Assembly (NCBI RefSeq): GCF_030540765.1
Contig: NZ_JAUOEL010000007.1
Coordinates: 1-64,000 of the forward strand
Reading direction: 5' to 3'
Length of the DNA: 64,000 bases
Origin: Flavivirga jejuensis
Lineage (GTDB): Bacteria > Bacteroidota > Bacteroidia > Flavobacteriales > Flavobacteriaceae
This document shows, piece after piece, positions 1-64,000 of the stretch. Numbering within the stretch: position 1 is the first letter of the stretch; every line of letters begins with the position of its first letter. Under the pieces are notes generated by a model. The model was not told where the DNA came from. It did not search any database and saw only the letters and a program-made list of their open reading frames with translations. Made by a program: the position numbers and the translations under genes.

Positions 1-68
1 CTCTGAAACAGGTATGGAAACACTAATTCAATATCGATTATTTTACAATTTGGTTTGTTTCAGCAATG

Positions 69-181
69 TTACGTCATTATATCCGCTTGATAATTTTTTT
101 TATCTCAATTCTCTGAATGACACCCCTATTACGTCATTTCATCCGCTAGTTAAAATTTTTAACAAAGATCTCTGAATGACA
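69..181. repeat. Two direct copies of a ~60-bp unit
   Basis: Two copies, starting at 69 and 129, each begin TTACGTCATT, continue with ATCCGCT and end with CTCTGAATGAC. The interiors are AT-rich and diverged. Bases 1-6 (CTCTGA) may be the end of another unit outside the window. The copies lie downstream of the mechanosensitive channel gene. Function unknown. Confidence 0.6.
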
Positions 182-213
182 CTAACCTTTTGCAAATATA
201 GGATGACAACCTT

Positions 214-1497
214 TTATTGAATAAATTTACCACTACTAGGCAACTCAAAAACCTCTAAATCAAAATAGGGAAGTGCAGCAATTAAATGATCGAATATGTC
301 TGACATGATATATTCATAATTCTCCCAGCGTTTGTCACTACTAAAAGCATATATTTCTAAAGGAATACCTTGTGTTGTTGGCGCTAATTGACGTGCCATA
401 ATCATCATATCCTTATTGATTGCTGAATGCTGTTTTAAATAGGAGTCGATATACTTTCTAAAAACACCAATATTTGTAAGGTTCCTACCGTTTAACAGCA
501 GTTCTTTATTAATTGTATTCGATGTATTATATGAATTTATGTCTTCTTGTCGGGTCTCTAAATACGACGTGATTAATTGAATGTCTTTCAGCTTATTTAC
601 TTCATCCTCACTTAAATATTTAACACCCTCTTGTTTAATGTATAGAGCTCTCTTAATACGCCTGCCTTCCGAATTAGTCATACCACGCCAATTCTTAAAA
701 GAATCTGATATAAGAGCATAAGTAGGAATGGTAGTAATTGTTTTATCGAAATTTTGAATTTTAACGGTTGATAAATTAATTTCAATCACATCGCCATCTG
801 CACCATATTTTTCGAACGTAATCCAATCACCAATACGTACCATATCGTTAATAGATACCTGAATACTGGCAACGAAGCCAAGAATTGTGTCTTTAAAAAC
901 TAAGATGATAACTGCCGAAGCAGCTCCTAAAGCTGTTATAAAGGACCAAAAAGGCGTATCTGTAATAATGGCTATAGCCGACATAAAACCAGCAACCCAA
1001 GCAAAAATCATGAATACTTGAGTGTAGCTATCTATAGGTTTATCTTTTAATCTAGGAAGTATTTTTAAATAATCTTTTACAGTATTTAATAAGCTTCGTA
1101 CAATCCATAATGTTAAAACGATCGCAAAAACTTGCAAGCCTTTTTCAAAAACACCATCAAAATTTGGAAAATCCCCAAAAACAGTAGGCGTAAATTTCAT
1201 AGCTATTAATAACGGAATGATATGAGCAATATTCCTGGATACTTTATTATCTACTAATAAATCGTCAAAATTGGTTTTTGATGCAGAAGCGAATTTATTG
1301 AAAGCTTTTAGTAATAGTCTTCTCGTAATAAAATCTACAATAAAAACAACCATTAATAATGCAAAAAGAAGGCCGAACATATTCAGGTATTCGGCAATAG
1401 ATTCAGACACGTTTAACCCTATTAATCGGTCATAAATCAAATGCTTAAAATCGATAGATTCTGAAACTACTTTAGAGGTTTCTAATTCTTGAATCAT
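214..1497 (-). CDS. MscS-family mechanosensitive ion channel (YbdG-like)
   Basis: Predicted inner-membrane channel of 427 residues that would open under membrane tension. Hydrophobic segments are visible near residues 40-57, 90-105, 120-137 and 157-178. A last glycine/alanine-rich helix follows near 185-215 and runs into the beta domain (VRIGDWITF), which is the usual MscS pore and vestibule arrangement. The length and the long C-terminal cytosolic part (to EVFELPSSGKFIQ) resemble the YbdG/miniconductance type rather than short MscS. The first codon overlaps the stop of the upstream DUF3817 gene by 4 bases, so the two are probably co-translated. Family assignment is firm; the exact subfamily is inferred. 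Confidence 0.85.
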   Translation of the reverse strand: MIQELETSKVVSESIDFKHLIYDRLIGLNVSESIAEYLNMFGLLFALLMVVFIVDFITRRLLLKAFNKFASASKTNFDDLLVDNKVSRNIAHIIPLLIAMKFTPTVFGDFPNFDGVFEKGLQVFAIVLTLWIVRSLLNTVKDYLKILPRLKDKPIDSYTQVFMIFAWVAGFMSAIAIITDTPFWSFITALGAASAVIILVFKDTILGFVASIQVSINDMVRIGDWITFEKYGADGDVIEINLSTVKIQNFDKTITTIPTYALISDSFKNWRGMTNSEGRRIKRALYIKQEGVKYLSEDEVNKLKDIQLITSYLETRQEDINSYNTSNTINKELLLNGRNLTNIGVFRKYIDSYLKQHSAINKDMMIMARQLAPTTQGIPLEIYAFSSDKRWENYEYIMSDIFDHLIAALPYFDLEVFELPSSGKFIQ

Positions 1498-1784
1498 TTT
1501 AAGAGTTTTAAATATTTTCTATCAATATAAAAAGTGCCAAACGGAATAACAGATGCTATAAGAACGGTTAAAAATTCTTTGGTATTCCAGTTATAATCTT
1601 TTCTCAGCATAAAAGCAAGGGCTACATAAGCTACAAATAGTAAACCATGAGGCATCCCTAAGAGTTTTACATATTGAGGATCTCCCATTAAATATTTAAT
1701 AGGTGTTGCTATAAACAATAATAGTATATAAGAGACTCCTTCTAAAAGTGCTACAATTCTGAATATATTAGGAAATGAAAACAT
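1494..1784 (-). CDS. DUF3817 small integral membrane protein
   Basis: A 96-residue membrane protein with about three hydrophobic helices. The pattern FRIVALLEGVSYILLLF followed by GMPHGLLFVAYV is typical of DUF3817 proteins, whose role is unknown. It overlaps the mechanosensitive channel gene by 4 bases and is read first, so the two likely form a small operon. Nothing in the sequence shows an enzymatic role. Confidence 0.8.
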   Translation of the reverse strand: MFSFPNIFRIVALLEGVSYILLLFIATPIKYLMGDPQYVKLLGMPHGLLFVAYVALAFMLRKDYNWNTKEFLTVLIASVIPFGTFYIDRKYLKLLK

Positions 1785-1848
1785 ACATTAATTTTTCATG
1801 TAAAAATAAGGCAGAATAAGAAAATAACCTTGATATATTACAGCTTAT

Positions 1849-2475
1849 TTAAAGTGCATTAAAAATTATGAGTCCATAGATAACAAAGCGAACCAATCGT
1901 AATGAGCCAAATAGCACCACATTTCTAAAAGGAAATTTAATAATACCAGCCGCTATACAGGATATTGAAAAAGGTAGTGGAAGCAAAGCGCCAACAACTA
2001 TTAGGAAACCACCCCATTTTTTTGAGTTTTTTAACTGCGTTTCCATTTTTAATTGCATATAATTATGAACCCGCGGTATTTTAGTTATTCCAATACCTAA
2101 CCAATAGGATATTAAACCGCCAACATAAGAAAGCACTGCCAAAAATGATAGATATAACCACGGTCTAGGCATTTTACCAGACCAAGCAATAAATAATTCT
2201 GGAGGAATGATTCCTAAAAGTGTTTCTGAAACAAAAAAGAAAGCAAGCACGCCATAAGCAGGGAGTGTTTCTGTTAAACGTATTAAAGCCTCATTGATAC
2301 TGAAAAACTTATTAACTATAACAATACCTGCAACAATTATAATAATGAATGGTAATGCTTTTTTAATCGCATTCCAAACAAAACTATAAAATCCAGTATA
2401 GTTATAGTATTGATGTAATAACTGAAATCGATTTTTCTCTGATTTCGGTTTGGGCTTCGGTTTCATAGCACTCAA
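1849..2475 (-). CDS. VTT/DedA-like small membrane protein (YqaA type)
   Basis: A 208-residue membrane protein with a basic, proline-rich N-terminus (KPKPKPKSEKNR) followed by several hydrophobic helices. The segments around PAYGVLAFFFVSETLLGIIPPE and WGGFLIVVGALLPLPFS carry the proline and glycine re-entrant features of the VTT (SNARE-associated) family, linked to lipid scrambling or undecaprenyl-phosphate transport. The start may be residue 1 or the Met at residue 4. A TAnnTTTG box lies 17 bases upstream. It is probably its own transcription unit, since 64 bases separate it from the DUF3817 gene. Confidence 0.75.
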   Translation of the reverse strand: MSAMKPKPKPKSEKNRFQLLHQYYNYTGFYSFVWNAIKKALPFIIIIVAGIVIVNKFFSINEALIRLTETLPAYGVLAFFFVSETLLGIIPPELFIAWSGKMPRPWLYLSFLAVLSYVGGLISYWLGIGITKIPRVHNYMQLKMETQLKNSKKWGGFLIVVGALLPLPFSISCIAAGIIKFPFRNVVLFGSLRLVRFVIYGLIIFNAL

Positions 2476-2491
2476 TGATTATTAAGACTTG

Positions 2492-2499
2492 CAAATATA
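2492..2499 (-). promoter_or_regulatory. Bacteroidota -7 box for the VTT-family gene
   Basis: On the minus strand this reads TATATTTG, an exact match to the TAnnTTTG -7 element of the primary sigma factor of Bacteroidota. It lies 17 bases before the ATG of the VTT-family gene, leaving a very short leader. Confidence 0.6.
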
Positions 2500-2573
2500 A
2501 GTGTAAACTTTTTAATGCAAAAGAGGTTATTCATTGTTTTAAGTTTAATTTAAGTTTTCTTATACATTATTGT

Positions 2574-2816
2574 TAACCTTTTTTATTTCGTGCCCATCAA
2601 ACTAAAAACCCTGTAATTGATAATGATACTAGCACTAAACTCATTAAAAAATTTAAAATTTTGGTTTTTGAAATTTCGGTTCTTGCAATGGTTTCACCAC
2701 CATTAGCAACTCATTTCACAGTTTTATTAAAGCTCCCAGAGCCTCACACTAATATACCCAAGAAACAAAGTCATATGAATCCAGAAAACGACATTAAAAA
2801 ACTCCCCTATTTATAA
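2574..2816 (+). other. Open frame, possible gene remnant
   Basis: The 419-base gap between the VTT gene and the DUF4374 gene holds one plus-strand frame without stops, ending at 2814-2816. It contains HQTKNPVIDNDTST, a hydrophobic stretch (KILVFEISVLAMV) and MNPENDIKKLPYL. The first ATG is only at about 2683. Its composition is protein-like for such AT-rich DNA, but I recognise no family. It may be a decayed or very small gene. Confidence 0.2.
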
Positions 2817-2834
2817 AGTTTACTTAATATTAAA

Positions 2835-2869
2835 AATGTCTTAGCGTTTTTATCAAACGCTAAGACATT
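2835..2869 (-). terminator. Strong hairpin after the DUF4374 gene
   Basis: Perfect 15-bp inverted repeat: AATGTCTTAGCGTTT (2835-2849), 5-base loop, AAACGCTAAGACATT (2855-2869). It sits 26 bases past the stop of the minus-strand TonB receptor/DUF4374 operon and is followed on that strand by TTTAATATT, so it is a good intrinsic terminator for that operon. Confidence 0.75.
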
Positions 2870-2894
2870 AATTCAATTAAAAAGCATTAGACTT

Positions 2895-4232
2895 TTAGAA
2901 GTTTCTATGTAATGAATTTACAAATACATTACTTCCATCAAGAACAGCTCCTTTTTGGAAACCATTTGCACCACCATTAATATCAATTTGATAAATGTTG
3001 GCTTCACCACCACTAATACTTACGGGTAAATAGAACTTACCGTTTTCTACACAATTTAAATTAAATATGTCTACATAAGATGCTTTAGGTATATTTAATT
3101 CTGTAACTGTTTTTGTTGCAAGATTAACTTCTATCAATGTATTTGTATTTATTTTTAAATCGTCCCATACTGTAATATCAGCTTCTTTTACAACACTTGC
3201 ATATACTATGTCATTACCAGCATACCAAGCATTCCAAATAGCGATTGGTTCAGAAAAACTAGCAGAAACGTCTAATACATAATCATCATAATCCCCATCT
3301 TTAATTCTTGTAAAAACAGTTGGTTTTCCTACCAATTCATCATGACTATACCAATGAGAACTTGTAAGGTTATATTGGTAAATATCTCCATTTTCTGTTT
3401 TAAATGTACCGTTATTTCTATAACCAGCTGTTTGTCCTGCAGATGCTGTAGAAACTAGTATCTCTGGATTCGTTAATGATGGATAATCGAACTTAACTGT
3501 AATTAAAGAATCTTCAATTTGAGTCCAAGTTGCCCAATCACCATATAAAGAACCAAAATAGATTTCGTTATCTTTTACAAGTCCATTTACCCAAAGCGCA
3601 TCTTTACCATTTACATCTGGTATATTAACTAACCCATGGCCTTCAACTGTAAATGTTTCAAGGTCAATAATTGCATAAGGGGCATCACCATCTTCATTTG
3701 GGAAATTTGATAAAAATAAATCTCCACTACCTGTATCTTGAATATAACGAAAGAAACTTCCTGGAAGTAGTGCTGTGGTTGAAATAGCATCTCTTTTTAC
3801 AAGCCCATTATCTGTAAATTCATATTTATCTAATGTACCTTCATCTCCATTAAGGTTATATAAAAACCCTTCTACACTAACAGATAGGTTTGCCCATCCT
3901 TCATAACCGTTTCCAACTATAGAAATAGTACCTGACGAAATATTATCGGTTGTAACGAAATACCCCTCACCATCTACAGCTGCTCCAACTGTAAATTTAG
4001 AATTTAATGGCTCAAGAGTATCACTGTTATCATCCGAGTTGGAAACATATCCCTCAGGTTGTTCACAAGCACTTAATGTCGAATTTGGGTCTCCTAATCC
4101 ATCATTATCTGTATCGGCATACCAGATAGATGATTCGCACGTTGGTTCATCACCACTACAGGCTACAAAGGTTATAGATAAAGCTAAAAAGAAACAGTTA
4201 AGCGCTCTTTTCAATAATTTATTTGTTTTCAT
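2895..4232 (-). CDS. DUF4374 lipoprotein, siderophore receptor partner
   Basis: A secreted lipoprotein of about 445 residues. I start it at the Met that gives MKTNKLLKRALNCFF..ITFVACSGDE, a classic lipoprotein signal with Cys after VA; an in-frame Met 16 codons upstream would spoil the signal. A short acidic DTDNDGLGDPN segment (thrombospondin-3-like, calcium-binding type) precedes a beta-propeller-like body. DUF4374 proteins are typically encoded next to TonB-dependent siderophore receptors, as here (60 bases after the receptor gene) and again at 39374-40657. Probably a periplasmic or surface accessory binding protein. A hairpin at 2835-2869 ends the operon. Confidence 0.8.
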   Translation of the reverse strand: MKTNKLLKRALNCFFLALSITFVACSGDEPTCESSIWYADTDNDGLGDPNSTLSACEQPEGYVSNSDDNSDTLEPLNSKFTVGAAVDGEGYFVTTDNISSGTISIVGNGYEGWANLSVSVEGFLYNLNGDEGTLDKYEFTDNGLVKRDAISTTALLPGSFFRYIQDTGSGDLFLSNFPNEDGDAPYAIIDLETFTVEGHGLVNIPDVNGKDALWVNGLVKDNEIYFGSLYGDWATWTQIEDSLITVKFDYPSLTNPEILVSTASAGQTAGYRNNGTFKTENGDIYQYNLTSSHWYSHDELVGKPTVFTRIKDGDYDDYVLDVSASFSEPIAIWNAWYAGNDIVYASVVKEADITVWDDLKINTNTLIEVNLATKTVTELNIPKASYVDIFNLNCVENGKFYLPVSISGGEANIYQIDINGGANGFQKGAVLDGSNVFVNSLHRNF

Positions 4233-4292
4233 AATCTTAAATTTAATGTCCATTTTATTTTGTAATTCTCTATTTTTCATTACTCTATTTAA

Positions 4293-6695
4293 TTATTGTT
4301 GTGTTATTTTATAATTTATTTTTAAGAAAATTGCTCTACCGGGTTTTTGAAGTAAATAGTTGTCATAAACTTGCTCATTAAACATGTTAAAGATATCTAC
4401 TGCCAAAATGAATTTCTTAGAAGGGAAGGTGTAGCCTATTCCTGCATCGAATACTAATTGGGAAGGTACTATGCTCTTATTTTCTTCACTTCCAAGACTT
4501 GCCCATCGTAGAAAAAATTCGTGTGTGTAACTAGATTGTAGGTAGGCGAAAATTTTAGAATTCTTTTGTATAAAATCTGACATATTATAATCTAACCCTG
4601 CATTAGCCATAAAGTATGGCTCATTTCTCATTCTATCTCTATAGACAATATTCTCTCTTCCGTTTTCGTCAAATTCGAGATTGTTTCTTAGGTCTTGGTA
4701 TGTTCCGTTTAGCTTAAATTTGAAATTGTAATCAAAATCATAAATAAAATCTAGTTCTATTCCTGTTCCTGATATCCTATCAATATTTCTAAATTCACCA
4801 TTACCTTGGCCATCAATTATGGTAAATAGCAATTTGTCTGTAACATCTCTATAAAAAGTATTTACAGCAATTTTGATTCCATGGCGAGAGGAACCTAATT
4901 TATACCTTCCTAAAATGCCCCCCAAATTGACATTAAAACTTTGTTCCGGATTAATAAAAGGGTTATTATTAACAGTAACTCCATCTCCAAGAGCTTCTGT
5001 AGGACTTGGCATTCTAGTGGCTTGCTCCAAAGAAGTTTTAATTAATAACTCTGGTGAAAATCTATAAGATGCAGCAAATCCACCTCCCCAATTGTTTAAT
5101 TTGTTTTTATATTCAATAATTTCCCACTCATCTGTGTATTCTAAATCATTGATACTCGCATTGTAACCGTAGTATTTAACGAAAGCATTAGCACGTAGTT
5201 TATTATTAAATTTTACTGTTTCTAGTGATAAACCTGCAAATTGTGATCTTATATTTTGTGGTTCTAAATAAGGTATTCTATATTCTGGAGTAAATGGGTC
5301 TTCACCTGTAATTTTAGTAGTTGAATAAAGGTAGTTGAACCCTAATTTAAAATCTGAAGGCAGTTGATACGTTGTATTTAATCTGTAAATTTGTGATTGG
5401 TTTTTCTGGGTGTATTCAGATTTACCATCATATCCCATCTCTCCACCAGATTCTCTAACACCTATTTCCATTCCTCTCCAATCATATTGAACGTGTGAAG
5501 TATCAATTAAAACACCTTCTGTATATGTATAACCTGCAAAAGCATTTACATCCAACCCTTTAGTTATTAAATTCGTTTTCTTATAACTTATACTAGGCAT
5601 AATTACTTGCTCGTTGTTTCTTACTTTACCGAAAACACGTGCCATGGTTTGTGCCGTTTGGATGCCTTTTTTAGTATCTGATGCCAACAGGGTAATGAAA
5701 AATTGATCTGCCCATTTTTTTTGAGTAAACCCCACATCAAGCTTAGCACTAGTCGTTTGGAAATCGTCATTAAATCTTTCAGCTGGATTATCTCTGGTAA
5801 ATTCTACAGCCTTAAAACCTGTAGATTCATCAGCATAATGAACACCTTTGCCCCAAACTTTGTAATTATTGTCTGAGTAGGTGTAAAATGTGGATAACTT
5901 AGTGGTTAGGCCAGATTTAAGCTGCCATTGTCCGTGTAAAGCTATCTTGTGGGTATTAAAAGAACCAAAAGAATACGAAGCTTCTAAAAAATTCGATATT
6001 TTTTGATTTGTTACAAGATTAATGGCTCCGCCTAAGGCATCAGATCCTAAGCTAACCGGTACAACTCCTTTATATATATCAATACGGTCAATAAGTGATA
6101 CTGGCAAATTGTTGATAGAATATGATGAACCAAAATAATCCATTGGAATACCATCAATAAAAAAACGTATGGCATTGCCCGACATGCCATTTAAAGAATA
6201 GTTATAATCTGAACCAACTCCTCCAGATGTTCTAACATTTATACCTGTAGTTCTAGTTAAAATGCTATTTAAACCAAGACTTTGAGATTTAAGCTTCTGA
6301 GTTTCTATGGCAGTTACACTAAATCCTTTTTCTTCAATTTTTGCGGCTTTTGTTTTTCCTTTTATGACAACTTCACTAAGTTCCGACCTATCTTCAATTA
6401 AAATAATATCTCTATTTGTAATCTCATCCGGATTTATATGTATAGATAACTTCTCTGTTTTAAAGCCTATTCCAGAAACAATAAGGGTGTAATTACCCGA
6501 TATAATGTCCTTTAATTTATATATACCGTCAAAATTAGTTGCTGCTCCTTTTTTTGTGCCATCTATAAGAACTGATATTCCCGGAAGAGGTCGCCCCATT
6601 TTGTCAATAATGGTTCCTTGTAATTCTCCTGTCCTTGTTTGTGCCTCTAGCGACATACAACAAACTACAAGAATAGATATGAAAAAATATTTCAT
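4293..6695 (-). CDS. TonB-dependent receptor, siderophore type, without STN domain
   Basis: Outer-membrane receptor of 800 residues. Signal peptide MKYFFISILVVCCMSLEAQ, then a carboxypeptidase-regulatory-like domain (about 24-105, LQGTIIDKMGRPLPGISV), a plug (about 130-235, with GINVRTSGGVGSDYNYSL and RIDIYKGVVPVSLG) and a beta-barrel ending YKITQQ. No secretin/TonB N-terminal signalling domain is present, unlike the two other receptors in this window. This fits with control by the divergent LytS/LytTR pair rather than by a FecI/FecR pair. Co-transcribed with the DUF4374 lipoprotein. The substrate is probably a ferric siderophore, inferred from the partner. Confidence 0.88.
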   Translation of the reverse strand: MKYFFISILVVCCMSLEAQTRTGELQGTIIDKMGRPLPGISVLIDGTKKGAATNFDGIYKLKDIISGNYTLIVSGIGFKTEKLSIHINPDEITNRDIILIEDRSELSEVVIKGKTKAAKIEEKGFSVTAIETQKLKSQSLGLNSILTRTTGINVRTSGGVGSDYNYSLNGMSGNAIRFFIDGIPMDYFGSSYSINNLPVSLIDRIDIYKGVVPVSLGSDALGGAINLVTNQKISNFLEASYSFGSFNTHKIALHGQWQLKSGLTTKLSTFYTYSDNNYKVWGKGVHYADESTGFKAVEFTRDNPAERFNDDFQTTSAKLDVGFTQKKWADQFFITLLASDTKKGIQTAQTMARVFGKVRNNEQVIMPSISYKKTNLITKGLDVNAFAGYTYTEGVLIDTSHVQYDWRGMEIGVRESGGEMGYDGKSEYTQKNQSQIYRLNTTYQLPSDFKLGFNYLYSTTKITGEDPFTPEYRIPYLEPQNIRSQFAGLSLETVKFNNKLRANAFVKYYGYNASINDLEYTDEWEIIEYKNKLNNWGGGFAASYRFSPELLIKTSLEQATRMPSPTEALGDGVTVNNNPFINPEQSFNVNLGGILGRYKLGSSRHGIKIAVNTFYRDVTDKLLFTIIDGQGNGEFRNIDRISGTGIELDFIYDFDYNFKFKLNGTYQDLRNNLEFDENGRENIVYRDRMRNEPYFMANAGLDYNMSDFIQKNSKIFAYLQSSYTHEFFLRWASLGSEENKSIVPSQLVFDAGIGYTFPSKKFILAVDIFNMFNEQVYDNYLLQKPGRAIFLKINYKITQQ

Positions 6696-6767
6696 TTTAT
6701 TTAGACTGAATAAAAATAATATGCAAAAATGGAAAATTTAAGTAGTTTTTGAAAGAATAAATCTGTA

Positions 6768-6797
6768 AACGACATATATAATACTATGAACGTCAAG
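6768..6797. promoter_or_regulatory. Candidate LytTR direct-repeat operator
   Basis: Two 9-bp boxes in the same direction, AACGACATA (6768-6776) and AACGTCAAG (6789-6797), start 21 bp apart, two helical turns. LytTR proteins such as AgrA bind direct 9-bp repeats with this spacing. The second box fits the family consensus well, the first less well. They lie between the divergent TonB receptor and the sensor kinase/LytTR genes. Confidence 0.3.
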
Positions 6798-6845
6798 TGA
6801 TAATTTTAATATCTAGAATCTTTATAAATAACTAAAAGAATATTA

Positions 6846-6853
6846 TATTTTTG
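6846..6853 (+). promoter_or_regulatory. -7 box for the LytS/LytTR operon
   Basis: TATTTTTG matches TAnnTTTG and lies 19 bases before the ATG of the sensor kinase gene at 6873. Confidence 0.5.
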
Positions 6854-6872
6854 ACTTTCATCTACGCTTAAA

Positions 6873-7931
6873 ATGATACTAAAAGCCGTGTTTTTTTTTA
6901 AAAAGAATTATGAAGAAATTATTTTTCAAATTATAGTTTCTATTTCTTTATTTTTATTTTATTCTTATAATCAAGGTGTTTCTCTTTACAATGAACCAGG
7001 TACTGGAAAGATCATACCTTATGAACTATCTTTTTTTTGTAATTATATGGTAGCTGCTATGCTTATTAACTATGTATTGTTACCAAAAATTTATTCTAAA
7101 AAGAGGTTTACTTTATTTTTTGTTGCTTTAGTTTTATTAATTTCTATTGTTATTTTGATAGATGAATTTGTATTAGAAAAAATATATTTTCCAGATACAA
7201 GAGGAGTTTATTTTCCAGGAATATTATTTACACTTATAGAAACGCTTCCTACAATTGTTGTTTTTGTTGGGTTTAAGTTTGCTTGGGACTATAATAAGAA
7301 ACAAAGCGAAATTGAAACATTAAAAACTTTAGTTCAAGAAAGTGAACTCCAATTTTTAAAGTCTCAAATAAATCCGCACTTTTTATTTAATAATTTAAAT
7401 AATCTGTATGCTTATGCTATTGAAAAATCACCTAAAACACCATCCATAATTTTAGAACTTGCTTCTGTTTTACGGTATATGCTTTATGATTGTAAAGAGG
7501 ATTATGTATCTCTTTCTAAAGAAATTATGCATCTAAAAAACTTTACAGCGCTTTATAAATTGCAAATAGAACATCGTGGAGACATACAATTTAATTCTGG
7601 GGTTAAAACACCGCATTTTACTATTGCTCCTCTAATATTAATGGTGTTTATTGAGAATGCTTTTAAACATAGTACTGCTAGTCAATCTGAAAATATTGTA
7701 ATCCATATTAATATAGATGTTTCTGAAGTAGGGGAGTTGCACTTTACATGTAAGAACGGATTTTCTCCAATTGCAAATACAAACAATTTATCAAAAGGTA
7801 TTGGTTTAATTAATGTTAAAAAGCGTTTACATTTATTATATCCCAATGCCCATGATTTAAAAATTACGGATTCTAATAATATTTTTAATGTTGAATTAAT
7901 TTTACAGTTAAAACCTATTGAGACATGCTAA
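6873..7931 (+). CDS. LytS/YehU-type sensor histidine kinase
   Basis: Membrane sensor kinase of 352 residues. The N-terminal third has about four hydrophobic helices and no recognisable extracytoplasmic sensor domain. A short coiled linker leads to the His_kinase block SQINPHFLFNNLN, with phosphoacceptor His at about residue 169. The ATP-binding part shows FIENAFKHS (N box) and KGIGLINVKKRL (G box). This is the usual architecture of kinases paired with LytTR regulators. The stop overlaps the start of the response regulator gene by 7 bases. The target is probably the divergent TonB receptor operon, inferred from position. Confidence 0.88.
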   Translation: MILKAVFFFKKNYEEIIFQIIVSISLFLFYSYNQGVSLYNEPGTGKIIPYELSFFCNYMVAAMLINYVLLPKIYSKKRFTLFFVALVLLISIVILIDEFVLEKIYFPDTRGVYFPGILFTLIETLPTIVVFVGFKFAWDYNKKQSEIETLKTLVQESELQFLKSQINPHFLFNNLNNLYAYAIEKSPKTPSIILELASVLRYMLYDCKEDYVSLSKEIMHLKNFTALYKLQIEHRGDIQFNSGVKTPHFTIAPLILMVFIENAFKHSTASQSENIVIHINIDVSEVGELHFTCKNGFSPIANTNNLSKGIGLINVKKRLHLLYPNAHDLKITDSNNIFNVELILQLKPIETC

Positions 7932-8602
7932 ATTGTATCATTATAGAAGATCAACCGCCAGCGCAACGGATATTACAAAAATATATTTCTGAAGTAGAGA
8001 TATTGTCTCTTAAAGGAACGTTTCCTGATGCCATAAAAGCCAAATATTTTATGGATATGGCCCCTGTAGATGTAATTTTCTTAGATATTCATTTGCCAAA
8101 AATGTCTGGGATAGATTTTTTAAAATCTGTCCCAAATCATCCCAAAGTTATTCTTACTACAGCATTTTCTGAGTATGCTTTAGAAAGTTATGCGTTTAAT
8201 GTTGTCGATTATTTATTAAAACCAATTTCTTATGAGCGGTTTTTACAAGCTATTTCTAAGCTGAAATTAAATATTAATGAAACCACAGAAGGATCTGAAA
8301 CTATCATTTTAAAATCTGGTTATGAACATATTAGACTATTAACTTCTGAGGTTATTTATATTAAATCTGATTCTTATTATACAGAGGTTACTACATTAGA
8401 AAAGACTTATATAAGTAATGATTCTTTAAAACAATGGTTAGAAAAATTAGATAATAATTATTTTTGTCAGGTACATAAATCGTATTTAATTAATATCCAG
8501 CATTTAATTAAAGTTTCTGGTAATATAATTTACTTAACAAATACGACTTTGCCATTAGGAAGAGCTTTTAAAAAATATTTTATGGATACTTATTTAAAAT
8601 AG
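7925..8602 (+). CDS. LytTR-family response regulator
   Basis: Two-domain regulator of 225 residues: a receiver domain (about 1-115) with the phosphoacceptor Asp at about residue 54 in VIFLDIHLP and Lys in LLKPIS, and a C-terminal LytTR DNA-binding domain (about 130-225, VIYIKSDSYYTEV and CQVHKSYLIN). It overlaps the kinase gene by 7 bases and is the second gene of that operon. A pair of 21-bp-spaced boxes upstream of the TonB receptor is a candidate target. It has no terminator of its own other than the near-perfect palindrome at 8656-8730. Confidence 0.9.
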   Translation: MLNCIIIEDQPPAQRILQKYISEVEILSLKGTFPDAIKAKYFMDMAPVDVIFLDIHLPKMSGIDFLKSVPNHPKVILTTAFSEYALESYAFNVVDYLLKPISYERFLQAISKLKLNINETTEGSETIILKSGYEHIRLLTSEVIYIKSDSYYTEVTTLEKTYISNDSLKQWLEKLDNNYFCQVHKSYLINIQHLIKVSGNIIYLTNTTLPLGRAFKKYFMDTYLK

Positions 8603-8655
8603 GTAGGTATTTGAATTTTGAATGATATGATATTTTTGAGCTTATTTAAAATTCT

Positions 8656-8730
8656 ATTTTACATAATATTAATTATAGTACAAATGTATTTCATATCATT
8701 AGATAGCTATAATTCAATATTATGTAAAAT
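8656..8730 (+). repeat. Solo palindrome of the dispersed repeat family
   Basis: The arms ATTTTACATAATATT-AATTATAG (8656-8678) and CTATAATTCAATATTATGTAAAAT (8707-8730) pair over 23 bp with one bulged base; the 28-base loop itself contains TACAAATGTA. It matches the right-hand module of the repeats at 25424, 29403, 35021 and 36665, here without the left module. It lies between the LytTR gene and the next gene and could also act as a terminator. Confidence 0.8.
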
Positions 8731-8846
8731 ATCCCAGAGTAATTAGTTCGTATATATGATAAAAAATCATAAAATCATATTGATTCCCATACAATTGTTC
8801 TAAATATATGTAATGTATTTCCTATTTTTATTTAAAATATTTATAG

Positions 8847-9554
8847 ATGGCATTAAAGGAAATTACAGCAAAATTGGAAACCATTGGTAAATCAATGGAA
8901 ACAAATTTGAAATATCAAATATTAACAGTTGGTTTATTCTTTGCGATTAGTCAAGGAACTTATCAAGAGAACGCAGTTTCCATTTTAGGTACAGATATTC
9001 CTATATCTATTTTATTAATAGCTTGTCCAGTAATTTTCATTTATCTTTTAGCACGTTTTGCTATTGACACATCTTTCTTTTTTGTCACGAACAATCTTTT
9101 AGTTAATGAAATTAATCTTAGTAAAATTAATAATGAAGAATTACGAATTCATTATCCTATGTCTTTATTTGTAACACTTACTTTAAGTACAGAGCTTACA
9201 ATTAATCGTGGAAGAAGACTTATTAACAAACTCTTATCTACTATTATTTTCATCGTCCCTGGAATTAATGTGGGAATTGGTTTTTACATATTACTAAATT
9301 TTATGGCTAAAGAGTATCAAACACTATTTTGGATTTTCCTTATATTAGGATTAATTGTATACATTACAGTGTTGGTAATTTCTTTAATTAAAGAAAGAAA
9401 AGTTTATTTAAGATATTTTCACGTGCCAATTACTGTTTTATTAGCTTCTATTACAACATTGATATTCTTAAGTAATAATATATCTTTATCAGATATCCTT
9501 AAAAACAATAAGGAAAACGCTAGTCAATTTTATAAATTCCCAAACCATCATTAA
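8847..9554 (+). CDS. Hypothetical multi-pass membrane protein
   Basis: A 235-residue protein I do not recognise. An amphipathic N-terminus (MALKEITAKLETIGKSMETN) precedes a helix near 27-42 and a strong one near 52-72 (ISILLIACPVIFIYLLAR). A soluble segment follows that includes INKL..NRGRRLINK. Three more helices lie near 130-150, 158-180 and 195-210. There is no signal peptide. Its last 35 bases overlap the 3' end of the opposing acyltransferase gene, so the C-terminal residues (NASQFYKFPNHH) are specified by DNA that codes on both strands. Confidence 0.65.
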   Translation: MALKEITAKLETIGKSMETNLKYQILTVGLFFAISQGTYQENAVSILGTDIPISILLIACPVIFIYLLARFAIDTSFFFVTNNLLVNEINLSKINNEELRIHYPMSLFVTLTLSTELTINRGRRLINKLLSTIIFIVPGINVGIGFYILLNFMAKEYQTLFWIFLILGLIVYITVLVISLIKERKVYLRYFHVPITVLLASITTLIFLSNNISLSDILKNNKENASQFYKFPNHH

Positions 9555-10254
9555 TTGTTTTTTTTACGTTAAATATGACTTCATCAATATTCTCCCCTTC
9601 TGCCTTGGAATGATAAATAATTCTAACTTTAGTTGTTAATTTCCCGAAGGTTCGAAAGAAATGTGGAATAAAGCGATCGTCACCTACCCAATAATTTGAC
9701 TTATCTAGATAATCAATTGATATTGGATAAATAGGAATACCAAGATTGTACGCTGCCACTAATGAACCGTTTTTTGTTTCCCTAATCTTATTTTCAACAG
9801 TAGTTGTTCCTTGTATAAAATTGAGAACGGATTTATTCCGCGACAATACCGTTTTAATCCCATCTAATCCTTTTTTTCTATCAGTTGAATTTCCTCTATC
9901 AATAAAAATAGTGCCTGAGATACTCGCTATGTATCCAATTATTGGCCATCCTTTAACAGTTTTTTTACTTACAGCATAGGCTCTGTTTTTACACAATATA
10001 ACGGTTGCATCTATATAACTTCTATGATTTGAAACTAAAAGGCATTTTTCATCTGGTATTTCTCCATATTGTGTAATTCTAATGCCTAGCGCCCAATTTG
10101 TAAACTTAGCCAGAAACGTTCTATAAGAAACACCAATTTTAGGCTTATTGGCTTTAGATAAAAACAAACTATAAATAAAAAATAAAACACAAAAGAATGA
10201 GCCTAATGAAACAAAAAGAATGAATCTTATAAAGCCAATTATTCTAAGTATCAT
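9520..10254 (-). CDS. PlsC-like 1-acyl-glycerol-3-phosphate acyltransferase
   Basis: Membrane-associated acyltransferase of 244 residues with one N-terminal hydrophobic helix (IRFILFVSLGSFFCVLFFIY). The catalytic NHRSYID (NHxxxxD) motif, the FIDRGNSTDRKKG block and PIYPISID (block IV) are all present. Block III, usually FPEGTRS, is FIQGTTT here, so the glutamate and arginine are replaced; substrate choice may therefore differ from standard lysophosphatidate acylation. It is convergent with and overlaps the 8847 gene by 35 bases. Its 5' side faces a partial dispersed repeat. Confidence 0.8.
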   Translation of the reverse strand: MILRIIGFIRFILFVSLGSFFCVLFFIYSLFLSKANKPKIGVSYRTFLAKFTNWALGIRITQYGEIPDEKCLLVSNHRSYIDATVILCKNRAYAVSKKTVKGWPIIGYIASISGTIFIDRGNSTDRKKGLDGIKTVLSRNKSVLNFIQGTTTVENKIRETKNGSLVAAYNLGIPIYPISIDYLDKSNYWVGDDRFIPHFFRTFGKLTTKVRIIYHSKAEGENIDEVIFNVKKTINDGLGIYKID

Positions 10255-10425
10255 AAATTTTCTTTGTAAATAAATAGTATTATTAGAATCATTTACTATT
10301 AATACAGGAAAAATGAAAAGTGGGTGGAGTAATCTGTAGAAACTACTTTAAAATGTGTAGGTAGTATAATTATAGGATTATAAAAGGCTATAAATCTAAC
10401 AGTTGTTTGAGATTTCAAATAGTAA

Positions 10426-10533
10426 TACATTTTTAAGAAACATTTTAGAAGAAAAAAATCAAAGAAGATTAGTCGTTTAAATTTCACTTTTACCAAAGCA
10501 AAGTTACACAACGCAGTACATTATAGTACATTT
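10426..10533 (+). repeat. Dispersed repeat, copy A (left end missing)
   Basis: Begins TACATTTTTAAGAAACATTT and runs through AAAAAAATCAAAGAAGATTA and ACCAAAGCAAAGTTACA to CATTATAGTACATTT. It lacks the CATTCCATACACATT left end found in other copies. It occupies the gap between the acyltransferase gene and the KAP NTPase gene; the rest of that gap shows nothing else. Confidence 0.85.
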
Positions 10534-10600
10534 CATTATCTATCTTTGGTAATTCTAGTACTTTAACCGATTTATGGCATTTTATTTTTATTTAAAAAGT

Positions 10601-13240
10601 TTAATATGGTACAATCATTTCTATTAATTTGGGAGTAAATAGTTTTAATGTTGGGTTTTCTACTAAACTTATGGATACGGAATTTGTAAAGCTGAAAGTT
10701 TTAGTTTCATTAGACTTTAGAGCTATTGCTTTTGCTATAAAATCACAATAACTATCTGATAATTGTCCTTCTCCCGTTTCTTGATTTAAATATGATGAAG
10801 CAATGTTTTTTGCCAAAAGATAACGGTACATATATATTCTTAGTTGGCGTGGTGTAATATTTTCTGATATAGTTTTTGAGTATTTTTCGAGTAATGTTAA
10901 TTCTTTTTTAAGTAGAAAAAACTCATTTTGAGTTTCAATCTGGTCACTTGTAATTACATCAGGAAATATGATGATTTCATGAGATTTTTCATCAAAAGAG
11001 CTTGTTTCAATTTCGTCTTCTTCAAAAGGTTCTTGTTGAGTATTTTCAACATGTTCTAAAATTTTATTATTTATGGCATAAGTTTGTAGTATAATAGCTT
11101 GTTCCTTTTCATTTAATTTTGGCAATTTAATTCCGCCTATAAATAGCTTATCCATATACTCCTCTATTAAATTCTTAGAAGACGAATTATTAATGAAGCC
11201 AAAATCTTTGTACTTATATTCAATAGCTCTTTCTAATAGAAATTCATCTACAGCAACTAAAATAATAATACGTTCTATTAAATCCTCATCATCTAACATT
11301 ACTCTAAGTGCATCAATTATTTGTAAAATCTTTTCTTCCTTGCACCTATCAATGTCGTCAACAAATAATAACAATCTCTTCTTTTTTCCTTCATTAGAAT
11401 CTAGCCAATGCTTAATTAAAACTGTCAATTCATTTTGAATTTCAGCCTGAATACCTAATATTTCATTGAAATTGCGTGAATTAGAATATGATAAAATAGT
11501 AGATTTTAAAGGTTTATAATATTTACGATAATGTATATAACCTTGAATTAATCCTATAACTCCAACAAGGCCTACTACATAATTTAGCATTTCGATTTTT
11601 AACTTCGAACTAATACTATAAGTAAATAAAACTGATAATATTACAGAACCAATAATTGAAATAAGGGGTGAAAGCCCTTTTCTCTTTATATTTAAAGAGA
11701 AGACTTTTTTAAACTTTTTACAAGAATTTGATTCTCCAATATACCCATCTAATATTACTCCGTATAGGTGTGCCCATATTGTTTCAGTTTCTTGATATTT
11801 CCACGCATTAAACGTAATGTGTTCGTATTCAAATTTTGAATCATTAAATACATTAAAATATGCTTTTAAGCGGTCATATAAGAAAGTCTTGCCTCTTCCC
11901 CAACTACCAAATATTCCGAGCATTTGACCTTTGTTTTTATCCAAATTTTCAATAATTCCAGCTAATTCTTCTGCTATAATTTCAACTTCCAATTTTGGCT
12001 CAACCAATTCATCAATGGTTATTTTTTGTCTGGATGCTGCGCCTAGCTTAGGTAGAATTAAAGTCGTGTTGAAATTTGTAATCAATTCCGCTCTAAAATA
12101 TTTTCTGAAAATTAATTCATTTGCCAATTCATATTCTTTTTTAGGAATAGGAATACAGGTGGAAGGATTGTTAGGTGTCCACCATTTAGAAGATCCTTTA
12201 AAGTTAGCATCAGTTACACTGTCAAATAAAAAGCGATACTTTCGTTGTTTCCATCCTTCTTCGTCATTGAAATCATAATCTTCAATATTATCGTTTAAAA
12301 ATTGACCAACCAACAAAAAACGAGAGTTACCCCAGCACAAAAAAAACAAGTCTCCTGCTTTAGCCTCCTTAAAATTCTCGTATTGTGAATCTCCATCTCT
12401 ACCTTTAGCTTCAGTATCTTCATGTACAACTACGATATTATTATCTATACAATATTGTATTTCTTTTAAGGTTGGAAAAAACTTTATACCATGTGAAATT
12501 TTATAAATGGAGTTTTCTTTAACTCCTATCTTACGATAACGAACATTTTCATTATCATCATTATCTTGTATCATTTTATTTTTTACGGCATTGAAAAAAT
12601 CAAAAACTTGCTTTTGCATGTCTTTACCATCTTCAATTTTTTTTGAGCTTATAAAACGATCTTTCAATCGATCATATAAATGACAAATTAAACCACGGTA
12701 GTCAATTTGGAAGAAAAGCTGTATTGCAGTTTTCTGATTAGCGTTAGCCTTATTGTATATAGCCATCCATACATTATCTGAACCAAAGTTCCTAGCCCCA
12801 TTAAAATCAACAACGAATGGCTTAGCAGCTACATTACCAATGTTTAATTTTTGGATAATTTCATTTCCAAATTGATGTATTGTTTGTTTTACATCAAAAG
12901 ATGTGTCATTGCTAATTATAGGATAGAGTATTGAAAAAGTCCCCCATGCTTTGAAACTATTTTTATCTGCTTTAGTTTCTGATTTTTCGATTAATGAATC
13001 TATGAACTTAATGTCAACAAAAGTGCCTTTTAGTAAAAGTTCAATGATTTTGAACCGTAAGAAGTTTACTGGTTTTTTTTCGCTATGACTATATCGAGTA
13101 TGTAAAGTAGTAAGTTTTTTATTGTCAACAGAATTCAATTCTTTAACAAGAAGTTCTTCACTGAGTTTTAAGCTATACAATCTCTCCGCTTCATCTTTTA
13201 TTTCTGCTACTATTTTATTTAATTTAATCATTTTATGCAT
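10601..13240 (-). CDS. KAP-family P-loop NTPase with N-terminal EVE-like domain
   Basis: An 879-residue protein in three parts. Residues about 60-200 form an unassigned N-terminal domain, perhaps like the MrcB/DUF3578 N-domain (NVWMAIYNK..QLFFQID). Residues about 245-375 resemble an EVE/PUA-like fold (AGDLFFLCWGNSRFLLVGQF). Residues about 420-800 are a KAP NTPase: Walker A GSWGRGKT (445-452), Walker B RLLLFVDDIDRC (622-633) and two membrane helices (about 522-542 and 553-570) inserted in the domain, as is usual for KAP proteins. KAP NTPases and EVE domains both recur in anti-phage loci, so a defence role is plausible but not shown. No partner gene adjoins it: repeats lie on both sides. Confidence 0.8.
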   Translation of the reverse strand: MHKMIKLNKIVAEIKDEAERLYSLKLSEELLVKELNSVDNKKLTTLHTRYSHSEKKPVNFLRFKIIELLLKGTFVDIKFIDSLIEKSETKADKNSFKAWGTFSILYPIISNDTSFDVKQTIHQFGNEIIQKLNIGNVAAKPFVVDFNGARNFGSDNVWMAIYNKANANQKTAIQLFFQIDYRGLICHLYDRLKDRFISSKKIEDGKDMQKQVFDFFNAVKNKMIQDNDDNENVRYRKIGVKENSIYKISHGIKFFPTLKEIQYCIDNNIVVVHEDTEAKGRDGDSQYENFKEAKAGDLFFLCWGNSRFLLVGQFLNDNIEDYDFNDEEGWKQRKYRFLFDSVTDANFKGSSKWWTPNNPSTCIPIPKKEYELANELIFRKYFRAELITNFNTTLILPKLGAASRQKITIDELVEPKLEVEIIAEELAGIIENLDKNKGQMLGIFGSWGRGKTFLYDRLKAYFNVFNDSKFEYEHITFNAWKYQETETIWAHLYGVILDGYIGESNSCKKFKKVFSLNIKRKGLSPLISIIGSVILSVLFTYSISSKLKIEMLNYVVGLVGVIGLIQGYIHYRKYYKPLKSTILSYSNSRNFNEILGIQAEIQNELTVLIKHWLDSNEGKKKRLLLFVDDIDRCKEEKILQIIDALRVMLDDEDLIERIIILVAVDEFLLERAIEYKYKDFGFINNSSSKNLIEEYMDKLFIGGIKLPKLNEKEQAIILQTYAINNKILEHVENTQQEPFEEDEIETSSFDEKSHEIIIFPDVITSDQIETQNEFFLLKKELTLLEKYSKTISENITPRQLRIYMYRYLLAKNIASSYLNQETGEGQLSDSYCDFIAKAIALKSNETKTFSFTNSVSISLVENPTLKLFTPKLIEMIVPY

Positions 13241-13338
13241 TTATTTTTCTCAATATATTCAGAGGGGACGTGATTTATTTCACTCATATTACTTGCTTTT
13301 ACTCCTTTTTATTAAAATTTAAGAGAATAATAACTATT

Positions 13339-13346
13339 CAAAGATA
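13339..13346 (-). promoter_or_regulatory. Possible -7 box for the KAP NTPase gene
   Basis: Reads TATCTTTG on the minus strand, matching TAnnTTTG, 98 bases upstream of the ATG. The spacing of any -33 TTG is not clear. Confidence 0.35.
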
Positions 13347-13410
13347 GAAATACTTAGCAAGTAATCACTTACAAAATACTGCAATCGATTGAAAATTAGA
13401 GAGAATAATC

Positions 13411-13648
13411 CCATTCCATACACATTTTGCTTCCACTCCTCTGCCCTTTCAGCAAAAAGAGTATTCCTTTACATTTTTTAAAGAAACATTTTAGAAGAAA
13501 AAAATCAAAGAAGATTATTATTAGGTAAAAGCTTTTACCCAAGCAAAGTCTACATAACGCAGAACATTATAATTCATTTTCAATATTATAATCTGACATT
13601 ATATAAAATTGCTTTATAAACTTTTTAACTTGGAGTTTTATTGTAATC
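13411..13648 (+). repeat. Dispersed repeat, copy B
   Basis: Starts CCATTCCATACACATT and has the alternative centre TTGCTTCCACTCCTCTGCCC instead of the common CCCACTTC..CGCTTCGGGC. Shared flanks GTATTCC and AAAGAAACATTTTAGAAG follow, then CAAAGTCTACATAACGCAGA, the palindrome, and a tail ending GAGTTTTATTGTAATCG. About 50 bases to its left resemble the left side of copy G. It separates the KAP gene from the 13710 gene. Confidence 0.85.
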
Positions 13649-13709
13649 GATCTTATGGAAACATTCCTAGCAAACGCCATATTAATACATAACATATTTG
13701 GCAATATCA

Positions 13710-14117
13710 TTATTCATTTAGTTTTTTTAAATACCTAGTTATTGGCACAATTGATATAAGAATAATAAATCCTAATGCCATCAATAGTATTCCAAACCAA
13801 AATAGTGAAGATTCAAGAACCTCGGTATGCGGTTTAAGTACTAAATCCAATTTATAATGTAAGTTATCAATAGCTACACTTAGCTCTTTTGCTTTTTTTA
13901 AACTTAAAAGAAAACCTCCGCCCATACCTAAGCACAAAATTGATGGAACGAATAAACCGTAAGCCGATAAATGGGTCTTTGCTTCTTTTAATAAATATGC
14001 TATAACAGCACCTGCAACTCCTAAAACAAAGGTTACAGATTTTAAAACTATATCTAAATAGAATTTATAGAGTTCTGTTAAAACACCAAACTCTTGAAAT
14101 AAACTTGAATTTTCCAT
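13710..14117 (-). CDS. Hypothetical membrane protein, about three helices
   Basis: A 135-residue protein of unknown family. Hydrophobic helices are seen near residues 28-44 (VTFVLGVAGAVIAYLL), 52-72 (YGLFVPSILCLGMGGGFLL) and 104-126 (LFWFGILLMALGFIILISIV). The charged segment between helices 2 and 3 would be cytoplasmic or periplasmic. It is 179 bases downstream of the 14297 gene on the same strand and both lie between repeats B and C, so they may form one unit. Function unknown. Confidence 0.55.
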   Translation of the reverse strand: MENSSLFQEFGVLTELYKFYLDIVLKSVTFVLGVAGAVIAYLLKEAKTHLSAYGLFVPSILCLGMGGGFLLSLKKAKELSVAIDNLHYKLDLVLKPHTEVLESSLFWFGILLMALGFIILISIVPITRYLKKLNE

Positions 14118-14296
14118 TGTTCTTTATTTAATAAAATTAAGATACTTCCCATTATTGATACTCTCCTATTGTTTTTAAATTACTAAATTATAACCCAAAA
14201 TAATATATACAAATCCTCTAGAAGGTAAAAGACTTTAAAATTCACTATTAAAACTTAATAGTAAAGAAAAACACTTTATAGTTCTTATTTTTAATA

Positions 14297-15616
14297 CTAT
14301 TGCTTAACTATTGGCTGGAAAAAATCTCCTATTTTTTTAAAATTAAATGCTTTTGAAAGCGTAGCAACAAAAAAGGGTCGATGATTAAACGCTGTATTTG
14401 TTACTTCTGCTTGAAGAGTTATTCCTGTCTTAGAGTCCGTTACCCATGCCCTACCCGAGAAAAATATATCACTTTGTTGCCGAATAGTAGAACTTAAAAG
14501 ACCTGATTGAATATCTCTATTGTAATTAGAAGCATAACCTATTGATCCATGAGCTCTTACACTAATTTTTTCGTTTTCTAATGATAAGAACACTCCTATT
14601 ATTCCTAGGTTAAATGAATACTCATTGAAAGTTTTTGTAAATAAAGGTCTCACAGGGTTATTTGTATTTTCCCCATTCTGTAATCTTTCATCAACTATTT
14701 CTTGAAAATTTCTATTTATTGTTAGTGAATCTGTAGTTCCAATATTTAAATTTTCAAAGCTAAGTGTAGATCTTCTATAAACAAACTCTAATGAAGGCGA
14801 ATAATACAAGTTGATATTTCGTTCAGGATTATTCGATTTAAACCATTTTAACTTTATAAGAGGACTTATATATACCCCTATATTATCTGTTACTCTTTTA
14901 TTGGTATAAAAATCAGTTTTTGATGTTCTAAGACTTGTTGTATCAGTCAAAGATTCAAATTTTATTTCACGCCTTACGGTACCAGCAGAGTCTGTTTGAG
15001 TGAAAGCCCTATTACCATAAATACTTAAGTAAAAACCAACGTTTTTGTTTTTTCCTGCCTTTGGTTGTGAATAAACGTTTGTTGCAAAAAATAAGTCTTT
15101 AGCCCTGATACCTTCGACTAAGTCAAAATTAGTTCCTACATATGCTAAATACTTATACCCATCAAGTGTTTCTTCATAAGAGTTTAGGATTATTTCAATT
15201 TTTTTATGTTTAGCCTCATTTGTCTTTTTAAGAATAGAATCCTTTTTAGATAATTCAATTTCAAATACTAACTTTCTTTGCCTATCAGGAATAGTATCTT
15301 TAATGATTTTTAAAAAGAACTCCTTTTCATTTTCTAAACTCGATAGTTTAGACTTTTCAAAATAAAGTTGATAACCTGAACTAATAATATTAGTTTCTTG
15401 ACTATTAACCTTGATATCCAGTTTATAACTATCTAAACTGTCTTTCTTCAAATCTTTGATTTCAATAAATAATTTTAGAGGAAGAATTAAATCTTTCTTA
15501 GCTCTTTTTACTTCAATACTTGCTTCATTAAAACCTACCTTAATTGATTGGCTAAAAGTATAAGAAGAAATAAAAAGGCAAGTGACAATACTGAAAAATA
15601 AACAATTTGTTTTCAT
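14297..15616 (-). CDS. Secreted protein with putative outer-membrane barrel
   Basis: A 439-residue exported protein with signal peptide MKTNCLFFSIVTCLFISS..FSQS. Residues about 22-150 form a beta-rich, lysine-rich domain resembling Calx-beta/DUF-type extracellular modules (EVKRAKKDLILPLKLFIEIK). The rest consists of alternating hydrophobic and aromatic strands, such as GFYLSIYGNR and INLYYSPSLEFVYR, ending with VATLSKAFNFKKIGDFFQPIVKQ, consistent with a small outer-membrane barrel. There is no T9SS tail. I know no precise family. It may work with the small membrane protein encoded downstream. Confidence 0.6.
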   Translation of the reverse strand: MKTNCLFFSIVTCLFISSYTFSQSIKVGFNEASIEVKRAKKDLILPLKLFIEIKDLKKDSLDSYKLDIKVNSQETNIISSGYQLYFEKSKLSSLENEKEFFLKIIKDTIPDRQRKLVFEIELSKKDSILKKTNEAKHKKIEIILNSYEETLDGYKYLAYVGTNFDLVEGIRAKDLFFATNVYSQPKAGKNKNVGFYLSIYGNRAFTQTDSAGTVRREIKFESLTDTTSLRTSKTDFYTNKRVTDNIGVYISPLIKLKWFKSNNPERNINLYYSPSLEFVYRRSTLSFENLNIGTTDSLTINRNFQEIVDERLQNGENTNNPVRPLFTKTFNEYSFNLGIIGVFLSLENEKISVRAHGSIGYASNYNRDIQSGLLSSTIRQQSDIFFSGRAWVTDSKTGITLQAEVTNTAFNHRPFFVATLSKAFNFKKIGDFFQPIVKQ

Positions 15617-15825
15617 ACTTATAAAAATATTAGTTGTATATAATGATTATCTCAAACGACAATTAAAGTTTATTTTTTAATAAATAATGGAAATTTTGGA
15701 ATACTAAAAAATACCCAATGAAGGTTATTTCAAAAAAACCTTGCATAATAATTGTAAAAAAGGGAGAGTTCAATCATTAATAATTAAGTGATTACGACAA
15801 ATGTACGAAAATTAACTCAATAACA

Positions 15826-16060
15826 CCATTCCATACACATTCCCACTTCACTCCTATCGTCGCTTCGGGCAAAGCGTATTCCATTACATTTTTAAAGAAA
15901 CATTTGAGATGAAAAAATTAAAGAAGATTAGTAAATGATAAAAGCTTTTTACCAAAGCAAAGTGTACATAACGCAGAACATTATAGAACATTTACATATT
16001 CTATAATAAGTCATTATATAAAATTGCTTTATAAACTTTTAAATCAGGAATTTTATTGCA
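15826..16060 (+). repeat. Dispersed repeat, copy C
   Basis: Near-consensus copy: CCATTCCATACACATTCCC, common centre with small hairpin CGCTTCGGGCAAAGCG, CATTTTTAAAGAAACATTTG, AAAGCTTTTTACCAAAGCAA, CATAACGCAGAACATTATAG, palindrome, then a tail to TTTTATTG. It lies between the 14297 gene and the 3' end of the FG-GAP protein gene. Confidence 0.9.
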
Positions 16061-16104
16061 TAGAATTAGCTAACTATACCCAAGTTTAATATGTATAATT
16101 AGTC

Positions 16105-19100
16105 TTATTTAATCACTTTATAAACTTTCACAGCTCCAGATGCTTCCCTTAGTTTTACGATATACACACCCAGCGGTAAATCGCTCACATTTAAAACATC
16201 ATTTTGTCCACTTAACAGCTTTTTAATTAAAAACTTGCCCTGAATATCATATAATTCTAATTGTGTTATATCGTTATAGTGGCAGCTAATGTTTAAAGAA
16301 TTAGTAAGTGGAACTGGATACATCTTGCAAACAGAAGATTTAAAATCAGACACCGACAATAGTTCCGTTACGGTTGTCATTACTGTATTTGTCGTGATTG
16401 GTTGATTAAAATCAAAATAGATATCAGCAGTATTAAGCATACTATCACTAATTTGAAGATTAGAATTTGGTTTTATCTTATATGTGATAAAACCACTAGA
16501 CCCCTCTTCATTGGTATTACTATCTGGAAGGTTGATATCATTAAATGTAAAAGTAGCAAATTCCCCATTAGTTATTTGGATATCTGCCGAATGGCTGGTT
16601 TCTAAAATTTGAAAGCTTTCCCAATTTAAATTTGAATCTAATTCATTGATTACTTTCACATTGATAGCAGAAGCTGTTCCTGTATTCTGAAAACGAATTA
16701 TGTAATGAAGGTAGTCATCTAAATCTTCCACAAGAATTTTTGACCCTTCTATCACTTGAATATCATTTGGGTCAAAAGAACCGATAACTACTTGCTCAAG
16801 TATGAACTCATTATTTTCTAAAAAATCATCTTCACCAGTAATTGTTCCATGAGCACTAGTTACAAATAAATCATCAATATTTACAGTTGGCGGTGGCTCA
16901 ACTAAAAAATTTGCTTGAATAGAATTAGATTCAAAAGGAAGTAATGTATCTATATTGAAGGTAAGCTCTCCTGAAAGAATAGAACTGGGAGCTTCTGAGG
17001 CTTCAATGAAATTAAGTGCACTTTCGTTAAAATTAAGATTAACCTCTCCTTCCAGAACAGTAGTACCCACGTTTTTGTAGGTAAGCAAATACTTTGTCTC
17101 AAATCCAGGTCTTACTTCCAATAAGGGAAATAGTTGAACTTCTAAATCATGTACTTCCTGTTCCGCTTCAATACAAAAATCACCGAACTCAGTAGTTCCA
17201 ATTCCATCAAACGTAAATTCGTGCTCCGATGGATTAGCTCCGTAATAATTAGGTAATGTACCAGAGACAGTAGTTGTATAAGTCCCCTCTCCAACATTTA
17301 GATTATAAAGTCCATTGGGAAGTGTAAACGTACTATAAGAATTAACCCCATCACTTGATGTTATCATTAAATTCTTTATTATTGGATTATTCATATCATC
17401 ACAACCTGAAGAATCATAGTCATTTGTTACTTTTCCAATGATTTGATTTCCTTGCTCTCCTTCATTAAGAAGTACGATAAGGCGATCTGGAGTATAAGTA
17501 CTTGAGCCAACATAATATTCGAATGTATCTGAATGAGCTATATCAACTTTAAAATCACCATTAAAATCTCCAAGTGCTGTAGCTGGATTAACTGACGTTC
17601 TGTTAGTTATAAATATTGGTATTTCGGCACTAAAATCCTCATTTCCAGTTAAATTTTCATACCACAAAATACCGTCTTTTCCCCATGATTTCCATACTAT
17701 ATCCTTATCAAAATCACCATCTAAATCTGTAATTTCTACAAATTGAATAAATTCATTAGGATTTCCTATTAACATTGGAGCCGAAAAATTTCCAGTACCA
17801 TCTGTATTTTCATGCCATTTGATATCTTTTCCAAAGGTAATTACATCAAGGTCATTATCCTGATCAAGATCTTCCAAACATATCCCCCTAGTTGCTATAA
17901 TGTTTGGAAGTATAACTGCGGGGGCAAAACTTCCATTTCCATCTGCATTTTCAAACCATTTTACAAGGTTGGGATAATAAGCTTCAAATACTACTACATC
18001 AAGATCACCATCACCATCTATATCACCTAATTGGACCGATCCCGGGCTATCGACATTTGTACCTACTTCAATGGGAGAAGAAAAGGTGCCAGACCCATTT
18101 TCATTTCTTAACCAATAAACAGTTTCATCTTCTTTATATTGAACTAGAACAAAATCCTGATAACCATCCTTATCTATATCCCCTGCGGCTATATCGGATA
18201 CAGTAGTTCCTAAATTAATCTCTATAGTCGAATTTATTACTTGAGCATTTTTAAATATTCCTGATCCATCAATATTTTCATACCAAACAAGATCTGCATT
18301 CGGTTCCTCTCTAATTGATACTATATCAAGATCACCATCATTGTCTACGTCAATAGGTTCAGAATCTTTCAAATAATCGCTACCTGATAAGGCTTCTTTT
18401 CTACCAAAATTCCCATTACCATCTAAATTTCTATAAATAGAAGTATAAAAATAATTCTTACTCAATAAATCGAGATCACCATCATTGTCAATATCTATCG
18501 ATTCAATAGAGTCTATAAAAGGGTATTCTGAAATAATCTTTCTAGAGTCAAAGGTTCCTTGACCATCTAAATTTGAATATTTGTAAATGGTTCCTATAGT
18601 TGATGAAAAAAGTGAAGTAATAACATCTATTGTTCCATTTCCATCAAAGTCTCCCGTAGCTAATCTATCTCTAGTATTACTACAAAAACTACAATTTTTA
18701 TAATCAATTATTTTAGGTATTGAGAAAGTACCCATTCCGTCATTGTTTTCTAACCAAAACAAACTACCCTTATGTGCACCCAGCAAATCTTGATCGCCAT
18801 CAGAATCAAAATCTGTCGATATCAAATTATCAGCATTATAACCTTCAATACTAATAATAGTTTGAGACAATTCTCCTATTCCATCAAATTCATACCAAAT
18901 AAGATTATTATAACTACTAGCAATAAAATCTGCATTAGTATCTCCATCAATATCTACTTTCTTTAAAACATATGGAGAACTAGTCAAATTTTCATGAAAT
19001 GGTAGCGCTGCTGAAAATGTCATATTCCCTAAATTTTCATACCAAGAAATTTGATTAAGTGAAGGGTCGTATAAAACAATGTCAATTTTAGAATCATCAT

Positions 19101-19716
19101 TAACATCTTCTAGCATAAAGATTCCTGAAGTAAAAGAGTCAAGAGGAGGGATTACCACGTCTAAATTGGTAAAGGTTCCTAGGCCATCTAAATTTTCGTA
19201 CCATACAACACCTTCAAATTGATGCAATAAAATATCAATATCATTATCTCCATCAATATCGCTTATTTCTATATTACCGATGTAGGTGAAAAATTCTTCT
19301 ATTTCGTTAAAATCACTAAAATTCCCATCCCCTAGATTGGTAATCCATCCAATTTTATTTGGTCCAAGTCCAACTGTATCTAATGAACATACTATGTCTA
19401 AATCTCCATCTCCATCTAAATCTCCGATTTGCATATCTTGAATAGATAAGGTATCACCATTATAAATCATCTTAGCAGAAGAAAAATCACCAGCTCCATC
19501 TCTATTTTCATACCATACAATAGTAAGCAATGAGTTTACAAGAATATCAAAATCACCATCTTGATCTAGGTCTAGATTTTCATGATCTAATAATTTGGGA
19601 TTAAAGATGACATCATCTTTTCCAGTTATTTCAATTTCTTCAAAAGACAACTGTGCCATTAAACCTAAAGGAATAATGGATGTGATAAAAAATAATAATG
19701 CTTTAAAATTTGTCAT
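16105..19716 (-). CDS. Large FG-GAP/VCBS repeat surface protein with T9SS tail
   Basis: Secreted protein of about 1200 residues. I start it at the Met giving MTNFKALLFFITSIIPLGLMAQ; an earlier Met adds six residues. Residues about 30-750 are FG-GAP/VCBS-type repeats, each with a calcium-binding DxDGDxDxD loop (DLDQDGDFDILV, DLDGDGDLDIVC and many more) and a W-Y-E-N strand. A SdrD B-like segment (DYDSSGCDDMNNP) follows, then a DUF7619-type domain (SFDPNDIQVIEG..FQNTGTASAINV), and the C-terminal T9SS type A sorting domain (YPVPLTNSLNISC..GVYIVKLREASGAVKVYKVIK). The FG-GAP part suggests adhesion or substrate binding. It stands alone between repeats C and D. Confidence 0.88.
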   Translation of the reverse strand: MTNFKALLFFITSIIPLGLMAQLSFEEIEITGKDDVIFNPKLLDHENLDLDQDGDFDILVNSLLTIVWYENRDGAGDFSSAKMIYNGDTLSIQDMQIGDLDGDGDLDIVCSLDTVGLGPNKIGWITNLGDGNFSDFNEIEEFFTYIGNIEISDIDGDNDIDILLHQFEGVVWYENLDGLGTFTNLDVVIPPLDSFTSGIFMLEDVNDDSKIDIVLYDPSLNQISWYENLGNMTFSAALPFHENLTSSPYVLKKVDIDGDTNADFIASSYNNLIWYEFDGIGELSQTIISIEGYNADNLISTDFDSDGDQDLLGAHKGSLFWLENNDGMGTFSIPKIIDYKNCSFCSNTRDRLATGDFDGNGTIDVITSLFSSTIGTIYKYSNLDGQGTFDSRKIISEYPFIDSIESIDIDNDGDLDLLSKNYFYTSIYRNLDGNGNFGRKEALSGSDYLKDSEPIDVDNDGDLDIVSIREEPNADLVWYENIDGSGIFKNAQVINSTIEINLGTTVSDIAAGDIDKDGYQDFVLVQYKEDETVYWLRNENGSGTFSSPIEVGTNVDSPGSVQLGDIDGDGDLDVVVFEAYYPNLVKWFENADGNGSFAPAVILPNIIATRGICLEDLDQDNDLDVITFGKDIKWHENTDGTGNFSAPMLIGNPNEFIQFVEITDLDGDFDKDIVWKSWGKDGILWYENLTGNEDFSAEIPIFITNRTSVNPATALGDFNGDFKVDIAHSDTFEYYVGSSTYTPDRLIVLLNEGEQGNQIIGKVTNDYDSSGCDDMNNPIIKNLMITSSDGVNSYSTFTLPNGLYNLNVGEGTYTTTVSGTLPNYYGANPSEHEFTFDGIGTTEFGDFCIEAEQEVHDLEVQLFPLLEVRPGFETKYLLTYKNVGTTVLEGEVNLNFNESALNFIEASEAPSSILSGELTFNIDTLLPFESNSIQANFLVEPPPTVNIDDLFVTSAHGTITGEDDFLENNEFILEQVVIGSFDPNDIQVIEGSKILVEDLDDYLHYIIRFQNTGTASAINVKVINELDSNLNWESFQILETSHSADIQITNGEFATFTFNDINLPDSNTNEEGSSGFITYKIKPNSNLQISDSMLNTADIYFDFNQPITTNTVMTTVTELLSVSDFKSSVCKMYPVPLTNSLNISCHYNDITQLELYDIQGKFLIKKLLSGQNDVLNVSDLPLGVYIVKLREASGAVKVYKVIK

Positions 19717-19860
19717 AATTATTTGGAGTTTCATTGTATATGATTGATGAGAAAAACGAATTTAATTTATATTTCAAGATTTTATAAATAAATCCTTATA
19801 TTATCGTTTAAATTCAATATCTACCGATTAACTAATAATTAATCAAAATAGTGCATAAAT

Positions 19861-20048
19861 CCATTCCATACACATTCCCACTTCACTCCTATCGTCGCTT
19901 CGGGCAAAGAATATTCTATTTACATTGTAGAGAAAGTTTTTAGAAGAAAAAAATAAAGAAAAGTAGTCGTTTAAACTTCGCTTTTACCAAAGCAAAGTTA
20001 TATAAAATTACTTAGTAAACTTTAATCTTTTGGGTTTTATTGTAATCG
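19861..20048 (+). repeat. Dispersed repeat, copy D
   Basis: CCATTCCATACACATTCCC with the common centre, then a shortened middle and right part; the AACGCAGAACATTATA arm is lost and CAAAGTTATATAAAATTACT follows directly. The tail TTTTATTGTAATCG leads straight into a parE 3'-end remnant. Confidence 0.85.
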
Positions 20049-20066
20049 TGTTAAGAAAGTTTACAA

Positions 20067-20111
20067 TTATAAATTATTTTCATAATCCATACTTTGATTC
20101 AATACACGAAA
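20067..20111 (-). pseudogene. parE 3'-end remnant
   Basis: Minus-strand translation gives FRVLNQSMDYENNL followed by stop, nearly identical to the end of the intact ParE at 34385-34675 (RVLSQSMDYENNL). The flanking 30 bases toward repeat D also match the flank of the intact parE. Only the last ~14 codons remain; the next gene on the right is unrelated. Confidence 0.75.
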
Positions 20112-20144
20112 GCTAAACTATGAGTTGTAGCAATAATAATGGGA

Positions 20145-21344
20145 TTATTCAACAATAACCTTTTTTACTAATTTTCCTTTATTAGTATCTAATTTTATAA
20201 AATATAATCCACGTTGTAATTGATCCACTCTAATTTGATTCGTTTTCTGTGTTGTTAACACACGCTTACCAAGTGAATTTACCAGCTCAATTGTTTTAAT
20301 AGTAATATTACTTGAGATGTTAATGTATTCTGAGGTTGGAATTGGATAAATCAATATTGAAGAACCTGTTACCTCCTTTTGTGTTACACTTAAGGGGACT
20401 CCTAATTCATCACAAGCATTAGGTATGCCATCGCCATCTGCATCGGGACCAACTTCCAGATAATCTGCTATACTATTTATATCCCCATCTAAAGGGGTAA
20501 TTGTATAATCAATGCCTGATCCTGCAGTAGTAACTATTCCTGTAACAGGATCTACAGTTATTAATGTATCATCACCAAACACTCCTGTATCTCCTCCGTC
20601 TGCTGTTGATAAACCATAAGCTTCATTAGCATCACTACATCCGTCTACATCGCTATCTGTATTTTGAAAATCAAAAGAACCATCTGATAATGTATCTATT
20701 GGTATATTACCGGCACCTCCATTAGCAGAATTAGGCACTCCGCTATTATTTGTAGAGTCTCCATCTGTATCGTTAGCCTGACCAAAGTTTACACTATTTG
20801 GTATGCCTCCTGCTTCTATAACATCATAAATACCATCATTATCACTATCCAAATCATAATGATTGGGAACACCATCACCATCAAAGTCAAAGACAGGATC
20901 TAGGGTGTCACAAATATCATCGAGATCAGCATCTATACACACAGGTGCAGTTGTACTACTATTATTATCAAAATCTTGATAGTTTGGTATACCATCCATA
21001 TCTGCATCGGCAGATGGGTCTACTCCCAAATTATTCTCTGCTGTATCCAAAATGCCGTCATTATCGTCATCTAAATCGATTGTATTCTCTACGTTATCAT
21101 TATCATTGTCTATCTCAGACATAGATTTTATAAAACTTATAGTTGCATCCTTTAATGTATACGTGCCATCTATGTTAACAGATAAACCATGGGTTTGAAA
21201 ATTGTTTTCAGGAATAAATTCTGGTAGCGCTTCCAAAGTGTTTATTACCTGTGCAGGAATACTATGTAAAATCAATATCAAAAAGAATAGAATAGATATG
21301 GTATTTATTTTTTTAGTAAAGAATGGTATTTTAATTTTCATCAA
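20145..21344 (-). CDS. Thrombospondin type 3 repeat protein with T9SS tail
   Basis: Secreted 399-residue protein. Signal peptide with INTISILFFLILILHSIPAQ. The body is a run of acidic, calcium-binding thrombospondin-3-like repeats (DNDNDNVENTIDLDDDNDGI, DADMDGIPNYQDFDNNS, DFDGDGVPNHYDLDSDNDGI) typical of rigid cell-surface stalks. The end is a T9SS type A sorting domain (IYPIPTSEYINI..GLYFIKLDTNKGKLVKKVIVE). No catalytic domain is visible, so it may be a stalk, a spacer or a truncated adhesin. It is divergent from the HTCS regulator gene with a 179-base spacer and sits to the right of a parE remnant. Confidence 0.82.
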   Translation of the reverse strand: MMKIKIPFFTKKINTISILFFLILILHSIPAQVINTLEALPEFIPENNFQTHGLSVNIDGTYTLKDATISFIKSMSEIDNDNDNVENTIDLDDDNDGILDTAENNLGVDPSADADMDGIPNYQDFDNNSSTTAPVCIDADLDDICDTLDPVFDFDGDGVPNHYDLDSDNDGIYDVIEAGGIPNSVNFGQANDTDGDSTNNSGVPNSANGGAGNIPIDTLSDGSFDFQNTDSDVDGCSDANEAYGLSTADGGDTGVFGDDTLITVDPVTGIVTTAGSGIDYTITPLDGDINSIADYLEVGPDADGDGIPNACDELGVPLSVTQKEVTGSSILIYPIPTSEYINISSNITIKTIELVNSLGKRVLTTQKTNQIRVDQLQRGLYFIKLDTNKGKLVKKVIVE

Positions 21345-21386
21345 TAAGTGTTTTAGTTAAGTGTAATCCAGAGATTAACTTTGATA

Positions 21387-21394
21387 TATTTTTG
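21387..21394 (+). promoter_or_regulatory. Possible -7 box for the HTCS operon
   Basis: TATTTTTG matches TAnnTTTG; it lies 129 bases before the ATG at 21524, which would give a long leader. Confidence 0.3.
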
Positions 21395-21523
21395 TAATTT
21401 TGAAACATTAAAGATATGAGTATAAGCATGTTGAATTCCAGACAATCTCTATTGAAAATTTGCCAATTTTGAGGTGCTTCTATGTAACCTGTACGATTCA
21501 TTATACCTTAGTCAAGCAATAAA

Positions 21524-24232
21524 ATGTCCCTATTAATGATAAGAATCATAATCCCTTTATTTTTTTTAATAGCTACAACCATTACTAAAGGACAAACGTC
21601 TTTGGAAGTGTTGTCAATTAGTATTTATGAAGGGGATATTTTACCTGAAAATCCTTTAAAACATATAAAATGGGAACCTTTAGAAGCGTTTAACACCATG
21701 AATAGTGAAGTTCTTGTGTATTGGTTAAGATTGAAATATAAAGAATCCGCTAATCAAAATATGAGACATGGTGTGTTATTGTTATCCAGGTTTTTTGACA
21801 AGGTAGAATCTTATAAGACCCCTCATGCTAGTTCTGCGATTTCTATCACTGGAAGACTGGTAGATAATCAAGATAAAACACTTACCAGAGGGATTTATAA
21901 AAACTCATTACCGCTTTCTTTTGATAAAGAAAACACACTTTATATAAAGTTAACCAATTATCCATTAGTAGGATCAATAAGCAGGTCTCTGGACGGCATG
22001 GAATACCTTTCCATAAGGAGTTTTGATATATATTCTACGAAGATTCATACCATTTTCACACTTGCTATTGGGATGGAAATAATCATTTTCCTGATTTTTT
22101 TATTTCTGGTGTATCTAAAACCCTCCAGGGAGAATATTTTTTATCTGTTACTTATTTTTGTTAGCGTACCTTTAATCATCATTCGTAATCAGGTATTTGA
22201 TTCATTCTTCGATTTAAATAGTCAGCTTCTTTCTAATCTTGAATTCTGCCTTACTATCTTAGTAGTTTATAGTTTTTCGGCTTTTAGTGCGCATTATATT
22301 AAAGTCATGGAATATTCCCGTTTTTGGTATCGATTCATGGCATCGCCATATATTTTGTTATTGATACCAGCATTTTTCTATTTTGATAAACTATATCCAT
22401 ATCTGTTAATTGCTTTCTATTTTATAATTACAATAATTAGTGCGACCATCTTCCTTATTAAATTTCGAAAAAAGAATTCACATAGGGCAAATGTATTCCT
22501 TTTGGCTATATGTCCTATTACAATCGCTGGGGTACTCCCGTTTTTGGCAGCTAGTAAAATTATTCCTGCTAATTTCTGGACAATCAATAGTATGCTTATC
22601 CCCTTAGTTTTTAGAGATTTTGTTTTTATGACCGATCTTGTATTAGGTTTCTTTCGTGATAAATCATTGATCGCAGTAAAAGAAATAGAAGTTGGTCAGC
22701 TTCAAGAAGAAAAGAAACAATTAAAGAAAATAGAGGAATTAAAGACTACCTTTTTTAACAATATCTCCCATGAATTGAGAACACCACTTACGCTGCTTTT
22801 AGGTCCATTGGAAAACGTATTAAATCATGGTAAGTTAAATAAAGACATGGAACAACAATTAAAAATGTCCATGAAAAATGGAACATACCTATTACAACTG
22901 GTCAATGAAATGCTGGATTTATCTAAACTTGACCACGGGCAACTTACCATTACAAAGAAGAAACAGGATATTATCCCCGTATTAAAAGGTATTATTGAAT
23001 CATTTAAGAATTACGCTACCGAAAATAAACAAACCATCTACATTACGCATTCATCCAATCAAATATTCATAGATACTGATCGAGATATATTTGAAAAAAT
23101 GATCATCAACCTTATTTCTAATGCCATAAAATATAGTAAATCAACGGGAGAAATACATATAACAGTAAAAGAATATAAGCATTCGGTATTTATTTCTGTT
23201 GCTGATTCAGGAATTGGAATAGCTCCAACCGATATAGATAATATATTTAAACGCTATTATCGGGTAGATCGTAAACGATCTGTGAGTAGTACTGGAATTG
23301 GTTTAGCTATTGTAAAAGAATTTATAGAGCTTCATAATGGCAACATAACAGTACAAAGTACTTTAGGGAAAGGATCTTTGTTTGAATTAAGTTTCCCTTT
23401 AGTAAAAGATTCTGCTAAATCTAATACTACTATTATACCATATGCTATTAACGATCTGACGTCAATAGACCCTAATAAGTCATTAATCTTGCTTGTAGAA
23501 GACAATCAAGATATGAGACAATACCTGGAACAGCACTTGAGCGACTACAATCTATATCAGGCAGCTAACGGCCAAGAAGCCTTAAGGCTCTTAAAATCTA
23601 TACAAAAACCAGACCTTATTATCACCGATTACATGATGCCTGTCATGGATGGCGTTGAATTTATTAAAACATTAAAATTAGACGAGAGTTTTTCAATGAT
23701 TCCAATAATTTTTCTAACCGCCCGGACACTACAAGGTGATAAAATTAAAGTATTACATATGGGGATAGATGACTATATTATTAAGCCATTTGATAAGAAA
23801 GAGCTTAAATTACGTATTAATATATCGCTTAAAAATGCTTTAAATCAAAAGAAAAGTATGTCTCAGTCGATTGACATATTTTCTTTACCAGAAATAGTAC
23901 AGTTTAAAAAGAAATTGGATGCTTATATTATTGAAAACATATCCAATCCCAAAATGAGTAATATTGATTTAGCTTATCATTTTTCTATCAGTGAACGTAG
24001 TTTGATTAGAAAAATTAAATCTGCTACAGGACAAACACCCGCCGCCTATATTAGAGAAATTCGATTACAATCGGCAAAACGTAAGATCGAATATAATGAA
24101 AGAGCTAGTATTAGTGAAATCGCCTATGAATTAGGCATGAATAATCTATCTCATTTTACTCAGGCTTTTAAAAAAAGATTTGGAAAACTACCTTCTGAAT
24201 ATTTTAGAAAATCTAATGATAAAATAACGTAA
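21524..24232 (+). CDS. Hybrid two-component regulator (7TMR-DISM, HisKA, HATPase, REC, AraC HTH)
   Basis: One-protein signalling system of 902 residues. Signal peptide (IIIPLFFLIATTITKGQ), a 7TMR-DISMED2-like periplasmic domain (about 25-160), seven membrane helices (about 170-385), HisKA with His at about 416 (NNISHELRTPL), HATPase with NLISNAIKYS and GTGIGLAIVKEF-like boxes (GIGLAIVKE), a receiver domain with Asp at about 702 (IITDYMMPVMDG), and an AraC-type DNA-binding domain (about 790-895, GMNNLSHFTQAFKKRFG). It differs from the polysaccharide-sensing HTCS of Bacteroides by having the 7TMR-DISM sensor in place of Reg_prop propellers. The downstream secreted protein gene starts 5 bases after its stop and is a likely target or partner. 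Confidence 0.92.
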   Translation: MSLLMIRIIIPLFFLIATTITKGQTSLEVLSISIYEGDILPENPLKHIKWEPLEAFNTMNSEVLVYWLRLKYKESANQNMRHGVLLLSRFFDKVESYKTPHASSAISITGRLVDNQDKTLTRGIYKNSLPLSFDKENTLYIKLTNYPLVGSISRSLDGMEYLSIRSFDIYSTKIHTIFTLAIGMEIIIFLIFLFLVYLKPSRENIFYLLLIFVSVPLIIIRNQVFDSFFDLNSQLLSNLEFCLTILVVYSFSAFSAHYIKVMEYSRFWYRFMASPYILLLIPAFFYFDKLYPYLLIAFYFIITIISATIFLIKFRKKNSHRANVFLLAICPITIAGVLPFLAASKIIPANFWTINSMLIPLVFRDFVFMTDLVLGFFRDKSLIAVKEIEVGQLQEEKKQLKKIEELKTTFFNNISHELRTPLTLLLGPLENVLNHGKLNKDMEQQLKMSMKNGTYLLQLVNEMLDLSKLDHGQLTITKKKQDIIPVLKGIIESFKNYATENKQTIYITHSSNQIFIDTDRDIFEKMIINLISNAIKYSKSTGEIHITVKEYKHSVFISVADSGIGIAPTDIDNIFKRYYRVDRKRSVSSTGIGLAIVKEFIELHNGNITVQSTLGKGSLFELSFPLVKDSAKSNTTIIPYAINDLTSIDPNKSLILLVEDNQDMRQYLEQHLSDYNLYQAANGQEALRLLKSIQKPDLIITDYMMPVMDGVEFIKTLKLDESFSMIPIIFLTARTLQGDKIKVLHMGIDDYIIKPFDKKELKLRINISLKNALNQKKSMSQSIDIFSLPEIVQFKKKLDAYIIENISNPKMSNIDLAYHFSISERSLIRKIKSATGQTPAAYIREIRLQSAKRKIEYNERASISEIAYELGMNNLSHFTQAFKKRFGKLPSEYFRKSNDKIT

Positions 24233-24237
24233 TAACT

Positions 24238-25218
24238 ATGACAACTCTTTTAAAACAAATCAAAAAATTAATATTTCTAAATCTCGTAGTCTTCTTTTCA
24301 TCTATAACTACTTACAGTCAAGTTATAAATGACGATTTTGAAGATGGTGATATAACTGGATGGATAGAAGGAACTGCTAGTCATTGGGTGAATTCAACAA
24401 CAAATCCTATAACAGCCGCAAGATCTTTAAAACATAATTTTTCAGGTACATCTGGTGATAGTTATATTTACCAAGACATTTCTTCTTTAGATTTAACTAC
24501 AGAAAATATTACCTGGCAGTTTAATTTAAAAACAGGGAGTTGGGATCCTTCTTCATCGAACAAGTTCTGGGTATACCTAACTGCAAACAATAATGATTTA
24601 AATGGTTCTTCCGTAGATGGATATGCAGTAGGTGTAAACCTTACTGGCTCTTCAGATTTTCTTACTTTATGGAAAGTGACTAACGGTGAAGCTGATGGCG
24701 CTGTAATTACAACTGCAATTGATTGGAACGCCAATAATACAAAAGGAATCAGAGTTACAAGAACAAATGATGGTTTATGGGAATTATTAGTTGATAATGA
24801 TGGTGGTTTTGAGGCTTTGATGTCTATGGGTACAGCTACAAATACAGATTACACATTTGATACTAATTTTGGACTTAGTTTTACTTTTTCTGCCACTAGA
24901 GCTGGTCTCTTATGGATGGATGACGTTTTTGTACAAGGTGTCGATGCAACTTTAAGTGTTAATGACCTAACAATTTCGCTTGATGAGGTACTTGTATTTA
25001 TGACAGATAAACGCTCCTTAACGGTTAATGGTCTGCAGAATACTCATTTTTCTGTCAGGCTATATTCCATAATCGGCGAACAGGTCCTAAACAAATCTTT
25101 TATATCAAATGGTGTGAACAATATTAGTTTACCCCAAACTCTTGCTAGTGGTATTTATATTGTTAAGCTTACTACCTATAATTCAGAAATACTAAGTAAA
25201 AAGATTGTTATTGAATGA
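24238..25218 (+). CDS. Secreted jelly-roll-like protein with T9SS tail
   Basis: Exported 326-residue protein. After the signal peptide (IFLNLVVFFSSITTYSQ), residues about 30-235 start with DDFEDGDITGWIEG and form an aromatic-rich beta domain like concanavalin/LamG or carbohydrate-binding modules. The C-terminal third is a T9SS type A domain (SVRLYSIIGEQVLNKSF..GIYIVKLTTYNSEILSKKIVIE). It lies 5 bases downstream of the hybrid regulator gene, so both are probably one transcript, an unusual pairing that suggests a surface protein tied to its own sensor. The ligand is unknown. Confidence 0.75.
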   Translation: MTTLLKQIKKLIFLNLVVFFSSITTYSQVINDDFEDGDITGWIEGTASHWVNSTTNPITAARSLKHNFSGTSGDSYIYQDISSLDLTTENITWQFNLKTGSWDPSSSNKFWVYLTANNNDLNGSSVDGYAVGVNLTGSSDFLTLWKVTNGEADGAVITTAIDWNANNTKGIRVTRTNDGLWELLVDNDGGFEALMSMGTATNTDYTFDTNFGLSFTFSATRAGLLWMDDVFVQGVDATLSVNDLTISLDEVLVFMTDKRSLTVNGLQNTHFSVRLYSIIGEQVLNKSFISNGVNNISLPQTLASGIYIVKLTTYNSEILSKKIVIE

Positions 25219-25303
25219 TTCTCATAATTTAAGATAAATAAGTGATTCAGAATACAACTATCTAAAAACAAACTCTTTAGTCTCATAAAACTGTTTTCAG
25301 TAG

Positions 25304-25423
25304 GTGTTATTGTTTTTCTAATTGTTTTACATAAATACATGCTTTAATAATCATACTATTTATGTGATTTAATGTATTTAATATTAATAAATTAGAGAGC
25401 TCAAATTTATGTATTCGATAATT
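25304..25423 (-). pseudogene. parD 5'-end and promoter remnant
   Basis: Homologous to the start and upstream region of the intact parD at 34662-34919. The shared bases include GTTATTGTTTTTCTAATTGT and TTTAATAATCATACTAT, and the match continues up to the left end of repeat E just as the intact parD promoter runs up to repeat I. Only about the first nine codons remain, shifted out of frame by one base. Confidence 0.7.
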
Positions 25424-26062
25424 ATTCCTATTACATACACATTCCCACTTCGTTCCTATCGTCACTTCGGGCAAAGCGTATTCCATTACATTTTTAAAGA
25501 AACATTTGAGAAGAAAAAAATCAAAAAAAAGCAGTAGTATAAACTTCGCTTTTACCAAAGCAAAGTTACATAACGCAGAACATTATAGTACAAATGTATT
25601 TCATACAATTAGATAGCTATAATTCAATATTATGTAAAATATCCCAATATGTTCACGTTTCTATTTGATGTATAGTACTTGGGTCATTAAACATTCGTGT
25701 TTGGCTTCTCGTTTAATTTAAATATTCTGTACAATCGTTCATGTTTTTTTAAATATGCGATTCTCAAGAAACTTCACGTTTACACATTTGTAGCTATAAT
25801 TAGCCGTTATGTAAAATTGCCGCTCGCAAATGCTCGATTGCTTTTTAAAAATAATTATGCTGTCGCAGTAATTTTTTTAAACACAATTATCCATCGCTTG
25901 CAACCGCCAAAAAAAGCTAACTTTTGCTTCTTGTTTAAATTCGCGTATTCGATGAAAATCCCGCAAGATTTTTTTCTACGCAATTCTCGTAAAGGTTTCC
26001 GCAAGAGTATAAAATTTTCCTGCCACATCATCCACACAAAAATTTCTATACACTTGCTCAAA
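25424..26062 (+). repeat. Dispersed repeat, copy E (long form)
   Basis: Left module (TACATACACATTCCC, common centre, AAAGAAACATTTGAGAAG), then CATAACGCAGAACATTATAG, first palindrome ending TATTATGTAAAATATCCC, a ~110-base spacer with GTACTTGGGTCATTAAACAT, a second half-palindrome ending GTTATGTAAAATTGCCG, and a ~270-base extension (ACAATTATCCATCG, CAACCGCC) shared with copies G and J. Short open frames on both strands inside it are not credible genes. Confidence 0.85.
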
Positions 26063-26190
26063 TTGTGCATTTGTTTAAGATTTTTAGAGTTTGCATATCT
26101 TTTTGTCTTGATACAAAAATTAACACTTTGTTTTACAGTATCTAAATCCAGTGATTGTAAGTATATTAGGTTGTTTCCTATTAATCTGCT

Positions 26191-27204
26191 TTAGATATTA
26201 TTAGTCAATCTTAATCTAGCTATATAATATGCTACATATCCCTTTCCCGAATTGCACTCAATGCTTGCAGTAAGACTTGGGTTTTCTGAAGAGACTGAAT
26301 AACTTAGTACGTTATTAGAACTGGTAATCTCGGAAGCCTTCCGAGCACTTTGGCTAAAAGCACAATAACAGTTGTTATTTACATAAATAGCTGTCAATGG
26401 GCATTCGACACCAAAAGAAACAATCGCTCCGTAAGTATCTGGTCCACTAGGAAGTCCATAAGTAAATCCATATTGAGTACCAAATAAAGCACCATCCCTT
26501 TTATTTGTTTGTACGATGCCACAACTTACATATGTACCTGCCCCGGGTATTGGTTCAGGTACAGTTATAGCTGGAGGAATATTTGGGGTATGCCCGACTG
26601 GTTTACCATGTGTATTATAATCCCCAATCCATTTCATGTCTCTTCCTCCGAGTTCGTTTAAAACTAGTGCAAAGCAACAAGCAGGTTTAAGCATAAAATA
26701 AAGAATTGGAATAATAATGGCTATTATTGCAACAGCTATTATAGCTACCAGCCCAGCAACCGTAACCGCTTGGACGCCTTCTGCAACCGCAACCATAGTT
26801 ACCAAACCTCCTACAATCCCCCCTCTAAATGCCTCTATCGCTGTCAGTCCCATAGCGACGATTCCGCCACCTATAAGTGCAGCAGCAGCATGTCCAACAC
26901 TAAAATGAGGTTGGATGATCATAGCAGTATCAAGCATGGAGGTGACATATACTTTGATTTCTTCGCCGGAACAAGACTTCAACCGATCGTACTGTTCTTG
27001 GGTAAGTGTTATTACAGGAAATCCTGTTGGATCTTCTTCCAGGGCTAAATAAGGTTTGGCCTTTTCAATGGCATCAGCCCTGATTTTTTCATATGCATTG
27101 GACAATTCTATTTCTGTTTTACAACTTTCTAACTGCTTGAAATAATCAGGATAAACTTTGTTAAAAGATGTTTTTAGACTTAATAATTCTGACTTTGTGA
27201 ACAT
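26191..27204 (-). CDS. Unknown protein with Gly/Ala-rich hydrophobic core
   Basis: A 337-residue protein without a signal peptide that I do not recognise. Residues 1-100 are helical and charged. Residues about 105-195 form a long Gly/Ala/Ile-rich hydrophobic stretch (AAALIGGGIVAMGLTAIEAF, AIIAVAIIAIIIPILYFML), enough for two or three membrane hairpins. A proline-rich linker (NIPPAITVPEPIPG) leads to a C-terminal beta-rich domain of about 110 residues with several Cys (CGIV, VECPL, NNCYCAF, IECNSG). A soluble protein with an internal hydrophobic hairpin and a beta domain is reminiscent of pore-forming or bacteriocin-like effectors, but this is only a suggestion. Base composition is less AT-rich than its neighbours, which hints at transfer. 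It lies between repeat E and a decayed XRE gene. Confidence 0.6.
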   Translation of the reverse strand: MFTKSELLSLKTSFNKVYPDYFKQLESCKTEIELSNAYEKIRADAIEKAKPYLALEEDPTGFPVITLTQEQYDRLKSCSGEEIKVYVTSMLDTAMIIQPHFSVGHAAAALIGGGIVAMGLTAIEAFRGGIVGGLVTMVAVAEGVQAVTVAGLVAIIAVAIIAIIIPILYFMLKPACCFALVLNELGGRDMKWIGDYNTHGKPVGHTPNIPPAITVPEPIPGAGTYVSCGIVQTNKRDGALFGTQYGFTYGLPSGPDTYGAIVSFGVECPLTAIYVNNNCYCAFSQSARKASEITSSNNVLSYSVSSENPSLTASIECNSGKGYVAYYIARLRLTNNI

Positions 27205-27330
27205 AAGGGGTATATTTAGTTTTCAACAATAATTAATTTGAGTGAATAACCAGTAAGTTAAAATTTAAAAGATTATCAGTTTTTTACGAAGCTAAGTTAA
27301 TAAAAAATTCTTAATACGAATATATTTCAG

Positions 27331-27404
27331 AGATAGAGAGATAGAAAGAGGTGTATTATTCTGAGAATAATTATAAGAAATATCTTGATTTTTTGCAAAA
27401 AAAG
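27331..27404 (+). pseudogene. Decayed duplicate of the XRE gene 3' half
   Basis: The segment GATAGAAAGAGGTGTATTAT followed by ATTATAAGAAATATCTTGAT repeats bases ~27629-27690 of the intact small XRE gene (about 85% identical by eye) with an internal stop. It is a partial tandem copy about 290 bases upstream of the intact gene. The 328-base gap it lies in contains nothing else recognisable. Confidence 0.65.
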
Positions 27405-27510
27405 TAACTTTATATAGAGTTGAATCAGGAAAATAATATAGTATAAACATCTGTTATCCAATCTCTTTAAAATGTAAAACATCTTAATTTTGGATAAATT
27501 TTATTATTTT

Positions 27511-27528
27511 GTGTTTTTAAAAAAACAC
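27511..27528 (+). promoter_or_regulatory. Palindromic operator candidate at the XRE gene
   Basis: GTGTTTTT-AA-AAAAACAC is a perfect 8-bp inverted repeat ending four bases before the TTG start of the small XRE gene, a suitable place for autorepression. Confidence 0.35.
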
Positions 27529-27532
27529 TATT

Positions 27533-27715
27533 TTGAAAAACATAAAAACTATACGCAAAGAGTTGAACCTTTCTCAAGTAGAGATAGCAAAACTTCTTGA
27601 TATGACCCAATCTACATTGTCCAGGATAGAAAGAGGTCTATTGTTCGGAGAAAGCTATAAGAAATATCTTGATTTTTTGAGAAAAAAAGGCGTTGACCTT
27701 AATCGATTATTTTAG
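27533..27715 (+). CDS. Small XRE-family helix-turn-helix protein
   Basis: A 60-residue DNA-binding protein that is almost only an HTH: IRKELNLSQVEIAKLLDMTQ and STLSRIERG are the recognition helices of the Cro/C1 fold. The start is TTG at 27533; no ATG fits. The C-terminal FLRKKGVDLNRLF matches Bacteroidota orphan XRE regulators. It lies alone between an unknown hydrophobic protein and a TIR element. It could be an antitoxin or a small regulator for a lost neighbour. Confidence 0.75.
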   Translation: MKNIKTIRKELNLSQVEIAKLLDMTQSTLSRIERGLLFGESYKKYLDFLRKKGVDLNRLF

Positions 27716-27889
27716 TTTAATTACTTTTATATCTCAAAATAGATTTCTTTATTCGAATTCTTAACATTAATTCAATTTTAAAATATTCTTATTAAGAATA
27801 TTATGTTTCATTTTTCATATAACAAATCCAAAATATTTTAAGACATGAAAAGAATTTATTTAGTTAGAATATGGAGCCCAAATATTATC

Positions 27890-28054
27890 TAGTGCCTGGT
27901 CGTAAACAGACTATTTTTATAATTTGAATTATTTTTGATGTCATTTTTATTTACTTTTTAAGAGTTGATGCCTTAGTATCAATCGATTAAAAATAAATAA
28001 AAAGGGCGCGAAAAGAAACAAATTTAATATTGCTGTGTTTCCGACCAGACACTA
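27890..28054. mobile_element. 165-bp element with 18-bp terminal inverted repeats (MITE or IS remnant)
   Basis: Left end TAGTGCCTGGTCGTAAAC (27890-27907) and right end GTTTCCGACCAGACACTA (28037-28054) are inverted repeats matching at 16 of 18 positions. The outer flanks (AATATTATC / GATAATAT) extend the symmetry. The interior is AT-rich and non-coding. It appears to interrupt the reading frame ending at 28126. The parent family is not identified. Confidence 0.6.
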
Positions 28055-28126
28055 TCTAGAGATAATATAGATAATGTATTAAAAGAAATTCCATATTTAA
28101 CTTCAAAACTTGAACATGTATTTTAA
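28055..28126 (+). pseudogene. C-terminal scrap of an unknown gene
   Basis: Reads RDNIDNVLKEIPYLTSKLEH then VF and stop, in a good coding register directly beside the inverted-repeat element. The 5' part is absent. Too short to identify. The rest of the 27716-28195 gap shows nothing further. Confidence 0.25.
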
Positions 28127-28195
28127 TATCCCTGTAAATGGCTTAGAAGATTATTCAAGATATTATTTATCGTAATTTTAAATGACCATACACAA

Positions 28196-28250
28196 ACTTT
28201 ACGTTTATACATTATGTAACTATAATTAGCCATTATATAAAATTGCCGCG
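28196..28250 (+). repeat. Dispersed repeat, copy F (tail only)
   Basis: TTTACGTTTATACATTATGT followed by AACTATAATTAGCCATTATA and AAATTGCCGCG matches the second half-palindrome of copies E and G. Its right end coincides with the point where the reverse transcriptase reading frame is cut off. Confidence 0.75.
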
Positions 28251-29256
28251 TAGAACAGTTCCTTCACTTAAATTTCTCTTTATTGGATAATTCCCTGTTA
28301 AAAATTTCATTCTGTCTTCTAAAAGAGAAAAATCTCTGTTTTTTAAATAATCTTAGAATGAACGAACAATTCTAGTTTTATATTTATTAACCTTAGTTTT
28401 AGCAATAGAGACTGTTATCTTTTTATCAGTAAACTCATTTTTTGTTTTCTTACAACAGTCAGTAAATAAAAACTTACACCCTAGATATTCAAAATTCAAT
28501 TCCTTTTCAGAGGTTTTATCATAATTATTTACTTCAAAAAATTTTGTTTTTTTTATCATTAAAAAGTAAAGGTGTCCGTAAAAGTTCTTTTTCCTTTATT
28601 TCCTCTATAATTTCTAGAGGATTTTTTGTTGTAAACAAGATAATATCATCAACATATCTCGCATAATAATAGACACCATCAAGTCTATTAACTTTTCTGT
28701 CAAAGTCTCTTAAATAAAGTTCTGATAAAGTAGCACTTATCCCTATTCCTCTTGGTAACCCAGTAAATAAACTAAACTCACTTAATTCAAAAAAATCTTC
28801 AAGAATATTTATAGCTCTAGTTGAAAGCAAAGCATCATCTTTAAGTTTATTTAAAATCCATTTCCTATCAATACTTTCATAAAATTTTTTTGAATCCAAT
28901 TTTATAATTGACATTGGAACTGCTTCTTGTAATAAGATAATTATTTGATTTACTATAAGGTTTCTATCTGCTTGTTTAACCTTATAGAACCTTTTTATAG
29001 AATCATTAATCTTTCTAAGAGCAAAATCATCTTCCACATTAGAAAGACTGAAAATTTCATTGGAATCATTAAGTATTTTATTTATAGATGAAACTATATA
29101 ATTATCAGAATTTATCTTACCTGAAATTTCAGTAAGAGTATCTATTGTTTTTATGCGATTTTCTCCAAATCCATCATACTTTTTGTAATCATCAAAAGTG
29201 ATTAATCTTAAAAGGTCTGATACATTAAATGATTGGTTTAGCATAAGTTTTCGCAA
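28251..29256 (-). pseudogene. Broken reverse transcriptase, DRT/Abi-like
   Basis: Remains of an RNA-directed DNA polymerase. The first 240 codons (29256 to 28534) hold the palm motifs: LDSKKFYESIDRKW, GLPRGIGISATLSELYLRDF, and YYYARYVDDIILF with the catalytic YVDD. An eight-A run near 28545 shifts the frame; removing one A joins it to NNYDKTSEKELNFEYLGCKF and on to IVRSF. A TAA stop follows, then DYLKNRDFSLLEDRMKFLTG in the same frame, ending at repeat F. The PRGIGIS and ARYVDD wording is closer to defence-associated (DRT/Abi) enzymes than to retrons or group II introns, which usually have a different motif 4 and YADD. Frameshift, stop and truncation make it inactive unless slippage occurs. 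Confidence 0.75.
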
Positions 29257-29402
29257 TACAGAAATTCTATAAAATCAAAATTATAGTTCTCAAAAAATAT
29301 GTTTTTTGATTATTAATTATAGGGAGGCTCTAAATATACAAAAATTTAACAAGTAAAGATTTACGGAATCACGTAGTTGTCAGAAAATTAAAAAGAATAA
29401 TC

Positions 29403-29955
29403 CCATTCCATACACATTCCCACTTCGCTCCTATCGTCACTTCGGGCAAAGCGTATTCCATTACATTTTTAAAGAAACATTTGAGAAGAAAAAAATAAAG
29501 AAAATTAAATGATAAAAAAGCTTTTTTCCAAAGCAAAGTTACATAACGCAGAACATTATAGTACAAATGTATTTCATACAATTAGATAGCTATAATTCTA
29601 TATTATGTAAAATATCCCAGAATGTTATAGTTTCTATTTAATATGTAGTACTTGGGTCATTAAACATTATCGTTTTAGCTTTTCGTTTAGTTTTAATATT
29701 CTGTGCAATCATTCAACATTTTTTAAATACATGATTCTCAAGAAACTTCCCGTTTATACATTATGAACTATAATTAGTCGTTATGTAAAATTGCCAACGC
29801 TTGCAGCCGCACAAAAGTTAACATTTTGGTTTTATTGAAATTCTCGTATTTGAAGAATATTCCGTTAATTTTTTTTTCACGAGCTTTTCGTTGAGTATTC
29901 GCAAGAGTACAAAATTTAAGAAAAATAAATTTCTATACACTTGCTAACATTTTAG
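29403..29955 (+). repeat. Dispersed repeat, copy G (long form)
   Basis: CCCATTCCATACACATTCCC, common centre, AAAGAAACATTTGAGAAG, CATAACGCAGAACATTATAG, palindrome, GTACTTGGGTCATTAAACAT spacer, second half-palindrome GTTATGTAAAATTGCC and an extension ending ACACTTGCTAACATTTT. Closely parallel to copy E. The remaining bases to 30071 hold only a small inverted repeat (ACACTTAT/ATAAGTGT at 30009-30039). Confidence 0.88.
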
Positions 29956-30071
29956 TTTCAATTTATCATTTTTAATTTCTTGAATTATCTTTTACAATTT
30001 CAGACGAGACACTTATATATTATATAAAATGATAAGTGTTAAAATGACCTATCCAAAAGTCTAAAAGTTCT

Positions 30072-33000
30072 TTACTGCTTAATAATTCTGAATGTTCTTA
30101 TCTTGCCATAAGAATAGCTTCGAATATAATAAATGCCAACAGATAGATAAGAAAAATCAATTTCAACTCGTTCTTTAAGCCTTTCTTGATTTGTAGTAAT
30201 TAGTTGACCAACCAAATTATAAATTTCAACCTTCGTTATTTCTTCATTTGATTCAACGGTTAATTTATTATTTACTGGAGTAGGATAAAATTTAAATCCA
30301 TCAAAAAAACTAACTTCTGATACACCTAACACTTCAGATAAGTTAAAATCGATTGGCACCACCACGTTACTATCATTATCCCCAGAATTTAAACCACATA
30401 TAGCTTTAAGGTATATCTCATAATCAGTATCTTCAGATAATCCTGTTAAAGTGTAAGGGTTAGCGGAAGTTAAAACTGTTGTTCCTTGCCCAGGTGTAAA
30501 TCCTTTTATCCCATATTCCAGCTCCCATTGTGTTTCAATTCCATTACTCGTCCATGATAGATCAACTGAATTAAAAGTTATATCATCTATAACAAAATCT
30601 GAAGGCATTGGACAACTGATTGCCCCACAAGTCACTGTGGCCTCCCAGCCAGTACTGGTTTCTTCACTCACCGATTCAAATCTAAAAAATACACTACCTG
30701 ATTCTAAAGTAATGGTTCTTGGGCCATCAGTTCCATAATAAAATCTAGAACCATCTTCTGTATTGACAAATAAATAATCATCTTCTGCTAAATCGAAAGC
30801 ATTGAATGTAATCGTGAGCGGAGCACTTGATGCTTTAAAAAGAATTATATAATAGTCATCTTTTCCATAATTCCCTTCTGGTCCTCCATAATCGTAAAAC
30901 TTTTCTGTATTGCAATTAATTTCATAGAAATCAACTAGTACTGGCCCCACCTGCTGACTGTCATCACTTCCAGGATTTGCTCCACAAATAGCGGTAAGGT
31001 AAACATCATATAAAGCTCCAGGATTCAATCCTTCCATTGCATGTGGATTGGTTGAGGTTAAAACCTTAGTCCCCGTTCCTGGTGAAAACCCTTCCACCCC
31101 ATATTCCAGCTCCCATACTGTTTCACTTCCGTTGCTAGTCCATGATAAATTACCAGCTAAATCGGCAACAAAATCTGAAGGAACCGGGCATTTAGCTGGT
31201 GTTGTAAATTTTTGAGGTCCTATCCAGTTACTAAAATCACTTGCACATAATGATCTTACAAAAACATCATAATCAGTACTAGAATTTAGTGCTGAAATAA
31301 TATATGAATTAGTGTTTGTTGTAATTATTTTTTCTATTGGTGTTGGAGCATTTTCAATAATTCTAATTTCCCAACTTGAAGAGCTATTATCCGTCCACGA
31401 AATGGTAGCTGTATTATAAGCTATATCCGTCATAGTGATATTGGATGGATCATTACATTTTGTCTTGAACGTAAACACCTCTGAAAAATCACTCGTACCA
31501 CATACATTATCACTTAGTACACGCCAGTAATAATCTGCATTAAATTCGGTTTGAGAAGGTATGAATGTGTTTTCAGTTGTAATGGTTTGTTCTATGATAT
31601 TGGAAAAACCAGGATCGCTTGCCAGCTCAATGGTAAAGAAGGCCTCTGTATTTTGGACAGCCTCCCAAACTAATGCTGAATTTGGAATTATTTGTGATGT
31701 GTTATTTTCTGGAGATATTAACGTTGGCTTGGATAAATTCTCAAATAGGTTTAACCTAATATTGACATTTCGTTGTGCCGATATTGTGTTTCCAACAATA
31801 GTAGTTTCATAAGAGTTTTGATTTAAATTATCTAATCCTGAAATGGTTAGGGTAACTTCTGTATTGTTGTTTATCGCGGTAGCTGGATCAAATGTAGCTG
31901 TTACACCGTTAGGTAAATTTTCCATACTAAACGTTGTCATTTCATTAAAACCAGAAACCGTTTTATAATCAAAAACAAACACGGCGTCCTCATCTTTACA
32001 AACATCTTTTTCCGATTCAGAAAGACTCATGAAAAACTCTGATAAATTAATGTTAATGTCAGAAGCATTTATGGCATAGAATACATTGTTCTCAGCTCTT
32101 ACCATCAATCTCGCAGTAGAAGTTGATGCAGGAACCTCAGGAACAACAATGTCATAACTTCCAGTATTAGGCACATTGGTGACTACGGTAATGGGATATG
32201 TATATCCTCCATCAGTGGATAAATATATGGCTACAGTAGAGGTATTAATGGGGGCCTGATCTGTATTGGCGACATTCCATGTAATTGTTTTAACCTCTCC
32301 TACTTGCCATATAGTACTCGAATTTTGTGAGGTTACGGCAAAAGGTCCTGAATTACCTTCTACTGTTACAGTCATTTCATCTGAAGCAGTGTGGGAGCCA
32401 AAAACAGCATTATCTCTTACTGTGAAAGCAAAATCCATCGTCCTAGATACAGATGGCAAAACATCCCAGGTTGGTGTTAAATTTCCAGCAACAACATCCT
32501 CCAATTTTGGCATATACCGAACGGGAACATCTGTAGGTGTATAACTTCTAAACAATGGGCCATACACCCACGTAGGTTGTGGAGTACTGTTTGAGTTAGG
32601 GCTTTCAGTATCAATTTGTTCCCAAGTATAAGATAGGGTTGAATTGTTATCAGCATCCTCTGCAGTACCTTCTAAAATAAAAGGCGTTGACTTTGGAATC
32701 GTATAATCACTACCTGCGTCTGCCGTTGGGGCATGATTACCAGTACTGATTAACTCCCCACAACCACTACCCTCAGTAACTGAAATAACATCTCGAATGC
32801 TAACATAATTATAATAACTATCTATGCTATTTTGAACACTAGGGCTGCATATCCCTGCATAACTCATAATCGTACTTCCACTTCCTGGTTCTACTGCAGT
32901 ACCTGCTTCATAGGGGTCTCTACATGCAGAACTGCTTTGTACATGATTTGTACCTAGTTGATGTCCTAACTCATGTGCAAAGACCATATAAAAATTATCT

Positions 33001-33992
33001 GCTGCCAGATTAGGACCGGATGAAAATGCACTTCCCTTCCCTGCAAAACCATCTCTACAAACACTGGCTGGATAGGCAATCCCGTAATTCCTGAATCGAT
33101 GTGCTAGCAAATGTCCTATATCATAATTTACACTACCAATCTCAGCGTCCAAATGATTTTGAACTACAGGTAGCAATTGTTCTCCAAAGAATGTAAAAGG
33201 ATCTGTAGTAGCATTTAAATGTATTACCCTATCATTCTCAGGAACTAATTCCAATGTTATACCAAGGTCCCGTTCTAAAATCCCATTAATTCTTGTAAGT
33301 GTCGTATTTAAAGCAGCCAACACTACCGTTTTTCTTTCAAGATCACTGGTTTCATTTCCTGTCAAGAAATAATTTGAATATTCCCCGGTAGTTGCCAGCG
33401 CCAAACGATACTTTCTTAGATACCCATCAGTCGTTGATATTTTTGCATTTGCAGTTTTTTTATGTGAATGCTCATGCACTTCTTCTACTACACCGCACTC
33501 AAAATCTGAAAGAGATTCACTCTCTTTTCTATTAGATACAGCATATGTATTCGTTTTCAAATCTGTAGGCTTAATCAAGGTGATCTCATTACCTGCTGTA
33601 ATAAATGCCCTAAGTCCATTATGCTCAGAGAAACTTAAACGTACGACCTTATTTGATTGAGTACTCTTACCTACGTATGATTTTATTTCTGGGAATTTTA
33701 AAGCTAATTCTTCGCTAAAATTAGATGCTCCTACCATTTCAAAAGCTTCAAATGTATTATTTTCAACGGGAAGTAAAATTGTGGAAGATTTCTTCTTGGA
33801 GCTTGTCCTATCAGAGACACCTTTTACTAGAGATAAAAAACTGTTATTATCTAAAACTAATAATTTATGTTCCTTAGAATTTTCAACAACCTTATTTTGT
33901 AAAGCTGGCGTGTTTAGTTTCCATATTTGCTGTGAAAAGCAGTTAAAACCAAAGATAAAAATGTTAATGAGTAGTAGTAGTTTTATTTTCAT
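30072..33992 (-). CDS. Reprolysin-like metalloprotease with FN3 and CUB-like domains and T9SS tail
   Basis: Secreted zinc protease of 1306 residues. Signal peptide (LLLLINIFIFGFNCFSQQ), a propeptide to about 190, and a reprolysin-type catalytic domain with HELGHQLGTNH (340-350) and a Met-turn (STIMSYAGIC). A PKD-like/Ig region follows (about 425-650) and then fibronectin type III units, including two copies of the pattern CP..SDF..WTSNG.ET.WELEYG, each near a GLNPGALYDVYL-type strand. A CUB-like or lectin-like module between them contains YDYGGPEGNYGKDDYY. The end is a T9SS type A domain (FYPTPVNNKLTVES..GIYYIRSYSYGKIRTFRIIKQ). It would degrade proteins outside the cell. It stands alone between repeats G and H. 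Confidence 0.9.
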   Translation of the reverse strand: MKIKLLLLINIFIFGFNCFSQQIWKLNTPALQNKVVENSKEHKLLVLDNNSFLSLVKGVSDRTSSKKKSSTILLPVENNTFEAFEMVGASNFSEELALKFPEIKSYVGKSTQSNKVVRLSFSEHNGLRAFITAGNEITLIKPTDLKTNTYAVSNRKESESLSDFECGVVEEVHEHSHKKTANAKISTTDGYLRKYRLALATTGEYSNYFLTGNETSDLERKTVVLAALNTTLTRINGILERDLGITLELVPENDRVIHLNATTDPFTFFGEQLLPVVQNHLDAEIGSVNYDIGHLLAHRFRNYGIAYPASVCRDGFAGKGSAFSSGPNLAADNFYMVFAHELGHQLGTNHVQSSSACRDPYEAGTAVEPGSGSTIMSYAGICSPSVQNSIDSYYNYVSIRDVISVTEGSGCGELISTGNHAPTADAGSDYTIPKSTPFILEGTAEDADNNSTLSYTWEQIDTESPNSNSTPQPTWVYGPLFRSYTPTDVPVRYMPKLEDVVAGNLTPTWDVLPSVSRTMDFAFTVRDNAVFGSHTASDEMTVTVEGNSGPFAVTSQNSSTIWQVGEVKTITWNVANTDQAPINTSTVAIYLSTDGGYTYPITVVTNVPNTGSYDIVVPEVPASTSTARLMVRAENNVFYAINASDININLSEFFMSLSESEKDVCKDEDAVFVFDYKTVSGFNEMTTFSMENLPNGVTATFDPATAINNNTEVTLTISGLDNLNQNSYETTIVGNTISAQRNVNIRLNLFENLSKPTLISPENNTSQIIPNSALVWEAVQNTEAFFTIELASDPGFSNIIEQTITTENTFIPSQTEFNADYYWRVLSDNVCGTSDFSEVFTFKTKCNDPSNITMTDIAYNTATISWTDNSSSSWEIRIIENAPTPIEKIITTNTNSYIISALNSSTDYDVFVRSLCASDFSNWIGPQKFTTPAKCPVPSDFVADLAGNLSWTSNGSETVWELEYGVEGFSPGTGTKVLTSTNPHAMEGLNPGALYDVYLTAICGANPGSDDSQQVGPVLVDFYEINCNTEKFYDYGGPEGNYGKDDYYIILFKASSAPLTITFNAFDLAEDDYLFVNTEDGSRFYYGTDGPRTITLESGSVFFRFESVSEETSTGWEATVTCGAISCPMPSDFVIDDITFNSVDLSWTSNGIETQWELEYGIKGFTPGQGTTVLTSANPYTLTGLSEDTDYEIYLKAICGLNSGDNDSNVVVPIDFNLSEVLGVSEVSFFDGFKFYPTPVNNKLTVESNEEITKVEIYNLVGQLITTNQERLKERVEIDFSYLSVGIYYIRSYSYGKIRTFRIIKQ

Positions 33993-34134
33993 TTCATTTG
34001 GGGGTTGTACTGTAAACGTATTAGAAGAGGTTAAACTTTTATTTTGGTTTTTACTCGTAACGTAAAGCAGTTTTGTAGGCTAAAAATAAGAATTTATTTT
34101 ATTGCATAATCTAATTAACATTAAAATCAATATA

Positions 34135-34364
34135 CCATTCCATACACATTGCTACTTTACTCCTATCGTCGTTTCGGGCAAAGCGTATTCCATTACATTT
34201 TTTTAAGAAAATTTAGAGAAAAAAAAAGAATAACTATTTGGTGTATGTACTTCGCTTTTACCCAAGCAAAGTTACATAACGCAGAACATTATAATTCATT
34301 TTCATATTATAATCTGACATTATATAAAATTGCTTTGTAAACTTTATTTTTTTGAGTTTTATTG
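34135..34364 (+). repeat. Dispersed repeat, copy H
   Basis: CCATTCCATACACATTGC, slightly altered centre (CGTTTCGGGCAAAGCG), GTATTCCATTACATTT, CCCAAGCAAAGTTACATAAC, GCAGAACATTATAATTC, palindrome and tail to TTTTATTG. It runs directly into the 3' flank of the intact parE gene. Confidence 0.88.
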
Positions 34365-34384
34365 TCTTTAAAGAAAGTTATAAT

Positions 34385-34675
34385 TTATAGATTATTTTCA
34401 TAATCCATACTTTGACTTAATACACGAACAATCAAAATATCAATATCTGTAGATAAATAAAAAATAGTGTGGGATTTATAAGAAAATCTTTTTAATGACA
34501 GAATAAATTCAGATGCATCACGTCCTAAAGTACTATTATCAGCTAAAATTTGAAATAGTGTATGCATTCCTGATAAATATGTTTGGGCTTGTTTTAATCC
34601 AAATGTTTCAATGCCGTACTCATACATTTTGGCAAGATCAATTTCGGCGCTTCTTGATACTTTATAAACGCCCAT
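34385..34675 (-). CDS. parE: ParE-type toxin (RelE/ParE superfamily)
   Basis: Toxin of 96 residues from the Met that overlaps the antitoxin gene by 14 bases (MGVYKVSRSAEIDLAKMYEY); an in-frame Met seven codons earlier lies deeper in parD. The pattern AEIDLAKMYEYGIETFG, then a helical hairpin, then RFSYKSHTIFYLSTDIDILI and VRVLSQSMD is typical of ParE proteins, which poison DNA gyrase. It is encoded after parD, as usual. Fragments of near-identical sequence lie at 20067, 50391 and 54642, so this locus has been copied and eroded several times in the region. Confidence 0.88.
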   Translation of the reverse strand: MGVYKVSRSAEIDLAKMYEYGIETFGLKQAQTYLSGMHTLFQILADNSTLGRDASEFILSLKRFSYKSHTIFYLSTDIDILIVRVLSQSMDYENNL

Positions 34676-34919
34676 CTGCCCGCATACGGTCTTCAACTTC
34701 CTTCATGATATCTGGAACAGATTTATCGCTAATACCACTTTCCATACCTTCAGTTATAGCTGCTTTGAGCGCTGAAAACTTGGCATTTTTTGCTTGATCT
34801 CGTCTTACTAAATCACGAAGGTATTCACTGTCATTAGTAAATTCTCCCTCTGTTATCCGTGACTTTATCCACTTATCCTGTTTTTCCGTAAATGTTATTG
34901 TTTTTCTAATTGTTGACAT
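34662..34919 (-). CDS. parD: ParD-type antitoxin
   Basis: An 85-residue antitoxin. The N-terminus (MSTIRKTITFTEKQDKWIKS) and REGEFTNDSEYLRDLVRRDQ-like segment (TEGEFTNDSEYLRDLVRR) are the ribbon-helix-helix DNA-binding part of CopG/ParD proteins. The C-terminal half would wrap the toxin. It is first in the operon and overlaps parE. Its promoter region, with TTTAATAATCATACTAT, is conserved beside repeat E where only a stub of parD survives. The pair lies as a unit between repeats H and I. Confidence 0.9.
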   Translation of the reverse strand: MSTIRKTITFTEKQDKWIKSRITEGEFTNDSEYLRDLVRRDQAKNAKFSALKAAITEGMESGISDKSVPDIMKEVEDRMRADGRL

Positions 34920-35020
34920 AACGCATGTGTTTTAATAATCATACTATTGATGCAATATAGTATATTTAATCAAATGTTACAAAATTATAATAGTCAAATT
35001 CATGCGTTCAATAACTAATC

Positions 35021-35358
35021 CCATTCCATACACATTTTGCCTTCACTCCTCCTCCCTTTCTGCAAAAAGAGTATTCCATTACATTTTTAAAAGAAACTTT
35101 TGGGAAGAAAAAATTCAAGAAAATTGAGTTAAAGAACTTCGCTTTTACCAAAGCAAAGTTACATAGCGCAGAACATTATAGTACACTTTTAATATTGGAT
35201 TATCCAGTGGATGATTCAATATTAAAACAATATTTTACTATAGATTTGATATGTGTTACATATCATTAGATAGCTATAATTCCATAATTATGTAAAATAT
35301 CTCATAAGGTTTTAGTATTCCAAAAGAAAATTTAGAACTTGGGTTATTAAACATTTGG
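35021..35358 (+). repeat. Dispersed repeat, copy I
   Basis: CCATTCCATACACATTTTGC with the alternative centre shared with copy B (CTTCACTCCTCCTCCC..CTGCAAAAAGAG). GTATTCCATTACATTTTT, CAAAGCAAAGTTACATAGCG and GAACATTATAGTACA follow, then an insertion of ~60 bases, the palindrome TAGCTATAATTCC..TTATGTAAAAT and the spacer end GGGTTATTAAACATTTGG. It abuts the parD promoter. Confidence 0.85.
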
Positions 35359-35452
35359 CTCTTAGGGAAACCATACGTTGACTTAGCACTCTGAGAATAA
35401 AAATTCCGCTCGCAGATTTGCTGATAAAATGTATGCCTTTAAATTAAAAAAC

Positions 35453-35497
35453 AAAAAAGAGGCAAATCTATATAATAAATAGACTTGTCTCTTTTTT
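35453..35497. terminator. Strong bidirectional terminator hairpin
   Basis: Left arm AAAAAAGAGGCAAATCTAT (35453-35471), 7-base loop, right arm ATAGACTTGTCTCTTTTTT (35479-35497): 17 of 19 positions pair, with A and T runs at the outside so it works on both strands. It ends the BspA-like lipoprotein gene. Confidence 0.8.
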
Positions 35498-35529
35498 CTA
35501 TATTAAGAAAATATATTATTCGAAATTCC

Positions 35530-36573
35530 TTAATACGTAAAATTAGTAGTTGAAAAACATGATCCTAGAGTGGGTAAATAAGCCATTTCTAAAGTAGAGT
35601 ATCTAACAAAATGTAGACAATTAGTAACATTATTAGTATCCCAACCAGATAAATCTTGATTGAAACTTTTATTATTACTAAACATAGAGCTCATTTTACT
35701 AATATTTGAAACATCCCAAGACGAAATATCTTGATTGAAAGCTTCTGCACCACTGAACATAGCTCCTAAACTATATGCATTACTAACATCCCACGTAGAA
35801 ATATCTTGATTAAATACTTTTGCTTTTGAAAACATACCATAGAAATCAGTTATGCTTGTAACATCCCATGAAGAGATATCTTGATTAAAGGCTTCTGTAT
35901 ATGCAAACATCGAATCTACAGTGGTAGCCTTTGAGACATCCCAACCTGAAATATCTTCATTAAATTTAAGAGCTTTATAAAAGGCTTTATCAAAATTTAC
36001 AATATTACTAACATCCCAGTTTTTTACATTACCTGTAAAGAGGTCACATTCAGAAAAATAGTAACTAATAGAAGTAATACCTGTAAGATCAGGACTTTCA
36101 TCTGGTAAAGTAGTTAGAGCTTTACATTGCCAGAAGATTCCTGTTTCAAAACCAAAATGGATATCACCCCAACTCGTAATTGATTCTATTAGTTCATTAG
36201 AATCTTTTACTATGAAAAAGTTGAAACCGATTAACTTACCTATAATGGTAACAGTTTTTTCACCTGCTGCAGCATAGGTATGTGATCTATCTGGATCATC
36301 ATAACTGGTAACACTTGCTATGGTACCATCACCCCAATCAACGGTAAAATCATAGGATGTACCAGTGCCATCATAAATGGGTAAAACAATTGTCTTGTTA
36401 GCATCGGAAACACTCCAAACAGAAACAAAAGAACTTTCGTCATCGGTTGGATTGTTGGTAGTTGTATCACCATCAACGGTTAAAGGATCATCACTATTGC
36501 AAGAAATGATTATAACAGTAAGCAAAATGGGTAGTAGGTTTCTTGAAAATTTAATTATTAAATTCATTACCAT
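35530..36573 (-). CDS. BspA-family leucine-rich surface lipoprotein (DUF285)
   Basis: Lipoprotein of about 347 residues. The reading frame is open further upstream into repeat J, but the lipoprotein signal MNLIIKFSRNLLPILLTVII followed by SC shows the real start is the ATG at 36573 or the one two codons later (36567). After a PKD-like segment (YDFTVDWGDGTIASVTSYDD) come repeated 25-residue BspA/DUF285 units with FNQDISSWDVS and MFSGAEAFNQDISSWDV. Such repeats occur in surface proteins of Bacteroidota, often acquired laterally. No T9SS tail; it ends CFSTTNFTY. A strong terminator follows. Confidence 0.85.
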   Translation of the reverse strand: MVMNLIIKFSRNLLPILLTVIIISCNSDDPLTVDGDTTTNNPTDDESSFVSVWSVSDANKTIVLPIYDGTGTSYDFTVDWGDGTIASVTSYDDPDRSHTYAAAGEKTVTIIGKLIGFNFFIVKDSNELIESITSWGDIHFGFETGIFWQCKALTTLPDESPDLTGITSISYYFSECDLFTGNVKNWDVSNIVNFDKAFYKALKFNEDISGWDVSKATTVDSMFAYTEAFNQDISSWDVTSITDFYGMFSKAKVFNQDISTWDVSNAYSLGAMFSGAEAFNQDISSWDVSNISKMSSMFSNNKSFNQDLSGWDTNNVTNCLHFVRYSTLEMAYLPTLGSCFSTTNFTY

Positions 36574-36664
36574 ATTATATAATTTAAGGCTAAGTTTATA
36601 AAAATAATTAATTTGTAAACAACGGTTATCTATTATTATTGTTTTTTTCGATGAACTACTATTC

Positions 36665-37005
36665 CCATTCCACACACATTGCCTTCTCTCCTGCCGTAGG
36701 CCAGTTAATAAGTGTTCCATTACCTTTTGAGAAAAAGTTTTTAGAAAGAAAAAAATCAAGGAAGATTAGTATTGTAAAAGCTTCTTACCAAAGCAAAGTT
36801 GCATAACGCAGAACATTATAGTACAAATGTATTTCATAGCATTAGATAGCTATAATTCAATATTATGTAAAATTGCCAGTGCTAAGCGCTAGATTGCTTT
36901 TTAAAAAATTAAAATGCTCTATAGCATTTATTTTTAAACACAATTATCCATCGTTTGGTCACACCAAAAAAAGTTAAACCTATAATTCTCATATTCGAAG
37001 AAAAA
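36665..37005 (+). repeat. Dispersed repeat, copy J
   Basis: CCATTCCACACACATTGCC with a third type of centre (CTGCCGTAGGCCAG), GTGTTCCATTACCTTTT, GCAAAGTTGCATAACGCAGA, palindrome TAGCTATAATTCAATATTAT, GTAAAATTGCCAGTGC and the long-form extension (ACAATTATCCATCGTTTGG). It starts about 90 bases upstream of the BspA-like gene; the in-frame extension of that gene into the repeat is spurious. Confidence 0.85.
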
Positions 37006-37024
37006 CCTTTGGTTCTTTATCTAT

Positions 37025-37071
37025 TAATATTAAAATAATCTCCTAAATCTTGTTTAGAAATTTTAATATTA
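37025..37071 (-). terminator. Hairpin after the siderophore operon
   Basis: TAATATTAAAAT (37025-37036) pairs perfectly with ATTTTAATATTA (37060-37071), with an inner CTAAA/TTTAG stem. It lies just past the stop of the PepSY gene. AT-rich, so a moderate terminator. Confidence 0.45.
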
Positions 37072-37080
37072 TGTTGTATT

Positions 37081-38682
37081 CTACTGTAATTTAGTTATGG
37101 CTTTTTTTAATGGCTTCATTTTAAAACTTATTAATAAAGTAATAATTCCTGTAATTAGCCAACAAACATCAATAAAGAAAGTGCTAGTATTTTGTATAGC
37201 TTTACAAAACCAAGATCCCGATTGTATTCCATTTAAAATAGGAATTAGAATCCCAAAAATACCAGCTAATAACAAAAAATGTTTTGTTATTTTATGAATA
37301 CTTTTTTTTAAGAATGCATAAATTATTAAAACCAACCAAAACAAGAAAAAGACATTTGATAAAATACCAAATTCACCTTTGGTGCTAGATGAAAAAACTT
37401 TTACTAAACAAAATAATAAAGCAATTGAAGGGTAAAGCCCCATACAAACTCCCATATAAATAGCTCCTACGTTAGTATTAAACTTTGCTTTAGAAATAAA
37501 TTTTTTATTTGCTCTAGCTTCTAACCAAATTAAAACTCCAGATATAATTACAAAACAGGTGATAATTGATAAAATAAAGTAAATTATTTTTGTTACGTAT
37601 CCTCCATATTCTGCATAATGTAATTTTCTTATTGTTTTACTTGTGGCATTATAATAATCGTCATAAAGCAGTTTTTGATATATTTTTTCACCATCAGATA
37701 GTCTAAATAAAGACCTCGTACTTGCTGCAAATTTATTTGCACCATTATGTAATAAATCTACAGACATACTTGCATCCGGTTCTTCAAATTTTTTAATTTC
37801 TACAAAAACTCTATTTAAATCATTTTTATTTACATCTGCAAGAGTATTATCTATAAGCGTATTAATTTGAATTTTGGGATTGGTTTGTTGCACTTCAACA
37901 ATAGCTGTTTTAGGCGGTAAAATTAATTCTGTTGTTTTATCAAAATCTCCATCAAAAACAATAAAAAATGAAGGCAAATACAATAAACTTAATAATCCGA
38001 AATAGACACCTGTTATGGCATACATCAACTGAAAAGGAATCCCTAAAACACCTAGGGCAGCATGTGCATCTGTCCACAGGTTTTTAATACTATTTTTAAT
38101 TCTAAAAGTGAAAAAATTTGAAATTATTTTTTTCCAATGAATGATAATACCCGAAAATATTGCTACAGCAAAAAATAAAGAAACAAGTCCTGCTATATAG
38201 CGACCAATTAAGGGTATCTGTTTAAAATAATGTAAATAATATAAAAAAGAGCCTAAGTTCCCTTGAACAACTCTTTTCCTTGCTATAACATTGTATGTTT
38301 TTGGGTCTATTTTAAGATATATTTTAGCCTTTGCCAAAGAGTCTTTAGCGTTAAATGCTTGTTTAGTGTCTTTTTGGATTTTTATTGGGCTTGAGTTAAC
38401 TGAAATATAATTTGCATTAGACCTGTTGTAGTTTATTGTAATACTCTCTCTTCCTTTTAAATCAAATCCTTCTTTTTTTGTTATTTCTAAAATGCGATCG
38501 TAATCTATTTTAGGTGTAAATACTATGTTTTTTGTTTCGTTATGTTGCCACTGATTTATTTCATCCATAAATAAAGCAAAAGCTCCTGCAAAAAAAATGA
38601 CAAACAGACCCACACTAATAACAATACCACTAACAGTATGTACATTAAAAAAAACGTTATAATCTCTTTTGTTTTGTTTCAT
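37081..38682 (-). CDS. PepSY-domain membrane protein (ferric-siderophore reductase type)
   Basis: A 533-residue inner-membrane protein starting MKQNKRDYNVFFNVHTVSGI; its ATG overlaps the stop of the preceding gene as TAATG, which decides against a longer upstream frame. The first helix (VISVGLFVIFFAGAFALF) is followed by a periplasmic PepSY domain, a helix near residue 160, a second PepSY region and four or more C-terminal helices. His residues in helices (FNVHTVSG, IHWKKI, WTDAHAALGVLG, RKLHYAEYG) are the usual heme or iron-reduction ligands of this family. It is the last gene of the siderophore operon and probably reduces or releases iron in the periplasm. Confidence 0.85.
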   Translation of the reverse strand: MKQNKRDYNVFFNVHTVSGIVISVGLFVIFFAGAFALFMDEINQWQHNETKNIVFTPKIDYDRILEITKKEGFDLKGRESITINYNRSNANYISVNSSPIKIQKDTKQAFNAKDSLAKAKIYLKIDPKTYNVIARKRVVQGNLGSFLYYLHYFKQIPLIGRYIAGLVSLFFAVAIFSGIIIHWKKIISNFFTFRIKNSIKNLWTDAHAALGVLGIPFQLMYAITGVYFGLLSLLYLPSFFIVFDGDFDKTTELILPPKTAIVEVQQTNPKIQINTLIDNTLADVNKNDLNRVFVEIKKFEEPDASMSVDLLHNGANKFAASTRSLFRLSDGEKIYQKLLYDDYYNATSKTIRKLHYAEYGGYVTKIIYFILSIITCFVIISGVLIWLEARANKKFISKAKFNTNVGAIYMGVCMGLYPSIALLFCLVKVFSSSTKGEFGILSNVFFLFWLVLIIYAFLKKSIHKITKHFLLLAGIFGILIPILNGIQSGSWFCKAIQNTSTFFIDVCWLITGIITLLISFKMKPLKKAITKLQ

Positions 38683-38966
38683 TATGGCTTTAATATGTAA
38701 ATTACAATTATAGACAGTATTATTATGAATAAAAAAATGATCCAAGATATCCATGCTTTTTTTATCCAATACACAACCAATATTAATAGTGGCCATATTA
38801 TAAGCGTTGAGTATAATGCTGTAACCAAAACTATTCTTTGATCGAAGATGTATGATAATGCTATATGCGCCATCATAGTAGCAAACAAACTCCCTAAAAA
38901 AGCAGCTAAAAATTTACTTGCTTTTATCCAGCTAGATTGAATTAAATATTTTTTATTAGCAGGCAT
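38682..38966 (-). CDS. DUF3649 iron-uptake membrane protein
   Basis: A 94-residue protein with three hydrophobic helices (FLAAFLGSLFATMMAHIALS, TALYSTLIIWPLLILVVYWI, WISWIIFLFIIILSIIVIYI). DUF3649 proteins are found with DUF3325 and PepSY proteins in siderophore operons, the same order as here. It starts right after the DUF3325 stop and shares the A of TAATG with the PepSY start, so translation is coupled on both sides. Confidence 0.75.
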   Translation of the reverse strand: MPANKKYLIQSSWIKASKFLAAFLGSLFATMMAHIALSYIFDQRIVLVTALYSTLIIWPLLILVVYWIKKAWISWIIFLFIIILSIIVIYILKP

Positions 38967-39302
38967 TTAGATTAATTTAAGAGAAGTTTCAATTGAAAAT
39001 AAAACACAAAAGGAAAGGAAAATTATTATTTTTTTTGGTTTATAAAGTGGAGCAAATAAAACAATTAATGAGGCAAAAGTTGGCCAAACGACCAACAATA
39101 GTAATAGTGCATTAGTTACACCTGTTTTTCTATAAAGAAAACAAAAACCAATAATTAAAGAAATTACCGCTAGACCTTTTGCTAATAAAGGTCTTGCATT
39201 AAAGTATAATGACAGATTACCTTTATTAAATTCAATTCTTTTAGCTAAAACAAACAATAGGTAAATAGAAACAAAAAAGAAAAACAACGAAAAACTAAGC
39301 AT
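38967..39302 (-). CDS. DUF3325 iron-uptake membrane protein
   Basis: A 111-residue protein with four predicted helices and the internal RPLLAKGLAVISLIIGFCFL segment of DUF3325. It abuts the DUF3649 gene with no spacer. A strong hairpin lies between it and the DUF4374 gene upstream, so the three small membrane genes may be made at lower level than the receptor. Confidence 0.75.
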   Translation of the reverse strand: MLSFSLFFFFVSIYLLFVLAKRIEFNKGNLSLYFNARPLLAKGLAVISLIIGFCFLYRKTGVTNALLLLLVVWPTFASLIVLFAPLYKPKKIIIFLSFCVLFSIETSLKLI

Positions 39303-39325
39303 TTTTTAAACTATTTTAGAATAAA

Positions 39326-39353
39326 CCTTCTCGCTATACGTTAAGCGAGAAGG
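39326..39353 (-). terminator. Intercistronic hairpin inside the siderophore operon
   Basis: CCTTCTCGCT (39326-39335) pairs with AGCGAGAAGG (39344-39353), 10 bp and GC-rich for this region. On the coding strand it is followed by TTTATTCT, a weak T run. It could be a partial terminator or an mRNA end that sets the ratio of receptor and lipoprotein to the inner-membrane proteins. Confidence 0.65.
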
Positions 39354-39373
39354 CATTATATACTATGTAATAA

Positions 39374-40657
39374 TTAGTTAGATGATAAATCATAAATACC
39401 TCGAATGGTTCCGCCTTCTACATCAAAAGCTTTTTCTACAGCACCAGAAGTAGCGTTATATTTATAAATGGCATTTTCATCAGTATTTTTAATAGTTAGA
39501 TAAACTTCTCCATTAATAACTCGAGATGATTGCGTTACAAAACCACCTTGAGGAGGTAATCCTGGAATAATTGATACATCTTTTGTATTTACATCTATAA
39601 GAATCCATCTAGCTGTATTTTCTGTAAAAAATAATTGTTGGGCTTGTAATAATTGTGCTTGAGTTAAATTACGGGGATCACCACCAACAGAGGCTACTAA
39701 CTGTAACACTCCTTGTGGGATATCTGTAATAGCATAGGCAATTGCTTTACCATTTCCTATATAATTAAAAAAGAAACAATTTGATAATAAAGTATTTAGT
39801 GGGTTTGCCGCCAATGCAGGATTAAAAGTATAATTTGGATCAAAATCATTAGATCCTGCTGGGATTTTATATAATGCACAAGATGTACCTTGTATTGCCA
39901 CACCAGTATTTAAATAATAAATATTTCCTTGTTCATCAACATTAGTATGACCTTCAAGATTACTATAAGCGTTTATTCCTGCGTCTGGGATTACCGTAGT
40001 ATTTACAAATGCTCCTGTTCTATAATTAGCGGATTGAACATAAAATGAAGTAAAAGGTTCCGCTGTATCTGCTGATCTTACATAACAGAAAAACTCATCC
40101 CCTCTTACAAGAAAGCCATTTAAAATTTGTTCATTAGGCAAGTTTTCTGAATCCTCCATATTTATTAAACCTGTAATTTGCATAGTGGTTGGGTTAAATA
40201 CGGTTACCTGAGCGGGATTTGCTCTATCGGTAAACAGACCAGTAGTGGCATCTATTATTTTAGGTTGCCCTCTATTGCCTGAATGTGCTATACTGGCCTC
40301 ATCTTCTTCTAATTCTCCATCAATATTTACAAATATTTTAGCTAATCTATCTGTTTCATCTAAACCATTACTATCAAAAAAACAACCGTCATAAAATTCA
40401 TTTGGAGTAAAGCTAGTGAATACTTGACCATCTGTTAAATTAGCAACTCCGCTAGGTAACTCTTCAAAATATTTAACTATAAAATCGTCATTTGGAGTTG
40501 TGGCGTTAATTACAAAACCTGTTTTTAAACGGGTTTCTTCTTCTGGTTCATCAACATCATCATCATCATTTTTACATGATGTGGTTATTAAAAAAGACAT
40601 CGCTATTAATAAAATACTAAGAGTGTTGTTTTTAAATTGTTTAAAATATAGATTCAT
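39374..40657 (-). CDS. DUF4374 lipoprotein, siderophore operon
   Basis: A 427-residue lipoprotein. Signal ILLIAMSFLITTSCKNDDDD gives a Cys at the lipobox followed by an acidic run, a surface-export-like signature in Bacteroidota. The body has repeated beta segments like the DUF4374 protein at 2895-4232. Its start is 2 bases after the TonB receptor stop, so it is tightly coupled to the receptor. Probably binds or passes on the iron chelate. Confidence 0.85.
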   Translation of the reverse strand: MNLYFKQFKNNTLSILLIAMSFLITTSCKNDDDDVDEPEEETRLKTGFVINATTPNDDFIVKYFEELPSGVANLTDGQVFTSFTPNEFYDGCFFDSNGLDETDRLAKIFVNIDGELEEDEASIAHSGNRGQPKIIDATTGLFTDRANPAQVTVFNPTTMQITGLINMEDSENLPNEQILNGFLVRGDEFFCYVRSADTAEPFTSFYVQSANYRTGAFVNTTVIPDAGINAYSNLEGHTNVDEQGNIYYLNTGVAIQGTSCALYKIPAGSNDFDPNYTFNPALAANPLNTLLSNCFFFNYIGNGKAIAYAITDIPQGVLQLVASVGGDPRNLTQAQLLQAQQLFFTENTARWILIDVNTKDVSIIPGLPPQGGFVTQSSRVINGEVYLTIKNTDENAIYKYNATSGAVEKAFDVEGGTIRGIYDLSSN

Positions 40658-40659
40658 TA

Positions 40660-43338
40660 TTAAAAGATTTTATAATTAATTTTAAATTGATAGTTTCTAT
40701 TAGGTTTTGGGACTCTGTAATTATCGAATAATTGAAAGTCATTTGTAATGTTGTTTACTTGAAAAGAAAAACTTAGTTTTTTATTAGGCGAAAAATAACC
40801 TATACCCATATTAATTTCATCCTGTGTTGGTATAAGTGATAGCGGTTCTGGTTCACCATTTGGTGGGATATCATCATTACTAAATGCCTTAGTATGAAAC
40901 CAATTACTATACAAAACTATATTGGGTAGTGTTTCCTTAAAACTTTTTGCTCCAAGGTTAAAAAGCACATTATAGAAGAAAAAAGGAGTGTTTGGAAAAG
41001 AGGTCCCAATAAATGATTTCAATCCATTATCAGACAATGCATTAAATCCCTTATAAGTGCGTTCTTGATTGGTTAAATTAAAACTGATGTTAGAAAATGG
41101 GTCTTTAGTAATTTTTACATTAAACTCTACCCCTTGCGATAACACGCTATTAAAGTTTTGGTATTGTAGGGAAACATCTCCACCTCTTAGGGCTATTAAA
41201 TCTTTGGTGTCTCTAATAAAACCATTAAAACCTAAATTAATTTTATAACTATCTAGAAAACGCTGTTCATAATCGATTCCAAAATTTATATTATCTGATT
41301 GTTCTGGTTTTAAATTAAAGTTAGATCTAATGTTTGTGAAGTTACCGTACACTTCAAATTCGTCTGGTATACGTACAGCATTTTCATAACTTGTTCTAAT
41401 AAAAAAAGATGTATTAAATGCATATTTTAAAGCAAAACCAAAACCCTTTAATTCGTCTTTTATTTGTAAATTTAGAACTGTTGGAGATTGTTGACTTACC
41501 GTATTGGCATCATATAAATAATACTTCCCAAAAAGTATGGTATTTAAAGATTTTTTAAACCAACTGGAACTAATTTCGGCAGAACTTATATTTTTGGTAA
41601 AGAATGAAGGAATTAGGTTTCCATTTATTTCTTCACCATTAACATTTATAAAAGGGTCTATGAAATTTCTTCTAAATATTTTTGATCGCGCATAGAAATT
41701 ATTTAAGCTTATTTTGTGTTGATTGTTTAACTTGTAACTAATACCTAAGCGATGTGCGTTTGTAGTAAATTCTGTTTCAGTATCGATAGGATTTAAACCA
41801 TTTTCTACAATAACTTCTCGGTTCCAGTTTATAACATTTAACGAATCACGTATTGTAGCGCTTAATGCATTGGAGAGAACACCTCTATAATCTAATTTTA
41901 ATTTATTATCAAAAAAACTATTTTTATAACCTAAATTAGTATTAAAAGTTTTTGTTTCTCCAAAATAACCTTCTATAGCAGAACCATCAGTAATATCTAA
42001 TGTTTGTATTTCATTAAATTTATGCGAAATATTACCTTTTATAGTAATTTCATCTGCCCAACTTAAATCGTGAATTTGCATTCCCACTTGTGCAAAATAA
42101 GATTCGTGTGCATTGTTAAATCTTCTAATATTATTTATCGTTTCACGAACTAGTTGTGTTCTTATTTCTCCGGTAAATTGATCTGTAAAAGTTTCCTCTG
42201 TTGTGTTTGTAATATTGTTCATCAAGAAATCATTATCAGAAAAATTGTAAAACCCATCAAAAGACAATGTAATGTGATCATTAATTTTTTTACCAGATAA
42301 TAATGATACTCTATGGGTATTAAAAGAACCTATTTCATAACTCGTTTCTAAGACATCATTTTCTATTTTTTTTGACACAATATTGACTCCGCCACCCAAA
42401 GCATCTGTAGCTTTATCAGTAGGAACTACGCCTTTATATATCTCAAGCCTATTAATATTAGAAGCGGGTATGTTAGTTAAGTTAAATCCTCCTCCTAAAT
42501 ATTCAATTGGAAAACCATCGATATATACCCTAACAGCATTTCCTGTTAAACCGTTTAAATTCACCTCTACATCACTCCCCAAACCACCAGAACGCCTTAC
42601 TACAACACCTGGAGATGTTTTTAAAATTTCTGCAACTCCAACAGATTGCAATTTAAAATCTTTCGTTTCTATTGTATTGATTTTTATAGGAGCCTCAGTT
42701 ATCTTTTTAGAAATTGATTTGCCCTCAATAAGAATTTCTCTTAAAGCATTTTCTTCTTCGTTTAAAGTGAAATTTACTTGTGTTGGTTGGTCTGGGATTA
42801 TTTTAATTTCTTGTTTTTTACTTTCAAACCCTAAAGTGCTAACCGATATAGCATAATTTCCTTGTGGAGCTAAAAATGTATAATTACCATTTTTATCAGA
42901 AGAAGTTCCATAAATAGTGTTTTCAAGTATAATTGAAGCAAAAGGAATAGGGGTATTATTAGCATCAATTACTTTACCTGTTACTTTACCTTTTCTGCTA
43001 TCTTTACGTATGTAAATTACATTACCTTCTTCACTAAAGTACATTTTATAATCTTCGAATAAGGATTCTAAAACTAATCGTAAAGACGTATTATTAAAAG
43101 TTTTAGTAACTTTTTTAGTTGTGTTTATTGAAGATTTATTGTAGGAAAAAAAACAGTTCTCATTTTTTTCTATTTCTTGTAATGTTTCAATAATACCAAT
43201 GCCATCTATTGAAATTGAAATTTTTTTATTTAAAACACTTTCTTGTGCTTGTATTAAATTAGGCAGTATTAACATTAACAGTATGCAACCAAATATTTTT
43301 AGATAGTTTTTACAACTAGAATTTACCTTATATACCAT
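40660..43338 (-). CDS. FecA-like TonB-dependent siderophore receptor with STN domain
   Basis: Outer-membrane receptor of 892 residues. Signal peptide ending LPNLIQAQ, STN signalling domain (about 35-105, ISIDGIGIIETLQEIEKNEN), carboxypeptidase-regulatory-like domain (about 112-195, GKVIDANNTPIPFASIILEN), plug (about 215-325, GVVVRRSGGLGSDVEVNLNG) and barrel ending NYQFKINYKIF. The STN domain and the FecR and FecI genes just upstream show a transport-coupled cell-surface signalling system. Same strand order: sigma, anti-sigma, receptor, DUF4374, DUF3325, DUF3649, PepSY. Substrate not determined. Confidence 0.92.
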   Translation of the reverse strand: MVYKVNSSCKNYLKIFGCILLMLILPNLIQAQESVLNKKISISIDGIGIIETLQEIEKNENCFFSYNKSSINTTKKVTKTFNNTSLRLVLESLFEDYKMYFSEEGNVIYIRKDSRKGKVTGKVIDANNTPIPFASIILENTIYGTSSDKNGNYTFLAPQGNYAISVSTLGFESKKQEIKIIPDQPTQVNFTLNEEENALREILIEGKSISKKITEAPIKINTIETKDFKLQSVGVAEILKTSPGVVVRRSGGLGSDVEVNLNGLTGNAVRVYIDGFPIEYLGGGFNLTNIPASNINRLEIYKGVVPTDKATDALGGGVNIVSKKIENDVLETSYEIGSFNTHRVSLLSGKKINDHITLSFDGFYNFSDNDFLMNNITNTTEETFTDQFTGEIRTQLVRETINNIRRFNNAHESYFAQVGMQIHDLSWADEITIKGNISHKFNEIQTLDITDGSAIEGYFGETKTFNTNLGYKNSFFDNKLKLDYRGVLSNALSATIRDSLNVINWNREVIVENGLNPIDTETEFTTNAHRLGISYKLNNQHKISLNNFYARSKIFRRNFIDPFINVNGEEINGNLIPSFFTKNISSAEISSSWFKKSLNTILFGKYYLYDANTVSQQSPTVLNLQIKDELKGFGFALKYAFNTSFFIRTSYENAVRIPDEFEVYGNFTNIRSNFNLKPEQSDNINFGIDYEQRFLDSYKINLGFNGFIRDTKDLIALRGGDVSLQYQNFNSVLSQGVEFNVKITKDPFSNISFNLTNQERTYKGFNALSDNGLKSFIGTSFPNTPFFFYNVLFNLGAKSFKETLPNIVLYSNWFHTKAFSNDDIPPNGEPEPLSLIPTQDEINMGIGYFSPNKKLSFSFQVNNITNDFQLFDNYRVPKPNRNYQFKINYKIF

Positions 43339-43376
43339 CTTTATTTTTTTGTCTTTTTAATGTATCGTTGATATAT

Positions 43377-44294
43377 TTAATAAATCATTATTGTGTCTCC
43401 ATTCTTCTTGTACTTAAGTTTCATAACAAAACCTATTTTTTTTAGGAGATTTTCTAAAGTTGGGGTTTTATGGTATCCTTTATATACCTGGTTTAAAACA
43501 CTTTTATTATTTACTTGAATTTTTACATTGTATTTTCGTTCAATATCTTTAAAAACATTTCTTAAACTTTCATTAAAAAATAGTTCATTCTTAGTCCATG
43601 AATTATAGAAATTAGCATTTACGTCTTTTTTGGTAATGCTATAGTTTTCACTCAATATTACTTGCTGATTTGGGAGTACTATTTTACTATTGGTAGGTTC
43701 TTCTAAACTTTTAAATGATACTTTTCCCTCATTTAGAGTTAAATAGGTTCGTTCATTTGGATAAGCTGATAAACTAAATTTTGTGCCTAAAACGGTAGTC
43801 TTTGATTCTTTTGTAGTAATAGTAAATGGATGTAAACTATCTTTAGCAATTTCAAAATAAGCTTCTCCATTTAGACTTACTTCTCTATTTTTTTTAGAAA
43901 ATTCTTCAGAGACTAATAAAACAGAGCTAGCATTCATATGTATAACAGACCCATCATCTAATTGAATACGCTTCGTTTCTCCTACTAAAGTTTCGTATGT
44001 TGTAAAGGGTGTCTTTAAGAAAAACTGAAAAGTTATTAAACCAATAAATAGTGCTACACAAGCAACACTAACATAATTTATTAGTTTTTTATAGGCTTTC
44101 TTTTTTTGTTTTGAGGGTTTAATGTTTTTAGAAATATCTCCCCACATTAAATCACTTTCAAATTGTAATTCTTCTTCAGATAAAATATTAGGAATATCTT
44201 TATTGTTTTCTAACCATAATTCTATTACTGCAATTTCTTCTTTTGAACATTTACCATTAACATATTTTTCTAATAATTGAGAATTAATCTTCAT
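43377..44294 (-). CDS. FecR-family anti-sigma factor
   Basis: A 305-residue single-pass protein. A cytoplasmic N-terminus (MKINSQLLEKYVNGKCSKEE), one helix at about 74-92 (NYVSVACVALFIGLITFQFF), the periplasmic FecR domain (about 105-205, RIQLDDGSVIHMNASSVLLV and GEAYFEIAKD), and the DUF4974 C-terminal domain (about 230-300). It would hold the sigma factor encoded upstream until the STN domain of the receptor signals. It lies 38 bases upstream of the receptor gene. Confidence 0.92.
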   Translation of the reverse strand: MKINSQLLEKYVNGKCSKEEIAVIELWLENNKDIPNILSEEELQFESDLMWGDISKNIKPSKQKKKAYKKLINYVSVACVALFIGLITFQFFLKTPFTTYETLVGETKRIQLDDGSVIHMNASSVLLVSEEFSKKNREVSLNGEAYFEIAKDSLHPFTITTKESKTTVLGTKFSLSAYPNERTYLTLNEGKVSFKSLEEPTNSKIVLPNQQVILSENYSITKKDVNANFYNSWTKNELFFNESLRNVFKDIERKYNVKIQVNNKSVLNQVYKGYHKTPTLENLLKKIGFVMKLKYKKNGDTIMIY

Positions 44295-44437
44295 ACTATA
44301 TATTCATAAGGTGTTTAAAACTGCCATTACTTATATAGTCGTATGTTGGATATGTTAAGTGAAGGTCAAAAAAGTAAAAAAAAGCATATTTATAATTATA
44401 TTTTTTAACATACTCAAATACAGTGTTTTGTATAGTA

Positions 44438-45016
44438 TTAATAATACTCTACAAGTTCGTTTTTAAGAAACGATACTGCTTTAGATATGTGATATGCTAC
44501 CGCTCTTTCTGAAATAAATAAAGACGTAGCAATTTCTTTATTTGAAACGCCTTTTTCTCTACTTAGCCTATAAACGTTTTTACATTGTTTGGGTAACTTA
44601 TCTACAACTGCATCAATTTTGTCTTGAAGTTCATTAAAAGATACATCATTATCTGTGGTATTATCAAAAGCTGTATTTTCTTCATATGCATATACTAGAT
44701 TGTCTTTTTTTGAAGCTTTAGACCTGTAATAATCTATAACTTTAAATTTTACAGCTTTTATTAAATAGTGTTCCATAGAGCTATTTATCTCAATATTATC
44801 CTTACGTTCCCATAAAGATTTAAAAATATTCTGAACAATATCTCGAGAAATTTCTTTGTCATTCACTTTTGAATAACATATACTGTACATCTTTTTAGAG
44901 AACATCTTATATGCTTTTTCAAAACTCTCAGGAGTTTTAATATCGAAAATGGGAATTGTATTTTTATTTGACTTTAAATGAGACAACTGTAGTAGCAATT
45001 TTTCACAAAGATACAT
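44438..45016 (-). CDS. FecI-type ECF sigma factor
   Basis: A 192-residue extracytoplasmic-function sigma factor. Region 2 contains FEKAYKMFSKKMYSICYSKV and DIVQNIFKSLWERKDNIEIN; region 4 contains LPKQCKNVYRLSREKGVSNK and IATSLFISERAVAYHISKAV. The first gene of the siderophore cluster. It and the second FecI at 54926 share wording (SSMEHYLIKAVKFKVIDYYR versus SSIEHYLVKSAKLKVIDHYR), so the two loci are paralogous. Confidence 0.92.
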   Translation of the reverse strand: MYLCEKLLLQLSHLKSNKNTIPIFDIKTPESFEKAYKMFSKKMYSICYSKVNDKEISRDIVQNIFKSLWERKDNIEINSSMEHYLIKAVKFKVIDYYRSKASKKDNLVYAYEENTAFDNTTDNDVSFNELQDKIDAVVDKLPKQCKNVYRLSREKGVSNKEIATSLFISERAVAYHISKAVSFLKNELVEYY

Positions 45017-45184
45017 CTATTTAGATTTATTCCAAATAACGAAGTTTAAAATTCATATTATTAATTATATTTATACTTAACGCCTCAAAAAAATAAGCAA
45101 ATACAATTATACGGTGATTCATTATTAAAAAAGCAGATTTAAATAAAAAACAATGATTATCTATATTTCATAGTTGAAATCAAA

Positions 45185-45580
45185 CCATTCCATACACATT
45201 CCCACTACGCTCCTATCGTCGCTTCGGGAAAAGCATATTCTATTACATTTTTAAAGAAACTTTTAGGAAGAAAAAAATTAAAGAAAATTAGTATTGGTAA
45301 AAGCTTTTTATCAAAGCAAAGTTACTTAACGCAGAACATTATAAGTCAAAATAAATTATAATAAGACATTATAAAAATTGTTTTGTAAACTATAGTTTTA
45401 TGAATTTTATTGTAACAGGTTTAAGGAAATTTGTGGCTTTAATATAATAATTTTAGATGTGTAGCTATAATTCAATATTATGTATATACCCCAGAATGTT
45501 TTCGTTTTTATTTATGCGCATCACTTGAAGCATTAAACACCTTTACAATTATGTAAAATTGCGGCTGCCAAAGGCTCGAT
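45185..45580 (+). repeat. Dispersed repeat, copy K
   Basis: CCATTCCATACACATTCCC, common centre, ATTACATTTTTAAAGAAACT, TTACTTAACGCAGAACATTA, palindrome and the TTTTATTGTAAC tail, followed by a second, long-form segment (GTAGCTATAATTCAATATTA, ACATTAAACACC-like spacer, ATGTAAAATTGCGGC). Two tail types in series suggest a composite of two elements. It lies between the sigma gene and the LRR protein gene. Confidence 0.85.
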
Positions 45581-45609
45581 ACAAGTATATTATCTTTACA
45601 TTTGTTAGC

Positions 45610-47829
45610 ATGAAAAACCTACTTTTTTTATTGCTACTTATTATTTCAGCTTCTTTAGAAGCACAAATCGTTAACATACCAGATGTTAATTTTAAAAATG
45701 CTTTAATTAATAATATTTGTGCTGACACCAATGGTGATGGTATATCTGATTCCGATGTTGATTTTAATAATGATGGTGAAATACAAGTTAGTGAGGCTGA
45801 AGCTGTATTCCGACTATTCCATTCAAATGAAAACATAACTTCGCTAGAAGGTATTGCTAGCTTTACTAATCTTGAGGCATTAAGTAATTATTCTAATAAC
45901 ATAACTAGTTTAAATTTAAATCAAAATACTAAACTTAAAGAGTTAAGAATAACTGGTAGTGACCTTCCAACATTAGATTTAAGTCAGAACGTAAACCTTA
46001 CAATTTTGGGTTTACAAAACAATCAACTTACATCAATAGACGTAAATCAATGTACAGAACTAAAAGAACTTTTTCTTAGTAATAATCAATTAGCAAGTTT
46101 AGATGTTAGTCAAAACCAAAAACTTGTTAACTTACAACTTAGAAATAACAAACTTACCTCTATAGATATTAGTCAAAATCCAAATTTAGAAATTTTTCTT
46201 TGTTCTATTAATCTATTGACTAACATAGACATCAATCAGAACCCAAGTATAATTTCTTTAGCTTGTAGTGCAAACCCGTTAACTTCTTTGTTTTTAAAAA
46301 ACGGTAATTCCTCCAGTGAAATGGAATTATTGTTTGATAATACTCCTACTTTAGAATATATCTGTGTTGATGAAGATGAACAACAAGTAATTCAAGATTT
46401 GGTAGATGATTATGGCTATACAAACTGCGTTGTCCACTCATATTGTTCATTTGTTCCTGGAGGAAATTTTTATATCGTAGAAGGTGAAACAACCTTAGAT
46501 ATTGATAATAATGGTTGTGATGTTAGTGATATAATGTTTCCCAATCTTAAACTAAATATAACTGATGGTATTGTTTCTGGTTATTTTTTTTCAAATGAGT
46601 TAGGGCGTTATTCAATACATCTCCAAGACGGTACCCATACCATTACACCAATATTAGATAATCCATCAAATTATTTTAACGTTTCCCCTTTATCCATTAC
46701 AGTGGATTTTCCTAGTGATTCAAGTCCTAGTATTCAAAATTTTTGCTTGACGCCTAAAGGAGATTTTAATGATTTAGAAGTTGTTATTATACCATTTAAC
46801 GATGCCAGACCTGGTTTCGATGCGAAATATAAATTAATTTACACAAACAAAGGTACAACCTCTTTAACAGGCTCACTTCATTTTACTTTTGAAGACAATG
46901 TTATGAATTTTGTTTCAGCTAATCCTGTATTAGATTCGCAAAATTTAAATACGTTAATATGGAATTTTAGTAATATTTTACCTTTTGAGAGTAGAGAGAT
47001 TTATGTGTCAATGAATTTAAATACACCAACAGATGCAAACTTTCCGCTTAATGGTGGAGACGTTTTAAATTTTATAGCATCACTATCCCATTCTACAAAT
47101 GATGAAACGCCAAATGATAATGTCTTTAATTTTCCTCAAACTGTAGTTAATTCTTTCGACCCTAACGATAAAACTTGTATAGAAGGCAATACACTTACTC
47201 CAGATAGAGCTGGTGAATACCTTAACTATATGATTAGATTTGAAAATACAGGAACTGCAAATGCAATAAATGTAGTAGTTAAGGATGAAATAGATCCTAG
47301 CATGTTTGATATTTCAACCTTAAAAACTGTAACTTCAAGCCACTCTATGATTACTAGAATTAATAATAATAATACAGTAGAATTTATATTTGAAAATATA
47401 AACTTACCTTTTGATAATGATAATAACGATGGTTTTGTCGTTTTTAAAATTAGAACATTGGATACTTTAGTATTAACAAATACTATTGAGAATGATGCCG
47501 AAATTTATTTTGATTTCAACTTCCCAATAATGACAAACAATGAAGTAACTACTATTGAAAATGTACTTAGCCTAGCCGATTATGATTTTGATGATGTTAG
47601 TTTAGAAATATATCCAAATCCAATTATTAATACAATAACTATAAAAAGTGAAGATGCTTTTAATAAAATTAGTATTTATAACGTTAATGGATGTCTATAT
47701 AAACAAATAAGTTTATTATCAAATAAAACAGAAATTAAAGTAGATTTAAATAAATTAAATTCTGGGCTTTACTTTATTAAAGTAGAAAGTTTAAGCAAAA
47801 TTTATACTCGTAAATTTATTAAACAATAA
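45610..47829 (+). CDS. Leucine-rich repeat surface protein with DUF7619 and T9SS tail
   Basis: Secreted protein of 739 residues starting MKNLLFLLLLIISASLEAQ; an upstream in-frame ATG within repeat K is rejected because it would bury the signal peptide. After a calcium-loop-like DTNGDGISDSDVDFNNDGEI come about seven 21-residue LRR units (NLTILGLQNNQLTSIDVNQC and ELKELFLSNNQLASLDVSQN types, about 65-200). Then a SdrD B-like segment, a DUF7619 domain (SFDPNDKTCIEGNTLTPDRA..FENTGTANAINV), and the T9SS type A domain (IYPNPIINTITIKS..GLYFIKVESLSKIYTRKFIKQ). The C-terminal half is clearly related to that of the FG-GAP protein at 16105, with a different binding head. A TACATTTG box lies only 6 bases before the ATG. 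Confidence 0.88.
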   Translation: MKNLLFLLLLIISASLEAQIVNIPDVNFKNALINNICADTNGDGISDSDVDFNNDGEIQVSEAEAVFRLFHSNENITSLEGIASFTNLEALSNYSNNITSLNLNQNTKLKELRITGSDLPTLDLSQNVNLTILGLQNNQLTSIDVNQCTELKELFLSNNQLASLDVSQNQKLVNLQLRNNKLTSIDISQNPNLEIFLCSINLLTNIDINQNPSIISLACSANPLTSLFLKNGNSSSEMELLFDNTPTLEYICVDEDEQQVIQDLVDDYGYTNCVVHSYCSFVPGGNFYIVEGETTLDIDNNGCDVSDIMFPNLKLNITDGIVSGYFFSNELGRYSIHLQDGTHTITPILDNPSNYFNVSPLSITVDFPSDSSPSIQNFCLTPKGDFNDLEVVIIPFNDARPGFDAKYKLIYTNKGTTSLTGSLHFTFEDNVMNFVSANPVLDSQNLNTLIWNFSNILPFESREIYVSMNLNTPTDANFPLNGGDVLNFIASLSHSTNDETPNDNVFNFPQTVVNSFDPNDKTCIEGNTLTPDRAGEYLNYMIRFENTGTANAINVVVKDEIDPSMFDISTLKTVTSSHSMITRINNNNTVEFIFENINLPFDNDNNDGFVVFKIRTLDTLVLTNTIENDAEIYFDFNFPIMTNNEVTTIENVLSLADYDFDDVSLEIYPNPIINTITIKSEDAFNKISIYNVNGCLYKQISLLSNKTEIKVDLNKLNSGLYFIKVESLSKIYTRKFIKQ

Positions 47830-48095
47830 AAATCCTTTGAATCAGTACCTGTTAGTATAAACAAAAGAGCCTCTTCTTTCTGTTTGTGCTGCTTAACCCA
47901 ACGGCTAATACTATTAGCTCGGCAACCCAGGTCACTGGCAAGTTCTGCTTGAGTTTTGCCACCTATCTGATAAATCCGAACAGCCTCATCTATAAATTCT
48001 TGGTAAATTTTCTCTTTTTCAAATTCATTTCTAAGCTCCCTTTACAAAACGATTCCAGGATGGATTCCTTTATATTTTTCAATGTAGTCATTCAC
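47830..48095 (-). pseudogene. HigA-like antitoxin head joined to IS3 OrfA-like HTH, decayed
   Basis: One minus-strand frame starting GTG at 48095 reads NDYIEKYKGIHPGIVL, a stop, then RELRNEFEKEKIYQEFIDEA and VRIYQIGGKTQAELASDLGC, RANSISRWVKQHKQKEEALL. The first part matches the N-terminus of HigA-type antitoxins (HPGIVLxREL). The second part is an IS3-type transposase OrfA helix-turn-helix (DEAVRxY..GKT..ELA..LG). The frame continues past this into the 3' end of the LRR gene without a proper end. The rest of the 47830-48195 gap shows nothing more. Confidence 0.55.
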
Positions 48096-48195
48096 AAAAC
48101 AAATGTAAATAAATTTGTTTACATTTAATATTCACTAGTAGCTTAACCCAACTTTTTAAAGCTCTTCAAGATTTCAAATCACGAACAGCTTTGGA

Positions 48196-49050
48196 TTACC
48201 TCATATTGCTGTATAATTTCTTAAATTCTTCGTAATATTTCTTGTGATATGTAAAATCTAAAAAGGGAAAAGTAGATGGTAGTAATTTTACACATCTTAA
48301 TAAGTACTCTTCAATTAAATCGAGCCTATCAATATCAAGACCGCTATTGAATATATGATGATCCTGATCTTTAAGGTGGTTAGATCTAAAATAATTTGAC
48401 CATGAAATGTAACTTACTTTATTATTTTTCTCGATGACTATAGATGGATCAATAAAAAAGTATTGCCAGCAATTGACTGCAGCTGTTGAAATCATCGCCT
48501 TGAAGTATTCTTCTAGACTCTTGAATGGTAAAGGGTAAAAAAAACCACTATCAAAGAAAAAAAAATTATCAAGAAAATGGCTTTCTCCTAATTTCACACA
48601 TCCATATTGCGGGTAATAAGATGGATTAATTAGCGCAGTTGTGCCTTCCAGCCAGCTGTAGCCATCTGGCATGTCCATCAATTCTTCCTGACCAGCCTTT
48701 TCAAAAGCATATTTACATTGATTCCAAAAATCACTAGGTTCTATAAGCATACTTCTTAACCCGTTAATAAAGAACCCTCCTGTAATAATCCCTTCATCAG
48801 GTTCTGTTTCACTTCTTGACCAATGTAACTCACAGGATTCAAGATAAAAATATGCCATCTGTTGCTCGTTAAATTCAATATCAAGAGCCTGCGTAATTTG
48901 TTGAGATCTATCATAATGTATTCTGTCGTAATGCTCCCTGTCCCCTTCTATGAATCGATCAATTTTTTTGCTCTTCAATGAATCGATCTCGAGATTAGAA
49001 GACTTAGATTTGATATCCGAGAGAAATGAGGAGAGTTCTTTAATTATCAT
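48196..49050 (-). CDS. Unknown protein, last gene of a four-gene cluster
   Basis: A 284-residue soluble protein I cannot assign. It has a charged N-terminus with DREHYDRIHYDRSQQITQAL, many aromatic residues (SHFLDNFFFFDSGFFYPLPF) and a Lys/Tyr-rich C-terminus (DFTYHKKYYEEFKKLYSNMR). No signal peptide, no membrane helix, no recognised catalytic motif. It starts 8 bases after the preceding small gene and belongs to the unit 50176 to 48196. An immunity-like or effector-associated role is possible from the setting only. Confidence 0.55.
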   Translation of the reverse strand: MIIKELSSFLSDIKSKSSNLEIDSLKSKKIDRFIEGDREHYDRIHYDRSQQITQALDIEFNEQQMAYFYLESCELHWSRSETEPDEGIITGGFFINGLRSMLIEPSDFWNQCKYAFEKAGQEELMDMPDGYSWLEGTTALINPSYYPQYGCVKLGESHFLDNFFFFDSGFFYPLPFKSLEEYFKAMISTAAVNCWQYFFIDPSIVIEKNNKVSYISWSNYFRSNHLKDQDHHIFNSGLDIDRLDLIEEYLLRCVKLLPSTFPFLDFTYHKKYYEEFKKLYSNMR

Positions 49051-49058
49051 GTTAAACG

Positions 49059-49286
49059 TTATTTGAAATTCAAATCATTATCCACATGCATAAGGAGTGT
49101 ATTGCTATGCCTCTCTACTGTGGCTTGTGAAATTTTCATTCTTCTGTCATTAAATTGATCATTATAGTTTGTTACATTAACAGGGGCTTTCAATTGATCT
49201 TCAAGACCAACCTTTTTCACAAAAGCAAAATACCTTGGGAAATTTCCACCCATTCCTTTTGGTCTAGCTTGATTGCAAATCACCAT
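49059..49286 (-). CDS. Unknown 75-residue protein in four-gene cluster
   Basis: Small basic protein beginning MVICNQARPKGMGGNFPRYF and ending RHSNTLLMHVDNDLNFK. It overlaps the upstream gene by 7 bases. The sequence looks like the C-terminal part of a larger protein, so the gene may be a truncated fragment. Family unknown. Confidence 0.45.
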   Translation of the reverse strand: MVICNQARPKGMGGNFPRYFAFVKKVGLEDQLKAPVNVTNYNDQFNDRRMKISQATVERHSNTLLMHVDNDLNFK

Positions 49287-49822
49287 TTCGGATCATTCAT
49301 GTAGTCCACTAACTCCCAATCTAATTTTTGCAAGATACTTCTCATTGGGTCTAGTTTAATGTCTCCCAACTCATCTGTCATTTCGTGTTCTCTTACAAGT
49401 ACTGCATCTGCTATTTGGGATTCCTGTATACTTTCAATATCAACATTCAGTAAAACTTCACCTGGCACTCCCTCATGACTGGAAAAAGCCCCACGATGAA
49501 CATACCAGCTAATGGATGCTCCTTTAACTAGATCTGGAAACTCTCTCTCTACACTTTGAATATACTCCCCAAAATGACCAAGAAGGTGGGGACCGTCGTT
49601 ATTGCTTTTTAAATCAGAAAAAATTATCGTGACATCTTCTGAAATCATACTATTCCAAATCCTTAGCAGGCCATGACCTTCTTCATCACTTTGAGTCTTC
49701 CAAAAATGTATTCGGGAGATCATTTCATATGACCCAACTTCTTCCACAAGCGTGGAATTACTTCTTTTTCCCTTCCTTGAAGGAAATACCCATCTTAATA
49801 TGTGCTTCTTTATCTTTTTCAT
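49280..49822 (-). CDS. Unknown 180-residue protein in four-gene cluster
   Basis: Soluble protein with a basic N-terminus (KKIKKHILRWVFPSRKGKRS) and a beta/alpha body containing SDLKSNNDGPHLLGHFGEYI and a Trp-rich stretch (ISWYVHRGAF). The start ATG directly follows the TAG of the HTH fusion gene, so the genes are co-translated. No family recognised. Base composition is less AT-rich than the surrounding DNA. Confidence 0.5.
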   Translation of the reverse strand: MKKIKKHILRWVFPSRKGKRSNSTLVEEVGSYEMISRIHFWKTQSDEEGHGLLRIWNSMISEDVTIIFSDLKSNNDGPHLLGHFGEYIQSVEREFPDLVKGASISWYVHRGAFSSHEGVPGEVLLNVDIESIQESQIADAVLVREHEMTDELGDIKLDPMRSILQKLDWELVDYMNDPKW

Positions 49823-50176
49823 CTACATCTGGTTTGTAAATTGACCATTTTGGCACGTCCACGCCAAAACTGCCATTTCAATCAGCTCTGTTCCTCCTGA
49901 AACGGGAGTATAAAACTTAGTCTTGCCTCTTGCATTTGGACGAAGACTTCCTTTGACTTTCGTTCCATCGTTATCTTTGGTTGGAACATATGTCGTATCC
50001 ACAACAAAGGGGGTACTTACTTTTTCGAAGAGGTAATAATAATAATAATAATGGAAATGAATACTTCGGTTCTGGACTATCTTGAAATACTGACTCGTTT
50101 TACTGATTCCTGTTTTCCGTGCTACATCTGAACGATTAACAGATTTTCGAGAAAGAAATAAGCCTAATTCAGTCAT
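49823..50176 (-). CDS. XRE HTH start fused to an unrelated C-terminal segment
   Basis: A 117-residue product from the ATG at 50176 (MTELGLFLSRKSVNRSDVAR). The first 28 residues are the opening of a Bacteroidota XRE-type HTH (SDVARKTGISK), which then breaks off. A stretch with six Tyr codons, encoded by (TAA)6 on the plus strand at 50034-50051, leads into a second part (STPFVVDTTYVPTKDNDGTK, VKGSLRPNARGKTKFYTPVS) of unknown family. This looks like a fusion by deletion of an HTH gene with another gene. A longer start at 50200 falls inside the promoter box and is rejected. First gene of the cluster. Confidence 0.5.
   Translation of the reverse strand: MTELGLFLSRKSVNRSDVARKTGISKTSQYFKIVQNRSIHFHYYYYYYLFEKVSTPFVVDTTYVPTKDNDGTKVKGSLRPNARGKTKFYTPVSGGTELIEMAVLAWTCQNGQFTNQM
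50034..50051. repeat. (TAA)6 microsatellite inside the HTH fusion gene
   Basis: Six perfect TAA triplets, read as six Tyr codons on the minus strand. Changes in copy number would alter the linker length without shifting the frame. Confidence 0.8.
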
Positions 50177-50197
50177 TTTTATCCGATTTTTTATACA

Positions 50198-50205
50198 CAA
50201 AAATA
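50198..50205 (-). promoter_or_regulatory. -7 box for the four-gene cluster
   Basis: Reads TATTTTTG on the minus strand, matching TAnnTTTG, 21 bases before the ATG at 50176. Confidence 0.5.
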
Positions 50206-50210
50206 CTTAT

Positions 50211-50228
50211 TCGGATTATGTATTCCGA
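50211..50228. promoter_or_regulatory. TCGGA/TCCGA operator candidate
   Basis: TCGGA (50211-50215) and TCCGA (50224-50228) form an inverted repeat just upstream of the -7 box. Further TCCGA boxes lie at 50182 and near 50266. A suitable binding array for the (now truncated) HTH protein. Confidence 0.4.
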
Positions 50229-50310
50229 TTTTATAAACAATTGTTTTAAACATTGTCCGAATATCAATATATTTGATCATATAATAACACGAAATCATTA
50301 TATTACAAAA

Positions 50311-50365
50311 TAGTAATTCATAATTCGACATTATGCAAAATTGCTTTATAAACTGTTTTATTGCG
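50311..50365 (+). repeat. Dispersed repeat fragment (tail only)
   Basis: GTAATTCATAATTCGACATT followed by ATGCAAAATTGCTTTATAAA and CTGTTTTATTG is the right part of the B/C/H type of repeat without the left module. It leads into a parE remnant. Confidence 0.7.
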
Positions 50366-50390
50366 CTAAGGATCTTGTAAAAGTTACAGA

Positions 50391-50443
50391 GACTTAATAC
50401 ACGAACAATTAAAATATCAATATCCGTAGATAAATAAAAAATG
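50391..50443 (-). pseudogene. parE remnant
   Basis: Minus-strand translation IFYLSTDIDILIVRVLS is identical to that part of the intact ParE at 34385. The final codons and the 5' half are gone. About 20 bases further right lies a scrap of repeat centre (ACTTCGCTCGGGCAAAGAAT). Confidence 0.75.
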
Positions 50444-50656
50444 AAATGCCCATCTCTTCTAGGTAAGTTAACTTCGCTCGGGCAAAGAATAATCTATAAC
50501 TGGATCAATAGATTGAAAAAATCTTTGTGTTATTCTCTTTTATCTTGAAACATTTAGAACACATTAAACTACTTAGAAATTCATTTACTTAAATATATCT
50601 CTTTAAAACATAAATGCTTTTTATCGGATTTTATTACTTTTAATCGGGTTTTTACA

Positions 50657-50664
50657 TATATTTG
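50657..50664 (+). promoter_or_regulatory. -7 box for the Cys/Trp repeat protein gene
   Basis: TATATTTG matches TAnnTTTG, 29 bases before the ATG at 50694. The sequences TCGGA and TCGGG about 10-30 bases upstream resemble the boxes near 50211. Confidence 0.55.
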
Positions 50665-50693
50665 TATACTTATACGTACAAATATAATCGATT

Positions 50694-52694
50694 ATGAAAA
50701 AAACTCTACTTTTTTTTGCATTTAACTTATTTGTAGTTTGTATTTATGCTCAAACTGCATCATGCCAAAATATTAATGTTATTTTGGATGAGACTGGAAA
50801 TCTTACAATTACTGCTGATGATATTAATTCAGGTAGTAGTATAGGTAATCTATCAATAGATATTTCAAGTTTCACATGTGCCAATATAGGTGCAAATAAT
50901 GTGACTTTAACAGCAACAGATCCAGAAAATCCTGGGAACACAGATACTTGTGTGGGTGTTGTTACTGTATTTCAACCTGAAAAACCTGAAGCTACCAACT
51001 GTTGGGATAATTATCAATTTGATTCGAGTTCTTGTTCATGGGAGAACCAAGGCATTGAGCCTACCGAGCCATATGTAGAATGCTGGGAAACCGCTACATT
51101 CAATAATGATACTTGTGATTGGGATATAACAGGGGAATACCCAGAAGAGCCTGAAGCAACTAACTGTTGGGATGATTATCAATTTGATTCGAGTTCTTGT
51201 TATTGGCAGAATTATGGATATGAACCCACCGAACCAATTACAGAATGCTGGGAAACCGCTACATTCAATAATGATATTTGTGATTGGGATATAACAGGAG
51301 AATACCCAGAAGAACCCGAAGCTACCAACTGTTGGGATGACTATCAATTTGATTCGAGTTCTTGTTATTGGCAGAATTATGGATATGAACCCACCGAGCC
51401 ATATATAGAATGCTGGGAAACCGCTACATTTAATAATGATATTTGTGATTGGGATATAACAGGAGAATACCCAGAAGAGCCTGAAGCAACTAACTGTTGG
51501 GATGATTATCAATTTGATTCGAGTTCTTGTTATTGGCAGAATTATGGATATGAACCCACCGAACCAATTACAGAATGCTGGGAAACCGCTACATTCAATA
51601 ATGATATTTGTGATTGGGATATAACAGGAGAATACCCAGAAGAACCCGAAGCTACCAACTGTTGGGATGACTATCAATTTGATTCGAGTTCTTGTTATTG
51701 GCAGAATTATGGATATGAACCCACCGAGCCATATATAGAATGCTGGGAAACCGCTACATTTAATAATGATATTTGTGATTGGGATATAACAGGAGAATAC
51801 CCAGAAGAACCTGAAGCTACCAACTGTTGGGATGACTATCAATTTGATTCGAGTGCTTGTTATTGGCAGAATTATGGGTATGAACCTACCGAACCATATG
51901 TAGAATGCTGGGAAACCGCTACATTCAATAATGATACTTGTGATTGGGATATAACAGGGGAATACCCAGAAGAACCCGAAGCTACCAACTGTTGGGATGA
52001 TTATCAATTTGATTCGAGTTCTTGTTCATGGGAGAACCAAGGCATTGAGCCTACCGAGCCATATGTAGAATGTTGGGAAACCGCTACATTTAATAATGAT
52101 ATTTGTGATTGGGATATAACAGGGGAATACCCCGAAGAACCTGAAGTTACCAACTGTTGGGATGATTATCAATTTGATTCGAGCACTTGTGATTGGCAGA
52201 ATTATGGTAGTCCAATAATATATTACATTGATGCCGATGGAGATACGTATGGCTCTGCAGTAACAACTATGTTATGCGACTTAACTGCTCCACCAGGATA
52301 TTCTGTAAATAATTTAGATTGTAATGATAGTGATGCTAATATTAATCCAGGTGTCACTGAAATTCCTGGAAATAGTATAGATGATGATTGTAATTCAGCG
52401 ACACCTGACGGTTCATTAGGAATAGACGATTTCAATCTAGAAAATACACTAATTACTTCAAATCCATTTAATAACATCATTACTATTGAACTACCTTTGA
52501 GCTATAATAATAGTGAATTTAATATTAAAATATTTGACCTAAATGGAAGAATTGTTTTCAACAAAAATCATTCTAGTATTAATGGAAAAATAAATATTTC
52601 TAATTTAAATAGACTGATGCAATCCCTTTACTTAATTAAAATTACAGATACAGAATTTGGAAACAGTACTATTAAAAGATTAATGAAACGTTAA
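50694..52694 (+). CDS. Secreted Cys/Trp-rich 55-residue repeat protein with T9SS tail
   Basis: A 666-residue exported protein. Signal peptide MKKTLLFFAFNLFVVCIYAQ and an HYR-like or beta segment to about residue 97. Then seven full 55-residue units plus a partial one. Each unit holds two related halves of ~27 residues: NCWDDYQFDSSSCYWQNYGY and ECWETATFNNDICDWDITGE, joined by acidic proline linkers (EPTEP, EYPEEP). Each half has two Cys and two or three Trp/aromatic residues. After the array come a MopE-like metal-binding motif (DADGDTYGSA..DCNDSDANINPG) and a T9SS type A domain ending IKRLMKR. The repeat could bind metals or glycans; I know no close family. The mirror frame on the other strand is a by-product. 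Confidence 0.85.
   Translation: MKKTLLFFAFNLFVVCIYAQTASCQNINVILDETGNLTITADDINSGSSIGNLSIDISSFTCANIGANNVTLTATDPENPGNTDTCVGVVTVFQPEKPEATNCWDNYQFDSSSCSWENQGIEPTEPYVECWETATFNNDTCDWDITGEYPEEPEATNCWDDYQFDSSSCYWQNYGYEPTEPITECWETATFNNDICDWDITGEYPEEPEATNCWDDYQFDSSSCYWQNYGYEPTEPYIECWETATFNNDICDWDITGEYPEEPEATNCWDDYQFDSSSCYWQNYGYEPTEPITECWETATFNNDICDWDITGEYPEEPEATNCWDDYQFDSSSCYWQNYGYEPTEPYIECWETATFNNDICDWDITGEYPEEPEATNCWDDYQFDSSACYWQNYGYEPTEPYVECWETATFNNDTCDWDITGEYPEEPEATNCWDDYQFDSSSCSWENQGIEPTEPYVECWETATFNNDICDWDITGEYPEEPEVTNCWDDYQFDSSTCDWQNYGSPIIYYIDADGDTYGSAVTTMLCDLTAPPGYSVNNLDCNDSDANINPGVTEIPGNSIDDDCNSATPDGSLGIDDFNLENTLITSNPFNNIITIELPLSYNNSEFNIKIFDLNGRIVFNKNHSSINGKINISNLNRLMQSLYLIKITDTEFGNSTIKRLMKR
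50985..52205 (+). repeat. 165-bp coding tandem repeat, seven units plus a partial
   Basis: Units start at 50985 and every 165 bases after, the eighth (partial) at 52140. Units 2 and 4, and units 3 and 5, are nearly identical at DNA level, so a two-unit block (330 bp) has been duplicated recently. Units 1 and 7 share the variant centre ENQGIEP. Confidence 0.9.
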
Positions 52695-52720
52695 TTGAAC
52701 ATAAACCTATAGACTAAGGG

Positions 52721-52748
52721 TTGAGTTAAATAACTCAATCTTTTTTTT
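52721..52748 (+). terminator. Intrinsic terminator
   Basis: TTGAGTTA (52721-52728), two-base loop, TAACTCAA (52731-52738), then TC and eight T. It ends the Cys/Trp repeat protein gene 26 bases after its stop. Confidence 0.85.
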
Positions 52749-52920
52749 AATATACATGGTTACTAGTTAGTTGTACGGAGAAAATCGTTAAGGAATTTTT
52801 ATATTTTTGGTTTCCTTTGTAGGTAAATGAAGTTTTTCTGGCTCCATCAAGTCTATAAATGTAAAACATTCCAGGTTTAGAGTAAAATTATAACAATATT
52901 CAAACAATAAATATGTAATC

Positions 52921-53062
52921 CCATTCTATACACATTCCCACTTCTCTCCTATCGTCGCTTCTGGCAAAGCGTATTCCATTACATTTTTGAAGAAACTTTT
53001 AGAAAGAAAAAATCAAAGAAGATTAGTATTGATAAAAGCTTTTACCAAAGCAAAGTTACACC
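52921..53062 (+). repeat. Dispersed repeat, copy L (left module)
   Basis: CCATTCTATACACATTCCC, common centre, GTATTCCATTACATTTTTG, AAAAGCTTTTACCAAAGCAA and AGTTACA; the palindrome is missing. The ~40 bases to its left (AAAATTATAAC..AATCCC) resemble the upstream end of the parD promoter beside copy I, but weakly. A second TTTCGGGCAAGC-like scrap follows near 53070. Confidence 0.85.
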
Positions 53063-53278
53063 GAATCAATTTCGGGCAAGCTATTGTTTTAGTCAAAATT
53101 TTATTGGAGTAAAAGAGCAGCTTATTATCACTTCGGGAAAACCACAAAAATTACATTTTTTTTATGTTTTAATCTTAAATAATTATAATTTTATAACAAA
53201 TAGCGCTATTTATAAATTAATTTATAAAATAAACAAGTATGCATTAAATTTTTCATCAACCCCTTAAATCATTTAAAA

Positions 53279-53518
53279 ATGAAAAAACTACAACCTTAAC
53301 AATACTGTACTTATTCATCACAACAACATTTTTTTGCTCAAACAAAACTCGAAATTAATAAAGAATTTCTTGAAACCAACTATCATCGCAGAGCCATAGA
53401 GGTATTTCGCTGGTTTCATACCCAATCAAGTTGCCCACAAGGTTTTGACCTAAAAAGGTCAAAAACCAAAATTCTGTATTTTTCCTCTCCCAGAACTGTC
53501 AAAAAAAACAGTTTCTGA
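53279..53518 (+). pseudogene. Decayed secreted-protein gene
   Basis: An ATG at 53279 followed by a shifted frame LTILYLFITTTFF and then AQTKLEINKEFLETNYHRRA and VFRWFHTQSSCPQGFD. Together they make a signal peptide with the usual FAQ cleavage site and a mature start, but the A run and the T run each break the frame by one base. The hairpin TTTTGACC/GGTCAAAA (53443-53464) lies in its 3' part. Family unknown. Confidence 0.5.
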
Positions 53519-53580
53519 AAAAAACAAAACTTCTATAAAAAATTCGGAGAACATTTAAATTATTTTTAATTAAACTAAAT

Positions 53581-54363
53581 ATGAAAAAAATTACAAAAAA
53601 CTTACTCTTGATAACAATAACAATTACGCTATTTTCCTGTTCAAATGAGCACGAAGAAATAAATGATACTATTTCTGATAATATTCCTGAAATACAATAT
53701 TTTAATTCAAAAACAGATTTTGAAAAAGAAATGGAGCGTATAGAAATAAATAATAGTGAGCAACTAATAAACAATGAATATAATATCTTATCAGAAGTTT
53801 TAAATGAAGATAATATTATAGGTATTGGAGACTATTTAATAAAAGTAGATTTAAATACTGAATCTGTTTATTCATTAAACAAATCTTTTTTAGATCAATA
53901 TAATGACTTGGCAAATATAAATTTAAAGAATAGTAATATAACTCAATTGAGTATCTATGAAGATGTATTAGGATTTTTAGATGGAAGTAATACTTTATTA
54001 GCTAGATCTGCATGTACAAATATCCCAGCTCCTTATCGCTATGACTACCAGGGATCTAATGGAAACAATAGACATATCGCTGTTTCTGCAAGGTATAGAG
54101 CTTATGGAATTTATTTTAATTTAGGATACCAATGTGTACTTTCTGATTCGGGTTATTCACGTTTTGAAGAATGGGACATTACTTATGAAACAACAAATTG
54201 TGCTAGTTATAGTTCTTATGGTGAAAACGAATATGGTGACGGTGAACATTATGGTAATATTTATGCTACCGTCTATAATAGTTCGGTTCCTTTAGGAGAT
54301 TTTCATTGCTTTGTTACCTTTTCTTCTAGTGCAGGATCAGCTTCTGTAACTATTGAGGATTAA
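53581..54363 (+). CDS. Hypothetical lipoprotein
   Basis: A 260-residue lipoprotein. Signal NLLLITITITLFSCSNEHEE gives a lipobox Cys at residue 20 followed by acidic residues. An acidic, Asn/Ile-rich N-terminal region (about 20-120) precedes a C-terminal domain of about 125 residues (SACTNIPAPYRYDYQGSNGN, then NRHIAVSARYRAYGIYFNLG) rich in Tyr, Gly and Ser with four Cys (SACTN, YQCVL, TNCAS, FHCFV), probably a beta-sandwich with disulfides. I recognise no family. It is a single gene closed by a strong terminator. Confidence 0.65.
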   Translation: MKKITKNLLLITITITLFSCSNEHEEINDTISDNIPEIQYFNSKTDFEKEMERIEINNSEQLINNEYNILSEVLNEDNIIGIGDYLIKVDLNTESVYSLNKSFLDQYNDLANINLKNSNITQLSIYEDVLGFLDGSNTLLARSACTNIPAPYRYDYQGSNGNNRHIAVSARYRAYGIYFNLGYQCVLSDSGYSRFEEWDITYETTNCASYSSYGENEYGDGEHYGNIYATVYNSSVPLGDFHCFVTFSSSAGSASVTIED

Positions 54364-54389
54364 ATAATAAATTGACTACCTACATTCTT

Positions 54390-54423
54390 ACTAGATTATA
54401 TTGCATTAACAATATAATCTAGT
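54390..54423 (+). terminator. Strong hairpin after the lipoprotein gene
   Basis: ACTAGATTATATTG (54390-54403), loop CATTAA, CAATATAATCTAGT (54410-54423): 14 perfect base pairs followed by AGTTTTATAT. It ends the 53581 gene. Confidence 0.8.
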
Positions 54424-54445
54424 AGTTTTATATATGTTTGGTCTC

Positions 54446-54631
54446 TCAAAATAAATCTTGTAAACTTTTATCTAAATCTCTGTAAAGCTTACCAGAAATA
54501 TTAATATTGTATAGCCCATTCTTTTTTAGTTTAAATTCATTGTTTATAAACCTTAGAACTGTTTAATACCTCTGTCTTCCATCTATTATTTCAATTTTCA
54601 CTGAGTATCTAAAATTAATTAATGGTGATTT
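54446..54631 (-). pseudogene. DUF262 (GmrSD-type) remnant
   Basis: Minus-strand frame reads VKIEIIDGRQRY, stop, TVLRFINNEFKLKKNGLYNI and SGKLYRDLDKSLQDLF then stop. This is the DUF262 active-site block (IDGQQRLTTxxRF) and the following segment with one nonsense change. DUF262 is the nuclease/NTP-binding part of type IV restriction (GmrSD-like) and other defence proteins. N-terminal and C-terminal parts are absent. Confidence 0.65.
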
Positions 54632-54641
54632 CTCTGTGTAA

Positions 54642-54677
54642 TATTATCAGCTAAAATTTGAAACAATGTATTATTCC
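54642..54677 (-). pseudogene. parE internal fragment
   Basis: TATTATCAGCTAAAATTTGA continues AACAATGTATTATTCC and matches the codons for HTLFQILADN in the intact parE (34530-34570). No frame survives around it. Confidence 0.6.
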
Positions 54678-54690
54678 ATTGATTTTTAAG

Positions 54691-54838
54691 AAGCTTTTAG
54701 TTTTAAACACAATTTTCCAGCACTTACCACCGCACAAAACCTAACCTAACATTTAGTGCTTATTATATTTTTCAGGAACGTTTCGTCAAATATGTAGAAC
54801 AGTACAAAATTACTCTAACAAGATAATTTCTATACATT
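54691..54838 (+). repeat. Dispersed repeat fragment (long-form extension)
   Basis: Contains TTTAAGAAGCTTTTAGTTTT, AAACACAATTTTCCAGCA, CCGCACAAAACC and AATTTCTATACATTTC, parallel to the extensions of copies E, G and J. The left module is absent. Confidence 0.55.
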
Positions 54839-54920
54839 TCATGTGATAAAATATATTTTAGCTTATTAAACATGTTTCAATCTTATTATTTAAATTAAAT
54901 CTAAATAAGTGCTTTTTATA

Positions 54921-54928
54921 TATATTTG
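54921..54928 (+). promoter_or_regulatory. -7 box overlapping the proposed start of the second FecI gene
   Basis: TATATTTG is an exact TAnnTTTG match; its TTG is also the only common start codon in frame for the downstream sigma gene. Either the box is not used or translation starts further down at a rare codon. Confidence 0.45.
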
Positions 54929-55492
54929 TCAAGAATATGTAACAGAAAGATTAAAACCATTAAAAAACTCAATAAAACATATAATTTAAATTCCCCTATT
55001 GAATTCAAAATTTTATATAAAAAATTTTGGAAGAAATTATACATTATCTGTTATAATCAAACTAATCATAAAGAAGTATCTGAAGAAATAGTACAGGATA
55101 TTTTTATTTCATTGTGGAAGCGTAGAAAAGAATTAGTCATTACTTCTTCTATAGAGCACTATTTGGTTAAATCTGCAAAATTAAAAGTGATTGACCATTA
55201 TCGAAAACTATATACGAAAAAGCATAAAAATATTTCACAATGTGATTTATGCGAACATCCTGAGTTTGATGAAAAATGTTTAGAACACAACGAAGCCTTA
55301 TTTGAGTTTTTAGAACAGGAAATTCAACTTATTGTAAACAAACTACCCTGTCAATGCCAAAAAGTATATAGACTTAGTAGAGAGCAGCAATTGAACACTT
55401 CTGAAATAGCTAAAGTTCTTAATATCTCTACCAAAACTGTAAAAAATCACCTTACACGAGCCCTGAAGTTTATACGCGTAAACATGTCTTAA
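54926..55492 (+). CDS. FecI-type ECF sigma factor, second locus
   Basis: ECF sigma factor of about 188 residues. Region 2 contains FKILYKKFWKKLYIICYNQT and EIVQDIFISLWKRRKELVIT; region 4 contains LPCQCQKVYRLSREQQLNTS and IAKVLNISTKTVKNHLTRAL. The start is uncertain: the only ATG/GTG/TTG in frame before region 2 is the TTG at 54926, which lies inside a perfect -7 box. A cysteine pair (QCDLCEHPEFDEKC) between regions 2 and 4 is not seen in the paralogue at 44438. It controls the FecR and receptor genes downstream, inferred from position. Confidence 0.88.
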   Translation: MSRICNRKIKTIKKLNKTYNLNSPIEFKILYKKFWKKLYIICYNQTNHKEVSEEIVQDIFISLWKRRKELVITSSIEHYLVKSAKLKVIDHYRKLYTKKHKNISQCDLCEHPEFDEKCLEHNEALFEFLEQEIQLIVNKLPCQCQKVYRLSREQQLNTSEIAKVLNISTKTVKNHLTRALKFIRVNMS

Positions 55493-55585
55493 AAACCCTT
55501 TCTTTTTTATTATAAAAAAACTTCCCTCCTAATTAGGACTCCTACTTCTTTTTATCGACTATACTATTAAACAAGGTATAAACTG

Positions 55586-56506
55586 ATGAAAATAGATGCT
55601 ACAATTTTAAAAAAGTATGTTAATCAGCAATGTTCTAACGATGAAATAAAAATTGTTGAGCAATGGATAAACAGTACAAACCATATTGATGACAAAGGCG
55701 AAGTACTTAACTCATCATCAAGAGAAAAAGAATTATGGGAAAACATAAACAATGCTACTAATATTGAAGCAAATAAACATAAATATTCTTTAAAGAAAAT
55801 ATCTACATGGACTGTTGCTGCTTCTATACTTATTTTGGTAGGTTTTACTACTTATTTTTCATTTTTGAGTGATACTATTACTTACAATACTGGTATAGGA
55901 GAACTACAAACTATAACACTTAACGATGGTACTAAAATCACTTTAAATTCAGTATCGACACTTAAGTTATCTAAAGAGTTTAATAAAGAAAATAGAAAAG
56001 TAATACTTAATGGAGAAGCTTTTTTTGAAGTCGCCAAAGATAGTTTAAATCCTTTTATTGTTGAAACAGCAACATCAAGAACCGAAGTCTTGGGGACCGA
56101 ATTTAACCTTTCAGCTTACACTAATGATTTAGAGGTGCTTACTTTAAACGAAGGTAAAGTGTTATTTTCTAAACAAGGAGAAAACAAAAACTCAGGTGTT
56201 ATATTACTTCCTAATCAACAAGTTATTTTAAAAGAAAATGTTTTACATAAAAAAGAAGTAGACGCTTCCTTCTCTTTGTTATGGATGCAAAAAAAGTTGG
56301 TTTATAGAGGCATTCCTTTTAAAAAAGTTATACATGATATTGAACGTTTTTATGGAGTAACAATAAAAGTAGAAAAAGAGGGGCTAATAAACAGATTATA
56401 CAGAGGGAATCATAATAACCCATCATTACAAGACCTTATGCAAAAAATAAGTTTTGTATTAAATTTTAAATATAAGAGCGAAGGAAAAACAGTAATAATT
56501 TATTAA
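55586..56506 (+). CDS. FecR-family anti-sigma factor, second locus
   Basis: A 306-residue single-pass protein: N-terminus MKIDATILKKYVNQQCSNDE, helix at about 75-93 (WTVAASILILVGFTTYFSFL), FecR domain (ITLNDGTKITLNSVSTLKLS, GEAFFEVAKD) and DUF4974 (IPFKKVIHDIERFYGVTIKV to the end). It lies 93 bases after the sigma gene and 131 before the receptor gene. Same architecture as the FecR at 43377. Confidence 0.92.
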   Translation: MKIDATILKKYVNQQCSNDEIKIVEQWINSTNHIDDKGEVLNSSSREKELWENINNATNIEANKHKYSLKKISTWTVAASILILVGFTTYFSFLSDTITYNTGIGELQTITLNDGTKITLNSVSTLKLSKEFNKENRKVILNGEAFFEVAKDSLNPFIVETATSRTEVLGTEFNLSAYTNDLEVLTLNEGKVLFSKQGENKNSGVILLPNQQVILKENVLHKKEVDASFSLLWMQKKLVYRGIPFKKVIHDIERFYGVTIKVEKEGLINRLYRGNHNNPSLQDLMQKISFVLNFKYKSEGKTVIIY

Positions 56507-56637
56507 AAAACATGAATTAAAAAATGAGAAAATAAAAAGAATATAATCTAATAAAAGTAACCAGTATGCTGCGTTCAAACTACATACTGGTTTAATGTCA
56601 TTCAATTAATATAAAATAAACAACATTTAACAAAAAT

Positions 56638-59289
56638 ATGAAAAATTATAGTACCAAAAGAAGTCTATCACATAGCTTAAAATTATTATTTTTTACGCTA
56701 ATTGTTTTGATTTTTAGCACAGTACATTCACAGGAAACCATATTAGATAAAGAAATTTCAATTGAGTTTAAAAAAGAAAATTTAGAATCTGCATTAAGCA
56801 AAATAGAAAGTAAGGGAGATTATTCTTTTTCTTATGCCCCAGATACTATAAAGGATAATATTAGTATCAATAAGAGTTATTCTAATGTTTCTTTAAGAGA
56901 GATTCTAAATGAAATTTTAGTGGAGTATAAAATTTATTATCGTGTGGTAGATAATACTATTTTGATGTATACTGATGAAAAAAAAGGAAAAATTTCAGGA
57001 AAAATAATAACTAGTGATGGCAAGCCTGCACCTTTTGTTTCTATATTATTAAAAGGAACCTCCTTTGGAGCATCGACAAATGAGAATGGTTTTTTTAATT
57101 TTTATGCCCCCGAAGGAGACTATACTATTATTACTAGTTCTATAGGATTAAAAAATCAAACGCAGCCTCTTACTATTATTTCCAATAGTAATACTAAAGT
57201 TAATTTCACTTTAAGTGAATCTGCAGAGACCTTGAATGAAGTAATTATAAAAAGTAACTACAATCCTTATGTTCCGCCTAAAAAGACTTCTGAAACTCTA
57301 CGTCTACAAACAAAAACAGTGAAACTTCCACAAAACATTCAAGTAGTTAGTAAAGAGTTTTTAAATAATCAGAACCTTATTACCATGAGAGATGATGTTG
57401 TACGTAATGTTAGTGGCGTCCTTGTTGGTAGTGCATGGCTTCATGATGTATCTCTATACATGAGAGGTTTTCCATTACCTGCATTCAGAAACGGAATGTA
57501 TACAGAAATGACCTATGGTCCTTTACCTGCAGATATAGCAGAAATTGAATCCATCGAATTTGTAAAAGGACCGTCTAGTTTTATGCTTTCTAGTGGAGAA
57601 CCTGGTGGTTTTTATAATGTAGTAACCAAAAAACCTACACCAAATAACCGTAATGAATTAGCTCTTACCCTGGGTAGTTTTAATAGTTATAGAGCTTCTT
57701 TGAGTTCTGGTGGCTCGTTAACAAAAGGTGAAAAATTACAATACCACTTTACAGGTTTTTACAACTATAACGAATCTCATAAAAAATACGATGAACGCGA
57801 ATCTATAGGCGTTCTACCTTCATTAAAATATGAATTTAATGATAAAACCTACATTTTAACTGAATTTACATATAAACAAGCTAAAATGAGAACGGGTATA
57901 GAAAATGTAATACTTCCTAGAAACATAAATGGTAATTTAAAAATACTTCCAAGAGATTTTACTTTTATGGAAGAAAATTGGCCAAAATCTGAAATAAAAG
58001 AATTGAGTTTATTTACCAAATTCAACCATAAATTTAATAAAAACTGGTCAGTAGATACTCAATATATGCTCATGAAGTATAATTTAGATGGGTACTATAC
58101 ATATGTATTAGATGGCGTTCAAAACAATGGAGATTTGTCTAGAACATTAAGTACTTGGGATGGATTAACAACGAATCAATTAGGGCAAATTTATATCAAT
58201 AGTAAAATTAAAACAGGGGTTATTACTCACAAAATTATGGGTGGTATGGACTATAGACATACAAAATCTTATAATGATTTTGGAAGACGTTTTAGGCCAA
58301 ATATAGATGAAAATTCACCTTTTAATATATACAACCCTATTTATGGAAATGCAGTTATTCCAGAATTTAAGCATTGGTCTGATGATGAACTTAAAAACAA
58401 TGCACCTTTAGTAGGCACAAAGAATATTTCTTTTTATGTACAAGATGAATTATGGATGTTAAATGACAAATTACGTTTAACCTTGGCTGCAAGACATACC
58501 AATATAGATGTAGAATCATATGGTAGCAAAGCAAAAGACAAAAAATATACTCCTCGAATAGGTATTAGTTATGATGTACTACCTAATATAACTTTATACG
58601 GCTTGTTTGATCAAGTATTTACTCCTAATTTTGGAAGAAATACAGATAATAAAACTTTTGACCCTGTCAATGCGAAAGATATAGAGGCAGGTATTAAGAG
58701 CACTTGTCTTAATGAAAATTTAAGTATGAGTCTAACAGTATATAAAATCACAAAAGAAAATATTTTAGTAGCGCACCCAGATGGCGCACTTGCAAGTCAA
58801 GGATTTTATGTTCAATTAGGAGAGGCTCAATCCAAAGGTATTGAGTTTGATGCAAAAGGACAAATAACTCCAGAATTTAACGTAATTTTTAATTACGCTT
58901 TTACAGACGCAAAGGTAACAGAGGACACAGATTTAAGTCGATTAGGACAACCTCTATCAGGACATGCTAAACATTTAACCAACGCTTGGCTTAATTATAA
59001 CTTTAACAAAAATTCAGCTTTAAAAGGTTTTGCAATATCTTTAGGCTATCGATATGCTAAAGATAACATTCAATGGGATTCAAAAGATAATATCCCTTTT
59101 ATTTTACCCGATTATTTTAGACTTGATGGTGCCTTAAGTTGGAAAAAAGATAAGGTAGATGTTTCATTAAATATTTTTAACTTATTAGATGAATATTTAC
59201 TTTATACAGGTGGGGGGTATTATAACACCTATTTTTCTAGTTCGGAACCTGGAATAAATGGAAGGTTAACGGTTAGGTATAAGTTTTAA
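56638..59289 (+). CDS. TonB-dependent siderophore receptor with STN domain, second locus
   Basis: Outer-membrane receptor of 883 residues. Signal peptide (LFFTLIVLIFSTVHSQ), STN domain (about 40-105), carboxypeptidase-regulatory-like domain (about 119-200, GKIITSDGKPAPFVSILLKG), plug of the siderophore-receptor class (about 220-330, QVVSKEFLNNQNLITMRDDV, SLYMRGFPLP, VKGPSSFMLSSGEPGG, NVVTKKP) and barrel ending GRLTVRYKF. The GEPGG.YNVVTK signature is that of ferric hydroxamate/pyoverdine-type receptors and differs from the receptor at 40660. No DUF4374 or PepSY gene follows; a strong terminator ends the unit. Confidence 0.92.
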   Translation: MKNYSTKRSLSHSLKLLFFTLIVLIFSTVHSQETILDKEISIEFKKENLESALSKIESKGDYSFSYAPDTIKDNISINKSYSNVSLREILNEILVEYKIYYRVVDNTILMYTDEKKGKISGKIITSDGKPAPFVSILLKGTSFGASTNENGFFNFYAPEGDYTIITSSIGLKNQTQPLTIISNSNTKVNFTLSESAETLNEVIIKSNYNPYVPPKKTSETLRLQTKTVKLPQNIQVVSKEFLNNQNLITMRDDVVRNVSGVLVGSAWLHDVSLYMRGFPLPAFRNGMYTEMTYGPLPADIAEIESIEFVKGPSSFMLSSGEPGGFYNVVTKKPTPNNRNELALTLGSFNSYRASLSSGGSLTKGEKLQYHFTGFYNYNESHKKYDERESIGVLPSLKYEFNDKTYILTEFTYKQAKMRTGIENVILPRNINGNLKILPRDFTFMEENWPKSEIKELSLFTKFNHKFNKNWSVDTQYMLMKYNLDGYYTYVLDGVQNNGDLSRTLSTWDGLTTNQLGQIYINSKIKTGVITHKIMGGMDYRHTKSYNDFGRRFRPNIDENSPFNIYNPIYGNAVIPEFKHWSDDELKNNAPLVGTKNISFYVQDELWMLNDKLRLTLAARHTNIDVESYGSKAKDKKYTPRIGISYDVLPNITLYGLFDQVFTPNFGRNTDNKTFDPVNAKDIEAGIKSTCLNENLSMSLTVYKITKENILVAHPDGALASQGFYVQLGEAQSKGIEFDAKGQITPEFNVIFNYAFTDAKVTEDTDLSRLGQPLSGHAKHLTNAWLNYNFNKNSALKGFAISLGYRYAKDNIQWDSKDNIPFILPDYFRLDGALSWKKDKVDVSLNIFNLLDEYLLYTGGGYYNTYFSSSEPGINGRLTVRYKF

Positions 59290-59302
59290 AACATAGAATT
59301 TT

Positions 59303-59341
59303 AACAAAGAAGAATGTCGTTACATTCTTCTTTGTTTTTTT
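59303..59341 (+). terminator. Intrinsic terminator of the second siderophore locus
   Basis: AACAAAGAAGAATG (59303-59316), six-base loop, CATTCTTCTTTGTT (59323-59336), then a T run. 14 perfect pairs. Confidence 0.92.
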
Positions 59342-59382
59342 AGTCAAAAAAATATTAGTTAAAATAGTATACAAAATATCAT

Positions 59383-60696
59383 TTAAAGTTTTTCTATCAT
59401 ATTTAACATCTCTCTGGCATTTTCTCCAACACCTTCGGGATCCATTTTAATTACTTTATTATAATATAGAATAGCTTTTTCTTTATTGTTCAAGGTAAAA
59501 TAACCCTCTGCGAGACTATCCCAGGTATTAGCAGAATTAGGAAATAGTAAAGTGTTGCTTTTAAAAATAGATAAAGCCGTCTGTGGTTTATTTTCTCGGA
59601 TATAAGAATAACCGAGATTATTTATTTCTTCTTCATCCATTTTATTTGCTTTAACAAGAAAATCAAGTTGTGCATGCAAGTTATTTTCATTTGTATCTTG
59701 TTTACTTTCTAAATCAGTAAGTATCTCTTCTAATGGTTTAAAAAAGGAAGCTCTATATTTTATGGCTTTTGCTTTTGCCAGTTCTTTTGCTTTTTCCAGA
59801 GCATTATCTGCTTCTATTTTTATGTCTGGCTGTACTCCTACACCTTCCCAATTGGTTTTAGTAATCGGGTTTATGGTTCTGGCAAAAGGTATTCCAATTC
59901 TAAAACCTTTATCAAGCGAAAAAGCCTCTGTTGGGTGTGCTCCACCTCCTGTAACTTCTCCTATTATTACTGCTCTACCCCTGCTCTGCATAGTATATGA
60001 TAAATCTTCAGCTCCAGAAAAAGTAAAATCACTCGTTAATATATACACAGGTACTTCGGGTCTTTTTATTCCTTTTACATCTGTTACCCAAAATTCTTCA
60101 GTATGATTATTTGCTCGAGAATAGATCGTATTAAGCAATAATTTTTCATTAAAAAAATAACTACATAAATAATTAACGGTTCTTGGAAATCCTCCGCCAT
60201 TTCTTCTCATATCAATAATTATGGCATCAGCAATTTCCATGACCTTCATAACTGCATCAACTTCGTTTCTATGTTTGGTAGAACCGCCAAAAAATGCAAG
60301 ATCTATATATCCTATATTTGATTCCCAAAGTTGAAGCCCTCTTAACATAGGGTCATATCTGTTTAGACTTTGTCCTAATGTAGTAGTTGTCTTTTCTAAT
60401 ACTTGTTTAGAATTTGGTAATGAAAAATAAAGATGTTTGTCTTTTGTGATTTTTTGAAGCTCTTTAGTCATTAAATTAGCAAAATCTATAGATGATTTGT
60501 TATTAAAAACACCTTTTTTTATTAATGCCTCCAAATGCATATTGGTTTCTTTTGCTTTATCTAAGAAAATATAATTTTCTTCCAGTAAGCTCTGGACTTG
60601 TTTTACGATATCATTATTTGACTGAGCAAAATGTAGTGCCGTGGCGAAAAGAAATATAATTAACACCATACTTTTTTGTAATACTGTTTGTTTCAT
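59383..60696 (-). CDS. S41-family peptidase (IRBP-like) with C-terminal TPR
   Basis: Exported protease-like protein of 437 residues starting MKQTVLQKSMVLIIFLFATA; an in-frame Met nine codons earlier is less likely as it precedes the signal peptide. The N-terminal IRBP-type helical domain is followed by the S41 core: SNIGYIDLAFFGG, IIIDMRRNGGG, and the catalytic Ser in SDFTFSGAEDLSYTMQSRGR (about residue 227), then VIIGEVTGGGAHP. There is no PDZ domain. The last 90 residues form TPR helices (ANTWDSLAEGYFTLNNKEKA). It faces the AraC gene on the same strand, 125 bases upstream, and may be controlled by it. Confidence 0.88.
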   Translation of the reverse strand: MKQTVLQKSMVLIIFLFATALHFAQSNNDIVKQVQSLLEENYIFLDKAKETNMHLEALIKKGVFNNKSSIDFANLMTKELQKITKDKHLYFSLPNSKQVLEKTTTTLGQSLNRYDPMLRGLQLWESNIGYIDLAFFGGSTKHRNEVDAVMKVMEIADAIIIDMRRNGGGFPRTVNYLCSYFFNEKLLLNTIYSRANNHTEEFWVTDVKGIKRPEVPVYILTSDFTFSGAEDLSYTMQSRGRAVIIGEVTGGGAHPTEAFSLDKGFRIGIPFARTINPITKTNWEGVGVQPDIKIEADNALEKAKELAKAKAIKYRASFFKPLEEILTDLESKQDTNENNLHAQLDFLVKANKMDEEEINNLGYSYIRENKPQTALSIFKSNTLLFPNSANTWDSLAEGYFTLNNKEKAILYYNKVIKMDPEGVGENAREMLNMIEKL

Positions 60697-60821
60697 AAAA
60701 ATTGAATTATTAATATCAGGCAATTATAATACCCATACATTAATGTTAATAATGATGTAAATTAATGAAGAAAATTCAATAGAAAATAGAATGAAATTAG
60801 CCCGTAGTTTAGCTTATCTTA

Positions 60822-61610
60822 TTATATTAGTCTAAACTCTTTCGGCTTAAACCCTGTATTAAATTTAAACGTTTTAATAAAATGACTCTGATCCGAAAAA
60901 CCACAGAGAAAAGCTATTTCGGTCAAAGACATATTACTATTCTTTAGAAATAAAATTGCCTTTTCTACTTTAATCCTGCGCATGTATTCACCCAAAGTAC
61001 AATTAAAATATTTTGAAAAGTATTTAGAAATGGTAACTGGATGAATTTGAAGTTCTTCTGATAGTTGTTTTAATGTAATAAACTCATCCCATCGATCACA
61101 CAATAATTCTCTAATTGTATCAACCCATACAGGTTTCTGATCGGCTATATTTTTATTCCCTGAAAAAAAGGTAAGTAACGAAGAATGAATTGAATCTGAA
61201 GAAAATAAGTCGTTAACTTTTAGTTCTTTGTAAATTTTTAATAATTGAATCTGAACCGCTGTGTTTTTATGCATTGAAGCTTTAAAATCTGAAGTTGAAA
61301 GTTCATTTTTTGTAAAGAAACAATCACTAATTTCTATATTTAAATTCACAGACGGAAATGCTGTATGTCTATTTCGATGCACTTCATTTTTATTATATAA
61401 CATAATGCTGCCAGGAAACACTTCAATATCTTTTCTTTTTCGGGATTCCAAATTACCTCCTTGTATTATCAAAGAAAGATGATACTCTTCATGTGAGTGC
61501 CAATCTTCAGATACAGGTTCTTTATACTTTACCATAGAAATATTATAATCTTTTAAAGAAAATTGATCCACTGTTTTTCCTAAAAACTCTTTTGACCTTA
61601 ATAAATTCAT
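60822..61610 (-). CDS. AraC-family transcriptional regulator with cupin-type N-domain
   Basis: A 262-residue regulator. The N-terminal half is a cupin-like sensor (WHSHEEYHLSLIIQGGNLES, FPGSIMLYNKNEVHRNRHTA). The C-terminal part has the two AraC helix-turn-helix motifs (TLKQLSEELQIHPVTISKYF and MSLTEIAFLCGFSDQSHFIK, then TFKFNTGFKPKEF). It is the first gene of a possible unit with the S41 peptidase gene. Effector unknown. Confidence 0.9.
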   Translation of the reverse strand: MNLLRSKEFLGKTVDQFSLKDYNISMVKYKEPVSEDWHSHEEYHLSLIIQGGNLESRKRKDIEVFPGSIMLYNKNEVHRNRHTAFPSVNLNIEISDCFFTKNELSTSDFKASMHKNTAVQIQLLKIYKELKVNDLFSSDSIHSSLLTFFSGNKNIADQKPVWVDTIRELLCDRWDEFITLKQLSEELQIHPVTISKYFSKYFNCTLGEYMRRIKVEKAILFLKNSNMSLTEIAFLCGFSDQSHFIKTFKFNTGFKPKEFRLI

Positions 61611-61698
61611 TACTTGTAATATTCCTATTCTTACAACAATTTATAGTAATCTTTTTTGTTGTACAATAATGTTTTCAACATATAGTAGTCACAATAAT

Positions 61699-61960
61699 CA
61701 TTCCATACATGTTGTACTTCGCTACACCTCTACCCCTTACTCATCGTTTATTATTTTTTTATAATTAGGTATTCGTGAATCTCATACCTCGGTTCCAGCA
61801 AAGCATATCATATTACAATTTTAGAGCAACCTGTTAGAGAAAAAAATCAAAGAAGATAAATACTGATAAAAGCTTTTTACCAAATCAAAATTGAATAAAG
61901 CAGAACATTATAATTCAAAATAATTATAATCAGACATTTAAACTTGGAGTTTTATTGTAT
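61699..61960 (+). repeat. Dispersed repeat, copy M (divergent)
   Basis: CATTCCATACATGTTGTACT with an expanded, different centre (TACACCTCTACCCCTTACTC plus ~60 bases), then GCAAAGCATATCATATTACA, AAAAAAATCAAAGAAGATAA-like core, AAAGCTTTTTACCAAATCAA, GCAGAACATTATAATTC, a reduced palindrome and the tail GGAGTTTTATTG. It occupies the gap before the FISUMP gene. Confidence 0.75.
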
Positions 61961-62069
61961 GAACATCTTAATGATAATATAAAATTAACATTCCTGTTCC
62001 CTCTCTTTAGTCATTAGTCTAATAATTTATACTATTTTAGATTTATATTAATCCTATTTATCCCTCAAA

Positions 62070-63854
62070 ATGTTAAAAATTACTCCGTTTTTATTTTTAA
62101 GAAAATCTGCAATAATTATTATCCTATTAGTAGTTGGAAATTGCCATGCACAACGTAAGGAAATGAATGCCGCTAAAAAGGAATTAAAAGTAGGCAATAT
62201 TTTTAAGGCTGTTAGGTTTGCATCATTGTCACTAAGTATGGATAGTGCAACTAAACGAATGATTAAAATAACACAAGAAATTATTGCTGAAAATCTAGAT
62301 AACGCTTTAATTTTAAAACAAAGCCAGATTTTAGAATTTGATAAAATTGCAAGCAATTACCATCGTGATACATCTGTAATCTATAAAGACTCTATAGTAT
62401 ATAGTATAAAAGGGTTAATGGCATTGCAAGAACGTCTTGGAAATATTTCGGAAAACAAGCTACTTGCTACAAAAAAGCGTGGTAAAAATATTAGTGTACC
62501 AACCACAGATTATACTCCACAATTAAAGGCATCTTTAAGCGCCCTAAAAGAAATAAAAATTAGAGCAGCTAATGATTATCTAAAAGAAGCAAGAGCTAAA
62601 AGTAAGGCAGTAGATATAAGTGAATTGAAAATAGCATTTGAATACTATATTAAGGCTTCTAAATTAAATCCGTCTTTAGAATCTGAATTAAATAGTGAAA
62701 AAACATCAGTTGGAAATGTTATCGGTCAAATTATGCTTAAAGAAGCTAATTCAATGTTGAAAAAAAATGAAAATGTAGAACAAATAGCAAGTGCTTATGA
62801 TATTTTACGATATGCAAAATTTTATTCATCTTCAGACAACATAAGTTTTAAACTAAAGCAAGTAAAGCTTAAACTTCTAAACACCTATTATTCTAAGGTT
62901 AGCAAGCTTTTAGTATTGGATAATTTATCTAAAGAACAGCTAAAAGCGATTGAAAAAGAGGAATACACAGGACATCCAAAAGATGAAAATGGGAACTATA
63001 TTGTAGAAGGCCTTAAAGTCAGTATAGACCCATTTGCTAAAAAACAAGAAACCATTAACACTAAAACAAATAAACAAGGCTTTGTTGATAGTAAAAAACT
63101 TACCAATAAAGCACCTAATAAAAGTAAAACAGTAAGTATATTTAGCTTTAAAAATAGTTATAAGGCTCTAGAATATATTCAAAAATTAATGGAAATTGAT
63201 CCTGATTATAAAAACATTAAATTAATCAAATCAATTGCTGAAAATAGAACCAGATATGTAGATGGTAGAAATAGTGAAACCTATAATACAGCTCAATTTG
63301 GTGATAAAATCTGGATGACTCGAAATTTAAATTATAGAGTTCCAGGTGCTGAATATCAGCTTCAATGTATCAATGAGTCTAAAACTGAAAAAAAAGAGCT
63401 AGGTTATTTTTATAATTGGTATACATTAACAAAATATAACAAGAACTCAAATACTATTAATACACAAGGACTTTGCCCTAAAGGGTGGCGTGTCCCGAAC
63501 GATTCTGATTGGCAATCATTAATTAATGTAATTAATGCAGACAATAGTAAACTAAGTACATTTAATGCGCAATACGGAAGTTCAAATACAATTGCTAATC
63601 CATCTGGTGACAGGTGTACAAAATATATGAATGTACGCATTGGATTTTATTGGTCATCGGGTTTTACAAAAGAAACAATTAATAACACCAATATATTTGG
63701 TGTGAATTACACCACTTTTTCGGGAAATACTAAACGTGTTAGTAAATCTAACCCCACATTTCATAATAGTAATAAAAGCGGAGATGTTCAAGATGGTAAT
63801 GAAAGAGCTAATAAATCTTTTATGAACTGTAGATGCGTAACAGATTTAGAATAA
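62070..63854 (+). CDS. FISUMP-domain protein with TPR-like N-terminus
   Basis: A 594-residue protein. The N-terminus (PFLFLRKSAIIIILLVVGNC HAQ) is a signal peptide, possibly a lipoprotein signal. Residues about 25-390 are charged helical repeats resembling TPR (KELKVGNIFKAVRFASLSLS, AFEYYIKASKLNPSLESELN). The C-terminal 200 residues are a Fib_succ_major (FISUMP) domain: AQFGDKIWMTRNLNYRVPGA, GYFYNWYTLTK, LCPKGWRVPNDSDWQSLINV and a final CRCV. Such domains are found in surface proteins of Fibrobacteres and Bacteroidota. No T9SS tail. It stands alone after repeat M. Confidence 0.8.
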   Translation: MLKITPFLFLRKSAIIIILLVVGNCHAQRKEMNAAKKELKVGNIFKAVRFASLSLSMDSATKRMIKITQEIIAENLDNALILKQSQILEFDKIASNYHRDTSVIYKDSIVYSIKGLMALQERLGNISENKLLATKKRGKNISVPTTDYTPQLKASLSALKEIKIRAANDYLKEARAKSKAVDISELKIAFEYYIKASKLNPSLESELNSEKTSVGNVIGQIMLKEANSMLKKNENVEQIASAYDILRYAKFYSSSDNISFKLKQVKLKLLNTYYSKVSKLLVLDNLSKEQLKAIEKEEYTGHPKDENGNYIVEGLKVSIDPFAKKQETINTKTNKQGFVDSKKLTNKAPNKSKTVSIFSFKNSYKALEYIQKLMEIDPDYKNIKLIKSIAENRTRYVDGRNSETYNTAQFGDKIWMTRNLNYRVPGAEYQLQCINESKTEKKELGYFYNWYTLTKYNKNSNTINTQGLCPKGWRVPNDSDWQSLINVINADNSKLSTFNAQYGSSNTIANPSGDRCTKYMNVRIGFYWSSGFTKETINNTNIFGVNYTTFSGNTKRVSKSNPTFHNSNKSGDVQDGNERANKSFMNCRCVTDLE

Positions 63855-63870
63855 TTTAAACTAATGATTG

Positions 63871-63889
63871 TAATAGAAAATTTCTATTA
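63871..63889 (+). terminator. Small hairpin after the FISUMP gene
   Basis: TAATAGAAA and TTTCTATTA pair around one base, 17 bases after the stop; it lies between converging genes. Confidence 0.4.
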
Positions 63890-63907
63890 ACATAACAGAG
63901 GTGTGAT

Positions 63908-64000
63908 TTAAAGATTTTTAACCTTATTTCTTAACTTACTAGGTACATAGTTATACTTCTTTTTAAAAGCAACAGTAAAATGTTGTGGGTTTTTATAGCC
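63908..64000 (-). CDS. AraC-family regulator, C-terminal end (cut by window edge)
   Basis: The last 30 codons of a minus-strand gene: GYKNPQHFTVAFKKKYNYVP then SKLRNKVKNL and stop. The pattern GYxxxxHFxxxFKKxYxxxPS is the end of the second AraC helix-turn-helix. The rest lies outside the window, so its sensor part is unknown. Confidence 0.85.
   Translation of the reverse strand, partial: GYKNPQHFTVAFKKKYNYVPSKLRNKVKNL

Follow-up and report, generated by a model that had tools for sequence, protein, structure and literature searches.

The block at 20067-25425 of a Flavivirga jejuensis contig is probably one Xer-integrated module, descended from a parDE toxin–antitoxin module whose middle has been replaced. 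Throughout, the window denotes the whole 64,000-nucleotide stretch analyzed (contig NZ_JAUOEL010000007.1, positions 1 to 64,000), and the block, bounded by repeats D and E, is referred to as the D–E block.

Scars and cargo of the D–E block

The last 44 nt of parE, including the stop codon, form a scar at one end of the block (20067..20110, minus strand; DNA match and parDE profile), the start and promoter of parD lie at the other end, and three intact genes unrelated to parDE fill the space between. The left flank (19998-20110) aligns with 34320-34428, which covers the end of the intact parE and its 3' flank, with 83% identity over 113 nt (E 1e-28), and the right flank (25294-25427) aligns with the parD start and promoter at 34882-35020 with 74% identity over 140 columns (E 2e-18); the preliminary description, which had placed a parE end beside repeat D and a parD start and promoter beside repeat E, therefore relied on real matches. 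A parDE profile built from nine parDE units, the window's own included, recovered the left scar with E 6e-11 and the right scar with E 2.5e-13. Translation of 20073-20108 yields RVLNQSMDYENN, for which the ParE counterpart is RVLSQSMDYENN. The parD scar consists of the start codon and about 40 nt of parD (25288..25332, minus strand; sequence, DNA match and alignment). Its start codon (25330-25332) is kept and immediately followed by a stop codon, and the parD promoter region is retained (25333..25425, minus strand; DNA match and parDE profile).

Cargo 1 (20145..21344, minus strand) encodes 399 aa with a T9SS C-terminal sorting domain (PF18962, TIGR04183). By domain search, cargo 2 (21524..24232, plus strand) encodes a 902-aa HTCS-type hybrid of 7TM-DISM, HisKA, HATPase, response regulator and AraC-HTH domains, and cargo 3 (24238..25218, plus strand) a 326-aa protein with a T9SS sorting domain. 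The earlier assignment of these open reading frames as T9SS, HTCS and T9SS genes was upheld, whereas Pfam, at E 0.001, did not report the thrombospondin repeats attributed to cargo 1. Neither an Xer site nor a clear repeat was seen at the inner junctions between cargo and scars, and an Rfam search of the window returned 0 matches.

ParE and ParD domains are found at 34385-34919, and the D–E block holds scars only. This places a complete parDE module where an intact unit had been described, near 34135-35358: parE occupies 34385..34696 (PF05016), parD occupies 34662..34919 (PF03693, TIGR02606) and the constant end A at repeat I, recognized by the A profile, occupies 35021..35169, all on the minus strand. 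This H–I unit had no match in phages or plasmids. A search for further split parDE ends, which the preliminary description had envisaged, was productive in the window itself. A third parE relic of 19 codons (50391..50448, minus strand; DNA match) has a C-I-like end on one side and a short fragment of A on the other and is probably a decayed parDE module, and a further parE scrap at 54637-54672 is a match of just 34 nt.

Occurrence in the genus and the family

The genus set comprised 12 genomes, G000 to G011, with G000 the own genome of the window. The two-scarred block recurs in two of the 11 others, G005 (99%) and G004 (92%), and full-length matches to cargo 3 were confined to G000 and G004 among 397 family genomes, a sample that does not include G005. 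In the fetched stretches, full-length parDE lies between the same repeats, without the cargo block, in 8 of the 12 genus genomes (G000, G002, G003, G007, G008, G009, G010 and G011), so that a cargo-free counterpart exists in relatives; together with the aligned scars, this corroborates the earlier proposal that the block has the borders of a parDE unit and a different interior. G006 carries one broken parDE, as does G002 in a second copy, and a whole-genome DNA search found the parDE stretch absent from G001.

The position of parDE also varies. In G004, the block begins at the first full repeat that follows dif. The corresponding position is taken by parDE in G007, G008 and G010 and by a broken parDE in G002, whereas in G011 and in G006 (the broken copy) parDE abuts dif itself. 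In the window, three other repeats with an A end separate the D–E block from dif. Given the scars and the arrangements in relatives, the D–E block looks like a parDE unit whose interior was replaced and whose array position has since changed in the window.

It is rather unlikely that the two scars instead stem from separate parDE modules, one on each side of the cargo, that decayed independently. Relics of parDE are frequent in the array and one-sided parE scars occur in other lineages, as such a history would require, but here a single module, bounded by one A end and one C end, holds both scars, and these are ordered and placed as in one parDE unit. The right scar is clearly nearer to the parDE of G008 (86%) and G011 (85%) than to the own copy (75%). 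For the left scar the differences are small: it is only slightly nearer to G008 (84%) than to the own copy (83%), with the broken copy of G006 at 88% and G007 and G011 at 82%.

Beyond the genus, parDE lies about 70-290 nt from dif on its XerC side in G082, G171 and G113, which belong to other genera; the G113 copy lacks an open parE frame of 80 aa. It also lies on the XerC side at 7 kb in G069 and at 36 kb in G158, G105 has a partial match 10 kb off on the XerC side in the opposite orientation, and G176 has two partial matches megabases from the site; for most other genomes with a parDE match, the list of sites had no entry on that contig. In total, 42 of 397 family genomes gave any DNA match to parDE, many of them partial, and the slots of the array hold varied cargo, much of it long or multi-gene. 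The suggestion that parDE is the usual slot occupant is thus only partly supported, although parDE is common in the genus.

Scars of the parE 3' end stand next to differing genes in G378, G292, G228 and G195 and, weakly, in G167; in G378, the order is A, a 1078-aa gene, parE scar, C-I and dif. None of these five genomes has a full-length match to the window parDE; the partial match in G292 spans 219 nt and lies on a different contig. Because their truncation points differ, the scars in these five lineages are probably independent, and their presence (one of them weak) suggests recurrent cargo replacement of parDE. Weak parE-end matches were also obtained in G099, G258 and G417, and a lone parD-promoter scar was found in G011. 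Scars flanking cargo on both sides were seen only in the Flavivirga block.

A dif-type site at the end of the array

The array sits on the XerC-arm side of a putative chromosomal dif at 8656..8683 (minus strand; pattern match and sequence), which consists of the XerC arm TTGTACTATAA, the centre TTAATA and the XerD arm TTATGTAAAAT. The repeat copy nearest the fixed genes deviates from the rest and reads CTATAA-TTAATA-TTATGTAAAAT on the minus strand. In the own genome, 8656..8683 is the sole match of the dif-type site. With at most one mismatch, 169 of 199 sampled family genomes contain the site, 162 of them in a single copy, and a control pattern read backwards matched in 9 genomes. The 8 nt preceding the search pattern are also conserved across 30 loci picked by that pattern (e.g., T in 30, G in 29, C in 29 and T in 29 of 30), and the extended consensus over these loci is TTTGTACTATAATTTATATTATGTAAAATA. 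The right arm of the Flavobacteriaceae site presumably resembles that of E. coli dif. The site follows the plan of dif, with an 11-nt arm, a 6-nt centre and an 11-nt arm, which amounts to the 28-bp plan given in PMC3091885 and PMC4246890.

The anchor genes MscS, DUF3817 and VTT lie across the site from the array in 9 genus genomes; in G001, they stand beside the conserved site. A looser dif pattern produced scattered matches in five genomes, among which only the array-end site recurred. In a coarse GC-skew analysis, the best-fit terminus interval contained the site in one of four genomes (G001), and the site fell about 0.1 Mb outside the interval in G004 and G158 and about 0.55 Mb off in G092, so that GC-skew support for a terminus dif is mixed and of moderate strength. 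An estimate of the terminus from the position of dnaA was dropped because the skew-fitted origin did not lie at dnaA in G001 or G004. We infer that the site at 8656..8683 is the working chromosomal dif.

One-way stacking of the repeats

With at most three mismatches, the repeat core has 12 forward and 0 reverse matches in the own genome, 10 of the 12 in the window; backwards-read controls gave 2 and 3 matches. The repeats carry a constant end of about 150 nt, termed A, which was detected with a profile based on 79 of 121 core matches. All A ends lie on the XerC-arm side and in dif orientation (50/50) in 10 genomes, nine of the genus and G016, a count that excludes 8 A ends in G005, G009 and G017, where the stretch contained no dif, and the 3 A ends of G001, where the site used was only dif-like. 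Twenty further family loci, the first of the site list with G202 skipped for a site near its contig end, gave the same picture: within 10 kb, 13/13 A ends lay on the XerC side in dif orientation. These ends were present in 9 of the 20 genomes, the other 11 having none within 10 kb (in G060, the XerC side was just 1.2 kb long), and 0 A ends were found in about 200 kb of XerD side across the 20. A separate count gave the same orientation at 52/52 loci; since pieces of one element can count twice in it, it is not used as main evidence. The unidirectional stacking of the repeats on a single arm of the dif-type site had escaped the preliminary description.

Successive insertions at the XerC edge of dif would produce such one-way stacking; random insertion or ordinary transposition does not predict it. 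The stacking bears directly on an alternative according to which the repeats are ordinary dispersed MITE- or REP-like elements, homologous recombination shuffled cargo and parDE, and the D–E block arose in a hypervariable region by a chance deletion–insertion in which Xer had no part. Array content does vary among close genomes, the length of the repeats would permit homologous recombination, no Xer site was seen where cargo meets scar, and in several genomes repeat pieces lie on other contigs, away from dif. In G001, the main array lies at 0.84 Mb and the conserved site at 4.07 Mb, with just an A fragment 2 kb from the latter; a rearrangement is a possible reason. Against these points stands the strict one-sided, one-way order beside the dif-type site, both in the genus and in all 9 of the further family genomes that have A ends. 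We regard dispersed elements as an improbable explanation, and the position of the module boundary, considered below, tells against them as well.

Hybrid sites and module boundaries

Each repeat is a junction at a hybrid Xer site, composed of a dif XerC arm, a 9-nt centre and an XerD-like arm, and its halves belong to two neighbouring modules; the preliminary description, which had assigned the repeat to one unit, is corrected in this respect. At E, the hybrid site (25564..25593, minus strand; sequence, core in the one-way series) comprises a dif-type XerC arm, the centre TGTTCTGCG and the XerD-like arm TTATGTAAC. It is accompanied by an inverted dif-like partner site of 11-7-11 layout (25612..25640, plus strand; sequence and enrichment of such sites), which belongs to the next module. 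Among the 113 of 121 core matches with enough flank, a strong inverted dif-like site (at least 14/16, at most 160 nt upstream) was found at 59, compared with 3 of 565 shuffles; controls in direct orientation upstream gave 7/113 and downstream controls 0 and 1 of 113. Under the motif used, about half of the 113 hybrid sites have no strong inverted partner, and predicted single-stranded folding varies in strength among five hybrid sites (z -4.2, -1.5, -2.2, -3.4 and -0.1).

The boundary of the D–E module was located by comparing G000 with G005 and G004. The constant end A at E (25430..25576, minus strand; A profile match) travels with the block: its first 100 nt are identical at 99/100 positions in G005 and 95/99 in G004. 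The constant end A at D (19861..20005, minus strand; A profile match) is part of the neighbouring module, and its first 100 nt agree at only 80/100 and 77/100 positions. The C-I end at D, which combines the parE 3' flank with an inverted dif-like XerD arm (19998..20066, minus strand; G000/G004/G005 alignment), shows 97% identity in both relatives, and C-I, parE scar, parD scar and parD promoter together range from 97 to 99% in both comparisons. In the same alignment, the own genome has lost the hybrid site at D by deletion, and G005 retains it. Because identity drops at D and not at E, the D–E module reads, on the minus strand, A(E), parD scar, cargo, parE scar, C-I(D). Over its whole length, A at E is just 89% identical in both comparisons, because the G005 contig leaves the repeat there and the variable part of G004 differs; the right-hand boundary is accordingly less sharp than the left. 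The drop at the D hybrid site occurs even though A, the half concerned, is conserved as a repeat in its own right, which is contrary to what dispersed elements would be expected to show.

Neither the D–E module nor the parDE module contains a recombinase domain. In the host, XerD scores above the model cut-off (339.6 vs 329.6), whereas the best XerC match remains below it (295.1 vs 335.15). No phage replication or virion gene was recognized by Pfam among the 42 window open reading frames scanned, and the 25-nt hybrid core had no exact match in viral contigs. Neither a circular or single-stranded form of a module nor a helper phage was seen in this analysis.

Relation to known systems

According to PMC4246890, CTX-phi carries two inverted dif-like sites 90 bp apart, with a 12-bp centre in attP1 and a 5-7-bp centre in attP2, and is integrated through an XerC-only exchange of folded ssDNA that is irreversible once double-stranded. 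Modules of the array share with IMEX of this class the lack of an own recombinase, insertion at dif and a dif kept at the end; where a strong inverted partner accompanies the hybrid site, as at about half of those scored, they also resemble it in having two inverted dif-like sites, one with an over-long centre. They differ in that the arrays are long and carry unrelated cargo, in that neither phage replication nor coat genes were recognized in the window proteins scanned, in the approximately 150-nt constant end common to a bacterial family, and in their Bacteroidota host. By analogy, the array module would work most like a CTX-phi-type IMEX serving as a gene cassette; it is not classed as a phage IMEX because no phage replication or coat gene was recognized in the 42 scanned open reading frames of the window.

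Single-stranded DNA phages of Bacteroidota have already been inferred to use dif (PMC3091885, PMC9719478), and the latter describes Flavobacterium ssDNA prophages at dif. Bacteroidetes microvirus proviruses and PhiCjT23-like Flavobacterium prophages resemble the array modules in phylum and in targeting dif; in the microvirus proviruses, moreover, no own recombinase has been recognized, and some of these have an extra dif-like site near one end (PMC3091885, PMC9719478). These proviruses and prophages carry Rep and capsid genes, none of which was recognized in the modules here.

Dif modules of Acinetobacter carry toxin–antitoxin cargo. They are bounded by ordinary dif-type sites, and neighbouring sites are often oppositely oriented. 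The array lacks such ordinary bounding sites of alternating orientation. Like the Acinetobacter dif (pdif) modules of PMC12907356, including chromosomal islands, it has accessory genes between Xer sites, in arrays. Relative to these modules, it is set apart by A ends that all share one orientation, by one fixed array end at the chromosomal dif, and by hybrid asymmetric sites (9-nt centre) with inverted partners.

Chromosomal integrons and CALINs offer another point of comparison. If the array were one of these, the hybrid and inverted sites would be attC sites on which IntI acts or once acted. The resemblance is considerable: a one-way cassette array with sites sharing one orientation, variable cargo, a toxin–antitoxin cassette with its own promoter, and palindromic recombination sites made of two simple sites. 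Nevertheless, no match to the integron integrase (TIGR02249) exceeded the cut-off in the own genome, the constant part reaches about 150 nt past the crossover, the sites have dif arms and adjoin the dif to which the array is anchored, and many cargos are long or multi-gene. An integron origin is therefore very improbable, and attC was set aside as the lead reading for want of an IntI above the cut-off in the own genome and in view of the dif-derived sites. A literature search, in which bioRxiv and most subscription papers were not covered, found no paper on dif cassette arrays in Flavobacteriaceae.

Proposed mechanism and implications

We base the following model on the observed module anatomy, the one-way stacking at a mostly single-copy dif-type site, the D-side boundary at a hybrid site and the shared scars; catalysis by XerCD and a single-stranded step are its conjectural components. 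A cassette array would have formed next to the XerC arm of the chromosomal dif, with the D–E block as one of its modules. Read on the minus strand, a module would run from a hybrid Xer site through the approximately 150-nt A, the cargo and the C end, which often bears an inverted dif-like site, as far as the following hybrid site or dif. No recombinase is present in the modules examined, which would probably use host XerC and XerD. Because the site design, where a strong inverted partner is present, matches the attP of CTX-phi in its two inverted dif-like sites and over-long hybrid centre, a folded single strand of the module is likely to be joined to dif by XerC. Each insertion would rebuild dif at the array end and would not be readily reversible, so that modules would pile up and decay. 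One common module type would carry parDE, and in the lineage of G000, G004 and G005 a 5.2-kb three-gene segment would have replaced about 450 nt of the parDE interior, leaving both ends in place.

More tentatively, we suggest that Flavobacteriaceae possess an Xer-based counterpart of the integron, in which non-phage cassettes with an attP-like end common to the family may be captured as folded ssDNA at the replication terminus by host XerC, may stack irreversibly beside dif, and may have cargo swapped into an ancestral parDE chassis. If this is true, members of the family would gain accessory genes, such as those for secreted proteins, uptake operons, defence genes and toxin–antitoxin pairs, by way of the site for chromosome-dimer resolution, with no integrase of their own. 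Xer-based cassette capture would then extend beyond phages and Acinetobacter, and dif arrays would be linked to integron-like behaviour. A toxin–antitoxin cassette would be usable as a chassis for other cargo, and new genes would be predicted next to dif, on its XerC side, in a predictable order.

Cargo genes of the array

The cassette array carries defence-related genes as well as gene sets of the uptake type. Window positions 28534–29256 hold a truncated antiviral reverse transcriptase, a relic of a defence gene carried as array cargo: the match to Drt3a covers positions 1–237 of 412 (227 bits against a cut-off of 200), after which the frame stops. This frame may end through a frameshift close to a T-run. 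A KAP P-loop NTPase of 879 aa, encoded at 10601–13240 as the lone gene of its module close to dif, displays weak similarity to the defence proteins QatA and PifA. Two sets comprising a sigma factor, FecR and a TonB receptor (37081–45016 and 54926–59289) constitute the cargo of separate modules. Additionally, a gene for a 666-aa protein with a T9SS tail, the C-terminal sorting domain, contains 165-nt units repeated in tandem (50943–52232), present as seven in-register copies with 83–88% identity.

Repeats and a possible repeat-driven locus within and beyond the window

A 20-nt inverted repeat lies at 35187–35227, within repeat I, and recurs upstream of parD at the equivalent position in three same-genus genomes (G009, G010 and G011); the attachment region may have gained it as a short insertion. 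Elsewhere, one exact match to the repeat core was observed in a metagenome bin labelled Pleomorphochaeta (L098), which falls outside the family of nearly all other matches and perhaps reflects a binning error. On contig C29 of the same F. jejuensis genome, a row of short frames was observed at 215–230 kb (loci L003, L005, L007 and L008), four of them 113 aa long. In each frame, similarity to a tyrosine recombinase is confined to that enzyme's C-terminal part, and the row is possibly another repeat-driven locus.
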